Below the pieces are notes generated by a model. The model saw nothing but the letters and a program-made list of their open reading frames with translations, was not told the origin of the DNA and did not search any database. Made by a program: the position numbers and the translations under genes. Positions 1 through 64,000 of a stretch of DNA of 64,000 bases are shown here, piece by piece; within the stretch, counting starts at the first letter, position 1, and the number at the start of each line of letters is the position of its first letter. The stretch is from Lepraria neglecta. Its lineage: Eukaryota; Ascomycota; Lecanoromycetes; Lecanorales; Stereocaulaceae. The DNA is taken from contig CM065649.1 in NCBI GenBank assembly GCA_033220425.1, forward strand, positions 1,984,001 through 2,048,000, read 5' to 3'.

Positions 1-452
1 TGGTAGATTTTAGGGAGGACACGGTCAAAGAAATCTGAAGACTTGGCACACTGAAGGACCCTAAACATCTACACACCACTCAAATGGAAACCATAAGCTT
101 GGCCCAGCCCTGAAGGGTGTTGAATGCTCCTCACAACGGTCATAACCCCAATACATCGATATCGGCAACTCTTCGCGACTCGCAATGGCGATTGATAGCG
201 GCCCAGCCCGCAGTATAACCGTTAGATGACGTTTCGCTCCCCTCTCGAAACCCCACCTCGGGGTTTGAATAAAGTGCACTCTGCTCTCTACAAATGCTTG
301 CTCTGACCAGTACCTACGTTCAACCACCCAACAATCTTGTCCCCTCCCTCCAAGCAGACTGTCGTCACCCACTCTGCGCCTTGCAACTTATCGACCAGTA
401 CGTCTCCTCGTACTCCAATTTTGCTCTTATCTGTCTCACACATCCTTAGATC
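1..452. other. Intergenic, no gene seen
   Basis: I see no convincing coding exon here. Open frames on the minus strand overlap the 5' end of the neighbouring gene and have no recognisable composition. The last 150 bases are pyrimidine-rich, as expected for a fungal promoter and 5' UTR. Confidence 0.4.
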
Positions 453-1046
453 ATGACGAGAAACCCGCCAGGCTTCCTTGCCTCCTCCAATACTACCACG
501 AACCGCGCAGACGCCAACACCACAACCACGAACCGCATAGATGGCAACACCACTACGAGCCAGGTAGACGGCAACACTGCGACCAACATTGCGACCAACA
601 CCACAGACACTTCCTCCGGTGGTGGTACCGCCACTAACTCTATCAACACCAGCGACCCAGTTAGTGGAAGCACCGCTAGCGCCACCGTTACCAGCCACGC
701 ACCCGCTGCGGGACAACATCTCGTTATCGAGTATTTCAGTGACAACTCCACCAACGACTCTCCCGCTCGTGGGACCAGTATCAACTGCGTCAACACCACC
801 GGGGATGGCAATCGGAATTGTTCCAACTGCACAAATTGCTACAACTGCACCAATTGTTCAAACTGCACGAATTGCAATGGCTGCACGAATGCTGACAACT
901 GCACCGGCTGCACCGACTGCTCGAATTGCTCCAACTGCGGGGGCTGCACTGACTGCTCGCATTGCTCCAACTGCAGGGATTGCGAGGACTGCCGTAACTG
1001 TGCAAATCTGAGCGGGGTGACAGGAGGTCGGAATCAGAGCTCGTAA
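453..1046 (+). CDS. Cysteine tripeptide-repeat protein (hypothetical)
   Basis: A 197-aa protein of unknown function. Residues about 10-105 are low-complexity and rich in Asn, Thr and Ser, with imperfect repeats of the type NTTTNRxDGN. Residues about 114-186 form a strict three-residue repeat, mostly N/D/G-C-x, so that Cys falls at every third position for more than 20 repeats. One repeat has Ala in place of Cys. No signal peptide or TM segment is visible. The regular Cys spacing could build a beta-solenoid or a metal-binding tail; that is inference. The ATG at 453 is the first in frame. The stop overlaps a perfect donor (GTAAGT at 1043), so the last codons could be spliced to an unseen exon. 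Other frames are also open, but only because the repeats are periodic in all frames. Confidence 0.65.
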   Translation: MTRNPPGFLASSNTTTNRADANTTTTNRIDGNTTTSQVDGNTATNIATNTTDTSSGGGTATNSINTSDPVSGSTASATVTSHAPAAGQHLVIEYFSDNSTNDSPARGTSINCVNTTGDGNRNCSNCTNCYNCTNCSNCTNCNGCTNADNCTGCTDCSNCSNCGGCTDCSHCSNCRDCEDCRNCANLSGVTGGRNQSS

Positions 1047-1987
1047 GTGTTCCGAATAGCAACTGGGCGTGGAAGGTGCCATTTTCAAGACATTCGGGAT
1101 TTGAGCTATGCGCAACGGTGTCCATAAATTATAACCAATCACATGCAACATTTACTACAGGTCTAAAGAGAGACATGATCTCTCGCGGCCGCATCCCATC
1201 GATGGCAGAGTGCCCATTCTTGGGAGGTTCCTTGAGTCTTTCCTGCTTTGGGCTTTGCAATTTGCGAATCTGTTAATATGACCACGGATGAGGCACGAGC
1301 CTAAGGTAGCCCTTGGAGGGATGATTACGGCTGTCATAATTACTAGTAGAGTTTGTGATAGTATGAAATCTATAGCTATTATCTTTGTAAATGCTGCAGC
1401 GGTGCGCGGAGCTTGCTCCGGCGTAACGATACAAAAGCCACTAGATTCCCTAGCGAAACCCTCGAAAACGTCCCGCATGGTGCTATGAAACGGCGAAGTG
1501 ACGGCTGCCTGACAGGTCGAGCATGAGCCGCCTTCGCTCTTGATTTCCAAAACATGACTTTGTCAATGACTTGGACATTGCGAGCTTGGAGACCTTGGTT
1601 GAGATCCTCATCGGCACCTCGGGAGGTAATCTCATGCTTTTATTGTCTGGACGAGGTCACAAAAATACGATGCCTCGATATCACGCACAACTTTTTAAAT
1701 TCTCTTCAGCGTCGAAAGTGATATGGTGAGCCATGGCATGTGTCGTGTGTATTTACCCCAGGAAACCCTAACCGGGCAAGGGAAATGTGGGGTCACTAGC
1801 GCGAATTCCCTTGATCGAGATCACGAGACAAAACCCCGCAATCAGTACTCATCCCCTTCAGCTTCCCATTGCTCGTACCTGACCATCTTCTCACTATCCA
1901 TGATTCAGATCTGAAACCCCCAAGCCTTCAAACTTAGTAAACACCAGCTTTTGAACCCTTCGTTCAAATACCAAACTCCAAGTCAAC
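1047..1987. other. Intergenic, weak ORFs only
   Basis: Holds a 131-codon minus-strand ORF (1155-1550) with a hydrophobic centre but no recognisable domain, and a plus-strand shadow of it. The stretch just before 1988 is a pyrimidine-rich leader for the next gene. Confidence 0.35.
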
Positions 1988-2783
1988 ATGTCCGCCGATA
2001 CAGTAGTACCCCTCAGCAAGGTCGACTCAGCCGTGTCTGGCTTGTCGTCTTCACCTCCGGATGACAAGGGAGCTGTCAAGGGACATCGGAGAGCGAGCTC
2101 GAGTGCTGCTGGGGTGTACAATATCAATGACTTAGGTGAGTTGATGAGAGCATTGAATAGATGCTCTCTGCCAGACATGATACAAGGACGCACGGCTGAA
2201 AAATGCATAGAAAAGGAAGGGAAGGAATTGACAATAGCAAAGGAGACGCAGAGACTGAACTGGTGAGTCACCTCAACACCTACCCTCAACAGCAAGAGTC
2301 GAAGTCGTCGATACCGACCTTGCCGCCGTATGTTGTGGATGTGCATTGCTGACATGACTGACCAGGCGCCTCAACAAGTCTCCCATGACGATAGATGAGA
2401 AAGAATGCCTCAAGAAGATGCTCACTGAGCCTCCTGTCAAGAAGATCGATCTGCACTTCCCGTTAGGGCTTGAAGTCACTGCGCGGAACCTGAAGGGCGT
2501 GACCATCAAGGATGCCTTAGACGCTATCCATAAGCAGTTCAAGAAGAAGGTGAGTCACTTCAATGGCTTGCTGCCAAGACTCCACTGCTGAGAGATCGAA
2601 CGTTTACTGATCAGAGACGACACATAGGCCGATGACGAACTCGAGCTACCCATCCTAGCAGGCTTCGAGTGGGATAAGGAAGAGTCGTGGACAAGGCTGA
2701 TCGTGCATCAGAAGAAGGAAGGGCAGGCCCCATCGAGCAGCAAGAAGAAGGGCAAGAAAGGAAAGGACGGGGAGGAGGAATAG
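1988..2783 (+). CDS. Conserved fungal small protein, four exons
   Basis: Exons 1988-2135, 2211-2262, 2366-2549 and 2628-2783 join in phase to 179 aa. All three introns start GTGAGT and end in AG, with CTGA-type branch sequences in the first two. The N-terminus (about 50 aa) is Ser/Ala-rich and looks disordered. Residues about 70-160 form a compact domain starting near MTIDEKECLKKMLTEPP and including a DLHFPLGLEVTARN stretch, an amphipathic AIHKQFKKK helix and a GFEWDKEESWTRL strand. The C-terminus is a lysine-rich tail. I do not recognise a named domain. The even codon use and clean splicing make the gene itself convincing. It lies alone between intergenic spacers. Confidence 0.85.
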
Positions 2784-3392
2784 ATCCTCGAACCCACCGG
2801 CCCCTAGGCTTCTGTCCTGGACAACGAGGCCTATCGTGCAAATGTCGAGAAAGATGTTGGATGGGTTGGAGTGTAATAACAGCTGGATCTGCGGTGGTGG
2901 AAAGCACAGAGGCGGTAGCATTTGTATGCGGCGGATACTTTTAGCTACCGTAAACATACCTCTCTGCTCTGAGTTGCGAATGTCTCCGAAGTGATAATCC
3001 AGACATGGCTGTATACCTCACTATCTTTAAGAGTTATGGAATAATGAATGCAGGAGAATTCTCGGAGACGTTGTAGTGGAGGAAAGAAGATGGAAATCAC
3101 TTGGGAAAAATTCAAAATGTGTGGCGGCCAGGAGGCTAACTCGGAAAGGAAGGCGCGAAGTGGGCGTATCACGATCCGTCTCGTCTGGTTCCAGGTTGAT
3201 ACTTAATGGTATTAGGTTCGATTCCTAATGGCGCTGGTACAATGGTGTTGCTGTTTTGCGTTCTTCTTTTCGTCCTGCAGCCCAGCCTGACCAGAGGGGT
3301 GCTCCATCTCTTGCCCATGCCCCGGCCTCGAAGTCGATTAATGGCATCCTTTAATCTCTATTTGCCTTGTCAACTTCCAATAACGCACTGCA
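2784..3392. other. Intergenic
   Basis: Spacer between two plus-strand genes. No coding exon is supported. It contains the 3' region of the upstream gene and the promoter of the FAD oxidoreductase. Confidence 0.5.
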
Positions 3393-4817
3393 ATGGAAGA
3401 ACGCGCCTCAATCCCTCCAGGGCTTCCACGCCCAAACCCAACAGTCTCGTACTGGCAGGACCCACCCTCGCACCTTGCCAATCATAGAACCACACCCGAC
3501 CTTCCTAAGACTACAGATATCCTCGTCATCGGCTCCGGAATCACCGGCTCATCACTTGCCTACAATATCCTCAATCAGCCCTCCCCACACTCAGTCCTTC
3601 TGCTCGAGGCACGCACAGCCTGCTCAGGTGCGACAGGACGCAATGGCGGCCATACGAAGTGTGCATCATACCGAGATATCCTTGGCAACGTGAGAGATCT
3701 GGGTGAAGAAGAGGCTGCGAAGATCATGAGGCTCCAATACAACACCATGAGAGCTATACATGCATTTGCTAGGGAGCATGGCATTCAGTGTGATAGCGTG
3801 CAGGGCGACACGGTTGATGTCTTCTATGATCAGGGCCAAGTGGAAAAGGCGAGGAAGGCTGTCGCTGAGATCAAAAGAGTACTTGGAGAGAAGGATCCTG
3901 CTGCGCGGTATATCTTCTACAGTGCTGAGGAAACCGAGAAGAAGTTCCTGGCTCAAGGGTCTTTGGGCTCGCTGCAGTACGAAGCTGGCAGTTTGAGCGC
4001 CTACAAATTCGTCATTGGTGTGCTAGACCTGGCTCTCAAGAAAGATCTGAATCTGCAAACGACGACACCAGCATTGAAGATCGCCAGGAACGAAGACTGT
4101 CAAGAAGGTTGGACAGTCTACACACCAAGAGGAGAAGTTAAGGTGAAGAAATTGCTCCTAGCCACCAATGGATATACAGCACATCTATACCCAACACTTC
4201 AGGGCGTGATTGTACCCTTGCGAGGACACATGACAGCTCAAAGGCCTGGCTCAGGTATACCAAAAGAAGGCTTAGGAGGAACTTATTCATTCATCTATGA
4301 CTCCAACTATGAGTACATGATACCACGACCACCAGGCTCTAAGTTCGCAGGCGATATAATGATAGGTGGAGGAGCTGCAAGAGCACCCAATGAGGGGCTT
4401 TTTGAATGGGGAGAAACAGACGATACTACAACCGATGACTTCATACGCAGCTATCTTGAAGATTGCACGAAGAAATACTTTGGAACCAATTGGGGCGAAG
4501 ACGATCCTGAGGGCCGGCTACGCAAGGCTTGGACAGGTGTCATGGGGTTCTCGGCTGATGGATTCCCGCTTGTTGGCCAAGTGCCCGGGGAAGAGGATCT
4601 TTATATTGCAGCATCATTTCAAGGCAATGGGATGGTTTTGTGCTTTGAGATCGCAAGAGCCTTGGTGGCGATCATGAACAAGGAAGACGAGAAAGAGCTG
4701 AATCGGTGGTTCCCTAAGGCTTTTCGCATGACAAGCGAAAGGACGAAGCACAAATTTCAAGGCAAGCTTCACTCGAAGGTCTCGCCGATGGATCTGGAGC
4801 TCAAGAGTCAAGGTTGA
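3393..4817 (+). CDS. FAD-dependent oxidoreductase (DAO family)
   Basis: An intronless 474-aa flavoprotein of the DAO (D-amino-acid oxidase / glycine oxidase-like) fold. The dinucleotide-binding motif GSGITG lies at residues 47-52, after the strand TDILVI. An acidic residue follows at the end of the second strand (LLLEAR), where it normally binds ADP-ribose. The motif GATGRNGGH (79-87), typical of this family near the flavin, follows. The C-terminal part carries a second flavin-contact region (GFSADGFPLVGQVPG ... FQGNGM). The length is normal for the family. It most likely oxidises a secondary amine or amino acid with O2 as acceptor; the substrate cannot be told. There is no signal peptide or obvious peroxisomal C-terminus (ends KSQG). 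The ATG at 3393 is the first in frame. Confidence 0.92.
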   Translation: MEERASIPPGLPRPNPTVSYWQDPPSHLANHRTTPDLPKTTDILVIGSGITGSSLAYNILNQPSPHSVLLLEARTACSGATGRNGGHTKCASYRDILGNVRDLGEEEAAKIMRLQYNTMRAIHAFAREHGIQCDSVQGDTVDVFYDQGQVEKARKAVAEIKRVLGEKDPAARYIFYSAEETEKKFLAQGSLGSLQYEAGSLSAYKFVIGVLDLALKKDLNLQTTTPALKIARNEDCQEGWTVYTPRGEVKVKKLLLATNGYTAHLYPTLQGVIVPLRGHMTAQRPGSGIPKEGLGGTYSFIYDSNYEYMIPRPPGSKFAGDIMIGGGAARAPNEGLFEWGETDDTTTDDFIRSYLEDCTKKYFGTNWGEDDPEGRLRKAWTGVMGFSADGFPLVGQVPGEEDLYIAASFQGNGMVLCFEIARALVAIMNKEDEKELNRWFPKAFRMTSERTKHKFQGKLHSKVSPMDLELKSQG

Positions 4818-5116
4818 TATGCATTGGACTTTGACGACGTATGATACAACGATTGTGATGAACAACTCATAGGTGACTTTGCATCACATTCCCTCAACCG
4901 CTTGCTCTGACGGTGCAACGACAAAGACAAAACATATACTCCAACTTGAGGAATCGACCACATCATACCTTATGCTCTCCGCTTGTTGCTTGCCGCCTCA
5001 CATCAGACGACCAACACAGACACCTAAAATGAGCTTCGGAAACCCCAAGGCCAAGTCAAAACACATGTGATGACCGGAACACAATATGTTACTCGATCTT
5101 GAGCCCTTGATTATTA
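4818..5116. other. Convergent intergenic
   Basis: 3' to 3' spacer between the FAD oxidoreductase (plus) and the small minus-strand gene. No exon is supported. Confidence 0.5.
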
Positions 5117-5463
5117 TCAAAGGCTCTTGTTGTTCCCATCATCGGTCCATGCCTTGAGATATTGTCTCCTTGACTGCTCTCGACTGAGTCCGCTCTGTTG
5201 CTGGGACCACAAGTGTGCGTTGTATCTGTCGGCGTTCTGGACGTAGTTCTGAGTTCCAGCTGATGCTTGTCCGGTGGCTGGAGCGCGATTGCCGGCAGAA
5301 GAGCGATCGCCAGCAGCGTTGTTCTGATAGGCCTTATTACTATGTAACGGAATCAGCAAAGCTCAAGAAGAGGGGGAAAGTAAACGGAGTTTTGGCTCAC
5401 GGCATGACTGTATCAGGACCCTTCTGCGCAGGATGCGTGATCTGTTTTGGGTGTCGTGAGACT
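5117..5463 (-). CDS. Small hypothetical protein, 5' exon unresolved
   Basis: Two exons are supported. The 3' exon is 5117-5339 and the previous exon ends at 5401, with a 61-bp intron (5340-5400, GTGAGC...CATAG). Spliced in phase 2 they give a continuous frame reading ITHPAQKGPDTVMP-NKAYQNN, then a Gln/Asn/Ala-rich linker and a charged helix ending LKAWTDDGNNKSL. Going upstream, the frame meets a stop about 20 codons before the junction, so a further acceptor (near 5440-5463) and a short first exon are needed. I could not identify that exon or the start codon. No signal peptide or named domain is visible. Confidence 0.5.
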
Positions 5464-7721
5464 TATCCGACAGGAAAGATAGGCCGACAAGCAAATGTTG
5501 AATAATGAGGTGAATCAAATAGAAGAGATGAATCAAATAGAAGAGATGACTCGAAGGATGTCGGATTTAGAAGATGCTGGAGAAGTTTGCAGTCTTATGT
5601 TTGCAACTGATCAAGACGAGCCAAAGCTGCAACAGCAGCATCCCCACACTGCTCCCCTTGGTCGCGTGGATATCACCGAGTGGCACCATGTCGCTTTCAC
5701 GACAGAGATCCGTTGACGGTGTCTTTCCGACAGATGACAGGACTAACACTAGAGGGGGCATTGTTTGGCCACAATCGGGAGAATAGATTGATCCTTGTGT
5801 CGCCGCCACCCATTCAGCCTGAGTGGGCAGCAGAGCAACTCCAGTCATACGCAAACCTAAAGCCCGTGATAGCTTGGAATTAAGATTACACAGACCTCAC
5901 ACACTTTCGTGGGGCTGGTCGGCAAGATATTTGTCGCTGCTTTCGAAAGGCGAGGATGGTGGACGGTCATCGGCGAAGTGAAAAGGGGCCCACCGCAGAG
6001 ATGCGCTCATCACAGCACCACAAGAATACGCCCAAGTGACACAGTATCCCAATCATGGCTAGGCAGACTGAGTGCAGTGCGTTGTGCGCTTCAAGAACTT
6101 CCATTGTGCTTGCCACACACCTTCTACTTTTGGTTCGTGGCTATCAACCGCATGCAAAGCGCGTAGCATGCAAATCTGCCAAATAGGATGGGCGTCGGTG
6201 GCGAAGCTTGCGAACCCTCTTGGTTGTTAACGGTAAGACTACCTCAAGGATTGCACAGAAGGCTATGGCCTCGGTTGACATCTTTTCGACCGCATTGGAC
6301 CAAATATTACGAAATTAACGTTATCATTGGGCCTATCAGTACGCCGCTTACTTGAAATTGCCACTGCCTCGTTTTGCCTGGAAATATGCGAACCATCTGG
6401 CGACCTGCGGATGCGCAGAGCCGCAGATTCCCTCCCAACTGGTTCCGCAACCGAGGTCAGCACATGTTCCTTTGCTTCACTTCCAATCGTCAAGCTATCC
6501 TTACCTAGCGCACCCTGATGAAAATGTAATATCCCTATCACCGCAAACCAGGGCCAGTTATTGCTAAGATTCGAGTCTCTCAGCCTTGCTGCATAAGTCA
6601 AATCAAGGAAGTTGGCTGTGACGAAGCTTGAATACGTCAGCACACAAACATGTATTACATCCAACTCCCTGCGCGCGTGTTTGATGAGCATCGTTTGGCT
6701 CGGAAACATGGTGACGCAACGCTTGATTCGCTGCCAGGCGCATCCGCCAATGTGCCCAGTCACAATCATCTTACACTTGCGAAAATGGGAACCTCTTAAG
6801 GCCTGTGTTTTGTCATGCGCGACTCCTGCGATGCGAGGCTTTCAATGGCATGAACCTCCCAGAACAGCCGAGGCAAGATCTTCAGGTATTACACAGCCGT
6901 CAGCAAACATGGATTATCGGTACACGCCTGAAGTTGCATTTGAGCATACGTATGCATAGAGTGTATTTCTGTGCCCTTGTTTAAGCCTGAGTGGGCTTTC
7001 AATTTGGCTTTCTTCGGCGCGAATTCCAAGCCTTGGACCCTGAGATGGCATGGCGACACTCAAGACTGTTAGAACATTTAGTGGCGGTGGCGACATGTTT
7101 CAGATGCTCTCGTTCCTGATACAACGCCTCCCACCCCGGAGGTTTGCATGAGCCTGGTGGCGAATATGCGGCTTCCTCTTCAATGCTATCAGTCCCGTAC
7201 GACAGACATCTCTAATATTTTTGCACTGGCGCGCCCACTGACGCAACCACTAAAGACCCCAAGGACTCGTGCTGGGCACGATGGAGATTGAAAACATGAC
7301 TCCTTATTATTTACAAGTCAATTATGGGGGCTCTACTCTCAGATAGTATGCTGTTGCCCTAGAATCACGGCCGTCAAATTGATCAAGCTACGTCTACGTC
7401 GCTTGCGAAATTGTGGGCAGGCATAGGATGATTCTTTCTAAGCCATGAAGTTTTATGGCTTTCGACATGTCGAGACTAGCACCATGACTCCATTCCAACG
7501 CATCCATGTTGCTATATCCGTTTATCTCATGTGGCAATCGAAACCTCCTATCTCCAAGCTCAATGCGATGACTAAAGCTCGTCTACCCTTACGACAAGAA
7601 CAACCGAGTCTGAGAACACGTGTATCACAAACAATCAAGCAAAGATTGTACTCGATAGTTGACACGAGGTGGAGAGGAGAAGCAAGACGGAGGCTCAACG
7701 TGACAGAGTGGATGGCCACCT
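5464..7721. other. Gene-poor stretch
   Basis: No gene is supported. An 18-bp unit (TGAATCAAATAGAAGAGA) is repeated twice in tandem at 5511-5546. A 168-codon minus-strand ORF at 6263-6769 starts with ATG but has no domain, no splice structure and no homologous feel, so it is not called. The rest shows only short random frames. Confidence 0.35.
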
Positions 7722-7976
7722 TTAGCAAAGCTTTGGCTTTCCTGGCAGCAGATTCATTGTCAGTAAATCTGCGACACATAAGGAGGACCTTGACACACTA
7801 ATGGCATCCTTCTTGCCCTGAGCAATCGACGCTAAGCGGGCGTACCACTTCAGAGAGTCTTGAGAAACAGCCTTCATGATATCCTTCTCGGAAAGGTACC
7901 GTTCAACGGCCGGAGATGGTCTGTCCCATTTCGTCCCGTGCTTGAGGGTCTGGCCTGACATTTCTGCGTCAGTCAT
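7722..7976 (-). CDS. Micro-exon family member 1 (short form)
   Basis: First of seven paralogues. The coding exon 7799-7976 is followed by a 57-bp intron (7742-7798) and a 20-nt last exon ending KPKLC-stop, giving about 65 aa. The middle carries the family core as PAVERYLSEKD. It then lacks the W-x2-FLV-x-GK part and goes straight to AVSQDSLKW, which matches AVAQDSKKW in member 2, so about 17 residues are missing internally. Unlike other members I cannot find the tiny first exon; two in-frame ATGs (7976 and 7961) are possible starts. It may be a shortened but working copy or a decaying one. Function unknown. Confidence 0.55.
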   Translation of the reverse strand: MTDAEMSGQTLKHGTKWDRPSPAVERYLSEKDIMKAVSQDSLKWYARLASIAQGKKDAISVSRSSLCVADLLTMNLLPGKPKLC

Positions 7977-10900
7977 TTCAGGAGCCGGCAAACGGACAAG
8001 GAACGCTTGAGAGAAGCCGAATTACGACCTGAATGAAGCGAATATCCTAGTCCTAGTTCAAAGCAATCGCCGGTGTGTCTGTATATTATCCGAGTAGTGA
8101 AATTGAGGATACAACGGGCCTTTCACGTATTGTTCCTCTGAGTTTTGGGGGGTTATCAGGGAACCCATCGAGGTCGCAAAATTGAGTAATTGGCCCCAGC
8201 CAACCCTGTCGATTTGTTCAGTTTCTGACCCCTCCGGCATATTGGTGCATCACTTTTGCGTTACTGTTATGCTGTCTTAGGTGGTGTGTGGGCATGGCGG
8301 AGTGTGCTGATTGGGTCAGATTAGGTGATTTATCAAACGCTCCAACAAACCCTGATCTGACCCTAAGCCAAATTGAGTGGGACCCGGCCAACCTGTCAAT
8401 TTAGATCGGCACCCTTAAAATCGGCCTTTATTCTTCCCACCCGCTTCCCCGTCCGATCTGATCTTCAAATCGGAGTGTTGACGTGCTTGGCTGCAGCTTC
8501 ACAAATGGGAGATAGAAGCGTGGCCGTCTTATGCGTCGCTTAAAGATTGGCAGACTGTCACGCCTAGATTTCGGTCCTTTCCAGGCCTTCGTCTGCAGCC
8601 TAGCGTCTCATCCATCCACCGCCACCATCACCAACGTCGAACCCGCGATTTCGCTATCCTATGTAGCATCTCATCCAGGGAATTTTGACTCATGCACCGA
8701 AGAAGAAGGAACGGCTAAGCGCGCATTCGCGTGCAGAGAATGCATGGCTTATCCATCATACTTTATGCAAGGCACGAACGAACATTCAAGCTTAGTTTGG
8801 AGCAGATCCCTGTTGCAGATCCTCTCGATTTGGCTTCTCCGACTGCTACTCTATACTCATGGAAAGCCTGTCAGACTTGCATGTATTCTTTGACTGGAAT
8901 CGCAAAAGGAAGCGCCCGTTTGTACTCGGAACCCCACCATTAGAGCTTCTTTCCTGCAGGGTTGTCAGCAGTACTCTCCAATGTGTCGGTAGAATTATTC
9001 ACCTTGACCTTTCTCTCTCGGTGGATCCAGGTTGCCAATCAGATCCTCGAGGTACTGTGCTTTGGATTGCAGTCGACTCAGACCACCTCACTGTTGTGAC
9101 CATGCAGCCATGCTGCACTGGTCCACATCATGGAGTGTCTTCTGGATTCCAGCACATTGACTTTGGTTGAAGAGCTGCTTTGCAGTAGGATAAGAGTATC
9201 TGGATCCATATTTGCTTTGGGGGTGCCTAAGGTCGAGCTCTTAGCTTGACAAGGTATGGGAATCCAGTCCAAGATAGGAGACTCATACGACATCATGGCT
9301 GATTGGAGCTTATCGAGCTTATTGCTTCGAAACGATGATTGGGGGATAAGGCTGACAAGTTTGGCTGTACAGGATATATCAAAAACATAATCTAGAGACA
9401 AATTGGAAGCTTTTAAAAAACGTCCAGGAAGAAGGTGCTGCCCCATGCGCTGCGCATGGCTATAAATGGAGCTAGTTGGGTAGGCCATCCATGTGCATGT
9501 GCAAACAATCAAGAGAGAGGGACGACACTCCATACGGCAGATGCAGATATGGCAGCCACTATTTGGCTAAGACTCCCTCAGGATTCAGGACACTCTCCGC
9601 CTATTAATAATAAGACTACAGTTGTCAGTCTATATCCACGTTGAGGGCCTTTCACAAGGCTCACTCTCAGCACGAATCTCAATTTGTTTTGCCTCCCTGG
9701 TCGTGCGTGAGTCACATACAAAAATACCCACAAGCTTCCAACTTGATATCGTTAGTTTTGCAGCATCAGCGTGGCATTGATGACCAGCCTCTCGGACTGC
9801 CACTCAATAACCTCCAATGCTGAACATTCCTTGCTTGACGGCTCAAAAGTCGCCTGATTGGTCACATGGCGCATGTAGTCCTTTCTAGCGGCTGCTAAGT
9901 TCAACGACCAAAGGGAACGAAAGCCGGACGGGCCAGCCGAGGCCATCAAAGACTTGGGCGCGGCAATGACTTCGCCAGGGTCCCTATATTCGGGGGTGTT
10001 TCTGGAAGTCTTCCGATGTCAGTGCTCTTGCATTGGCGTTGGAAAGCTTAATTGACGGTTTCTACGCCAAAGGTGGACAGACGACACGCCTCAGCCTCAT
10101 CATAGCCGTTATATTGCTAAAGTAAGTGTGCAACGGATATGCACTCGCGCAGCGCATCAATTGAGTCAAGTATGGGTCGATTGAGCATTGTGGACTATCC
10201 CCTGAAAGATATGTCAAGAAGTCAGCCATGAATCTTAATGTTATGCACGTCAGAAAGGACCAAAAATTCTGCGTGTTATTTTGGGGTAGGGCAAGTTACA
10301 AGTGCATAACACAGCTGGAGCCCCGCGAGCCGCCCTAATTGCTGGTGAAGATTGCGGGTTCGGGGAACCGGGAAAGCCACATGTTCAAGCTCTTCGGTAC
10401 CACAATCTGCAACTAAGATTCCGGAAAAGAATTCCAGAAATCCTAACAGTCCAAAAACCCGGCCCATCAAATTCGCCTTGTACTCACTCTCCGCACGAGC
10501 CTCTCACTTGACCACATGCGACCTCCAGATCGTTCTTATATGCATGATCTCACAGGCACAGCGCCAATGCGTCATCTACCCATAATACAACCACTTTGCC
10601 TTAGCATAGTGCCCTAGTGACAACACGCGGATCATCTACTGGACAAGACTGGCCATCTATGCGTGATTAAACATAAATCAAGATATTTACAGCCGCGGTA
10701 GTGGTGTGGAGTCCAGCTAATGCCTGTAACGCGCTGGCCTACTAAAAAGGACGAGCCCTACGGGTGAGCTGTCGGACAACCCTGGAAGACATGCGCCGCT
10801 GGATGCATAATGAAGCCTGACCAGTCTGGTCCAGGGGTACGCTATACGCTTGGCGTGAAACTTATCTTTAGGATTACAGGTGTAACCTTGATAATTGGGC

Positions 10901-11352
10901 AGATACTGTAATTGGTTGGTTCTTACAACTAGTTGTAAGAACCAGCCAACCAGAGAGTGAGCTTAGCGACAGGGATCATTAATGACCACCCCTGATAATG
11001 ATCGCCCAACATTTTCTGCATATTCCATTCAAAAATCACCAGCAACGACAGATGGGTCTTAACGTCAATGAATAATATTATGGTCTCGGAGTATTAATCG
11101 CACTAACATTATGTCGCATAATCTAGATTCTCAACTCCACCACCCAAGTACAATGATCTACACATCATCTAACGTTCCGCCCACCGCCTCCTTTGAACAG
11201 ACAATCTTGAATTAGCCAGAAGCATTTTCGCCCGCATACTGCGGTAATTTGTTCCATAATGTAATGGTGGGCAGCACAGGAGGCTCTGACTCTCGCAAAA
11301 AATTATTGCCAGGGTCCGCCGTACGGCATGGGTGCGATGAGCCTTCCGTCTG
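7977..11352. other. Gene-poor stretch with a palindrome
   Basis: No gene is supported over about 3.4 kb. A 151-codon minus-strand ORF (9078-9533) and several plus-strand frames near 8.5-8.9 kb have no recognisable content. A near-perfect 40-bp palindrome at 10911-10950 is listed separately. The density of stop codons is what non-coding DNA would give. Confidence 0.35.
10911..10950. repeat. 40-bp near-perfect palindrome
   Basis: The left arm ATTGGTTGGTTCTTACAACT is followed without a loop by its reverse complement, with 18 of 20 positions matching. A second, weaker inverted repeat (GGGATCATTA ... TAATGATCGCCC) lies about 25 bp downstream at 10973-11008. The pair could be the core of a decayed miniature transposon or a cruciform-forming site; no target duplication was found. 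Confidence 0.6.
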
Positions 11353-11734
11353 TCAGATCTTGGATCCCTCTATGGTGAGAAGTTTTGTCAGCAACCATTT
11401 TTGACGTCTTCCGTCATGACTTACTTTGGGCTTGTGGTTGGGTTTTTCTCGCCGGGATCCTTGCCAAGGTTTCGTCCCACTTTTTGGAATCCTGAGCGAC
11501 GGCTTGTCTTCCGTCATCGTTGTGGTCTATCCCCAGGACGAGGAACTGCTTCCATGCGTCCTCTTCGGTAATGTAGCGCTCAATGGCTGGAGGATTAAGG
11601 TATTTATTGCCCCGATCATTGCTGGTGTTGCCAGAAGAACCTTGACTGTTTCGCGTCAAATTCGAGGAGCTGTCAGCACCTTACTTTAGCAACATTCTCG
11701 CAGCTTTCGATCAATGGCATTGGACGTACGACAT
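11353..11734 (-). CDS. Micro-exon family member 2
   Basis: Exon 1 is 5 nt (11730-11734, ATGTC), followed by GTACGT. Exon 2 is 11425-11669 and exon 3 is 17 nt (11353-11369). They join in phase to 88 aa. The introns are 60 and 55 bp. The protein starts with a Ser/Asn-rich stretch (MSSSNLTRNSQGSSGN). The core is PPAIERYITEEDAWKQFLVLG, then a charged segment with QDSKKWDETLARI. It ends AQKGSKI, which replaces the GKPKLC ending of other copies. No signal peptide, TM segment or named domain is present. A GC-rich block about 170 bp upstream (11905-12015) is shared with 14285-14400. Function unknown; the family relation is clear from the core and the exon layout. Confidence 0.72.
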
Positions 11735-12689
11735 TGCTTGAGGACGATCAAGGATAAGGTAGAATGGTGCGTCAAGTCGGAATTTTCTGTACCGGGTGAG
11801 CGAGCTGCGTACGAAGTCTTGGACTTTGTCTGTGGAAGAAGCACTCGCATAAACGATAGGCAAGGAGCAGAAGTCAGTGCCCTTTTATAATATTAGAGGT
11901 TAGGGAAGACCGCCCTCTGTGGGAACCTTGCAACAAAAGCCATTCCCCATCGGGAAGGGCGAGAGGGCGTCGGCTATGAGAGGAGGGCGGGTTTCAATGG
12001 CCAAAAAGCGCCCTCCACTCTTCTTCGCAATTCAGCAAATTTTATGATGATGGGGCGCTTGAAGTCCATGGTGCATCCCTTGTGCATTCAAGATTCTCCG
12101 AACCTGCAGCGATTGTTAAGACTATGTGGAACGAGAATTCCCAGGACTGAGATCGAGAATCTATTCGCTCGCATAATAGGCGATTGTAATGTGGTCGGCG
12201 GAAACGGCAGGTCATTCCCTGATCCCTCTGGCACAGTCGTGCGAAACCACCCATCGCTTTCTTCAGCTCGTGGCTAGGTTCCCGTTCTAAGGCATAGACC
12301 TCTTCAGCTCTGATACTCAATGACAGATGCAGCTACAGATTGCAAGTGGGTCTAGCGAATGCGGCTATTCGTACAATTGTCTAATTGTCAGAATGACATA
12401 CATCAATTTGGCACATCAATCACGCCAGACACAATCCTTTCGCTCTTACACTTACGGTAAAAATTCATCACCTCACCTTTATCAATTGTATAAATATATC
12501 GAGAGAAATCGAGACACTAATGCTAAACATACTATAGTTGGAGTACCCACCTATGCCAGGGGGTACGGCATCCTACCTCGGCCAGAAACCCGCCTCTGTC
12601 ATTCGTCCAGAAATTACCGTTATTATTCGAGGCTCCAATTCCCCGAATTAGGGGATCCAAAATTCATGCGGCAGGGTGCTGGGGCACGT
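11735..12689. other. Intergenic with a duplicated GC-rich block
   Basis: Contains the promoter side of member 2 and a GC-rich block that recurs near 14.3 kb. Overlapping ORFs at 12042-12320 on both strands have no recognisable content and are not called. Confidence 0.4.
11905..12015. repeat. Duplicated GC-rich intergenic block, copy 1
   Basis: Shares a run of matching sequence with 14285-14400, including GGGAAGGGCGAGAGGGCGTC and an AGGGCGGGT element followed by TCAATGG. Both copies contain CCGCCCTC and its inverse GAGGGCG, so the block can fold on itself. Copy 1 lies about 170 bp upstream of the start codon of minus-strand member 2. It may be a shared regulatory module or just part of a larger duplicated unit. 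Confidence 0.65.
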
Positions 12690-13044
12690 CTAACAAAGCT
12701 TCGGCTTGCCTGCTTCGATTCGAATTGTCGGCAACCGGGGCTTTCAGTAATTCTTCATGTCGACATCTTCGTCCATCTTGGCCAGCATGTCTATGTCTAC
12801 GGGGAAGCCATGATCGCTCGTTTTTCCAGTGCCACATTCCTTGTTTTTGCCGATAACAAGAAATTCCTTCCAAGGATCGTTTTCGGAAAGATATCGTTCC
12901 ATTGCACAAGGATACCGATAATCTGGTTTTTCATAGCTAGATCGGCGTAGGCCGTCTTCGTGGATCTTAGCAGGGCTACTATGGGTTTCAAGTCAGCTGA
13001 TCGACAATTCACTCATTTTTAGGGACCCAGCCTCACGATATGAT
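12690..13044 (-). pseudogene. Micro-exon family member 3, start probably lost
   Basis: The middle exon (from 12978) encodes the family core PCAMERYLSENDPWKEFLVIGK followed by an acidic tail with MLAKMDEDVDM. The frame ends at a TGA at 12744-12746. Further on, an AG followed by codons for GKPKLC-stop (ending 12690) is still present, but no good donor joins the two. At the 5' end the sequence around 13037-13044 aligns with exon 1 of member 5, but ATC stands where that copy has ATG. So the ancestral layout is visible, with start and last splice both damaged. It could still be expressed from another start; I judge it a decaying copy. Confidence 0.6.
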
Positions 13045-13749
13045 CTAAGAATTGTACAAATATAGTTTCATTCGGAGGACCCAGTGTCGCGTATGTATTT
13101 ATTCATTGAGAGGAAAGCAAGAAGCAATTACGGCCACCCAATACTTATAACAGGCAGGTGGGACTCTCATCATCAGAATCCCAAATACAGGCAGAGTCCT
13201 CTTCACAGGCCCCTGTAGTCTAAGCGTGCTGCATGGTCACGATTCATTTGAAGCTCAGTGGCTCGATTTCGAGAAGTCTTAGCTTGGCGCGAAGAGAATG
13301 ATAATGCCAAGAAAAGATGAACGAGGTCCTTGCGCGAGAATCTTGCAGGCGGTTGAACCTGCAGGCGAGCGAGGAGCTTACATGGAGTGCACCAGGCCAC
13401 GCGTCATGCAATATATACTCCAGAAACTACAGTTGTACGAGTAGTTAGCGCACTGGCACTCAACTGATTGATTGGACTTTTCGAGAAGGTGGCTTGTGCG
13501 CATCCAGGACATCCAGAACGACGGAGAATTGTTTTGTTTCTTGTATGGCGCAAGAAGGCTAAGGCACTCACGCGCGCCAGGCAGTACGCAGTCCGTTGTT
13601 GAAACGAGGCCAGTTTTAGGTCCTTTGGTCGTTGGTCGTTGGTGGGACTTCAGAAGCCACGCTGCAGCATCGTGGAAGGCGGGAGAGCATCTTGTAAAGC
13701 CACCAGATCTCTCTATGTTACGCTTGACAATGGACATTGAGCGGCGAAT
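13045..13749. other. Intergenic, start of a duplicated segment
   Basis: No gene is supported. A 139-codon minus-strand ORF at 13378-13797 has no recognisable content. Sequence near 13468-13500 (GATTGATTGGACTTTTCGAG) resembles 17545-17575, marking the segment duplicated together with the flanking small genes. Confidence 0.4.
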
Positions 13750-14028
13750 ATGATGTAAGGTTGTTGAGTGTTTCAAAGCCCCTCGCATATCCGACATACT
13801 TTCGGAGAATTTTCACATAGACGCTGCGGCAGAGCACGTTACTATGTGCTCGTGCTTTCTTGCTGCAGCAACTCGTCTATCAAGTGGATGCTCGATTTGC
13901 AGATCTATCGGAGAAAGTGTAAAGTGTGCTATTCGCGACTGGGTGAGTTATCAAGCACGTATACAAGCGCAAATCGTTGCACTTAACATGCCAGCCTTTC
14001 CCCAAAATTCTGGAACATGGAGGGAATG
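13750..14028 (+). CDS. Small locus C1 with 5-nt first exon
   Basis: The layout mirrors C2 at 17.93 kb: ATGAT followed by a GTAAGG donor, an intron ending TTTCACATAG, a middle exon 13821-13942 ending before GTGAGT, and a last exon from 13994 (after ATGCCAG) reading to a TGA at 14026-14028. This gives about 53 aa, rich in Cys, Tyr and Arg. The nucleotide sequence aligns with C2, but the acceptor position places C1 in a different frame, so the two proteins do not resemble each other. One of them, more likely C1, may be non-functional. No domain is recognisable. Confidence 0.35.
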
Positions 14029-14284
14029 AACGATGATGCAGTACATTGGTGGGGTATACTTGAATTCCCAGATTGAAACATGATATCATTTCGGCTTCGC
14101 CTTGGGCTCGTGAGTTTGGAATTCATAGATCTTTTTTGATTTGCTTCTGAGAGGCCTTCAATTTGATCTTTCTTTTGGGATGCAGAGCTTTTGACGATGC
14201 CGAAGTGCTGGAGCTTGCTTACTGTGAATGCAAACACATGACAAAGGAGAAGAAAGCCAGCATCCTCTTATACGATCCTTGGAT

Positions 14285-14400
14285 AGGAGATACCGCCCTC
14301 TGTAGGGGACTTCGGGACAAGCTATTCCTGATTGGGAAGGGCGAGAGGGCGTCGGCTACAAAAAAGGGCGGGTCTCAATGGTCAAAGGGCAGGGCCTTCA
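14285..14400. repeat. Duplicated GC-rich intergenic block, copy 2
   Basis: Second copy of the block at 11905-12015, with the same order of CCGCCCTCTGT, GGGAAGGGCGAGAGGGCGTC and AGGGCGGGT elements. It lies between C1 and member 4, and just upstream of a minus-strand frame (to 14237) that resembles 18344-18530. It is part of the evidence that the region grew by segmental duplication. Confidence 0.65.
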
Positions 14401-14609
14401 GGAACAACCTTAACGGCACCCTTGAAGGGCTCTCTTTCTGACTGGAATGAATTTACTGAGGGCGCAAATCACAAAAGTTGGATAGCCGGGCTATTAATAT
14501 GCTATTGAGTCGCTGATATCACCAAGGTATTAATCCCTGCATAAGCCATCCAGCGCGTCCATCGACTACCCGAAAGTCAATTGCTACTGATATCTCAGAT
14601 CTTCAGTCC

Positions 14610-15013
14610 TCAATATGGAAGCTTCAAACTAGGATAGCTTCAGCTGTTCTAGTCGAACAATCATCAACCCATCATCAACCCGGCTTCGCATGGGGTTTTT
14701 GTGACTTACTAATCGTCCATTCGTTTACAGTTGCCCTTAGTGAGCTCGACCAATGCCTCATCCAGTTCTAAAAAATCATGCTCGGAACTCTCATTCGTAT
14801 CATTTTCTCTCGATTTGCCGGTAATAAGAAATTCATTCCATGGGTTGTCCTCGGAGAGATAGCGTTCAATCGCTGGACTTCTATCTCCTTCGGCCATATG
14901 CTTGGCGACCTGACTAGGTCGCCACGAGCTTTGTTGCTGGGCATGTGTGTCGCTGAAGGAAGTCTCGAGTCAGCATGTACTTCGTCCCCCATTCCTGTTT
15001 AGACTCACGACAT
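14610..15013 (-). CDS. Micro-exon family member 4
   Basis: Exon 1 is 5 nt (15009-15013, ATGTC) with a GTGAGT donor. Exon 2 is 14710-14952 and exon 3 is 19 nt (14610-14628). They give 88 aa, the same length as member 2. The introns are 56 and 81 bp; the second starts GTAAGTC, at the same place as in member 2. The N-terminus is Gln/Ser-rich (MSDTHAQQQSSWRPSQ). The core reads RSPAIERYLSEDNPWNEFLI, then TGK. An acidic helix rich in Glu and Asp follows, and the end is DDYLKLPY. No signal peptide, TM segment or named domain. This is the cleanest copy for showing the exon layout. Function unknown. Confidence 0.75.
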
Positions 15014-16581
15014 CTTTTAGGGTTGTTGTTATTTTCTTATCCAAAGCAACAAGCGTTAGATACCCTTGTATTGTGTGAAAAGAACAAGAGAATTTGGGCA
15101 GATCCAGCTTACATTTATCATCTTTAAACGAAGGACTTATCAACGACTTCAGCCGCTGCAGTAGCTCAAAGATGACGTGACCAGCGCATGCCAGGCCCTT
15201 CCAGACATAAAATCTATGCAATCATACGGATACTGGAGGCTCTGGGCCCAAGGAATGGACGTAATTGGCTGCTCTGAATTGATCCCCGTGTATGTTTCTC
15301 CCTTTATCATCTCGAGCTGCACACTATCGTGGCATAACCAATCCATTGTAGACAGTGGCTCCCACAGGCAAATGCCTTGGTCTTTGGTCGATCAGTATAA
15401 ACGTCGTAGGGTCTCAAAAGGGCATAGTTCACGGCGGCTTATGCGATCCCGCTTGTCAAAGCAGCCGATCTTTGCTGGATAGAAGTTAGCCTGCTCCTCC
15501 AAGCCTGAAATAAGGCTGAAGGCTGACGATCTTGCCCCAAGTGCGCTGCTTTGTGACCAACGGCCAGCCCCCACTTCTTACCAAAGGTTTCGCTCAAAGC
15601 TCCACCTAAACGCCATGCCCTTCGGTCGCCTTCTCAGAGTTCAATAAGGAATGTGACGCTAAGAAAAGTCAACTTATGACCTAGTGGCTTTTTGGTCCTT
15701 AGCTTCATGTCGTCACGATACGCTTTCTAGGAAAAGGGAATTCTAAAATGATTAAAACACGACTATAACTAATTGATAGAGGCTGAAGACTTTCTGCGAT
15801 GCAATATGCAAGCGTTGTCTGAGTCATTTTTCGAGCAGAACACGAAAGACGGCAAGTACTAGCATTGACGCATTATCTCCTGTGGTCTTTGGTTAGCTCG
15901 CCTAGTGCTTACCTTTCTCACTGATGACATCTATTTATGCCAATTTATTGCAACTACACAACGCAATTGACGATAAGCTAGTGGACTTGTACGAAATCCG
16001 TTTTATATTGTCAATCACCTTGTTTGAGCTGGCATACGAGGGCATTGCAGCATTCCAAATTCTCCATCCAATAAGACAATGGCCACAAAGTCTAGAGGTA
16101 GATCTCCATTTACATCTTGTGCGCTTACTGACCAGCTCGAAACGAACGTTTGTAGTCAAATGAAATCTAATTCTATTCTGTGCTGCTTACTGACCAGCAT
16201 AAATAATAAGGTCCAAGCCGCAAGCTACTGAGCAAGCACAAGAGCTAATCTCGCTCGCGCTTGTCGCTAGAATCGCCCAAGTCCTTCCACAGGCAAACTA
16301 GGCCTTGAATTAGTCGTTCAAGTGCCTGGCTCTACAACCAAGTCGAATCAATAGCCAAAAACAGCCAAGCAGGCGCAAATTATACTGTCATTACGCTCGT
16401 CGTTCAACTAACATCATTCTAGAAATTTATTGGGGGATGCAAGTTGCTACCATCCGCAGGAAACATGATACCCTTCATTGCCACGTATCGCCTCTCTCAC
16501 TCATGTAAGGACCATTTTAAGTCTTCGACGTCTCAGTTCATCAAAGCTGGGGCTCCGCGCTGAGTCTGGCAGGGTTTACAT
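15014..16581. other. Gene-poor stretch
   Basis: No gene is supported over about 1.6 kb. Short frames on both strands at 14.97-15.22, 15.2-15.5 and 15.93-16.16 kb overlap each other and lack splice or domain evidence. Confidence 0.4.
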
Positions 16582-16958
16582 CTAGCAGAGCTTGGGCTTG
16601 CCTGGTTTTGGCCTAATTTTCAGTGAATCTGGAACTTCAACAGGAGCCTATTTACTTGCCATGTTGGCCGCCCTGGTCATCGATTTCAACTATCTTGGCC
16701 AACATGCCCTCATCCTTGACCAAATTGTGATCGCTAGTATTTCTAGTGTCATATTCCTTCTCTTTGCCGATAACAAGAAATTGCTTCCAAGGATCGGTCT
16801 CGGAAAGGTAACGATCTATTGCAGAAGGGCACCGATATTTTTGTTTTCCACGACTAGACTGATGTGGGCCATTTCTATGAGTGTTGGAAACGCTACTATG
16901 GGTATCAAGCCAGCTGTTGTCATGATTCAATGGCAGAGGCTTAGACCTACGATATCAT
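16582..16958 (-). CDS. Micro-exon family member 5
   Basis: Exon 1 is 8 nt (16951-16958, ATGATATC) with donor GTAGGT. Exon 2 is 16656-16895 and exon 3 is 31 nt (16582-16612). Joined in phase they give 92 aa. The protein opens MISSVSNTHRNGPHQSSRGK, then the core CPSAIDRYLSETDPWKQFLV followed by IGK. A charged segment with MLAKIVEIDD follows, and the end is GKPKPGKPKLC. The Cys is the very last residue, as in member 1 and in the remnant of member 3. No signal peptide or TM segment is present. Member 3 is its closest relative by intron sequence around both splice sites. Confidence 0.75.
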
Positions 16959-17926
16959 TTGAGTATTCCAGGAATATACTTTGGTTGGGAGGGGTTGATA
17001 TCGAGTATCTGAATATCCCTTAGGGGCAATAGCAAGAAGCAACTGAAACCGACCAAACTATTGACTAGAAATGGAGTCCTTATCACTTATATCCACCATG
17101 GGCCCGTCCAGGGGGAACTCCAGCTTGAGTACCGAACTGCAGCCCCATTTTCTGCGGCACCAGAAACACGTACATTGTTTGCCGGGCTTGGTTCAGCGGA
17201 TCTGGGAATAAGTGTGCAGCATACCGACGACTCCTAATTTACATTGGCTAGATATTTTGGGGGTCTTTTTGCAGCTAAAAACAATGGGATATCGTGTCTC
17301 GGATGTGGAGATTCAGCCAATGGCAAGCATCAGGCTGTCAGAGCTGATCGGTAATAAAGGTTTGACTGTCTACATTGCACATGGCTGCACGAAGGAGCAG
17401 CTAATGCAACTCTACCAGGTCATGCAGATCGACCGGTAGAAGGACACGCAGAAGTGCGTGTGGGTGAATTCGAACAAGCTAGCGATTACGATGGGAGACC
17501 ATGGAACCTGCAAAGATTGAGCCGCGCAACTCAGCGGCCAGATCGATTGGACTTTCTGAGGCTGTGGCTTATTATTGTGGATAGGTCCTTGTCAGAGCAC
17601 TGTCAAACCCAAGGATTAAGGCGTTACTCGAATCAATCATTAAATAGCACGAATGTATAAGATCAAAGAGTGGCTAGGTAAAGGGGTGCTTGAGCTTATG
17701 CGCAGTATTGTATTTCTTGAAATACGACGAGGAATTATTTCGACTGAGGCGAAGGAGAAAGTACCCACGCACTAGACAGTACACCATTGATCGCTGAAAT
17801 TAAAGCGAGCTGCAAGTCACCCGCACGATAAGGATCACTTAAGCGCACCCGACAAGTCACAATCCACGATTGAGATCCGGGCTAGTTTCAAGCCGCTAGC
17901 TCGATAAGGAACTTCGAACGGCGAAA
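16959..17926. other. Intergenic, part of the duplicated segment
   Basis: No gene is supported. It lies between member 5 and C2 as 13045-13749 lies between member 3 and C1, and shares short matching runs with that spacer. A run near 17485 (GCGATTACGATG) also recurs near 21477. Confidence 0.4.
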
Positions 17927-18199
17927 ATGATGTAAGTGTGTCAGAGACCTCGCATATCCGACATACTCTTTTCGGAGATATTTCACCACGCAAGCGCTGC
18001 GGCAGAGCACATCAGTGACTTGCTCGAGCTTTTTGATGCAGCTGATCATCATGTTCTTAAGTGGATGCGTGGTTCAAAAATCTGCCATCGAATCTGTAGG
18101 GTCTTTCTCTCGATTGAATGCATCATCATGGGTGCACGTAAGCTGACCCGAATGCCGACGGATGAAGCCCTTGGGTTTTTTCTCTTAGCAACCAGTTAG
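17927..18199 (+). CDS. Small locus C2 with 5-nt first exon
   Basis: Exon 1 is 5 nt (17927-17931, ATGAT) with a GTAAGT donor. Exon 2 is 17995-18137. Exon 3 is 11 nt (18189-18199) after a strong TTTTTTCTCTTAG acceptor. Joined they give 52 aa: an acidic amphipathic N-terminal helix (AAAEHISDLLELFDAADHH), a basic Cys/His/Arg stretch (KWMRGSKICHRICR), a short hydrophobic run, and the end MGAPTS. No domain is recognisable and it does not align with the seven-member family, but it shares the tiny-first-exon and tiny-last-exon plan. The introns are 63 and 51 bp. Confidence 0.45.
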
Positions 18200-19755
18200 T
18201 GTGAACCTGCACCTGAAGATTCAGCGTGTCAGCCGTGCTTGTGATGGTGCGTAGCTTCCCCCAAACCCGGGGATGGGGGAAGGAATGAACGGCAAAGTGG
18301 TACCTTGATGGGGAATGATTATTCCCCTATATGAAACCACAGTCTAACCTAGAATCCGTCCTAGCCTTTTCAGTCCTAGTTTGGAACAACTTCTTCGACT
18401 TACTTCATAAAGGTCTTCATTTTGATCTTTAGGTAAGAATGCAGAGCTTCTGAGAAGGCTTGCATATTTTCGTACTACGTTTGAAGGGAAGAAGGCAGTT
18501 ACGTTGTCCATCTGAAATTGCTGATCCTGAATGCAAAATACATCCTGCCGAAAAGAAATTGGGCATTTCTCGTACCTATCCGATGTCGTAGCCTTGTGTG
18601 GCTTTCTTTGGGCTACGGGCACCACTGCAATTTGGGCAACACATTGAAATAGAACGCGCCAAGCACAAACGTTGTTCGTTCAGTCAGTGCTCATATCGGG
18701 AAAGATGACATCAAGGCCATTTGAGTGCCACGAGGCAGGATGTGGTGGAGTTAAGAAAATTGCACTTTCGGGTAAATTGCACTCAGGCGTGAAGCGGATA
18801 AAACGGTTACGCACGGAAGGTAAGCACCGGGGATGGACCGAGGGGGTCGAAGGGTGAGCTGATGTCTTGCCGAAAAACTTGATCTGAGAACACCACCTCA
18901 TGCAAACCCCTGTTCACTCTAGTACAGGAACAGCCTTACGCTTGCGTCAGAGGGAGGTTGCGGTAAGACCTACCAACTTAAAGTCGTAACATTGATCCAT
19001 TCTTGTCGATTTGGTCTTGAACCAGCGAGCTGAGCCTGTGAGGTAGCAGCTTGTGAACAGAAGACGCACAAAGATCAGGGTACAACGAGAAAGAAGTTAG
19101 CGATCAATCGGTCGTGGGTAGCCTTGAATCATGCGAATGAGAAGTAGGAGCGGTCTCAGCATGGGATTGCGCTATGCCAAATCGCCGATCTGAGATCTCG
19201 CTAATCTTGCAGCAGATGGTCAGATGCTAGCGTGCATACTTCATCGAGATCCTCCGATCATACTGCCTATCAGATCTTGTGAGTTGGCATACCCGAAGCC
19301 TCAACTGCCGGGATTGCGCCTGGCCTTTCGGAATTTGCCGGTTTGCGCCCAATTGATGTCCTCCATACTCCACCGTTGCGTTAGGAAGTACGAGTATGCT
19401 TTAACGTCCGCTTCCTTTGCCTTTGCCGTTCGATGACAGTGTGTACTAAGCCCCTCGTTCGCTTGTCACAGGACACTTTTTCTTGCATTAGCCTTGAAAA
19501 TCCTGACATAGTCACCACATCAGATTGGCAGTGGAAAGTGATCAAGATCAAGGATGATGCCCATTCGTTAATTCTCGCATGGGTCCTGTGCTTTTCCAAC
19601 ATAAGGTCCCTTGAACGCCCCATCCGATTTTTTTTAAATAACTTGGACACAAAATTCAAGCATTGAAAAGAATCCATCTCAGGCACTTCGAAATATCTTA
19701 TCACTCCTTACTGCGCCATTCCACAGATTCGTAACTTGCTTCGCGCTTTCCAATT
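18200..19755. other. Gene-poor stretch
   Basis: A minus-strand frame at about 18344-18530 (KYASLLRSSAFLPKDQNEDLYE, then GTAAGT) resembles a frame at 14110-14237 (KLQHFGIVKSSASQKKDQIE). So the duplicated segment extends at least this far and may include another small gene. I cannot assign its start. Nothing else is supported. Confidence 0.35.
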
Positions 19756-20304
19756 ATGAAGTTAGTACTTCCTTTCAAGACCGTCGACCCACTCCCTACC
19801 CTCTCCTCCAAATTTTGAACGCCACAAAAATCACGTCTTGGGCATTCAGGAGATCGGCCACTCACGTCGCTCGATGTACTTCTTTAGCTCCACCTGTCTC
19901 AGTTTAGATAATAGTCCTCGACTCTGCACATTCATGTTTTATTTTGAAGTCGTGTTGCTGAAACTTAAAAAGTTACCCAGAGCCCAAAGATAGCAAGAAG
20001 CCTGCCTTAATTGGGCACTGCCAAGTTCCAGCCCGTCAGCCTTCATCAGCAAGAGACTACCTACCTGGAGGACAGAAGTATCAAGACGGTCCATCTAATA
20101 ATCCTCGACAGGGGGCACCTATATCGCAATGGCTCCGTGAATGGGAGCAGGATTGGGAGCGTATGGCCAGCGAAGGAAACAAAGCCGGTCAGTTACCTTA
20201 GGACGAATATTTATCTCTTCTAGTATAATTAAAGCCTTACAGGGAAATCGAAACTTTTAGGGCAAAAGATTGAATTGCACGCTGCGCGTTTACTCAAACG
20301 GTGA
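19756..20304 (+). CDS. Micro-exon family member 6 (B1)
   Basis: Exon 1 is 5 nt (19756-19760, ATGAA) with donor GTTAGT. Exon 2 is 19973-20187, 215 nt, exactly as long as in member 7. Exon 3 is 20243-20304. Together they encode 93 aa. The N-terminus reads MNYPEPKDSKKP, then DYLPGGQKYQD, NPRQGAPISQWLREWEQDWE and GNKAGKSKLL. The W-x2-x...GK spacing lines up with the IERYLSExDPWKQFLVxGK core of the minus-strand copies, and GKSKL corresponds to GKPKL. The frame then runs on 15 residues longer than in member 7 before a stop. The first intron is 212 bp, the second 55 bp. Confidence 0.68.
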
Positions 20305-21685
20305 CATGATATCATTGCGGCCTTCGGATATGGATGTTTAAGCTACGAGGCAACGGTAGTGCAGGAAATGAGTTTTTTCACATAATAGGGAAGCCAGCGG
20401 CAACCATCAATGGTGAAACAGAATAGCTCACAAGAACATTTAAGGGGTTGATAAACTGTTCCCTTGACGTCGTGCAGGCGATGATACTACTTGGCCGAGG
20501 CAAAACAAGGCAAATGGGTAATGCCTCAAATCATGTACCGCTCCTGTCCGGAGTACCATTTTTCATAATTACAGGCACGAGGGCAAGCAGGTGAGGCTCG
20601 ATTGAGAATCTATAGAATACATGACCGGATTTTTGACAGGTGCAGCCGAATTCTGTGTGCTTGGGGAACATGTAGTAAGGTCAATCATCCCAAATGCATT
20701 CAAGCAGAACAGAGAATACCTAGGCAAGACGATACAGTCTATCAGATGAGATTACATCCTTCGAATAGTGGTTTAGCCTATTCCAAGACTTCAATCAGAA
20801 TCTAAGTGTGGCATTTTTGTGTCAATTGGGCAGAATGGATCGCTAAAATAATAAGCTGCCTCTGCGTCAACAAAGACGTCAGTGAATCCAAAAATGGGCC
20901 GGCTAAAGGCATCAGCAGCAGCGAATGACCGAGATGGCTAGTTTGGAGGCTAGTTTGGAGGCTAGTTTGGAGGCTAGTTTGGAGGCTAGTATTCACAAGA
21001 CGTGGGGTTTAGGGGTAGTTTGGAACATGTTGGGGGTTCTGCGCATGTAACCCATAGGATTTGCATGAGGATAGATGCCCAACAGGGGTAGCGACAACAT
21101 TGATTGGCCGAGCTTGTTACTTCCAACCAGCTTCAAGCTTCGCGGCAAGCCGACAACAAAATCCAGGTAAGGGAAATGGTCGCCAACTGCGACAAAAAGT
21201 CAAAATCGTGGCTGCCTGTGGCTGACCGCTCTGAAGGAGCGCAAATTCAGCAAATAGCGCCACAGTCTAAGTACTTTAGCTCTGTCCAGATGAGGTTTAC
21301 GTCATCCCACACGTGCCTAGTGTCCCACTCACAGGCGGCGCTGGCAAGCTCAGCTTATGACTAGGACTGAAAAGTATTAGCTTGTTATTAAAAAACGACT
21401 GAATATCCGAGAGCCGAGGCGGTCCAAAGACGCAGATGGAGTTAACAATTTGACTCGCCCAATCCACCAGTTCCTAGCGATTACGATGAGAGAAACTATC
21501 TATGCCTTGTGGCTTGTTGTAACGGCCCTATGCCTTTTCCCACATAAAGTTGCTTGAGTCGCCTGTCCCTCTCTCCTGGACTTTAAATGCGGACCACCAG
21601 CATCAGAAGCTTCAGCCTCGAGTTTTCATAGCTTTCGTGCCTTCAAAGCTTTCACTCCTGTGCTTCGACAACGCGCTTTTCGGCT
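20305..21685. other. Gene-poor stretch with a 12-bp tandem repeat
   Basis: No gene is supported. Contains the short tandem array at 20936-20990. An 86-codon plus-strand frame (21104-21364) has no support. Confidence 0.4.
20936..20990. repeat. 12-bp tandem repeat, about 4.6 copies
   Basis: The unit GGCTAGTTTGGA is repeated four times perfectly plus a partial copy. It sits in non-coding DNA between members 6 and 7. The perfect units suggest recent slippage. Confidence 0.9.
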
Positions 21686-22146
21686 ATGACGTTAGTACAC
21701 CCATTCTCATTTAATTAATTTCGGTCCAAGGAAAAGCTACTTTCTGCATCTCGTAATGCACTTGTGGTTCCGTCCGTCCCTGCGAACACTATTGTTCCAC
21801 TAGTCTCCCGCTTCGATGTTGGATGCAATGACATGTAGCTGAAGATCAATTAGTGACTCCAAACCCAAAGACGGCAGAAAGCCTGTTCCTGTCGACGGTC
21901 CTCAATCGCCGGCTCCAAAAGATTACCTGCCTGGAGGGCACATCTACCATGACGCTCTTAACAACATGCGTCGATATGGGAATCCTCGTCAGGGGACGCC
22001 TGTACCGCAATGGATCTGTGAGTGGGAAGAGAAGTGGCAGCGTATCACTAGCGAGGGTAAAAACAATGGTAAGGAGTCCGGCTGTCAGTCAAGAGGCCCT
22101 CATTCGCTGATTATTCATGGCACCTATAGGCAAGCCCAAGCTTTAA
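21686..22146 (+). CDS. Micro-exon family member 7 (B2)
   Basis: Exon 1 is 5 nt (21686-21690, ATGAC) with donor GTTAGT. Exon 2 is 21854-22068 (215 nt) and exon 3 is 17 nt (22130-22146). They join in phase to 78 aa. It opens MTDSKPKDGRKPVPVDG, then APKDYLPGGHIYHD, NPRQGTPVPQWICEWEEKWQ and GKNNGKPKL-stop. So the last exon encodes the same GKPKL ending as the minus-strand copies, without the final Cys. The two introns are 163 and 61 bp. The splice acceptor of exon 2 aligns base for base with that of member 6. Function unknown. The Trp-rich helix and basic tail suggest a binding peptide, which is only inference. Confidence 0.75.
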
Positions 22147-22533
22147 GAGAAGCCATAATTGCCTTTTTGATTGAATGGCGGATAGAATTTTGGCACTGAC
22201 GTCATCAATATTGGAGATCATGATGATAACGGCCATACCTTTCACGAGTTGATTCCATATATGCCTTACAAGGTGGTAGACCCTTGTTGGGCGGTCAGGA
22301 AAATTGTAATGAAGAATTCGAAAACATTCCCTGTTGGCTGGAACACGTATAGGCTTGTCTCATGTCCATCCATGACGCTGAAGTTCATCGTTGTCTGCTT
22401 GCAGTTTGCCATGCTGCCAACTCCCAGCTCACACAGCGCGGTGGCTCTTCCTTGCCGATGGCTCACGAAATAATCGGACCAAAAGTCCTTGTCGTTTCCT
22501 GCCTTCACTCCTTCGATATGCTGCGTACCCTGT

Positions 22534-22989
22534 TCAAGCATGTATACGTTGAGTTGACGTCGTCTCTGCATGTTCTTCCTCAACTGTACTGCAATCCTCC
22601 TCCTCTAAACTAGGATCTGACCTCTCTACGTCGTCATCCGTATCGTCGTCTTCCTCATCACTCGTATCGTATTCTTCCTCGTCTGCGCTACTTTCCGATT
22701 CTCCTTCTTCTTCATCTTCGTCTGCGTCCTGACTGTCGTCATCTTCATCGTTCGTGGCCTTGCTCTTCTCTATCTTCCTTTTATACTTTTGCTGGGTGGC
22801 AAGAAGCAACGCAGCCGTGACCCTGCGTGCATCTGGCAGCGGTTTGCACAGGTCTCGAAGACTGTTGCGCAAGCAAGCCGGTTGGGCTGTCTCAATAGCT
22901 GTCTTCAGAAGAGCGTCCGTTTGCGATACCTTCGACTCAGCCCCTTTCGGCGAACTCGGTGCGCTTTCGTCCAAAGGGGAGTTCGACAT
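22534..22989 (-). CDS. Acidic protein, possible broken relative of the 24-kb gene
   Basis: A 151-aa open frame from an ATG at 22989. The N-terminal 75 residues include a helical LRNSLRDLCKPLPDARRVTAALLLATQQKYKRK segment, followed by a long Asp/Glu/Ser tract (about residues 82-140). In another frame just downstream (22270-22530) lie DKDFWSDYF and further residues that resemble the D-x-W-x-D segment of the 24-kb neighbour. This suggests the ancestral protein continued there and that a frameshift or unseen intron separates the parts. The acidic tract followed by a Cys/His region is common in a fungal family I cannot name. Nuclear location is plausible from composition only. Confidence 0.5.
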   Translation of the reverse strand: MSNSPLDESAPSSPKGAESKVSQTDALLKTAIETAQPACLRNSLRDLCKPLPDARRVTAALLLATQQKYKRKIEKSKATNDEDDDSQDADEDEEEGESESSADEEEYDTSDEEDDDTDDDVERSDPSLEEEDCSTVEEEHAETTSTQRIHA

Positions 22990-23802
22990 TGTCGGGGATT
23001 GAAGAGTGTATCTGGGAATGTTTTGGCTGCCTCGGATGATGAGGACTGCTGGACAGCTCGTGGATTATATACTCTGCCATCCTCCCAGATGAGAGATCGC
23101 TCATGGTGATGTCAGCGACGACTAACGGTGATCAGTCACCAGTCAGCCTGGAAAGGGTAGTGTCAATTATCGGTACAGTACCCGCGGCAAAAGATCACAC
23201 CTTAAAACGGTACATGTTCTGCCTACAGCGGCTCAGCCTTGAAGGATCGACATTGATGTTTTGGCGCTAAAATTAGCCCCAGGCCAAGCTTTCAGTGCCC
23301 GCTGTCAAACAACTCTCCCACCGGTTCAAGCGCTGGCTCGCCCAAGTCCAAGGCATCAGTTGATCTGTCGAAGTCGTTCGACAGGCAGCTTGTTATACAA
23401 ATGCTGAAACCGCGGCCTGATCAGCAAGGAGAACAGAAAGTTCACTCATCATAATCAATGAGTGCAGAAGGATTTTCAGATTGACACCTCACATTACCTT
23501 AACACCGTTGGAATGGTCATCCTTCCGATTCAGTAATCTTTGAGCTTTGTTCTTGAATTTCACGCCGCAAGGTAAGCAATGCATCATCATGCGAACCTCT
23601 TTTCCCTTTCCCATCCGTGCATTGGAAAGTCTCCGGTGGTCACAATTGCGTACTCCTCGAATCATGCGCCACCCTTGCGGAGCAGGCTGCTTCTAGGAAT
23701 TTACTTGCATGTCTCTTCTAGTTTGACAGATCACGGCGATGATAATTCTCAGTCAGAGATGGCGCGCTACTCCCGTTGGATTTTGGATATAGAGGGACAA
23801 GT
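22990..23802. other. Intergenic
   Basis: Spacer between two minus-strand acidic-protein genes. No exon is supported. It contains the promoter of the 22.5-kb gene and the 3' side of the 24-kb gene. Confidence 0.45.
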
Positions 23803-24481
23803 CTAGTATTTCGGCCGCTTATGGGCATACTCCTTCTCAACATAAGGCCCATTACGGCAGCCATCAGCGTCACCAGGCTCATCACAGCAAGTCCATTTGA
23901 ATCCGTCGGGATACACATCTTCTTGGTCAGCTATCTGTCCAAGAGAGCCTTCGTCCCAGTCAGTCCAAACGTGGCTGTCGTAATCAGGCTCTCTCTCCCT
24001 TATGCACAAGTAAGCGGTTCAAAGTTGCTATCAAAGCCTAGTCCGATGGACTTCATGTCATACCCTGGTGCCACGTGCAAGGATCATCAGCAACTTCAGT
24101 CACACCGGATTCCTCAGAGCAGTTTTCACAAGTAGCGTATCTCGGCCTTAGTTGCTTTGGAACCTTTCGGACACGAGCAGTGGCACCGCCGTCGCTTTCC
24201 TCCTCTTCCGTCTCATGTTCATCCTCATCCTTATCTCCATCATCATCTTCGTCCCCGTCCTCGTCATCATCACGTCCATGTCTCGTCCCACTCTCTGGAA
24301 TCAATAGAAGCGTGCGTACAAGCGTAGATGCTTCTACAGACAAGCGGCAGATTGACGAGAGGGTGCGTCGAAGACGATCTAGATGGGCAAAGTCATTAGC
24401 ATTTTACAATGGTAGACCCATCAGCAACTCGTTCTGGGCAGGTGAACTGGAGGCGGTGAGGTCGATGACCTTGCGAGGCAT
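23803..24481 (-). CDS. Acidic Cys/His-motif fungal protein
   Basis: Proposed exons are 24418-24481 (MPRKVIDLTASSS...), 24064-24378 and 23803-23998. After a helical N-terminus and a long Asp/Glu tract, exon 2 carries RPRYATCENCSEE...CTWHQG. Exon 3 carries DYDSHVWTDWDE, YPDGFKWTCCDEPGDADGC and ends YVEKEYAHKRPKY. The order C-x2-C, C-x-W-H, D-x-W-x-D, W-x-C-C is a recurring pattern in fungal proteins and looks like a zinc-binding fold. The sum of the exons is 575 nt, so the junction between exons 2 and 3 does not close in phase. Either the real splice differs or one base has been lost. Intron 1 would be only 39 bp. Confidence 0.55.
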
Positions 24482-24766
24482 GATTTCAATGGATATGACC
24501 GATGGGTTAGGTAATGTTGATGGATTTTCTGATGTTTGTTCAAGTTTCACTTTCAAAGTTCGGGCCGAGCCAGGAAGCTAATCAAGTCCCGGCAAGACAA
24601 CGCTTTCTGGTAAAGTAAATCCATGGATGACAGGATAGTTGACATTATACTATCAGAATTGCTGTTATAATGGGCACGTACCAGCGTGTTTGAGATCCAT
24701 TTTCGAGGATAACACTAGCAGGTGCTGCTCCTAATGATGTTCAGACGCGAACCCAGCTGAGTTCGC
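24482..24766. other. Intergenic
   Basis: Promoter side of the 24-kb gene and 3' side of the membrane protein gene; no exon supported. Confidence 0.4.
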
Positions 24767-25339
24767 TCACACAATCATGGTATCCGGATTCATCTCAAGC
24801 GGTCCCCAACTCGCCACCCACCCAACCCCCCACAGCGCCAGAAATTCAAAGATATCCATACCCCACCAAACATTAACCGTCACATGATTCAATCCACCAA
24901 AGAACCAACCAACCAGCATAAGATTCCACAGCGCCAACCCAAGCAAAAACAAATCAAAATGCCACCTCGTGAACGTCCTATGAAATACCACCCGCTCGCC
25001 GCACATACGCCCAATCAGATGTAGTAGGTAAGCCTCGCAGAAGAAGAACAACACGGCTAGGATGATGCGCGGGATGTTGCTGAAGGCAAAGTGATGGGAG
25101 ACGATGCCGAGGACGGAGTTGAAGGTATCGAGGACGAGGACGATGCACATGCAGAGGCGGCGGAGGAGAACGGCGCGGTCGGGGCAGTTGAAGAGGGAGA
25201 AGGAGGCGATTGTGAGGCCGGGCCAGCAGTTGCGGGCGGAGGGGCAGGGGTGGTGTTTTGGTTGGGGTTGCGAGGAGTAGGAGGGTGGGGGCTCAGCGGG
25301 GGTGGAGGAATTTTTGTTGGTGAAGGATTCGAAGACCAT
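24767..25339 (-). CDS. Four-TM membrane protein (hypothetical)
   Basis: 190 aa from the first ATG at 25339. The N-terminal 45 residues are Pro/Ser-rich (SSTPAEPPPSYSSQPQ) and probably cytosolic. Four hydrophobic segments follow, near LCMCIVLVLDTFNSVLGIV, IILAVLFFFCEAYLLHLIG, FDLFLLGLALWNLMLVGWFF and FEFLALWGVGWVASW. The four-helix layout with a proline-rich tail resembles small fungal MARVEL-like proteins, but I see no diagnostic motif. The stop lies inside GTGTGAGC. A donor there could add a tiny last exon (VSSTC-stop), so the last residues are uncertain. Confidence 0.75.
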   Translation of the reverse strand: MVFESFTNKNSSTPAEPPPSYSSQPQPKHHPCPSARNCWPGLTIASFSLFNCPDRAVLLRRLCMCIVLVLDTFNSVLGIVSHHFAFSNIPRIILAVLFFFCEAYLLHLIGRMCGERVVFHRTFTRWHFDLFLLGLALWNLMLVGWFFGGLNHVTVNVWWGMDIFEFLALWGVGWVASWGPLEMNPDTMIV

Positions 25340-25971
25340 AGTTGTGATCGTCACTAGCGGTTCGGATGGGAGGGTGCTAACACGCTAGAGACGTTGAAGG
25401 GGGTCGAGAGAACGGTCTTGTCATGAAGGGATTTTGAGAGAAGAGACGAAAGAGAGCATGCTTCGCGCTGGGACCCTGCCTTTACTTATACATGTCCAGA
25501 TCCACGGTTAGTCAGCTGAAACGACACTATCGAGCTCTGTGTAGGCTCAGCCAGCTGCCAAGCGGCCCCATTGCTGCGGCGGCTGCCTTGAAGGATGGAA
25601 GGATTCAGCGCTTTCGCGGCGAAGTAATGGGCGTGAACCCACTCGAGGTTCGCAGGCAGCGGGCTCAATCGATGATGATTTCTTTTGAAACCTGCTTAAC
25701 ACCAACGGCGCACTTACTTTCACGCATATCAACGCAGCTTCCTGGCATGAGTAACTGTTGTAAACCCGTGGTAGTAATGGCTTCTGTTGGTCTGGCTTTG
25801 TGGCTGAGCCGCTAAAATTAGCTCTGCCTTAAATTCGCTTTCGGGTACACTTGCTTGCGTGCCGGCCCAGTTCCCGTTGCCAAGACTTCTCCATGTGTTT
25901 CAAAGGTCCGGTTATTCTCCCTTCACTTCGATAAACAGCGGTGAAACGTGAACAGCTTTGCCACTGCAGCG
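25340..25971. other. Divergent promoter region
   Basis: Shared upstream region of the membrane protein (minus) and the MpaB-like gene (plus). No coding exon is supported. Confidence 0.5.
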
Positions 25972-27252
25972 ATGGATTATCTCAGTCCGAGAAACCTCAC
26001 AAGTGCCCTTCCCACGCAATCAGAAGTCCTAGGTCTATCATGGCACCTCATCCTCCTCCCCCTCCTCCTATACCCCACCCTCTGCTTCCTCCTCCGGCAC
26101 CACCGTCTCCGCCAAACCCTCGAAGAATTTCCCTACACCACCCCAAAATCCTTCGCCTCAATGACAAACGAGCACGCTCTCTACATCCAACAGACACTCT
26201 CGGAGCTCGAATTCCCCACCATTTTCGAAAAGTCCCTGCAATTCGCCCTTTTCCGAACATACGGAATCCCTAGCATATCGAAATTGTTAGTACAGACGGG
26301 GGAGCTCAGTGAGGCCGCGAATGCAACGAAGAGGTATACAGATACGAGTGTGCTGATTGCGGAATTCATGAGCTATGATCCTAGCAGTGAGAGGAGCGTA
26401 GAGGCGATTGGACGTATGAATTATATCCACTCGCAATATCAGAAGGCGGGGAAGATTAGCAATGATGACATGTTGTACACGCTCTCTCTATTCGCCTTGG
26501 AACCTGCACGGTGGATTAATAAGTACGAATGGAGACAGCTAGAAGAGTTTGAGAAGTGTGCGATTGGGACGTTTTGGAAGGGCTTGGGCGATGCGATGGG
26601 GATTGATTACGGGAAGCTGAGGTCTGCAGAGTGGACGGATGGGTGGCACTGGCTTGAGGAGGCGAGGGAGTGGGCGGAGGGGTATGAAAGGGAGAAGATG
26701 GTGCCGGATCTCAATAATAATAAGACGGCGGATCAGACGGTTGCGATACTGCTTTGGAGCATACCGAACATGCTGAAGCCGTTCGGCAGCAAGGTTGTGA
26801 GCGCGTTGATGGATGATCGGTTAAGGACTGCCATGATGTACGAGAAGCCGCCCCAGTTCTACTTCTCACTCATCTCCCTCATCTTCACTATCCGCAAATA
26901 CACACTCCGCTACCTCTGCCTCCCTCGACCTTACGTTTTCCGCTACCATTTCCTCACCGATCAACCCTCGAAGGAAAACACCTACTTTATGAAGAGATTT
27001 GAGACGATCCCATGGTACGTGAAGCCCACCCTACGCAACAGGTTCGGCCCTTCGGCATGGATTTCTTGGATGAGAGGACTGCCGTTGCCTGGAGATGAGG
27101 GTGAGAAGTATTGGCCTAGGGGATATAAGATTGAGCAAATCGGGCCGGATGTTATGAGGGGAAAGGGTGGAGAGTATTGTAGGGAGAGTAAGGAGAGGTT
27201 GGTGAGGGAGAGGGGGAGGGGGTGTCCTTTTGGGAGGGCGAAGGTGGAGTGA
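25972..27252 (+). CDS. MpaB/Lcp-like ER-bound oxygenase (DUF2236 family)
   Basis: An intronless gene of 426 aa from the first ATG (25972). A TM segment lies near residues 23-41, followed by a large soluble domain. It shows the layout of fungal MpaB-type proteins, which belong to the latex-clearing-protein / DUF2236 fold of heme oxygenases. Visible are a helix with RYTDTSVLIAEF, then IGRMNYIHSQY, whose His is a candidate heme ligand, and ALEPARWINKYEWRQLEEFEK. MpaB itself cleaves a farnesyl side chain in mycophenolic acid synthesis. Most homologues lie outside such clusters and their substrates are unknown. No biosynthetic genes lie next to this copy, so I do not infer a pathway. The C-terminus is basic (RGCPFGRAKVE). 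Confidence 0.85.
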   Translation: MDYLSPRNLTSALPTQSEVLGLSWHLILLPLLLYPTLCFLLRHHRLRQTLEEFPYTTPKSFASMTNEHALYIQQTLSELEFPTIFEKSLQFALFRTYGIPSISKLLVQTGELSEAANATKRYTDTSVLIAEFMSYDPSSERSVEAIGRMNYIHSQYQKAGKISNDDMLYTLSLFALEPARWINKYEWRQLEEFEKCAIGTFWKGLGDAMGIDYGKLRSAEWTDGWHWLEEAREWAEGYEREKMVPDLNNNKTADQTVAILLWSIPNMLKPFGSKVVSALMDDRLRTAMMYEKPPQFYFSLISLIFTIRKYTLRYLCLPRPYVFRYHFLTDQPSKENTYFMKRFETIPWYVKPTLRNRFGPSAWISWMRGLPLPGDEGEKYWPRGYKIEQIGPDVMRGKGGEYCRESKERLVRERGRGCPFGRAKVE

Positions 27253-27784
27253 TGAATTGTATGAACATGACACAGAAATGACAGGACAACTCAACATTTA
27301 GGGCTTATATTTTCATGCATGCGGAGCATCATCTATGAGAGACGAATGACGAATTATGGAGATAGCAATTCAAAATTAGAAATGTACGGAACGTCGTTTG
27401 AGGAAAAGATTTCGAAGTTTCTGAGACGTTCGGAATAGACATGCTGGTATGGCAATCAAAGAAAAATCTTCTATTACGGCTCCAGGTTTTTAAAATCAAG
27501 ACCTCTGTATGTTGATACAAGCTGTGAAACAAGGAAGAATGCGCACCTCACCATGCAGCAGCGGAGCTGAGCCTTATAGAATCATGCAGCCCAGGTGAAG
27601 CCTGGAGGTCTATCGTGTCTAAGCGTGATCCGACGCTGCGTATGTACAGGTATTCTCGATCTGTCTTCACCCTCGCATCGATTAATGCGGACGGCATCAC
27701 GTCCCATAATCAAACGCACCAGGAGCCCAAGCCTTCAATGTAGTAGGTCATCAATTAATCCTTCACACAGCTATAGACCTTCAT
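27253..27784. other. Convergent intergenic
   Basis: 3' to 3' spacer between the MpaB-like gene and the complex I subunit gene; no exon supported. Confidence 0.5.
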
Positions 27785-28366
27785 CTATTTCTTCTCCTCG
27801 TCGTCGGGGTCTGGTAGTATGCCCTCAGCTTCTAATCTCCTCCTCGCTTCTTCTAATGCCCATGTCTGTATCCTGTTTCGATAAATTAGCAATCCATAGC
27901 TTCCATCCAACTCGTCCTAGACCGATTCAAAAGAAAGTCTTTCCCTTCCCAATTTTCCAACTTTCCTACAAGTATCCCTTCGCCCGGTCTCGTATCCACC
28001 TACTTTCGATCCCCTTCCTCATACATGCTCGATCAAAGAAAGCCACACTTACGAAGTATCAGGCTTATAAGCATAAGCAACAACCCCAAAAGCTAAACTC
28101 CCCCAAAACCCCCACACCCACGTCTTCTCCCATCCCTCCTCTTTATATTTCTCTCCCGGCGGCACGCCAAACAACCATCCAGTCGGCGGGTCGTAGTGAG
28201 ATTCGTGGCTAGCGGTGTCTGGGGAAGGGTGTTCGGAGACGTCTGAGGGGTGGGTGGATGCCAGTGAGCGCCTGGGTTGGAAGGGTATGGGGCCTAGGCG
28301 GCGGATGGTGGGTTTGAGGAGAGCGGTGCACGCGGAGGAGCGTGATAGGGGAAGGAGGGGAGGCAT
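27785..28366 (-). CDS. NADH:ubiquinone oxidoreductase ESSS subunit (NDUFB11-like)
   Basis: Exons 28053-28366 and 27785-27872, with an intron of 180 bp (GTAAGT...ACAG), give 133 aa. The N-terminus (MPPLLPLSRSSACTALLKPT..RRLG..PRRSLAST) is a basic, hydroxylated mitochondrial presequence. The mature part contains the family signature PTGWLFGVPPGEKYKEEGWE, then a single TM segment (VWGFWGSLAFGVVAYAYKP) and the C-terminal helix TWALEEARRRLEAEGILP. This is the ESSS accessory subunit of complex I in the inner membrane arm. The length is normal. The frame continues upstream to a TTG, but the ATG at 28366 is the first usable start. Confidence 0.93.
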
Positions 28367-29347
28367 TGAGTTGGTAGAGGTCGACAATTGAAGGGAGAGG
28401 AGCTGAGGTGATAATAGATGAGAAAGAAGAGGTGAGGTTGGCGGGAGATCGGAGCGTGGGTTTGGTTGGGCTTGGCGCGCGGAAATCGCGCTAGTTGGTG
28501 GAATTTCTTCGCGCCTGACCGTTAGGAAGCTTGCGTTACAGTAATTATGTTGAAATTTACCGTCACGTCAATTACCGTCAGGAACGGGGAGCATCCCTAG
28601 CTGAAAGCCATCTATATGCAGGTGCAGGATCGCTTGTGCTGCTGCTTTAAGAATACTGCCAAAAACTTGGGGTGCACCACGAGCCTTTATACAAACCGAC
28701 AGCTCAGCCTCCGTAAAATTGGGTACTGAAAAAATGCAAGATGGAGGGAGTCCAGACCGATGTTGATGTTGTTAGCATCGTCAGCGGCATAGTGTGGTCA
28801 CGCTCTAAAGATAATGAGAAGAAAAAGAACGTCATGATATGCCCAAAAAAGGAAGCTATTGTCCTTACTGGTGGCTCAGGCCGCTGGGCTTACGTCGCAT
28901 TTGATAGAAGACATGATGCAACTTCTTTAGCACCAGAAACATGACCAAAACATCCAGATGAGAAGACAGCCAATCCAAGTAGACGAACGGGCTCCGTGCG
29001 GACAGATATGCGCTTCGACATGGTTGAGAATAATGAACGAGCATAGCTAAGCAAGGCATTGGTAGGAGCTACAAGTATTCTAGACAGTAACATGTCAATC
29101 TTCATCATTGACGTAGGGTGCACGGTACTTAAGTGGCTGCCCAAAGGATCACCTATTGAGGTCACGTCCCACTTCCCTGTTCTGCTCTGCTCAATGTTGA
29201 TGGCGAATCGCTTGGCGTCCCAGATCTCTTTATCGAAATACGCTATCAGCATTGAAATATAGAATACAAGACACGAGATAATAGCAGCAAACGCCACCAA
29301 TCGATCTAACAGCCTCAACGGACACGTCTAGCAAGTGATACATTGTA
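28367..29347. other. Intergenic with a possible fragment
   Basis: A minus-strand frame at 28890-29318 has a clear hydrophobic segment (LVAFAAIISCLVFYISMLIAYFD), then about 100 residues, but its upstream end has no ATG before the segment. It may be a fragment of a membrane protein gene or the decayed tail of the split gene beside it. Not called as a gene. Confidence 0.35.
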
Positions 29348-30200
29348 CTATAAATTTATTGGCGAGGCGCATATAAAATTTCCCGTGCAGAGCGCGTGTT
29401 TTACGGTCGAGTCAATAGTAGGCACGTTCGTACAAAGCACTCTCTCCTCCGAGGCGGTTGCTGAAGGTGATGATGGAGAGTCGATAATCGTTGGATCCGT
29501 GAGGGTGTATTCTCCGCACGAGAGAGTGATATTTTGGTCCTCGTATGCAAGAGTGATGACATCGGTGTTTGGGCCGGAGAGGCTTTCGTCCCAATAATCC
29601 AGACTCACAGACACGCACGTTGCTGGGAAGCTTGCCGGAGGCTTGGACCGGTCCTGGTCGAGCTTCGGAAATTGGCAGCCATGCAGCTGGCATTTGATTC
29701 GAATCTAGAGGAGTATGTTAGCATCGTGAGAGAGAGTCCGTAGTGAAGGGTGGTATACCTAGGATTAGAACCTGCATCGGAACACCAACTTGGCTGTACC
29801 ATATGGTCACTTCAGCACTGCACTGATCAGGTACCCAGTCACCGGAATTGACAGGCAGATATGCTGGGCCAGCGGGGCCATTGTAGCATCCGTAGTCGAC
29901 ATAATTCTGCTTCTGCGTCTAGATGTCGGTCGTGCATATCAAAGATATATGGAAAAGGCCTTACAAAAGATGTCCACCCGTTAGGGTACCCGTATCATTT
30001 GCCAGCGATAGCCAAGCAATCCCATCCTTATCGGCAAGGTTCATCTATACACCTTCGGCAGTGCATGCATTGATACCGGTTATGACATCATGGACAGTTG
30101 CGTTGGTGACCTGGCCCACCGACCCGAAAAACGTCGGCTCAAAGCTCAAAGCCTCGCCAATGACGGATTGGCTAGATACAGTCTTGGGGCTAGCGCAATA
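29348..30200 (-). pseudogene. Secreted-protein gene, 3' half, split by transposons
   Basis: Three coding blocks are visible on the minus strand. The first abuts the pogo element and reads YCASPKTVSSQSVIG...VTNATVHDVITGINACTAEGV, then TAG, then MNLADKDGIAWLSLAND. The second (about 29790-29903) reads NYVDYGCYNGPAGPAYLPVN...EVTIWYSQVGVPMQ. After an intron (GTTCTA...CTCTAG), the third runs IRIKCQLHGC...SLDYWDESLSG to a stop at 29348. Cys-rich, N-glycosylation-type composition fits an extracellular protein. The TAG could come from CAG by C to T change, and the splice between the first two blocks does not close in phase. The 5' half lies at 45676-46567. Confidence 0.75.
30199..30200. repeat. TA target-site duplication (left)
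   Basis: TA dinucleotide flanking the pogo-type element on the left; the matching copy is at 45676-45677. TA duplication is diagnostic of Tc1/mariner/pogo insertion. Confidence 0.85.
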
Positions 30201-30251
30201 GGAGTAAGCCCCAGTACGCGCACGGTCCCACTATGCGCACACCTCCACCAA
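30201..30251. repeat. Pogo-type terminal inverted repeat, left
   Basis: Matches the reverse complement of 45626-45675 with only a few differences over about 50 bp. Confidence 0.88.
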
Positions 30252-31907
30252 ATATGCACCAGCAAGCCAAATTTCAAATCCCACTACAACCAATGTATGT
30301 ATGGAGTTGAAATCTGTACTGGAGATAGATTGAATCAATATTAATCCGTGTGACTACTGCTATAACTACTGGAATCGTATCGGAAGCTTCCGTGGCCTCC
30401 CTAACCTCCCCTTCTTAATTTCTATTACCTCCTCTTTAGCAGTAGAATTTTTAATTATAACTATATCTTCCTGTATTAGTATAGCGGGAATCTTCTTCTT
30501 ATACCCTTTGGCTTACTCTTTAAGGCCTATTTAGATCTATTATACAGCCTACTTAGTAAGCCTTACCTCCTCTTTAGCAGCCTTCTTTTCCTTTACCGCT
30601 TAAGCCTTCTAGAATTAAGCCTATTACCTCTTAACCTTCCTCTAGGCTACCTCTATAGCCTTAGCCTCCTTTTATATCTATCTTTCTTCTTTCTCTATTA
30701 TTTTTTACTCTATAAGCTTAGCTTTCTTATCCTCTTTAACTACTATAAGCTCTCTAGCCTATTATATTTTAGTTAGGCTAAACTATAAGCTTTTTAAATT
30801 ATCTCTAAGTATATTAAATAGTAGCTTAGTATATATTCTTTTCTTCTTTTCAATAAATACTACCCTCCTAAGACCTTAGTTTTCTACTTCGAGGATTAAG
30901 TTCTTAGCTATAAGCTGTTCTAGGGTATTTAAGAGCTTACGGACTTCTGGCCTAATTATATCGCTAACTACTAATTTAATAAGACGATATACCTTGATCT
31001 AATTATTATCTAAGAGAGTAGTTAAGCTTAGAGAGCCACTTAAATTACGCGTTATTAATCGTCTTTCTTAAAGTTTACTTAGAACTTACTCTAGATTAAA
31101 AGGAAGCAGGCCTATCTTTGACTACCTACTTACTATATTCTTTAGACTGAATACTTATAAATAAGCAGGCTAAAATAAGCTAAAGAAGTATCTCTTATTT
31201 AGCTTATAAAGCCTTTATATATTATATATCTATTAATTAAGTTATTATAAGTAGTAGTTTACTAAGGGACTAAATAAGCTTATATCTAGTAGCTATAGCC
31301 GATAAGTTGAATATAGAGGATATACGGCCACAATAATCTTGTATTAATTATACCAGTCCAAGAACGATATATTCAGATAGCTTCTATACCTATTAACTAG
31401 AAGAAGCCTATAATCTCTCCTATTCCGTACCTTCCCCTTGGTATACCTATTAAAAACCTTAGTTAACTAAGAGATACCTAATAAGTTATTAGTCTAGCCA
31501 GTAGGAGAAGATATAAAATAGGCTTCCTAGTTATTGAAATCCTCTAGCCAGGAGTCTTATATATTATCTATTTTGGCTTGGTAGATAATAGATAGTAGGA
31601 GATAGGATCTATCTATAGAAATTGTAGCTACGACTATAATCCATTCCCTATTCTTATCCTGGCCAGTACCTCTTATTTCAGGACCTTTAGAGAATACCCT
31701 CTTAGTCTTCTAAAGGATACTAATTAAGAAGCCTTTCTTATCCATATTATATATATTTTCTAGGAGTATATCATATTAAGCTATTTTCGAAGCTATCTGC
31801 TCTATATTAATATAAGAATATTACTATTTAGGATTAATTACCTTCTTAAAATAGAGGTTATATTTATAATAATTATCTGCTTTCTTCCTATTAAGATTAA
31901 AGCCTAG

Positions 31908-32422
31908 TGTTACGATTAGGAAATATGATCAGGGATGCGCTCAAGGAGCGTAGCGCCTGTCATGGTTCGAGTCGACGAATCGGTGTCCGACTCGGACAGA
32001 CCCTGAAGGCTTGGCATATTAAGCGATGAGCGTAGTAGTCGCAATGAGCGCGGTACGATTAGTGCGATCAGTGCGATCAAGAAGGCTTGGCATGTTAAGC
32101 GATAAGCGCAGTGGTCGCAATGAGCGCGGTACGATCAGTGCGACCAGTGCGATCAGGAATGCTTAGCATGGATTTCGTATATCTATATATACGGAGTACT
32201 ACTCGTACCACTTGGAGTATCGTGCTTAACTTACTATTCAATTATTTACTATATACGATAGATCTCTTAGGCTAGGTACTAAATATATATTATCTAATTA
32301 TATACCAGACCCGCTTAGTATTACTTAAAGCCTACTTTACCCTCTTACTCTATTATACCTCTATCCCTATTAAGAATCAATCTATATATAATAGACTACC
32401 GCACGCAACATAGTTTATAATA
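31908..32422 (+). repeat. Left LTR of outer Ty3/Gypsy element
   Basis: 515 bp, same length as the right copy. It holds an internal direct repeat of about 80 bp (GGCTTGGCATATTAAGCGAT...) in two copies. The second half is more AT-shifted than in the right LTR. Confidence 0.9.
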
Positions 32423-35400
32423 CTTTAAGTACCCTTAAGGATAAGTACTACACTAAGAGACCCTAGGGTATCTACCCTAAGCTCCTTAGGAGGAGGAAGC
32501 GAATAATAACGCCCAACTATTAACGAAGGACTCAGTAGATATATTAAGATAGCCTAGCCTAACTTATACTATAGAGAGAGAGATAAGCTCGAGGGATAGC
32601 TATCCTAGGTATTACTTTACTTGAAGTTCTAAGGAGACCTTATACCTATATAATAATATCCTACCTTTACTATTACTTACTTACGTAGAAGAGCCTAAAA
32701 GTAGGTTAATCCGTTCCTAAAGAAGTATATAGAAGATAATAACGAAGACGGCGAAATCAAATAATAGATAGAGAGTATAGCTATATTTAGACTCGAAATC
32801 CGCCGTATATTCGGTCTATTAAACGAAGTCAATGCAGCGATATAAACTATCTAGTATATAACCTAGAAGAAATCTGTATTAGAGTACTCGACTTAATTTC
32901 AGTAATATATAGTAAAGACTAACTAGGATAATAACGTATTAATAACTATATACCGGATAGGTCTTAAGGATAATATTAAAGACGAGCTTATAAGGTCAGG
33001 GATTATTATTAATACCCTTAATAAACTAATTAAAGAAGTAATTAAAATTAATAATAAGCTATTTAAAAGGACTATAGAGAAGAGGTATAATAGAGGAGTC
33101 GGCGGAATAGGATACTTAAGCTTTTTCGCTAAATCAAGGAGCTATTATCTAGGACACAAAGAATATAACCCCTACGGGTATATACCTATAGAACTGGACT
33201 TCACGGAGAAGAAAGGCAAATAGGCCTTTAGGGGGCTAGCTAGGGGCAAGAAGTAGTAAAACGGTAATAAGAAAACACTAAAGTATTATAGCTATAGTAA
33301 ACCGGGCTACTTTACTAGAGACTACAAGTCGAAAAATATAGTATATCGACCGCAGCTAAATATACTAGAGAAAGTATATACCTAGGACGATATAGACGGC
33401 ACGTCTAAGGAGATTCTACTAGTATAGGATAAAGTCGAAGAAGATATTAGTTCCTAGTATAATAGGATAATATAAGAAGAACTTAATAAAGAATCCGAAA
33501 ACGGTAATAACGACTTTACAAGGAAGTTTAATACGCGTATCAGGGAATAATATAGGAATAACCTGAATACTAAAGACGGTAGTAAGGCTTAAGAAGAAAA
33601 GTCTAAGTAGGATTAGGAAGAAAGCGAAATAGATCTAGAGTAGGAAGAAGCCCTTAGCATATTAGAAGCTAAGTAGGAAGAAATACAACTACTAAGAAGG
33701 ATAATACCTGAAACTACTACGTCTAAGGAAGAAGAAGAAAGCTCTAAGGAATATATATAGCTAGACTATCGGATAGATCAGAATTACTAAGGTCACAAGA
33801 GTATACTATAGGAAGAATATATATCGCTTCACTGCGTATAGTATAGTACGCCGAGGAATATAGCTAAGGGGCCAGTAAGAATACTACCCTGCGGATATAG
33901 CTATTACTACGAATATAAGGAAAACGGATATCTATAGCACCTCGCGACGAAAAGAATATACTAATACTTTCTAGGACGCGATAAGGAATAGTTAAAGAGA
34001 GTTATCTACAAATTAAATAATAACCTAAGCGCTAGAGAATGCCATTTAATAGAATAGTACGCCTATCTACACGACAACTACGAGAAGTATATATAGTCGA
34101 AGTTAAAGGTAGGGTTCCTACTCCTATAAGCGGGAAAAGAGTAATCCCTTATAGTAGGGGTAGCCATAAGAAGATCAATATGTTAACCCCTAAACAACAT
34201 CTGTGTTCCGCGCAATACGATACATATATAAAGATACCGGTAATCGTTAACAGATAGCGGACCGTTGCGATAATAGATTCTGGAGCTACTAGAAACTTTA
34301 TCTCGCGAGACTTAGTACGAATAACTAGAATACTAACTCGAAAGAAGTCGTAGTAGTATAATCTTTAGATAGCTAACGGGTTAATACTATTAATAGGAAA
34401 GGTAGATAAAGAGATACTTTCGTTACCTATTATAATTCAGCGCTACTATAAGGAGATTACCTTTAATATTATTAGGATAGCTACCTATTATATAATTTTA
34501 GGAATACCTTGGTTAAAGAAGTATAACCTAATAATCGATTAGGCTCGAGGAGTACTCAAGATAGATTAATCCGGAAATATTACCAGGATTATACCTATAT
34601 ATTAGTAGTATTTAATAGTAGATAAGAAGTCGAACTGAAGACCAGTCGAGGTATATATTACCTTAGCTTCGTATAAGGACGGTACTAAAGGGTAGTCCGA
34701 CTCTATAGTTACTAGTAAAGGTTAGCGGGATAATAAAGTAAGAGTTAAGGGAGGAACTAATATACCCTCTATCCCTTAGGAATATAGTAAGTAGGTATAC
34801 TTATTCGAGGAAGAGACGAATATAGAAGTATTACCTAAGTATTAGCTATAGGATTATAAGATTGAACTCGAACCTAGCAAGTAACTAATATTTAGACCTA
34901 TTTACGCATTATTAGAAAAGGAACTTAAAGTACTTCGCGGGTATATTAACGAGAACCTCAAAAAAGGATTTATTCGAGAATCCAAATTACTAGTAGGTTA
35001 CCCGATCCTCTTTATACTAAAGAAGGATAGAAGCTTATAACTATATATTAACTATCGAAAGTTAAATGATATTATAATCAAGAATAGATATCCTTTACCT
35101 AATATTAGCGAGCTATAGGATCGGCTCGGGAAAGTAAAGATATTTACTAAACTAGATCTTAGAGGCGTATATAACCTAATTCGGATAAAAGGAGGCGAAG
35201 AATAGAAAACTGCCTTCCGAACGAGATATAGCCATTATAAGTATCTAGTAATACCGTTTAGACTTACTAACGCACTAGTAACCTACTAAGTACTTATTAA
35301 TAATATCGTATAAGTACACTTAGATCGAATAGCGATAGCGTACCTTAACGATATACTAATTTATTCTAAGAACAAGAAAGAATATATTACGTATATATAG

Positions 35401-35550
35401 GATATCCTCGGATACCTATTATAAGTAAAACTTCTTCTTAAACTAGAAAAGTGCGAATTCTACAGGGAATTAGTAGAGTTTCTAGGATTTATAGTTAGTA
35501 TAAAAGGTATTAGTATAAGCCCGGAGAAGATCAAGGCTATAGCTAAATAG

Positions 35551-35963
35551 TATTACGACCTACGTCCGGTCGTTAACCTAACGGTGCGATAACCAGGTAT
35601 AGGTAGCGTGTGTCTTATGCTTCTGTGGGAGAGGAGTCACTCAGGTAGAATGGCAGTCTTCGTATATAGAGGTAGTCAGTGCGTTCTATATTGATAACTA
35701 GTAAAGTATAGTGCAAGGAGTACCAGGAAGATTAACCAAGTTGAACACGCTGTTCTAAACAGTGGGCAAAGCCCCGTATATATAGATATAAGAAATCCTG
35801 CCAAGCAATCCATGAGCGTTATGAGCGCACGGCGCTCATTGCGCTCATCATTCTTGAGCGCCATAAGCGCACGTCGCTCGTTGCGCTCATCGCTTCAGCT
35901 ACTAGTCCTGTCTGTAGTACCTTGTCCTATAGGACAGTCCTGTCAGAACCAATAGTTCTAACA
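35551..35963 (-). repeat. LTR of inner element (left copy)
   Basis: 413 bp, matching 41682-42094 with scattered differences that are mostly C/T or G/A. Confidence 0.9.
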
Positions 35964-38900
35964 CTAGCCCCCTCCTCTAGATTTCTCGTCCCGAGAAACT
36001 ATCCGTCCTTTATACCTCCTCGTTAAAATATCCGTTCTAAAGATCCCCTCGTCTATCGCAAAGAGCTTTCTAGTGAATTATCTAGATTTATAATATATCC
36101 TTATACTCTCTATACAAAGGGTAATAAGTAGTGCTTAGTAGGCGTCCGTTCAGACCGTTGTTCTAACTATGTTACTACAGATAAGAAGTGTAACCTAGTT
36201 ATATCTATCGACGAGATACGTCGTATTAAGAAAGTACGCGACGATACTTGGTCAGAAATAAAGGAAATATAGGCGAAACTTATACGCCTTTAATTATAAT
36301 TCGATCGAGTCTAGGATAAAGAGAAGAAGTTAGTCGAGCGCGAGTTATAGAATATCGAGGAGTTGGAGAGAGATAAGGGTCTCCCTTCTGATACTCCTAA
36401 TAGTCTAATGTTCAACGTCGGTTCCGAGCAGTTCGACCTCCCCCCCGGCCTAGAGGGCCCTGAGAGCTTCGACTGGTCTTCTCTTATCTCCGATAAAACT
36501 CTTATAGGCGTTCCCTATAATTCCCCGCAAGGTTCCTAAGAGGTTCCCAGGTACTTTCCGTTTTATTATACCCTTTCTATTTAACTAGATAGAACTAATT
36601 TCTTCTATCTAGGATCCTCTTAACCTTATACTCTATTTCTTCCTTAACATTATAATAAAACGTTTCTTAGAGTAGTATATTAGAGTCTACTAGCTCTAGA
36701 AGTAAGACGTAGAATACTGGATGTACTTTAGCGTCAGGTAGAAGCTCGAGTTCATAGTTAACGGCCCCCTTTACCTTCTTGATCAAGAATAGTCCGACCT
36801 TAATATAATCCAATTTCTTACTTGGTCTCGTTATTTTCATATTTTTCGTTAGGAGGTATACTTTATCCCCCTCTTTAAGCTAAGGAATATTCTTTCTTTT
36901 ACTATTAACTTATCCCTTTAACTTATTATTTAAGCTCTTAATCGTCTTTTATATATCTTTATATAAATTCTTTAGCTCTTCTACCTTAACTAAGGCTTTT
37001 TCTGCGTTAGGTCCTTCCCTAGGTTATAGAAATATATTTATATTCCTCCTATAGTTGGTAAAGAACGGTATCAGACCCGTCGTGTCTAACCTTTTGTCGT
37101 TATACGCTAGTTATGCCATTGGAAGTAGTGAAACCTAGTTATCTTGTTTTAGGTTCATATAATATCTTAGGTATACTTCCATTATTTGGTTTGCATGTTC
37201 CGTTTATCTATCGGTTTATGGATAGTACGCGGTTAATATCCAAAGTTTAGTTCTAATCGCTACAATCAGCGTTTTCCAGTAGTTAGAAGTAAATAACTTG
37301 TCTCTATTGGATGTTATCGATTTAGGTATACTATAATCTCTTATCAGCTTGTCGAGTAGTATAAAGGCTAACTGATCTGCCTTGTATATCTCCTTGAATG
37401 GTATTATAATCGTATACTTCGTTAGTTTATCCATAATAACCATAATTGAGTCGAAGGTATCTTGTGTAGCTGGATCCTTCAAAGGTAGTAGTTTAACTAT
37501 AAAGTCCATTGTGATATCATCCTATAGTGATTCTGGTACAGGCGCAAATTGAATTTGCCTGTACTTGGCGTGTTGTATAGACTTGTTCTGCTGGCATTGA
37601 ATATATTCCTTGATATATTGCTTAACGCGCGTCCGAAGCTTCGGCACTACGTATCCTCGTCCTAGGAGTTCTATAGTCTTGGATACTCTAGGGTGACCTT
37701 ATAAAGGGTCATCGTAGTGATCCCTGATTACTTCTTTAACGTATATATTAGGTAAGTAAGTTTTTTCCTGATATCTGAGTAACACTAAATCTAGTTGATC
37801 TCGTCGTAGCTTTGTTGCGAATATATCGTTGTTATAGGCCTTTACGATCCTATTAGTCATATCAGGTCCTAATATGCGAAGGGTCATTACCAATGCCTGA
37901 TATAGTACCAATAATCTATCGGCTTCTCGTTTTAGGATTAGTCGTTCCGTAACGTTCTTTTCTTCTATATAGTCCGATCGCCTACTAAGCGCATCTACCC
38001 GACCATTATCTTTTCCTAGGGTATAGGTTATCTTGAACTTATATTGTCCGAGTAGTTCTAACTATCTAACTTATCTTCTATTTAACTCTTTCGTTATTAT
38101 AAAGTTAAGAAGATTCTTATAATCCGTGAAGATAGTTAGGTCCGAGTAGCTTTCTACGTACACTCTCCAATTTTAAAGTATATATACTATAGTAAGTAGT
38201 TCTTTATCGTGTATATCGTAGTTTTATTCTACTACTAACATTTTTCGTAAAAAGTAGGTAACTAGATACTACTTTTAGTCCTTTATTTGACAAAGGTATA
38301 CTCCTATTACAAGATTCGAGGTATCTATTTCGATATAAGCTAGTTCGTTAGCTTGAAAAGTATAGAGTACTAGTAGGTCCGTACATACTTTTTTTAATAT
38401 ATTAAACGACCTTTGTTATTCTTATCCCTATATAAATCCGATATCTTTCTTTATAATATCTATAAGTAGAAGTACTTTCTTTGAGTAGCCCTCGATAAAC
38501 TTCCTATTAAAGTTAGTAAATCCTAAGAAACTTTACACTGCTTTGACGTCTTATAGTATAGGCCATTCCGCTATAGCTTTAATCTTTTCTAGGCTTATAC
38601 TAATACCTTTTATACTAACTATAAATCCTAGGAACTCAATAGAGTCCCTGTAAAATTCGCACTTTTCTAGTTTAAGGAGAAGTCCCGCTTATAACAGGTA
38701 TTCGATAACGTCTTATATATACTTAATATGTTCTTCCTTTTTCTTAGAGTAAATCAAGATATTATCGAGGTACGCTATCGCTATCCGATCTAAGTATACT
38801 CGTACGACGTTATTAACAAGTGCCTAGCAGGTTACTAGTACGTTAGTAAGTCCAAACAGTATCACTAAGTACTCGTAGTGGCCATATCTAGTTCGGAAGG

Positions 38901-41681
38901 TAGTTTTCCATTCTTCGCCTTCTTTCATCTAGATTAGATTATATACGCCTCTAAGATCTAGTTTCGTGAATATCTTTACCTTGCCGAGCCGATCCTATAG
39001 CTCGCTAATATTCGGTAAAGGGTAACGATTCTTGATAGTAATATCGTTCAACTTTCGATAGTCGACGTATAGCCTTAGACTTCCGTCCTTCTTCGGCGCG
39101 AAGAGGATTAGATAACCTACTAGTAATTTAGATTCCCGAATAAATCCCTTGTTAAGATTCTTATCGATATACCCGCGAAGTATAGTAAGTTCCTTTTCCG
39201 ATAATATATAGATAGGTCTAAATATTGGCGCCTTACTAGGTTCGAGTTCGATCTTATAATCCTATAGTTAGTACTTAGGCAACGCTTTTACGCTCGTCTC
39301 TTCCTCGAATAGGTATACCTACCGTTTATATTCCCGAGGGATTATAGAAGGTTCGTCTTTTCCTTTAATAGCTCTCTCTTTAGTATCCTACTAACCTTTA
39401 CTAGTAACTAAGGAGTCAAGCCTTCTCTCTTAGAAGTCGCTCTTATCGTTTAAGAATAAAGTAATATATACTTCGACCGGTCTTCGGTTCTTTCTCTTAT
39501 CTATTATCGTCTACTATTAACTAATAGGTCTAATACTAGTAACATTTCCAGATCGTCCGAATTTAAGTACTTTTATCTTCCAGTTGATTTCTAGGTTATA
39601 TTTATTCAACCAAGGTATTCCTAAAATAATATTATAAGTAGCCATCCTAACTATATCGAATATAATCTCCTTGTAGTATTACTGAATTATTACTAGTAGG
39701 GAGCGTATTTCCTCCTCTACTTTTCCTATTAAAAATACTAACCCGTCGGCCAGGCGTAGCTCGTAAGACAATTTCTTCTTTCGGGTTAGTAGGCCGCTTG
39801 AGTCCACTAATTTCCTTGAGATGAAATTTCCTATAGCTCCGCTGTCTATTATCGCTATAGTCCGCTATCTATCGATATTCACTAGTATAATAATATAAGT
39901 ATGGTATTAGGCGGAATATAATTGTTGTTTAGGGAATAACGTATTAATCTCCTTATGCTTCCCTGTAGTATAAGAGATTATTCTTTTCCCTATAATAGTA
40001 GGAATCTATATACTTCCTTTATACCTTTATACAGGATATATTTATCGTATAAGTAGCTATACTATAGTACCTAGTTATAAGCTCCTCTCTTAAAGACTTT
40101 AAGTAAGTTATTTCTTTCTTTTTCCTACTTCTCCGTAAAGTATAGAAAGTAGTAATACTTCCTCTTACTCGCAAGATACTACTAGTATCTATCTTCCTTA
40201 TACTTATACTACTATATTTCCCTATAGTAAGATTTTTTAAGTAGAGGTACCGTGCGTTCTTCCGCTAGACGGCCTCTTTCCTCTCTATATATCGAATAAT
40301 CGGGTAATATATATTTAGTATATAGAATCTCGCCATACTACTAATATTCCCTATCGTATCGATAGTCCCGTATAGGTTCATCCCATTTAGGTTTTACAGA
40401 TAATTGCTCATTTAGTACACCTCGTACTTTGCTTTCGATTTCGTCGAAGAGTTTATATTTATCTTTATCCGATTGAGGTTTATTAATTCCTAGCAATTTT
40501 CCTTCTACTTAGGATATAGTAGATCTAGGTTCGGGTATCGACGCTGGTCTCTCTAGACTAGCTTTCCGCTATTCCTAATCCGTCTTATACTATTAAGATC
40601 TATTACTATCCCTATAGTAGTACCTCTATACTTCTTCGTTGAATTCCGATTCGAAGGTATCGTCTTCCGAATCCTAATCTAATTCTTTTATATCGTAGAA
40701 TAGCTATATTTCTTCAGAGTTTTCCTCGTTATCTAGAGGTCCTCCTTCTATTACGTTAATCTGCGGTCGGTACACTATATTCTTCGACCTATAGTCTCTA
40801 GCCATATAGCCCAGTTTACTATAGCTATAGCAAGTAATTACTTTCTTTCCCCCGTGCTGCTTTTTCCCTTTAAAGTTTCCTTTCTTCTTTCCTATCTAAA
40901 TAAAGTCAATCTCTATTAGCACTATACTACAGTAAGTGTTACGTTCCCCGTAGTCTTATCGGTAATTCCTCGTCTTCGAGAAGAATCCCTCGTGTCGGGT
41001 TCCGCTAACTCCTCTATTATACCGCTTCTCTATAGATCGTTCAAATAGTTTATCATCGATCTTGATCGTATTTTTAATAAGTCCGTCTAGAGTATCGATT
41101 ACCCCTCCGAATCTTATAAGCTCGTCTTTAATATTATCTTTAAGGCCTCGACAATATATCGTCATTAGTATATTATCATCCTAGCCTATTTTAGTAGTAT
41201 ATATTTGAAACTAAGTTGAAAACTCTAACGCTAACTTCTTCTACTTCATATACTAAATGATACATATTACCGTATTTACCTTATTAGAAGGTCCAAACAT
41301 ACAGCAGATTTCGACTATAAACTTTAGTATACTCTCTATCCAAGATTTAATATCGCCGTCCTCGTCGTTATCTTCTATATACTTCTTTAGGAAAGGTTCG
41401 ACCCACTTTTAGGCCCGTCCTCGTAGGTAGGATATAGCGAAGGTAGTATATCTAGTTACCGGGAGTAAGTCTCCCTAGAATAGAAGATATAGTTATACTT
41501 ATATAAGCTACGGCTCAAGCTTGTCCCTATCTCCGTAGTACAGGTCTAGTACTATAACCTTAATCCTTTTTCCAGATCCTTCGTCTATAGTATAGCATCT
41601 CTAGCTAGTAACTATTAAGGTACTTAGGGTAGGGTTTCTACCTGAAGTTATTAAAGAACTTATCCCTTAGGGTATTCAAAG

Positions 41682-42094
41682 TGTTACAACCCACGTCCGG
41701 TCGTTAACCTAACGGTACAATAACTAGGTATAGGTAGCGTATATCTTATGCTTCTGTAGGAGAGGAGTTACTCAGGTAGAATAGTAGTCTTCGTATATAG
41801 AGGTAGTTAGTACGTTCTATATTAATAACTAGTAAAGTATAGTGCAAGGAGTACTAGGAAGATTAACCAAGTTGAATACGCTGTTCCAAACAGTAGGCAA
41901 AGCCCCGTATATATAGACATAAGAAATCCTGCCAAGCAATCCATGAGCGTTATGAGCGCACGGCGCTCATTGCGCTTATCATTCTTGAGCGCCATGAGCG
42001 CACGTCGCTCGTTGCGCTCATCGCTTCAGCTACTAGTCCTATCTATAGTACCTTGTCCTACAGGACAGTCCTGTTAGAACCAATGGTTCTAATA
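41682..42094 (-). repeat. LTR of inner element (right copy)
   Basis: Begins TGTTACAACCCACGTCCGG. The right flank AATAG repeats the left flank at 35546-35550. Confidence 0.9.
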
Positions 42095-44722
42095 AATAGC
42101 CTATACTATAGAACGTTAAAGTAGTATAAAGCTTCTTAGGATTTGCTAACTTTAATAGGAAGTTTATCGAGGGCTACTCCAAGAAGGTACTATCGCTAAC
42201 GAATATTACTAAGAAGAATATCGGATTTATATAGGGAAAAGACTAATAGAAGGTATTTAATATACTAAAGAAGGTATATATAGATCTACCGGTACTCTAT
42301 ACCTTTTAAATAAACGAGCTAGCTTATATCGAAACGGACGTATCGGATCTTGTAATAAGAGTATACTTATACTAGATAAAAGACTAAAAATAGTATCTAG
42401 TTACCTACTATTTAAGGAAGATATTAGTAGTAGAATAGAACTATAATATATACGACAAGGAGTTACTTACTATAGTATATATACTTTAGAACTAGCGAGT
42501 ATACGTAGAAAGCTACTCGGACTTAACTATCTTTACGGACTATAAGAACCTTCTTAACTTTATAATAATAAAGGAGTTAAATAGACAATAGGTCCGATAG
42601 TTAGAACTACTAGATTAATATAAGTTCAAGATAACCTATACCCTAGGGAAGGATAATAGTCGAGTAGACGCCCTTAGTAGGCGATTAGACTATATAGAAG
42701 AAAAGGACGTTACGGAATAACTAATCCTAAAGAAAGAAGCCGATAGATTATTAGTACTATACTAGGTATTAGCTATAACCCTTCGTATAATAGGACCTAA
42801 TATAACTAATAGGATCGTAAAGGCCTATAAAGATAATATATTCGCAATAATCCTAAGAAAGGATCAGCCGGATATAGTATTACTTAAATACTAGGGGAAA
42901 ACTTATCTATCTAAACAATATATAGAAGAAGTGATTAGGGATTACTACGACGACCTATTATAAGGTTATCCGGGAGTTACTAAGATAGTAGAACTCCTAG
43001 GACGAGGATACGCGGCGCCAAAACTTCGAGCGCGCGTTAAATAATATATTAAAGAATATATTTAATACTAGTAGAATAAGTCTATATAATATACCAAATA
43101 TAGACAAATATAATTTATACTAGTTCTAGAATCACTATAGGACGACGTTATAATAGACTTTATAGTTAAGTTACTACTATCTAAGGATCCAGCTACGTAG
43201 GATACCTTTAATTCAATTATAGTCATTATAGATAAACTAACGAAGTATACTATTATAGTACCTTTCAAGGAAACCTATAAAGTAGATTAACTAGTATTCG
43301 TACTACTAGATAGACTAATAAGGGATTATAGTATACTAAAGTCGATTATATTAGATAGAGATAAGCTCTTTATATCTAATTACTAGAAGATACTTATCAG
43401 AGTAATTAGAACGAAACTAAGAATATCGACGGTATACTATCCGTAGATAGATAGATAAATAGAATATACAAATTAGATAATAGAAGCGTACCTTAGGTAC
43501 TATATTAACTAGAAATAGGATAACTAGGTATTACTACTTCTAATAGTATAACTAGTATATAATAATAAGATATTAGATATAATAAAGCTAATACTATTCT
43601 TTACTAATTATAGAAAGAATATAAATACTTTTCTATAACCTAGAGAGGGATCTAATATAGAAAAAGCCTTAGTAAAGGTAGATAAGCTAAAGAATTTATA
43701 TAAGGATATATAAAGATCTATCAAAAGCTTAAATTCTAAACTAAAGGAACGAATTAATAAGAAAAGAAAGAATATTCCTTAGCTAAAAAAGGGGGATAAA
43801 GTATACCTCCTAATAAAAAATATAAGAACGACAAGACTAAGCAAGAAACTAGATTATATTAAGGTTAGACTATTCTTAATTAAATAGATAAAAGGACCTA
43901 TTAACTATAAACTCGAGCTTCTACCTGACGCTAAGGTATATCCGGTATTCTACATCTTACTCTTAGAGCTAGTAGACTCTAATATACCCTTATAGGAAAT
44001 ATTTTATTATAATATTAAAGAAGAAACGGAGTTCGAGGTCGAGAGGATTCTAAATCAGGTTAATTAGAAGTATCTAGTTAAATAGAAAGGGTATAATAAT
44101 ACCGAAAACATCTAGGAACCTCTTAGGAACCTCCGGAACTGCCAGGACCTTCTATAGGAGTTCCGGGAACGATCGGGAAGGAGGACTAATCGGTTTCGTC
44201 TAGGAAGCCAAACTGTTCGGACGAGACATTAAATATCTAGCTATCAGGAACGCTTGGGATAGACCGCTGGTCTTCTTCCAACTCCTTAATATTCTATATT
44301 TCTTAGTCTATAATCTTCCGCTTTTTATCTTCGAGTTATTCGTACTATATCTAAAGGTATATCAGTATAGCCTAAAGACGTATAGACTCTTCCGTATTAC
44401 AAGCCAACTCTTCGCGCGTAGTTTTTAACTATAACTACGCTTCCTTTCGTTCTATCTCGATACGACGTATCTCAAGGGGCGATACTATAAGGTCGTATTT
44501 TCTACCGCTGCCTACACAGTTAGAACACCTGTCGGAACCTGCACCCATCAAGTACTACTTGCCGCTGGCAATATATCGGGAACACGGCCGCATCACGACT
44601 TCGGTTAGCTTACTAGCCAACACCGTTCGGCGGACGGTCGGTTTATCTAAACGTTTAGTACATCGGGGTAGCATAAAGGATAGATAGTTTCTCGGGACGA
44701 GAAATCTGGGAGAGGGAGCTAA

Positions 44723-45237
44723 TATTACGATCAGGAAACATAATCAGGGATGCGCTCAAGGAGCGTAGCGCCCGTCATGGTTCGAGTCGACGAATCGGTG
44801 TCCGACTCGGACAGACCCTGAAGGCTTGGCATATTAAGCGATGAGCGCAGTGGTCGCAATAAGCGCGGTGCGATCAGTGCGATCAGTACGATCAAGAAGG
44901 CTTGGCATATTAAGCGATGAGCGCAGTGGTCGCAATGAGCGCGGTGCGATCAGTGCGACCAGTACGATCAGGAATGCTTGGCATGGATTTCGTATGTCTA
45001 TATATACGGAGCACTGCTCGCACCACTTGGAGCATCGTGCTCAACTTGCTATTCAATTGTTTACTATATGCGATAGATCTCTTAGGCTAGGCACTGAACA
45101 TATATCATCTGATCATATACCAGACCCGCTTAGCATTACTTGAAGCCTGCTTCACCCTCTTGCTCTATTACACCTCCATCCCCATTGAGAATCAATCCAC
45201 ATATAACGGACCACCGCACGCAACGTGGTTCGTAACA
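44723..45237 (+). repeat. Right LTR of outer Ty3/Gypsy element
   Basis: 515 bp, more GC-rich than the left copy, with two units of an internal repeat of about 80 bp at 44820-44975. It is followed by CCTAG, the target duplication. Confidence 0.9.
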
Positions 45238-45625
45238 CCTAGTTAGAATCCTAAGTCGAGTTCCTTCCTGTTCCGTTCTATATAGCGGGAAACCTAATTC
45301 TTTACCGGCTCAGTTTTGCAGATATCTTTAGTAAAATTGCGTACTATAGCGGGAGTAGGAGGAAAACCTCGGAGTGTAAGCTTATTAATATACTTAGTAA
45401 GGGTTTTCTCTTGCTGCGTTATAAGTAATCGAGCTTTATTGGCTTTCTCGTCTATAGTACCTATAATACCTCTATAACGCCGTGAGAGTATAGTCCTGTT
45501 AACACCGAACAATCTGGCAGTGGCAGTGTAATTAGATGACTTCTGGGATTCTAATGCCTCCAGGGCGTCCTCAATTGGACTTATATTGATCAAGATATCG
45601 GGTGTTGAAATTTTTCGCGTTGTTG

Positions 45626-45675
45626 TTGGTGGGGTGTGCGGATAGTGGGACCGTGCGCGTACTGGGGCTTACTCC
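45626..45675. repeat. Pogo-type terminal inverted repeat, right
   Basis: Reverse complement of 30201-30251; followed by the TA target duplication at 45676-45677. Confidence 0.88.
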
Positions 45676-46567
45676 TACCTAAGCGAGTCTGCTATCGCAT
45701 AGTAGGCGAGGAATTTGAAAGCATCATCTGGATGTGCTGCTGGGAGAGTAGCGAGTTGGAGGTTGCCATCCACGTCTTTAGCCGTATTGTAGCACGCAGC
45801 CCACATAGGACAGATATTAACTCGACGAAGTACTCTGCCCAAGCTGTTACTACACTGCAGGGCTCGCGACGGTCCGTGGACTGACGGTCTAGACTGCTAG
45901 TCCAGACATCCAGTCCTATCTTTAGACCGTCCAGTTTATGATTATATTCAGACCGTCCAGTCTGACGTCCCAATTAGACGGTCTGGACTGGTCTGGCAGT
46001 CCAAATGGGACATTCTGATTGGCTGAAATTTGCGGGGTCGGGTACTCCCGTGCGTAGCGAGACTTAGCGTTAATCAGTCTATATAGACTTTTTGTCCATA
46101 TAAAATTTAATCCTTAGGAAAAGATGTATCATCACGTGTATTTTCAGTCACTAGGTCTAGGTGTTTTCATCCTCGCAATTTGTCAGTCAGGAAATTCAAG
46201 AAAAGCACTCACCCTAACCACTGCGCCATGCTGCCTTATTCAGATAACATGGATAAGTGGCAAATATATATCATTGACACAAAATTGGCAGTGTATTAGC
46301 TCTATGATTGAATTTTTACTAAATATACATGCTTGGACTAGCAGTCTGACCGTCAGTCCGACAGTCGGTCCAGTCCACCAATCAGACGGTCTGAATTTAT
46401 ACAGTCTGAAATTTGGACTGAAGAAGACCGTCTGGTTTGCCCGTTGGACTGGACCGTTTGGACCGTCGCGAGCCCTGCTACATTGAAGTCGAGGCTGGTA
46501 ATCGGTGGGGGCCCCGTAATCTGTGCCAAAGCTGCACTGGCCAGGAAGAACAGGGCAATTGGCGTTG
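45676..46567 (-). pseudogene. Secreted-protein gene, 5' half, split by transposons
   Basis: The minus-strand exon from 46567 begins after an AACACGTTAG acceptor and encodes a signal peptide (ATPIALFFLASAALA), then QITGPPPITSLDFN. A 620-bp hAT-type element follows. After it the frame resumes as ICPMWAACYNTAKDVDGNLQ, LATLPAAHPDDAFKFLAYYA and IADSL, up to the pogo element. Across the TA target the codons continue in frame into RYCASPKTV in the 3' half at 29348-30200. So this was one gene before the insertions. The first exon with the start codon was not found, and the frame shifts by one base between the hAT site and ICPMW. No named domain is recognised; a Cys-bearing extracellular protein is likely. 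Confidence 0.75.
45858..46477. mobile_element. hAT-type non-autonomous element, 620 bp
   Basis: The ends are CAGGGCTCGCGACGGTCC and its perfect reverse complement. Flanks are CTACACTG (45850-45857) and CTACATTG (46478-46485), an 8-bp target duplication with one C/T difference. CAGGG ends plus 8-bp duplications point to the hAT superfamily. Subterminal regions carry several GACGGTCTG / CAGACCGTC motifs in both orientations. No transposase frame is present, so it depends on an autonomous relative. It lies in the split secreted-protein gene. Confidence 0.88.
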
Positions 46568-47435
46568 CTAACGTGTTGTTCTGACCTGAAATGACTTCTA
46601 CTTTTCGACGTTGCGTCCTTTCTATATACATGATTGGTATTAATGTAGCGCTACGGCCACGTGAACATATTGTTTCATTTTTCCCTGGACAGTTTCTCGG
46701 TTTAGACCTGGATATGGTCATTATTCAAATATATCCTGTCGATCTACCGCTGCCAGATTCACGGCATCGCAAGGAATCCCTTCCTCTGTGCTTACTGCCA
46801 ACAACGCAAGGACAATTGGGAATTGAAGTGCAAGGCTGTGCTCTACACAGGGGCAATAGGCGCTCATCTTCGCATAGCCGCATAGCCATGATATTCTAAT
46901 ATCGACTAAGCCGCCATATGATGCAAGCATGGACTCTTAGACAAAGCTTAGACTGTGCCACGTCGGACGACGTAAGTGATTCCATAATCATATGTTGGCT
47001 ACCCTGCCTCGATAGATTGATTTATGGAATTACACACATATGAGCGGAAAAAAACCAGTGCTTGGTCGCTCAAGAAGAGTAGCAAATGGCAGGAAATTTT
47101 GGCTCAAAGTGATGAGGAAACTAGCACTTCTTGGTTGATTGAGCCTCCTCAATCATGTACTTTCACTCTCTGAAATGCAGGAGTGGAAGATATAGTATGT
47201 GAAATTTGTTTTTCACTTGCTCAATCTATGGACCTGTGGGACTCAACGTCGACCTGCCAATCCTACAGACATTTCCTATCCTATCTGTCTTTCAACCATA
47301 TCCCTTTTCCATGCAGCCGTGACAATCTCGGCACATATGACCATCCATGGTCAATCCCATATGCACATTCCTGACCCGCTAAATGCAACATTGCCATGCA
47401 GAAATTAAAGACATTAATTAAGTTGGCACCCCTTG
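46568..47435. other. Intergenic
   Basis: Upstream side of the split gene and downstream side of the next minus-strand gene. Short frames on both strands at 46.6-47.4 kb are unsupported. The missing first exon of the split gene should lie near 46.6-46.8 kb. Confidence 0.4.
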
Positions 47436-48657
47436 CTATCGCCCTGTTCTCCTCGTATCTCGCGTTCTTCGATCTGACGACTCGCTAGCTAAAGAAGATG
47501 TCAGCATATGTAAAAATAACCAGAGATGCGGATCAATACTCACAAGGACTTGAATATGAATAAGAATCATAGGTATCGCTATAGCTGTCCTCGCTACTGC
47601 GATCGCTCTTCTCTCTCTTCTTCCTATCGCTCCTCCTCTTCAGTCCCAGAATCACGGCCAAACCAGTCAGAGCCACAGCGACAGCCGTGAAGCCGCCAAT
47701 GCCACTATCTTTCTTCTTCGGACGGTCGACTCTTGCGGGTCCCACACCAAACCATCGTCGGCCTCCACCACCTCCACCACCCCCACCACTGGCTCCATGA
47801 TGCGAATGGTGCGATTCAATGATTGTGGTCTCTTCCCTTCTCCGCCTGTTATTTCTGAGACCGAAGAAGCCGAGTAGACCATCGAGTAGGCCTTTGAAGC
47901 AGAAGCAGGCGCAGATGAGGAGGAGGAAGAATATGGCGAGTAGGACACCGATGACGATACCTGCGATCGCGCCGCCACTGAGACCATTGTTGCTCACGGA
48001 CGGAGCCGCGGCTGCACTAGTCACTGCAGCATTTGTCGGTGTCTGGAAGGGCACCGTTGTTGTGGCCGATCCAGTGGATGTGACTGTCGTGGCAACATTG
48101 CTGGTTGGTCGGATAAATGCCGTGTTGGTAGCGGTGGTCGCAACTGGCTGGGCGTAAGCGCTGCTGGATTCGCCTTGGGCGTTGCTTGCTGCGCAGTATC
48201 CTGCTGCTGCACAGTATTGTCCGACAGCACAGCAGATGCTTCCGCAAGGGCTTTCTGTCAGCGACGTGTCACAATTAAGTTGAGCTGGTGCCGCAGCGGC
48301 TGTGCTTGTAGCGCCGAAGTAGGAGCTGTAGGTGGATGTTAGGGTGGTCAGGTCTGTCTCGACGTATGTTGTGGTGTAGTATTCCCATCCATTTTGCACA
48401 TCTGCTTGTTGCGGTTGTGTGTTCGAGCTTGCCACGCACTCTGCTTGATTCTGGGCGTTTGTACTGCAAGTCTGGCCAGATGTGCAGCACAATTGGCCGT
48501 AAAAGCCGCAGGCAGTCCCAGCGCAGCTTCTTTCGGAAAGGTAGTGGTATTGCGACTGCAGTATTCTGTCTCCAGTTGGCTTTGCATTGGAGGTATGTGT
48601 TGAGGAGAGGATGGTGAAGAGGAGGCAGAGGAGAGTCGGTGGTTGTGAGAGCCGCAT
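47436..48657 (-). CDS. Cys-rich single-pass cell-surface protein
   Basis: Exons 47544-48657 and 47436-47488 (intron 47489-47543, GTGAGT...CTTTAG) give 388 aa. A signal peptide (MRLSQPPTLLCLLFTILSSTHTSNA) is followed by a first Cys module (CAGTACGFYGQLCCTSGQTC) and a Thr/Ser linker. A second Cys module (CGSICCAVGQYC) and a long Ser/Thr/Ala stretch, likely O-glycosylated, come next. The TM segment is AIAGIVIGVLLAIFFLLLICACF. A basic juxtamembrane RNNRRRR follows, then a poly-Gly loop, a second hydrophobic stretch (FTAVAVALTGLAVILGL) and a Ser/Asp/Tyr-rich tail. The layout resembles fungal wall-stress or Mid2/WSC-type sensors but lacks a WSC domain. Without splicing the protein would end SPCEY. 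Confidence 0.82.
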
Positions 48658-49558
48658 TGCTGAGGAATGTGTGTGGTTGAGGCGAGGAATGCAATCGGCG
48701 AGCTTGAAGCTCTTGCTGTTGGGGGGGGTTTCAATCGGTAACCCTAATCGATTTGTTTCCTCAATTACTGCGCGATATTAAGAGCAACTGCGACAGCGAC
48801 CAAAAATCAGTATAACGAGCGACAGCAGCCGTAGTGAGCGTAATTGAGAAGTTGCAGAGGTGAGGGAAATGCAGATTGCAAGTTCAATTTTTCTTGCCGC
48901 CAAATTGGACACTCCCAGCCTCCTCCCCCACCCAGCCACCGCTTTTCGGAGAAAAAGCCCACCACGTTTTAGTTCCGATGTTTTGAGTGGCTGGAAAGAT
49001 GGTGATGATTCAATTATTTATTATGGCCATGAAGCTTGCCTTGTTTGATCTTGCGCAATGAATAAATTGTAGTGAGGTGGAGTGATGCGTTTGCATGTTT
49101 ACGTTAGCGTTTGGCGGGGCGACCGCGGGCCAATCGATAGCGAGCGCCAAGACTCTCTGCTTTCCACATGTACGTTCTCTATTCTCAGGTACTGTGACTT
49201 ACGCACTCTTCGATATTAGAAGGTGTCTTAATTCTCACACCGCAGCTCACGTCAAGTACAACAGTAACATTCCAATTCAGCTTTGGTTCGGTTTTCTCAA
49301 GTCATCCTCGTCTTTCCTGGTGTTCGCAATACTTGTATCAAGTTTAGTATTTGGTATCTATCATTTATCATACAGCATGAATTTCGTATTAACAAGAATT
49401 TCGAAAACCCCTGCGTCCCAAGTAGCCTCGCCTATGTTCGTTGAACATCGCCCAATGTTGCATATCCCGCTAAACTCCATGATTATTCCAAGGTCTTCCA
49501 TCTAGCATGAGCATCATCTTTCGCCATGTGTCAATCCCATCAGCCATCCCTCGGAAAT
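48658..49558. other. Intergenic
   Basis: Promoter of the Cys-rich surface protein and 3' region of its neighbour. A plus-strand frame at 49095-49505 is unsupported. Confidence 0.45.
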
Positions 49559-50335
49559 TCAACCCACGACTTGGCCCGCCAACCCAACCGCCACACCCAC
49601 ACCCATTCCATACAAGGCAGCGCACCTTGTCGGCGCCGCATTCGCGCTCCCCACAACGAACGAGTTCCCACCCGAAGTCTTCGCAGCAGCTCCCAGCGTT
49701 GAACACCCCGCCAAACTAAGCCCGTGACAAGCCTCCACACTCAAACTCGAGCAAATTGACTCTGCTGACGCCGGCATCATGGCTCCAGCCTGCGTAACGC
49801 CTCCACCAGGCCCGGAAATCGTAACAGCCATACCTCCTCCCTCCAACAGACCTGTGCATTTCGCAGACTCCAATTGGCAGGCCGAGAAAGACGATGTACA
49901 TTCTGCTGCGTTCGGGTAGGCCGTTGGTAAATATGGGTATGGATAGAAGGAGTTGGATACCGTACTGCTGGCAGTAATCGCATGTGTGATCGCCGCTACA
50001 TTTGCGCCTTTCGCTGTGCCGGCAGCTGGCGCACCTGTGGTTGCGGCTCCTCCTCCTTCGCCCAAGCTACCCGTACATGCAGCACCCTTGGGACAGCAGC
50101 CAATATTGCCGGATTCGTCGAGTGAACAGTCCGTGTTCGTGGGGCAGCAGGCTACACGGTTCATGGCGCAGCTATTGGAGCATTTAGAGTCGCGGCGGAA
50201 GAGGTCAAGATTGATGAGGCCGTTGTAGGAAGCAGGTTCTGAGAGGTCAGGTGCGAGGAAGGGTGAGTATTGGATTGCGAGGGTATTGGGGAGGGAGAGG
50301 AAGGCGATCGGAGTAATTAAGATGGACCTGCGCAT
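49559..50335 (-). CDS. Cys-rich secreted protein, probably GPI-anchored
   Basis: An intronless gene of 258 aa from the first ATG (50335). A signal peptide (MRRSILITPIAFLSLPNTLA) is followed by a Cys module (CSNSCAMNRVACCPTNTDC...GCCPKGAAC) of the same CC-P/CC-x-G style as the next gene, then Ala/Gly/Thr-rich linkers. A second Cys region follows (CTSSFSACQLESAKC ... CSSLSVEACHGLSLAGC). The C-terminal 20 residues (LYGMGVGVAVGLAGQVVG) are hydrophobic and end abruptly, as in GPI-anchor signals. Same strand and same module style as the gene at 47.4 kb, so the two may be old duplicates or share a wall role. Confidence 0.8.
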   Translation of the reverse strand: MRRSILITPIAFLSLPNTLAIQYSPFLAPDLSEPASYNGLINLDLFRRDSKCSNSCAMNRVACCPTNTDCSLDESGNIGCCPKGAACTGSLGEGGGAATTGAPAAGTAKGANVAAITHAITASSTVSNSFYPYPYLPTAYPNAAECTSSFSACQLESAKCTGLLEGGGMAVTISGPGGGVTQAGAMMPASAESICSSLSVEACHGLSLAGCSTLGAAAKTSGGNSFVVGSANAAPTRCAALYGMGVGVAVGLAGQVVG

Positions 50336-50837
50336 TCTGAATTCGTTTGGCAAGAAATGATTGCGCAATTGAGTAACAATGTTCTCTTCTTGGCTTGTCT
50401 TGAGAGTTTGGAGGGTGGGCCCCTCGGCCTCGGTGGTGGATGGGTGTAGTCAGACCTTTTCCGTAGTCAGCACTGTAGAATCAAGTCAATGGAAGATGCT
50501 CAATCAGTTGGAATCTGGTAATCGTCAACGGTTGTATGAAAGGGTACTTCTGACAGCTTCCCCACTGTTTACAATTGGTAGATTCACATAGCAACTGCCG
50601 AGATGCGGCTCTAATTCCGCGTTGTCGCGTCTGGCGCTTGAGGGCGATCCTTGGCATCACTCTTCTCGAATAAATTTCCATCTCATATTTGAACCACAAC
50701 GTTTGAAGCATAAGTTCCTACAAACTTGTCGTTCATTTGGTTCAAGTGTCCTTGCGTCTAGTTTTAATCCAATTCCGTCGAGCATGTGAAGGGCACCTCC
50801 AGCTTCTCTGCATCTTCCATTCATCAAACTGCCTTGA
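50336..50837. other. Divergent promoter region
   Basis: Shared upstream region of the GPI-type protein (minus) and ProRS (plus). No exon is supported. Confidence 0.5.
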
Positions 50838-53048
50838 ATGAAGTCATTTCCTCAAGCACAGAAGGCCTTGCATTCCCATAACCTGTCCAAGCTTTCCCCT
50901 TCTTTCTCCACATCTAGGGCCGGACCTTTCGTCCATCTACGTTTTTACCATGTTAGTCAGCCCCTGACATAATTTCTACCACCCTTGGCTGAAGCGTTTT
51001 TAGGGAGATGGCAGACGACGGGTCTCAGCATTCTGGATACCATCTGGTGGAATTTCCCGGACAAAGGGCGAGGACAAAGGTCACTTGATCCGTGACGTTT
51101 GCTCTATCGACTGCTGACATCCAAAGTAGAAGATTCGCACTCCATGCTGATCAGAGCTGGCTTCATACGCCAGGTATGAACCCCTAACTACCATATTTCT
51201 ATTCATGCTCACCCTGGTGTATAGGCGCATGCCGGTCTTTTTCAGTTCCTTCCTTTGGGATTGCGCGTACAGGAGAAAATTGAGAGATTGGTCGACAAGC
51301 ATATGGCCGAAATTGGTGCGTCGTGCTTCCAACGTTTGTCTGGAGTGACTAACGATGGGCTTAGGGGCGTCAAAGTTATCACTCTCCACATTTTCATCCG
51401 AAAAATTATGGCAGAAGACAGGTAGGCTAGATAGTAGCAGCTCTGAGGTAGGTCCAAGTATTATTCGGTACTCATGTATGATTTCTAATGGCCGAGCATA
51501 GCTCTTTCGATTGATGGATCGTAAGGGTGGCAAATACCTACTATCACCCACCCACGAAGAAGAGATTACCTCTCTCGTCGGCAGCATAGTCAAGTCATAC
51601 AAAGAGCTGCCGCTTAGGCTCTACCAGATATGTGGGTTAAACTTACATCCTGTATGTCTCTTTTGAAAGCTGACTTCCCAGCTCGGAAATACCGTGATGA
51701 GCCACGCCCTCGCCAAGGTTTGCTACGGACACGAGAATTCCTTATGAAAGACTTATACACCTTCGATTCAACGACAGGAGAAGCTCTCGAAACGTATAAG
51801 CGCGTACGACAGGCTTACGACGCCTTCTTCAATGAATTCAAAATCCCTTTCCTGACGGCTGAAGCTGCCTCTGGAGAGATGGGTGGTGATCTCAGCCACG
51901 AGTATCATTTTCGGACCACAAAAGGCGAAGATAACGTCATCAGCTGCACCTCTTGCGATTATGTAGCAAATGAGGAACTTGCACAGAGTCGCCGATATAT
52001 TCAAAACCCGGCTCATGAGTCCAAAAACGAGGATCCGTCTTCCACGGGTCAGGTCAAAGATGTTGAGTACACGCTATATCCTCCTAAGGACCTTGAAACC
52101 CAAGCGAAAGATAGCCATCAATGGCTTGGTATTACTCGGAATCGCAGCACCATCGTTCAAGCTTTTCTCCCCTCTGAGATCGAGGCTCAGACCACAAATG
52201 GAAAACAGACTCGAAAGACTAACATCAATGCTCATGCAATCAAGGGTCTGTTCCCAGAGCTTGATCTCACTGTTGAAAACCCAATTGAGGCTTTCAAGCA
52301 GCACTGGCGGATTCAGCAACCTTTGGAAACCGGAATTGCTGGGCTTTCCGAGATACCCCGAATTTTGCGAGTCTTTGACATACGGTTTTCCGAGATTCTG
52401 CCCAGTCCGGATTCGATCACGATTAGTGATTTGGAGGTCCCAGTCCTTCATGAACAGGTCAAGTCAGCCGGTGCAATTGACCTAGTCAAGATAGACTGGG
52501 GCGACCCCTGCCCTCGCTGCGATGAAGGAACGCTCAAAATCGAACCCGCAGTGGAGCTTGGCCACACATTCCACCTTGGCACTCGATACAGCGCGCCATT
52601 GAACGCCACGATTGCCACAAAGGAATCTCAAAACGAGCAAATGCCAATGCAAATGGGCTGCCATGGCATTGGCGTTTCTCGCTTAATTGCAGCAGTAGCT
52701 GATTCTCTTGCTGACTCCAAGGGTCTCAATTGGCCACGTGTCATGGCACCTTTCGAAGCAGTTGTTCTATCCGGGGGAGACCATGAGGGGGATGCCGTCG
52801 AAGTCTACGATGCCCTTGCAGCTACTTCTGATAGCCCAATCGATGCCATCCTTGACGATCGGAACAAACAACTGGGCTGGAAACTCACAGATGCGGATCT
52901 AATCGGGTACCCCGTGATCGTTGTTGTGGGGAGGGATTGGAAGAAAGGTAGGAAGGTTGAAGTGCAGTGTAGGAGGCTGGACTCCAAAGAATCGGTGCCA
53001 GTGGGGGATTTGAGGGCTTATGTTGAAGGCAAGCTCCAGCAACTGTGA
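50838..53048 (+). CDS. AIM10: Mitochondrial prolyl-tRNA synthetase
   Basis: Seven exons: 50838-50951, 51004-51079, 51127-51173, 51225-51315, 51365-51447, 51502-51631 and 51682-53048. All join in phase to 635 aa. Introns are 47-54 bp, all GT-AG. Exon 1 encodes a mitochondrial presequence ([20 protein letters not shown]...). Class II synthetase features follow: [21 protein letters not shown] (motif 1), [26 protein letters not shown] (motif 2) and [14 protein letters not shown] (motif 3), then an anticodon-binding C-terminal domain ending in [19 protein letters not shown]. It charges mitochondrial tRNA-Pro. The symbol is that of the yeast orthologue. The structure is ordinary for the family. Exon 3 is only 47 nt, so automatic predictions may miss it. 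Confidence 0.93.
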
Positions 53049-53146
53049 TATTCATAGGCTTTTCGGTCAATTTTGATTCAGATCGCTGTTTAAAACACGT
53101 ATGAATTGAAGGCTCTCTATCTTGCGCTAGGAATCCCTTACATGCG

Positions 53147-53875
53147 TTAGGATTCTTCCCAAAGGTGAACTCTCTGTCCAGATGATATCATTATCTCCTC
53201 ATCTCGCATTGTCTTTTGTGCCTCAATATTGTCCCTACCTTGAGGCTGTCTTAGGGAATCGTGACTGCCCATCTGTTCCACATCTCCCAAAACTGGAGTT
53301 GTACCTTTCGCTGCTTCCAGACGCTCGACCGTGGTACGCTTGACCGCTTCGACATCCTCATACATCGTCTTCACCACTTCGTCGTCGTAACTGTTGAGCA
53401 CTTCTCTCAACTCACTTCTCGATGGAACCATTGCAGTGCTGGCTTCAATTTCTCCAGCCAGCAGCTTATTTGCCGCATCACTAGTCTTGAATTAGATATC
53501 GTACCGCAGCGTCTCAACATATGCTTTCCATTCTAAAGCCAACGTTAGCAACTTACGTCTTGATTTCTTGAACGGTAGCAACTTACCAGCTTCATTGCTT
53601 GCTTGCTTCCTTCACGATCTTGAACACGTGTGGGAGGAAATTGTAGTAGTCTATGATCTTTTGCTCAAGGTCTGGTGCATCGGCTTCGCCTGGAACACAT
53701 TGAACTCTCGCAGGAATAGAGCTAGCTATGTCCTACATAATTCTCAGAGCTCAATCTTCGCTTCTCGCCTACCCATAGATCAAACCTACCCTAATGCAGC
53801 AACCTCACTAGCTAGCGATTCGAACAAGTTGGCTATGTCTGAAATTAGTCGAACCATCTTGATCAAAGTCAGCAT
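53147..53875 (-). pseudogene. Hypothetical gene with in-frame stop
   Basis: Three blocks read as one protein. The first, from ATG 53875, is MLTLIKMVRLISDIANLFESLASE. The second (53587-53732) is DIASSIPARVQCVPGEADAPDLEQK..NFLPHVFKIVKEASNEA. The third (53147-53532) is EWKAYVETLRYDI, then TAA at 53492-53494, then FKTSDAANKLLAGEIEAS...EVLNSYDDEVVKTMYEDVEAV to a stop at 53147. The introns have GT-AG ends and close in phase. The TAA lies in otherwise good coding sequence and could come from CAA by C to T. Either the gene is dead or the last block is translated from its own ATG (53431). The protein is helical and acidic with no domain I recognise. Confidence 0.5.
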
Positions 53876-54429
53876 ATGCAGTTCAGTTATCCGTTGTTGA
53901 TTCAACTTAAGAAAGATGCATTGAGGGCATTCATTATATACGCCATAAGTTCCAAACATTTCGAGCACGATGAGCTAGTTTTCAATAATATCTCCATGCA
54001 CGGGAAGCATACCTCTCAGATATATATTAAATTGGGCATAAAGGATGATCGCGCTCGGCCTTTGAAAGTGCCGACAAATTTTGAGCTGCAAACTTCCAAT
54101 TGATGCTGTCTCTGAGCGATAACAGGTTTGCATTCTGCTCTCCAGGAAGCAGAAACATTATGTTGTCAGCTCCGAAGACTAGGACAATCTGGAAGATTCT
54201 GCTCGCCTTAACCAGCAATCTCCTCGGACCGTTTCCCCTTGAACCATTTTCTGAGGATGCAGTCACGCTGTAATATATCTAAGCTAAGGAATTCGAGGTG
54301 AAAACGAACTTCGACCAGGCATGGCCATCAGCTGGAGAATCATCACTTTTCAATTCAGCTACCATTTTGTATGTATGCAATTTACGATGAGCAAGATAAA
54401 TCGGACCAGCCACAATCGTGACCACTTTC
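53876..54429. other. Intergenic
   Basis: Spacer between two minus-strand genes. A 79-codon minus-strand frame (54027-54266) is unsupported. Confidence 0.45.
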
Positions 54430-56512
<2,083 letters not shown>

Positions 56513-57887
56513 GATTGCCGATTTGAATCAGGAAATCACGGGACAGGCCGGAAAACGCGAAATACTATGCAAACTATTATCTGAAATAAGTTTTGCTATG
56601 GATAGATTTCTGTAATTAGAGTCCGGATGAGTGCACAAGATATTTTCCGATGACAGATTGTTGGGGCTTGATCGCATCACGAAGTCTTGGCAACCACTCA
56701 ATTTCATCTGCAAGGTTGAACCTAAATAGGCAGCTGAAACCCGCAACCCGTTGGGTGGACTTCGCGCTGGATAGGTACAATGTATCGAAGTCTTTTTTGA
56801 AGCTTAGTAAGATGGATCAGCACGATGAACTGGTCGAATTTCGGGGGCCGGATCGCCGCCACGCAACACCACCAGAATCTGATATTGCCCTCCACCGCAC
56901 TCCTCGTTTTCTTCCTACCTACGTGTTTATCTTTGCGGTCATCTTCGGTGCTCATCAAATTTCCTATAGGGCTTAATCTCGTTGATATTTGTCATAAATG
57001 GAACCTCACGAGAAGCTAGTAAGGCAAGCGGCAGTTGAAATCGTTGTTGCCGACCGCTTGTGGGTGCATACAATCTGGCGGAATGAGACATACCTACGCG
57101 ATGGCAGGATCTGAGGCCAACCAGCCTATGCACATTCATACCGTGATCCTGGACCCGCAGCGGCATCTTCAGAAAATTCTCCTAGCCGTTTTCTGGAAAA
57201 GCTAGAGAATATGCATGTCTAAAACCCAAGTGAAGCAAGATCTGGAGAAAACTCTGCAGCACCGCGGAAAAAACTGCGCTACTTTCATCCAGCCTCTCAA
57301 AGGTGGTACCAGTGAATCTCCGGGCCACCCGGCACATCCTTGCATTGAACTAGTCCCGTGATAACCTGGTTTTCTTTGATCTCAGCCGTTGTATGTGCAG
57401 CATCCGAGATCCACGTATCAGATGCCATGGTCAACTTCACCCGAAGACTCTGCTTATGAAGCATGATAGAGGCCCTTGAGCTCGCCTGATCAGCATTAGC
57501 TGTTGGGTCATATTGCTCGGTCACATTCGCTTTGACTTACGTACGTGTCTGCGCAGTGAGTATGGCTTTTTTCGTTTGGATAAACGGAATGCGTTCTGGA
57601 ATGTTATCAAGCCTCCTTGGGTAGTGAGTCGTGTGGGTACATAAACTTAGCACAATTACACCCTCTCTCTCCTCCACGCCTAGATAAGGTGATATTGTCT
57701 ACAAGGGCCTCGTGTACTGATCCGATCTGTTTCATGTAAATTCATCATCACTTGTACCACCTGACGTATTTGCCTTTGACTTTTTGTGACTTCCGTCGCT
57801 TCCGTCGCTTCATATCTGTCTAAAATATCACCTAGAATCTGCATTTTCTACACACTGCCCTCTTTTGTGGACCGACACTACTTCGCA
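56513..57887. other. Divergent intergenic region
   Basis: Long upstream region between the maltase (minus) and the MFS gene (plus). A minus-strand frame at 57297-57524 (including LTMASDTWISDAAHTTAEIKENQV) has fairly even codon use but no ATG at its 5' end and no splice partner, so it may be a gene fragment. Nothing else is supported. Confidence 0.4.
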
Positions 57888-59605
57888 ATGGAAATCAGCA
57901 TGTACGAGAAGCCTATCGTGTCAGACGACTCTACAGTCAGCGTCAGCGCCCGTGGAGGCAGCGCCGGCCGGGACACTATTCAGCACGTGGAGCCAATCGA
58001 ACCAATCGACCGAGCAGCTGAAAAGAGACTCCTCAGGAAGTGTGACCTTCATGTCATCCCAGTTGTTACACTACTCTATTCCTTAGCCTTCCTCGACCGA
58101 ATCAACATCGGCAATGCAAGACTTCAAGGCCTAGAGAAAGACCTTCATATGAAAGGTCAAGACTACAACATTGCTCTCATGGTCTTTTTCATTCCCTACA
58201 TCCTCTTTGAAGTACCGAGCAACATCTTTATCCGGAAGATCGCGCCGTCGACATGGCTGAGCTCTATCATGGTGCTCTGGGGTATGGAATGCATCTTCTC
58301 CTTCGACGAAAAATTTCTAACCCCGGTACCACAGGCATTGTGACCGTCTGCATGGGCACCACCAAGAGCTACGCTGGCCTTGTTGTTTGCAGATTCTTTC
58401 TCGGGCTGTTCGAAGCTGGCTTCTTCCCAGGTGAGACACAATGTTCTTCCGATAGCGGACCACATCTAACGAAGAGCAGGATGCATGTACTTGATCTCAA
58501 TGTACTACCTTAGACACGAGCTACAATGGAGATTCAGTCTTTTCTTCTGCTCGGCCATCTTGGCTGGTGCGTGGAGCGGAGTACGTAACCCAACCTCCTT
58601 CAACCGGTGAAGCACCTCTGACCTGGTTGCAGCTTCTTGCCTACGCCTTAGCAAATATGGCAGGGATTGGCGGCTACGATGGATGGCGCTGGATTTTCAT
58701 CATCGAAGGTCTCATAACTGTCGTCTTCGCCATCGCATCATGGTTTTTCATTATCGACTGGCCAGAAACGTCAAAATTCCTTACTGTTGAGGAGCGTCAA
58801 CTACTTCTACGCCGACTAAGTGATGATGCTGCAGAGGCAAAGATGGATCGTCTCGACAGCAAAGCCAAACGACGTGCTTTTGGCGACTGGAAGATCTACG
58901 TTGGGTATGCGAAGCTTGCTTGAACACTTGACTTGCAGTAGCTGATCCGTGCAAATGAATAGCATCGTGATGTATCTCGGAGTCGTCAATACTGGCTACA
59001 GCACCTCTTTTTTCATACCCACCATCCTCAACGAGCTAGGTTGGACCGCAATGCACGCTCAGGTCATGTCGATTCCAATCTACATTGTCGCAGCTATCAT
59101 CTGCCTCATCACTGCGTTACTAACAGATCGCCTCCGTCATCGATACGCCTTTACTATGGTTGGCATTGCGGTAGCATCGATAGGCTACATCATCCTCCTA
59201 GCGCAGGGATCAGTCTCGGTGAGGAGCAGGTACGTTGCAGTCTACCTCGTCGTGGCCGGTTGCTACATCACCCAGCCAATCACACTTGTCTGGTTGAGCA
59301 ACAACATGGGCGGCCACTACAAGCGAAGCATCAACGCTGCCATGCAGATCGGGTTCGGCAATTGCGGCGGCATCGTCGCGAGCAACATCTACATCACGAG
59401 CCAGAAACCCAAATATCCTGTTGGATACGGCGTCTCGTTGGGGCTCCTATGGATGTGCGGCATCGCTTGCACAGTGCTCTTCGTTGGTCTGAGGACCGAA
59501 AACAAGAAGAAAGACAGAGGCGAGAGGGATTACAGGCTCGCTCTCCCCAAGGACGAGGTTGAGAATCTCGGCGACGACCACCCAAGCTTCGGGTTCACAT
59601 ACTAG
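57888..59605 (+). CDS. MFS transporter, anion:cation symporter (Dal5/Tna1-like)
   Basis: Five exons: 57888-58281, 58335-58430, 58480-58580, 58633-58904 and 58963-59605. They join in phase to 501 aa. The N-terminal 60 residues are cytosolic, with the acidic PIEPIDRAAEKRLLRKCDLHVIP lead typical of this group. The first TM carries LLYSLAFLDRINIGNARLQGL, the ACS-family version of the MFS signature. About 12 TM segments follow. Further family features are FFIPYILFEVPSNI, CRFFLGLFEAGFFPG and GWRWIFIIEGL. The family takes up organic anions such as allantoate, nicotinate or pantothenate with protons; the substrate here is not determinable. The last acceptor used is AATAG at 58958-58962, since the nearer CAG leads to a stop. 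Confidence 0.92.
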
Positions 59606-59804
59606 GACGAGAATGACATCAAGGACAGCGATCGTACGCTTCCATGGCTATCTGGTAGGTGACGAAATTTTCAGGATTATGCATTTTCAGCGTTGCATTT
59701 GTACTGCATGCATGCGAGGATGAGGTTTTTCGGTTATGATGATCCGAGCGATGATGAATGAATAGTGCATTTGTTTCAGGATCAACGAGAAGTATGAAGT
59801 TAAT

Positions 59805-60271
59805 GGGGTCTCAGCTCGGCGTACTTGCAAAAAAGTTCCGCGTAGTTACAAAGCTCGGCGCACTTACTTTTGTAAGTGCGCCGAGCTTTTTGCTTCGGGT
59901 AGCAACGCGCAGTATAGGCCCTGCAAATGCCGGGAGCGTTTTCGTAGAATGTCAACATACATCGCATCTTCTTCTGCAACATATGCAGAACACATCCTAA
60001 GCACATGCGACTTCATCATTTAGGTGGGTTTGAGTAGTAGCCATATTTAATAGAAGGGTATATGTAAAGTAGTAACTAAGTATATGCGTAGCTTAGGTAG
60101 AGTACTCCTGCTATAGTGTAGAATCAAGAAATTTGGCTTGTTGCTTGCGAGATATCGGGGGTGCCGAGCTAAAAGTTCAAAACTTGACTTTGTAAGTACG
60201 CCGAGCTTTTTGCCAAGACATTACCCGTAACTGCGCGGAACTTTTTTGTAAGTACGCCGAGCTGGGACCCG
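59805..60271. mobile_element. Miniature inverted-repeat element, Mutator-like, 467 bp
   Basis: The ends GGGGTCTCAGCTCGGCGTAC and the reverse complement of the right end match over about 45 bp with few differences. Flanks are GAAGTTAAT (59796-59804) and GAAGTGAAT (60272-60280), a 9-bp target duplication with one mismatch. Nine-base duplications and long terminal repeats suggest a Mutator-like origin. An inner palindrome near 59859-59893 repeats the AAGCTCGGCGCACTTAC motif of the ends, and another copy of that motif lies at 60183-60212. There is no coding sequence. Confidence 0.82.
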
Positions 60272-60280
60272 GAAGTGAAT

Positions 60281-60730
60281 AATGATATCTGTCTACAGCT
60301 CTACCTCGCTTCAGCTTTCACCTTGAGATTTTCTATCGCCGCCTCCTTGCACATGATGCATATGCACGTTTGGATCGCCGGAAACATGATCTCGGTTCAA
60401 GTTGCGCAATGCAAGGCCTTTGAGCCCAACGTACTTGGGAACTACGCGTCACATCCTAATATAAGGCCTAGCTTGTCTGGTAGGGCGAATAGATAGACGA
60501 GCTGAATCTCTCGGTCTACATTCGAGGGCTGTAGACCTAAGCCAAGCCCAAATAGGAAATCGTAACACAAAGACGTCCCCCCCTCTAATCCACCTAAGCT
60601 CCCTCCACCCTCCATCCATGTAAATCCAATACCCACGATGCTCCGGCATCGAACATCCCACGCGCCCTACAACCCTGCACTCTTCACCAACTCCCCTCCT
60701 CCTCCCCTCCTCCCCCAACCAACATTCCTA
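60281..60730. other. Intergenic
   Basis: Promoter side of the AhpC/TSA-like gene, with CT-rich runs near 60.58-60.73 kb. The frame of that gene is open back to an ATG at 60638, a possible alternative start. Confidence 0.45.
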
Positions 60731-61312
60731 ATGACGGTCCGTCAAGAGCTCTCATCCTGGGCCTTCCCCACCTCCCTCTCCACCTCCCCAGTCCCCACCC
60801 CCGGATCCAAAGCCCCCTCCTCTCCAAAGCTCGAGCTTCCCTCCGCGGATAAGAAATCTACGATTATCGCTTTCCTCCGTCACTGCGGCTGTCCCTTCGC
60901 CGAAAAGACTTTCCTCTCCCTCCGCTCCATCGCCTCGTCAAATCCGAATATTTCCTGCATAGCAATCTCGCACTCCGATCAGGCATCCACAGATAAATGG
61001 CTAGAAGTGCTCGGCGGCGCAGGCAACGTCCGCGTTATCATCGACCCAGAGAGAGAACTTTACGCGCAGTGGGGGCTGGGGGTTAGTAGTCTGTGGCATG
61101 TGCTGAACCCGTGGAGTATATGGAGTGTGTATAAACTGGGGAAGGAGGAGGGGATTTGGAATAGACCTACGGAGAGCGGATCGAGGTGGCAGATGAGTGG
61201 GGCTTTTAGGGTCGATAAGGAGGGAGTGGTGAGGTGGGGTGGGCGGGCACAGCAAGCGGACTGGATTCCCGATTTTAGGGAGGCTGTGACAGTTTTGGAG
61301 AGCAAGGCTTGA
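60731..61312 (+). CDS. AhpC/TSA-like thioredoxin-fold protein
   Basis: 193 aa from the ATG at 60731, with an in-frame alternative at 60638 that would add a Pro-rich 31-residue leader. Residues about 45-60 read TIIAFLRHCGCPFAEKTF, the first strand and active-site turn of the AhpC/TSA_2 peroxiredoxin-like group. The usual C-x2-C appears as C-G-C-P. Then come SCIAISHSDQ, VRVIIDPERELYAQWGLG, a WxVL/W-rich segment (SSLWHVLNPWSIWSVYKLGK) and SGAFRVDKEGVVRW. This fits the fungal AhpC-TSA_2 family, whose members are thought to be thiol oxidoreductases; activity is not proven. No introns. Confidence 0.85.
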   Translation: MTVRQELSSWAFPTSLSTSPVPTPGSKAPSSPKLELPSADKKSTIIAFLRHCGCPFAEKTFLSLRSIASSNPNISCIAISHSDQASTDKWLEVLGGAGNVRVIIDPERELYAQWGLGVSSLWHVLNPWSIWSVYKLGKEEGIWNRPTESGSRWQMSGAFRVDKEGVVRWGGRAQQADWIPDFREAVTVLESKA

Positions 61313-62330
61313 GAGGCTGGGGTGGGGTGGACGAGTTTGATGTTTGGACATAAGGGAAAGGTGTTCTGGAGAAAGATGGAGCAACATCAGATGTAATACC
61401 ACTACGATTTATGATGCTGACATGCGGAACGAGACGAATTTATGAGCATTGATGATGCCTGATGATGCCTGATGACACTATGGTCATTGTGCTTGATGAA
61501 ATGGATTGCTCATTGTGGACTTGCATTTGTCAAGAACACTGGGTACGAAGTGATTAAATTGGGTCAACGAGGCTGTGGGCTTTGATGATGATGATGATGA
61601 TGAAAATTTGCCAACATTGTAACCGAAATGCATTACAAAGAGCACAAGAAAGGCCTTTCACTTTGCCTGGCCGAAATGAACAGTTACGAATTCGGGTGTT
61701 CGAGAGTACCACCAAAATTCCGTATTGGACCCTGGTATTCCAGACAGATCGGCGTCGTGACGCCGTGCTACAAGTTCCTTACGCCTATAGGATTCGTTTC
61801 CTCGGGTACTTTCCAACGAATGCTACGAGCTGAGAACTACTAAAGCCACATTCGTACCCTTTATTCTACGATCTTAGGAAAGATTCATCTTACCGCCTAT
61901 TCTTACTGCCAACCAGGACATCAGATGTATGTCCATGTGTTCATAATGTAAGTAATATAGCCTTGGAGCATGGATCATATATCGGTCTCTTCCCCTCCTC
62001 GTCCCCACTTATCGTCTTAGAGTAGCTGTTTGTAGTTTGTTCCACGATGTGTACACGAAAAGAACTTCAGTTCGGGCAGTTTTCTAGTGTATACATTGTC
62101 TCGCATGCCCTTTCTTTCGAGATTGAAGCAAATATTGTTCTTACACATTCATACTCGAGCTCATCAGATATTTAGGCACTTCTCACTGACTTTGCACGTT
62201 GGGATCTGTAGCTGACCTACTTGCACTGCCATTCCACCTCTAATTGGAGCAAAAGCACCAACAAAATCTTCTCAAGTCGTCTATTAGACGGGGGTCTAGT
62301 GACTAATTCAACACGTCTGAGAGAATAACC
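61313..62330. other. Intergenic with a (GAT)n run
   Basis: No gene is supported. A short GAT microsatellite lies at 61583-61602, and two CTGATGATGC-like repeats lie near 61457-61474. The first exon of the following gene is probably near the right end. Confidence 0.4.
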
Positions 62331-62332
62331 AG

Positions 62333-63635
62333 GTCAGGCGCAAAGAGGAAGAAAGCTTCGAAACCACTCCAGACAAGCGACGAGACCAGCTGTGCAGATC
62401 GAGCGCTTCAGGTTTTCCTCCACAACGACAACGACCCATACAGACGAAGTACGCTAACCCATGAAAAACAGCGCTCATCCACGCACCCCATGAACCTCGA
62501 GCAGACAGAGATTTCAAAGCCAGAACAAGAGCGGCGAAGCGTACGATATTGCAAGATATTCTGTACAAAAGCCAAGGCTGACTTATGAGCAACAGACTGA
62601 CAGTTCACATGATGATGCTGCGCTAGGTCAGAATGAAATTTCGGAGAACTCGATTGAGGCTAGACAGCAGGTTGGAAAAGCAATAGTCGTTTATTTGCTC
62701 AAACCAGCTCAGACTGACCTTTTATCAATAGCAGATGGATCTACTCACTGCCACGTATCAAAGTAGGCCTGAATACCAATCTGCATCTGCATCCACATCC
62801 ACATCCACATCCAGACAGCAACATACATCTCAGAACACTCCAACACAACAGAAGACCATCATGCACCAACATACATCTACAAAGCACCCAAGACCCGAAG
62901 ATGAGATATCAGAGAGTAGCAACAAGCGCATAAGACGGGTTGGTACGGTCAGTACATTGTAAAAATTTGTTCAGACAATTCGAGACTGATATGTGAGCAG
63001 ATCACTGCTTCACCATATGGCCATAACTGGGTTGAAGACCGCCAGAAAGTACCGCACAGCTCAATCGAGGATGCCCAGCAGCTTGGCGCTCCCAAGCACC
63101 TACCCTTTCACGATCAATCCGACCTGGTATTTTTTCAACAATATGCGACTGTGCCCACGACCGATTATCATCGAGCACGCCGCTTACCTACGCCTACTCC
63201 TCTTGGGCAAGCATCCCAATTACCACAGCTCACTTATCGTCCGCCGCCGTGGAATTCGCTAGAGGTAACCCAGCTTGTGCAGATACCCGACGAATTTTTC
63301 AAATGGAGACTGATGTATTGTAATTAGCATGCCTCCACCCAGCAGGTCTTGCAGAATGCCCAGCCGCCGGTGAGCACAACATATCAGTCTATTGCAACTA
63401 ACATAGCCTGACTTGTCACTGATAGGCTGACCACATCTTTACACGCGAGATACCGAATGGGATGGAGCTAGCACCGTTTGATACAGCAGAGCAGAGGTAC
63501 TGGCGCGAACAAAAGGGTAGATCCAAGCTCCCTGTCATGGAGCCGAACGGATTGGTCGCACTGAATCAGAACAGCAGTATCGACTCAGACATTTTGAGTG
63601 GGTTCAGCAGTGTATCCGATATTGGGAAGCCTTAG
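62333..63635 (+). CDS. Multi-exon hypothetical protein, 5' end unresolved
   Basis: Coding blocks: about 62333-62440 (VRRKEEESFETTPDKRRDQ), about 62498-62669 (QRFQSQNKSGEAYDIARYSVQKPRLTYEQQ ... SIEARQQ), 62735-62941 or so (MDLLTATYQSRPEYQSASAS..., with a Ser/Thr run and KRIRRVG), 63000-63263 (ITASPYGHNWVEDRQKVPH...PPPWNSLE), a 42-nt exon after TAATTAG at 63328 (HASTQQVLQNAQPP), and 63426-63635 (ADHIFTREIPNGMELAPFD...SVSDIGKP). Introns have GT-AG ends with CTGA-type branches. The start codon was not found, and 62735 could be a start if the earlier blocks are wrong. The protein is Gln/Ser/Pro-rich with a basic KRIRR, perhaps nuclear. No domain is recognised. Confidence 0.6.
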
Positions 63636-63862
63636 GTGAGAATCGACAGGCAGGCGAGACTCGGTGGTGTACCGATCAACGTGAATGTTGAGGCGGTTGA
63701 ACAGAGCTGAATAATCATGAGGCGACCGAGGAGCTGGAAATTCCATTTCGTGATTCATACAATAGAGCTAGACCAAGACGATGAAGTCGTCGTTTTGCCA
63801 ACAGCTGTCTTGTTTGTCATTGCGGGTAAGGGTTCTGTGGCCAAACCATGCTTGTTAATATC
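63636..63862. other. Convergent intergenic
   Basis: 3' to 3' spacer between the preceding plus-strand gene and a minus-strand gene that enters from the window end. No exon is supported. Confidence 0.4.
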
Positions 63863-64000
63863 CTACGTCACAAACACGTTCTTTCGGAAGCCATCCCAAG
63901 GCAAATGAAAGCCTCGTCCTAGCTCTCCAAGTATTTCTGCAGCTCCAAACATAATTTCGTAAACGAGCTTAGCAAGCAGTACCAGCGAGAAGTGGATCAA
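63863..64000 (-). CDS. 3' end of a gene running off the window
   Basis: The last 45 codons of a minus-strand frame are open to the window edge and read LIHFSLVLLAKLVYEIMFG, then AAEILGELGRGFHLPWDGFR and KNVFVT-stop. The hydrophobic stretch followed by an amphipathic helix looks coding. Nothing more can be said without the sequence to the right. Confidence 0.4.
   Translation of the reverse strand: MIHFSLVLLAKLVYEIMFGAAEILGELGRGFHLPWDGFRKNVFVT

Follow-up and report, generated by a model that had tools for sequence, protein, structure and literature searches.

Locus-restricted orphan gene families are common in fungi; those that are lineage-restricted and clustered consist of short unnamed proteins encoded in local arrays that undergo birth and death. 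One short fungal gene, the spore killer SKC1, has a transcript that is reportedly subject to A-to-I editing. The SKC1 product of Fusarium verticillioides is described in the published accounts as a short domainless spore-killer protein of 70 aa, which kills sibling ascospores (PMC4978907, PMC11355202). With respect to very small exons, the report on the Xlr2 microexon of Trichoderma virens presents functional microexons as previously undescribed in filamentous fungi (PMC11121469).

The locus described here resembles each of these systems in part. Like the clustered orphan families, it encodes short unnamed proteins in local arrays with birth and death; unlike them, it has common micro-exon ends that flank two dissimilar middle exons. 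The resemblance to SKC1, one of description, is that of a short fungal protein without a recognised domain, as that protein is characterised in PMC4978907. On the other hand, we observed many local paralogues with micro-exon ends, and the host does not look like Fusarium. A microexon in a filamentous fungus is what the locus has in common with Xlr2; in the account of Xlr2, however, it is an alternatively spliced exon of a transcription factor (PMC11121469), while here the tiny exons are the start and end exons of a small gene family.

Extent and location of the family

The window, i.e., the whole stretch of 64,000 nt that was analysed, is C4:1984001-2048000 in a genome of 42.0 Mb and 11 contigs. 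Translation and a local profile search placed seven copies at 7.7-22.1 kb of the window, with M1-M5 encoded by the minus strand and P1-P2 by the plus strand. The first-pass annotation had described a family of seven; all seven window copies were verified, but the family is larger. Whole-genome protein searches with M5, P2, P8 and M6 as queries, combined with profile searches through the 5223 open frames of a 204-kb stretch, gave at least 16 members (M1-M6 and P1-P10) in two clusters on contig C4, located ~100 kb apart. The nine further members are found 58-87 kb beyond the window end:

C4:2105565-2105882, plus strand: M6
C4:2113994-2135397, minus strand: P3-P10

No members were found on other contigs of the 42-Mb genome, in searches whose counts are lower bounds. 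A Trp-helix pattern had 10 matches genome-wide, nine of which were family members, compared to none in the reversed control; P7 was missed by this pattern because it lacks the first Trp. A match on contig C2 abuts an unrelated 225-aa frame and was rejected.

Next to the second cluster are genes for Nup84/107, for a P-type ATPase and for an amino-acid permease, which mark the DNA as fungal. A tef1 fragment, translated by hand, is in keeping with a filamentous ascomycete that is not Fusarium, and a 5.8S rRNA search for the species gave no result. The Nup84/107 gene (C4:2144313-2146697) was weakly similar to the M core (E 0.014 among the 5223 local frames), a similarity that we took as chance.

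In sequence collections that do not cover fungal genomes as such, the numbers of confirmed stretches were 0 of 12 for IMG/VR and 0 of 22 for GTDB. No description of the family was seen among the listed results of searches of the open-licence literature. In full-text searches with peptide strings, among the matches listed, only ERYLSE matched, in papers on unrelated subjects.

Gene models in the window

The minus-strand members were modelled as follows (window positions).

7722..7976, minus strand: M1, uninterrupted 84-codon frame, MTDAE...GKPKLC
11730..11734, minus strand: M2 first exon, 5 nt, ATGTC
11425..11669, minus strand: M2 middle exon, 245 nt, contains AIERYITEEDAWKQFL
11353..11369, minus strand: M2 last exon, 17 nt, KGSKI stop
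12747..12992, minus strand: M3 open frame, core AMERYLSENDPWKEFLVIGK
12690..12709, minus strand: M3 last-exon sequence, GKPKLC stop
15009..15013, minus strand: M4 first exon, 5 nt, ATGTC
14710..14952, minus strand: M4 middle exon, 243 nt, contains AIERYLSEDNPWNEFL
14610..14628, minus strand: M4 last exon as modelled, 19 nt, ends LKLPY
16951..16958, minus strand: M5 first exon, 8 nt, ATGATATC
16656..16895, minus strand: M5 middle exon, 240 nt, contains AIDRYLSETDPWKQFLVIGK
16582..16612, minus strand: M5 last exon, 31 nt, PKPGKPKLC stop

The plus-strand members of the window have the following exons.

19756..19760, plus strand: P1 first exon, 5 nt, ATGAA
19973..20187, plus strand: P1 middle exon, 215 nt, contains SQWLREWEQDW
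20243..20304, plus strand: P1 last exon, 62 nt, GKSKL and 15 more residues
21686..21690, plus strand: P2 first exon, 5 nt, ATGAC
21854..22068, plus strand: P2 middle exon, 215 nt, contains PQWICEWEEKW
22130..22146, plus strand: P2 last exon, 17 nt, GKPKL stop

The modelled proteins have lengths of 88 aa (M2), 88 aa (M4), 92 aa (M5), 93 aa (P1) and 78 aa (P2). With GT..AG introns, we reproduced both the common length of 88 aa with 5-nt first exons in M2 and M4 and the middle exons of exactly 215 nt in P1 and P2, as initially proposed.

Two of the minus-strand copies depart from this structure. In M1 the final 20 nt (7722-7741) correspond to the terminal exon seen in other members, and the DPWKQF half of the core is absent; the gene ends in GKPKLC and forms a single unspliced frame. 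For M3, neither a start micro-exon upstream nor a scored 3' donor was found, and therefore this copy looks degenerate despite its GKPKLC exon.

Recurring first and last exons

First exons of 5-8 nt, predicted earlier for M2, M4, M5, P1 and P2, were all recovered in GT..AG models, with a common start signal at M2, M4 and P2. This signal, ATG[AT]C|GTNNGT, a pattern devised after inspection of upstream sequences, has 11 occurrences over the two strands of the 204 kb (408 kb). Eight of the 11 occurrences are located just upstream of members (M2, M4, P2, P3, P5, P7, P8 and P9), compared to ~0.2 expected for 511-nt upstream windows of 16 members. Variants of the start exon are seen in M5 (ATGATATC) and P1 (ATGAA); in M1, M3, M6, P4, P6 and P10 the first exon was not assigned, or is different.

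The donor GT is positioned exactly 61 nt past the start of the QW core in seven of the ten P members, with P6, P7 and P9 differing. In a crude splice-site scoring of the five spliced models, M2 and P2 were the only two whose adopted 5' model came among the four best-ranked options, and all five adopted 3' models were among the best five; given these rankings, the acceptor choices remain uncertain. An MTD start is present in the unspliced M1 (MTDAE) as well as in the spliced P2 (MTDSK), and introns picked among alternatives would give MTDTK for P8 and MTNSK for P3. Since the frame of M1 is uninterrupted, this copy brings start, core and end together in a single protein with no splicing assumed.

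At the other end of the genes, a KPKL-like terminal pattern had eight matches in the 204 kb, seven of them at M1, M3, M5, M6, P2, P3 and P6. Genome-wide, with a pattern that was, too, drawn up once the members were known, all four matches to the KPKLC form were members (control, 0), as were two of the three matches to the KPKL form (control, 1). The third match to the KPKL form, on contig C8, falls inside an unrelated frame and was discarded. Start- and end-pattern matches are not independent, since the copies are related.

A scored in-phase donor for the last exon was detected in M1, M5, P2 and P3, only a weak one in M6, and none in M3. The KPKL of P6 is out of phase because the P6 donor is two bases short, and P4, P5 and P7-P10 have a C-terminus other than KPKL. 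The tiny last exon encoding GKPKL or GKPKLC, attributed earlier to most copies, was found in M1 (in frame), M3, M5 and P2, but not in M2 (KGSKI), M4 (YLKLPY) or P1, which extends beyond GKSKL.

Among M1, M3, M5, M6 and P2, the last exon shows 16 synonymous and 0 nonsynonymous differences, a count that is partly circular as these five members were selected for encoding GKPKL. Less circular support comes from aligning the DNA of M5, M3 and M6: the copies hardly differ in the last exon, and only silently, while the adjacent intron has diverged.

Comparison of the M and P cores

The core consensus is AIERYLSExDPWKxFLVIGK for the M type and YLPGGxxY...NPRxGxPMSQWLREWExxWxxI for the P type. The two had been regarded as one core present on both strands. 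This is unsupported: the hhalign comparison of M and P gave a P-value of 0.22, and the M-P profile alignment score was equalled by 166 of 400 column shuffles. In view of these results the Trp-helix likeness of the two types is not evidence of relationship. M and P do share the start and last exons, the intron phases and the clustering; the start signal occurs at M2, at M4 and at six of the P members, and the KPKL(C) exon in both types. The argument for a common origin is therefore made from the terminal exons, the phases and the clustering.

Coding evidence and selection

Over 40 core codons, the pooled values were dN 0.39 and dS 1.67 for M2-M6, with M1 omitted because half of its core is missing, and dN 0.56 and dS 2.02 for all P1-P10 pairs, with dS saturated in several core pairs. 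The closest M pair, M3-M5, is relaxed (dN/dS 0.20/0.37). By codon usage, none of the 16 members reached the 95% point of the distribution for random open frames; this test has little power, since the 12 training genes also fell below that point.

We also considered the 'Q' blocks (window 13722-14194 and 17899-18453) as a third gene type. They had no coding signal in six frames, in a test whose positive control, M5/M3, was itself weak. Given this outcome and a further copy on contig C3, the blocks were treated as a dispersed element. No Rfam match was found within window 6000-30000.

Domains and predicted structure

In agreement with the initial view that no domain can be named, a Pfam-A scan of the seven window copies, ten P and six M members gave nothing above the curated cut-off; the best match, FA, had 12.5 bits versus a cut-off of 30.6. 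PDB sequence searches with M5 alone and with the M profile had no matches, and the P profile retrieved only a hepatocyte growth factor chain (E 0.23).

From shallow alignments, AlphaFold2 produced a model of P2 with mean pLDDT 66.1, pTM 0.35 and helices at 28-41 and 50-70, the second one with block pLDDT of 86 and 79, and a poor model of M5 (pLDDT 55.8, pTM 0.16). A Foldseek search of the PDB with the P2 model had no match. The Trp residues of the P type, at i, i+4 and i+8, would be on one helix face. By hydropathy, none of the six modelled proteins has a strongly hydrophobic stretch or start, the highest 19-residue mean being 1.19, in the unspliced M1.

Discussion

What the computations show directly is that the copies exist, are confined to two clusters, have recurring exon ends and carry a constrained core. 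We consider it highly probable, from the copies, exon ends and constraint taken together, that this is a real gene family; the original proposal, a family of unnamed paralogues whose first and last exons are tiny, is supported by the copies, the recurring exon ends and the absence of Pfam matches. The best explanation, to which we assign a probability of roughly 0.5, is a locus-restricted gene family of a filamentous ascomycete that encodes short, soluble binding proteins and undergoes birth and death in two clusters. A typical gene would begin with a first exon of 5-8 nt (ATG and 2-5 bases), continue in a middle exon measuring ~215-245 nt and close with a short exon that codes in many copies for KPKL or KPKLC. 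Evolution would proceed by birth and death within the two local clusters, where duplication may generate copies with altered partners. The products would be soluble intracellular proteins with a putatively disordered N-terminal part. The P type would bind its partner via the helix that has its Trp residues at i, i+4 and i+8, and the basic C-terminal tail may act as a second docking motif. The role of the products as putative intracellular binding proteins is a tentative proposal.

If the copies were instead decaying or non-coding duplicates, their similarity would be inherited and the small exons would be due to chance. M3 and P6 do look broken, other duplicated blocks are present nearby, and codon usage carries no signal, although by a weak test to which the training genes respond alike. 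Still, the pooled dN is lower than dS, the start signal is present at 8 of the 16 members, the donor position is common to 7 of the 10 P members, and the clusters have no RIP-like base bias (TA/AT 0.70 at window 7.7-22.2 kb), so that decay seems an unlikely account of the whole family. Somewhat less likely again is that these are selfish or sexual-stage genes of the spore-killer kind, working as SKC1 does in Fusarium. Modelled lengths of 78-93 aa versus 70 aa for Skc1, the (unspecific) absence of a domain, the local clustering and the copies in decay are consistent with such genes; however, the host tef1 fragment does not look like that of Fusarium, and the local paralogues look old, with many core dS values saturated.

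The Atg8-binding AIM/LIR motif is of the type W-x-x-[ILV], and a W-x-x-[ILV] following acidic residues occurs in 7 of the 10 P members, as would be the case for autophagy-type ligands. Such a short motif is frequent by chance, the stretch is predicted to be helical, and the M members carry W-x-x-F instead; we regard this explanation as the least probable of all. Peroxisomal matrix proteins, with the last micro-exon acting as a PTS1 (-PKL, -SKI), are slightly less improbable. The P2 and P3 models end in -PKL and the M2 model in -SKI, and -PKL is described as a working variant in human, yeast and Penicillium (PMC3709128). The siderophore enzymes SidI and SidF share the -PKL terminus with the P2 and P3 models, as described there (PMC3709128); those proteins, however, are enzymes, and most family members have no PTS1-like end. 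M1 and M5, as well as the last exons of M3 and M6, end in -KLC, thus the tripeptide is not terminal; P1, P4, P5 and P7-P10 have other ends, and the KPKL of P6 is out of phase. A C-terminal [SAP]-[KR]-[LI] is found only in the P2, P3 and M2 models and is not a family feature.

A modular cassette family, where fixed end micro-exons, the first often giving M[ST] and the last KPKL or KPKLC, surround two unrelated middle exons, last-exon splicing sets C-terminal docking or targeting, and swapping of middle exons diversifies the clusters, is about as doubtful as decay. If true, this may be a novel type of fungal locus, for short-protein recognition or drive. For the locus-restricted family that we prefer, a start codon and a C-terminus carried on exons of a few bases would make the genes nearly invisible to gene callers. 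Should transcripts confirm the models, a 5-nt coding first exon can persist across old paralogues, the family would provide a test set for short-exon annotation, and a clustered gene family would become open to knock-out.

Repeated sequences in and near the clusters

The following repeated sequences were located near the M genes (M1-M5 in the first cluster and M6 in the second) and elsewhere in the genome.

Window 13722-14194 and 17899-18453: one 'Q' block 5' of M3 and another 5' of M5
C3:1006728-1006867 (stretch L064 of another contig): partial 'Q' copy
Window 15511-15584, C4:2104308-2104380 and C2:2204461-2204546: three copies of a short dispersed repeat
Window 11862-12005 and 14244-14386: duplicated stretch, upstream of M2 and on the downstream side of M4

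The 'Q' blocks were 64-67% identical. No coding signal was found in these blocks in any of the six frames checked, with the M5/M3 positive control being itself weak. Short runs within the blocks are very conserved.

The copies of the short dispersed repeat shared 85-87% identity, and there are copies 5' of M4 and of M6; the two duplicated stretches were 75% identical.

We also observed a near-perfect palindrome of 38 bases between M1 and M2 (window 10912-10949) and a short tandem repeat with the 12-base unit ctagtttggagg between P1 and P2 (window 20936-20990). The second cluster contains a large inverted repeat of ~720 bases (C4:2121741-2122464, stretch L025); reverse-complemented, it matches itself at 73% identity.

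Neighboring regions

The second cluster adjoins a Nup84/107 gene (C4:2144313-2146697, stretch L027), in which RYSSEKDVWDSFL bears a weak likeness to the M core of the M-type middle exon. This likeness is probably due to chance.

Between the two clusters lies an AT-rich block (window 30001-44000) with GC of 0.30-0.37 in 2-kb bins and a TA/AT ratio of 1.39-1.61. This ratio is like that seen after RIP on repeats.
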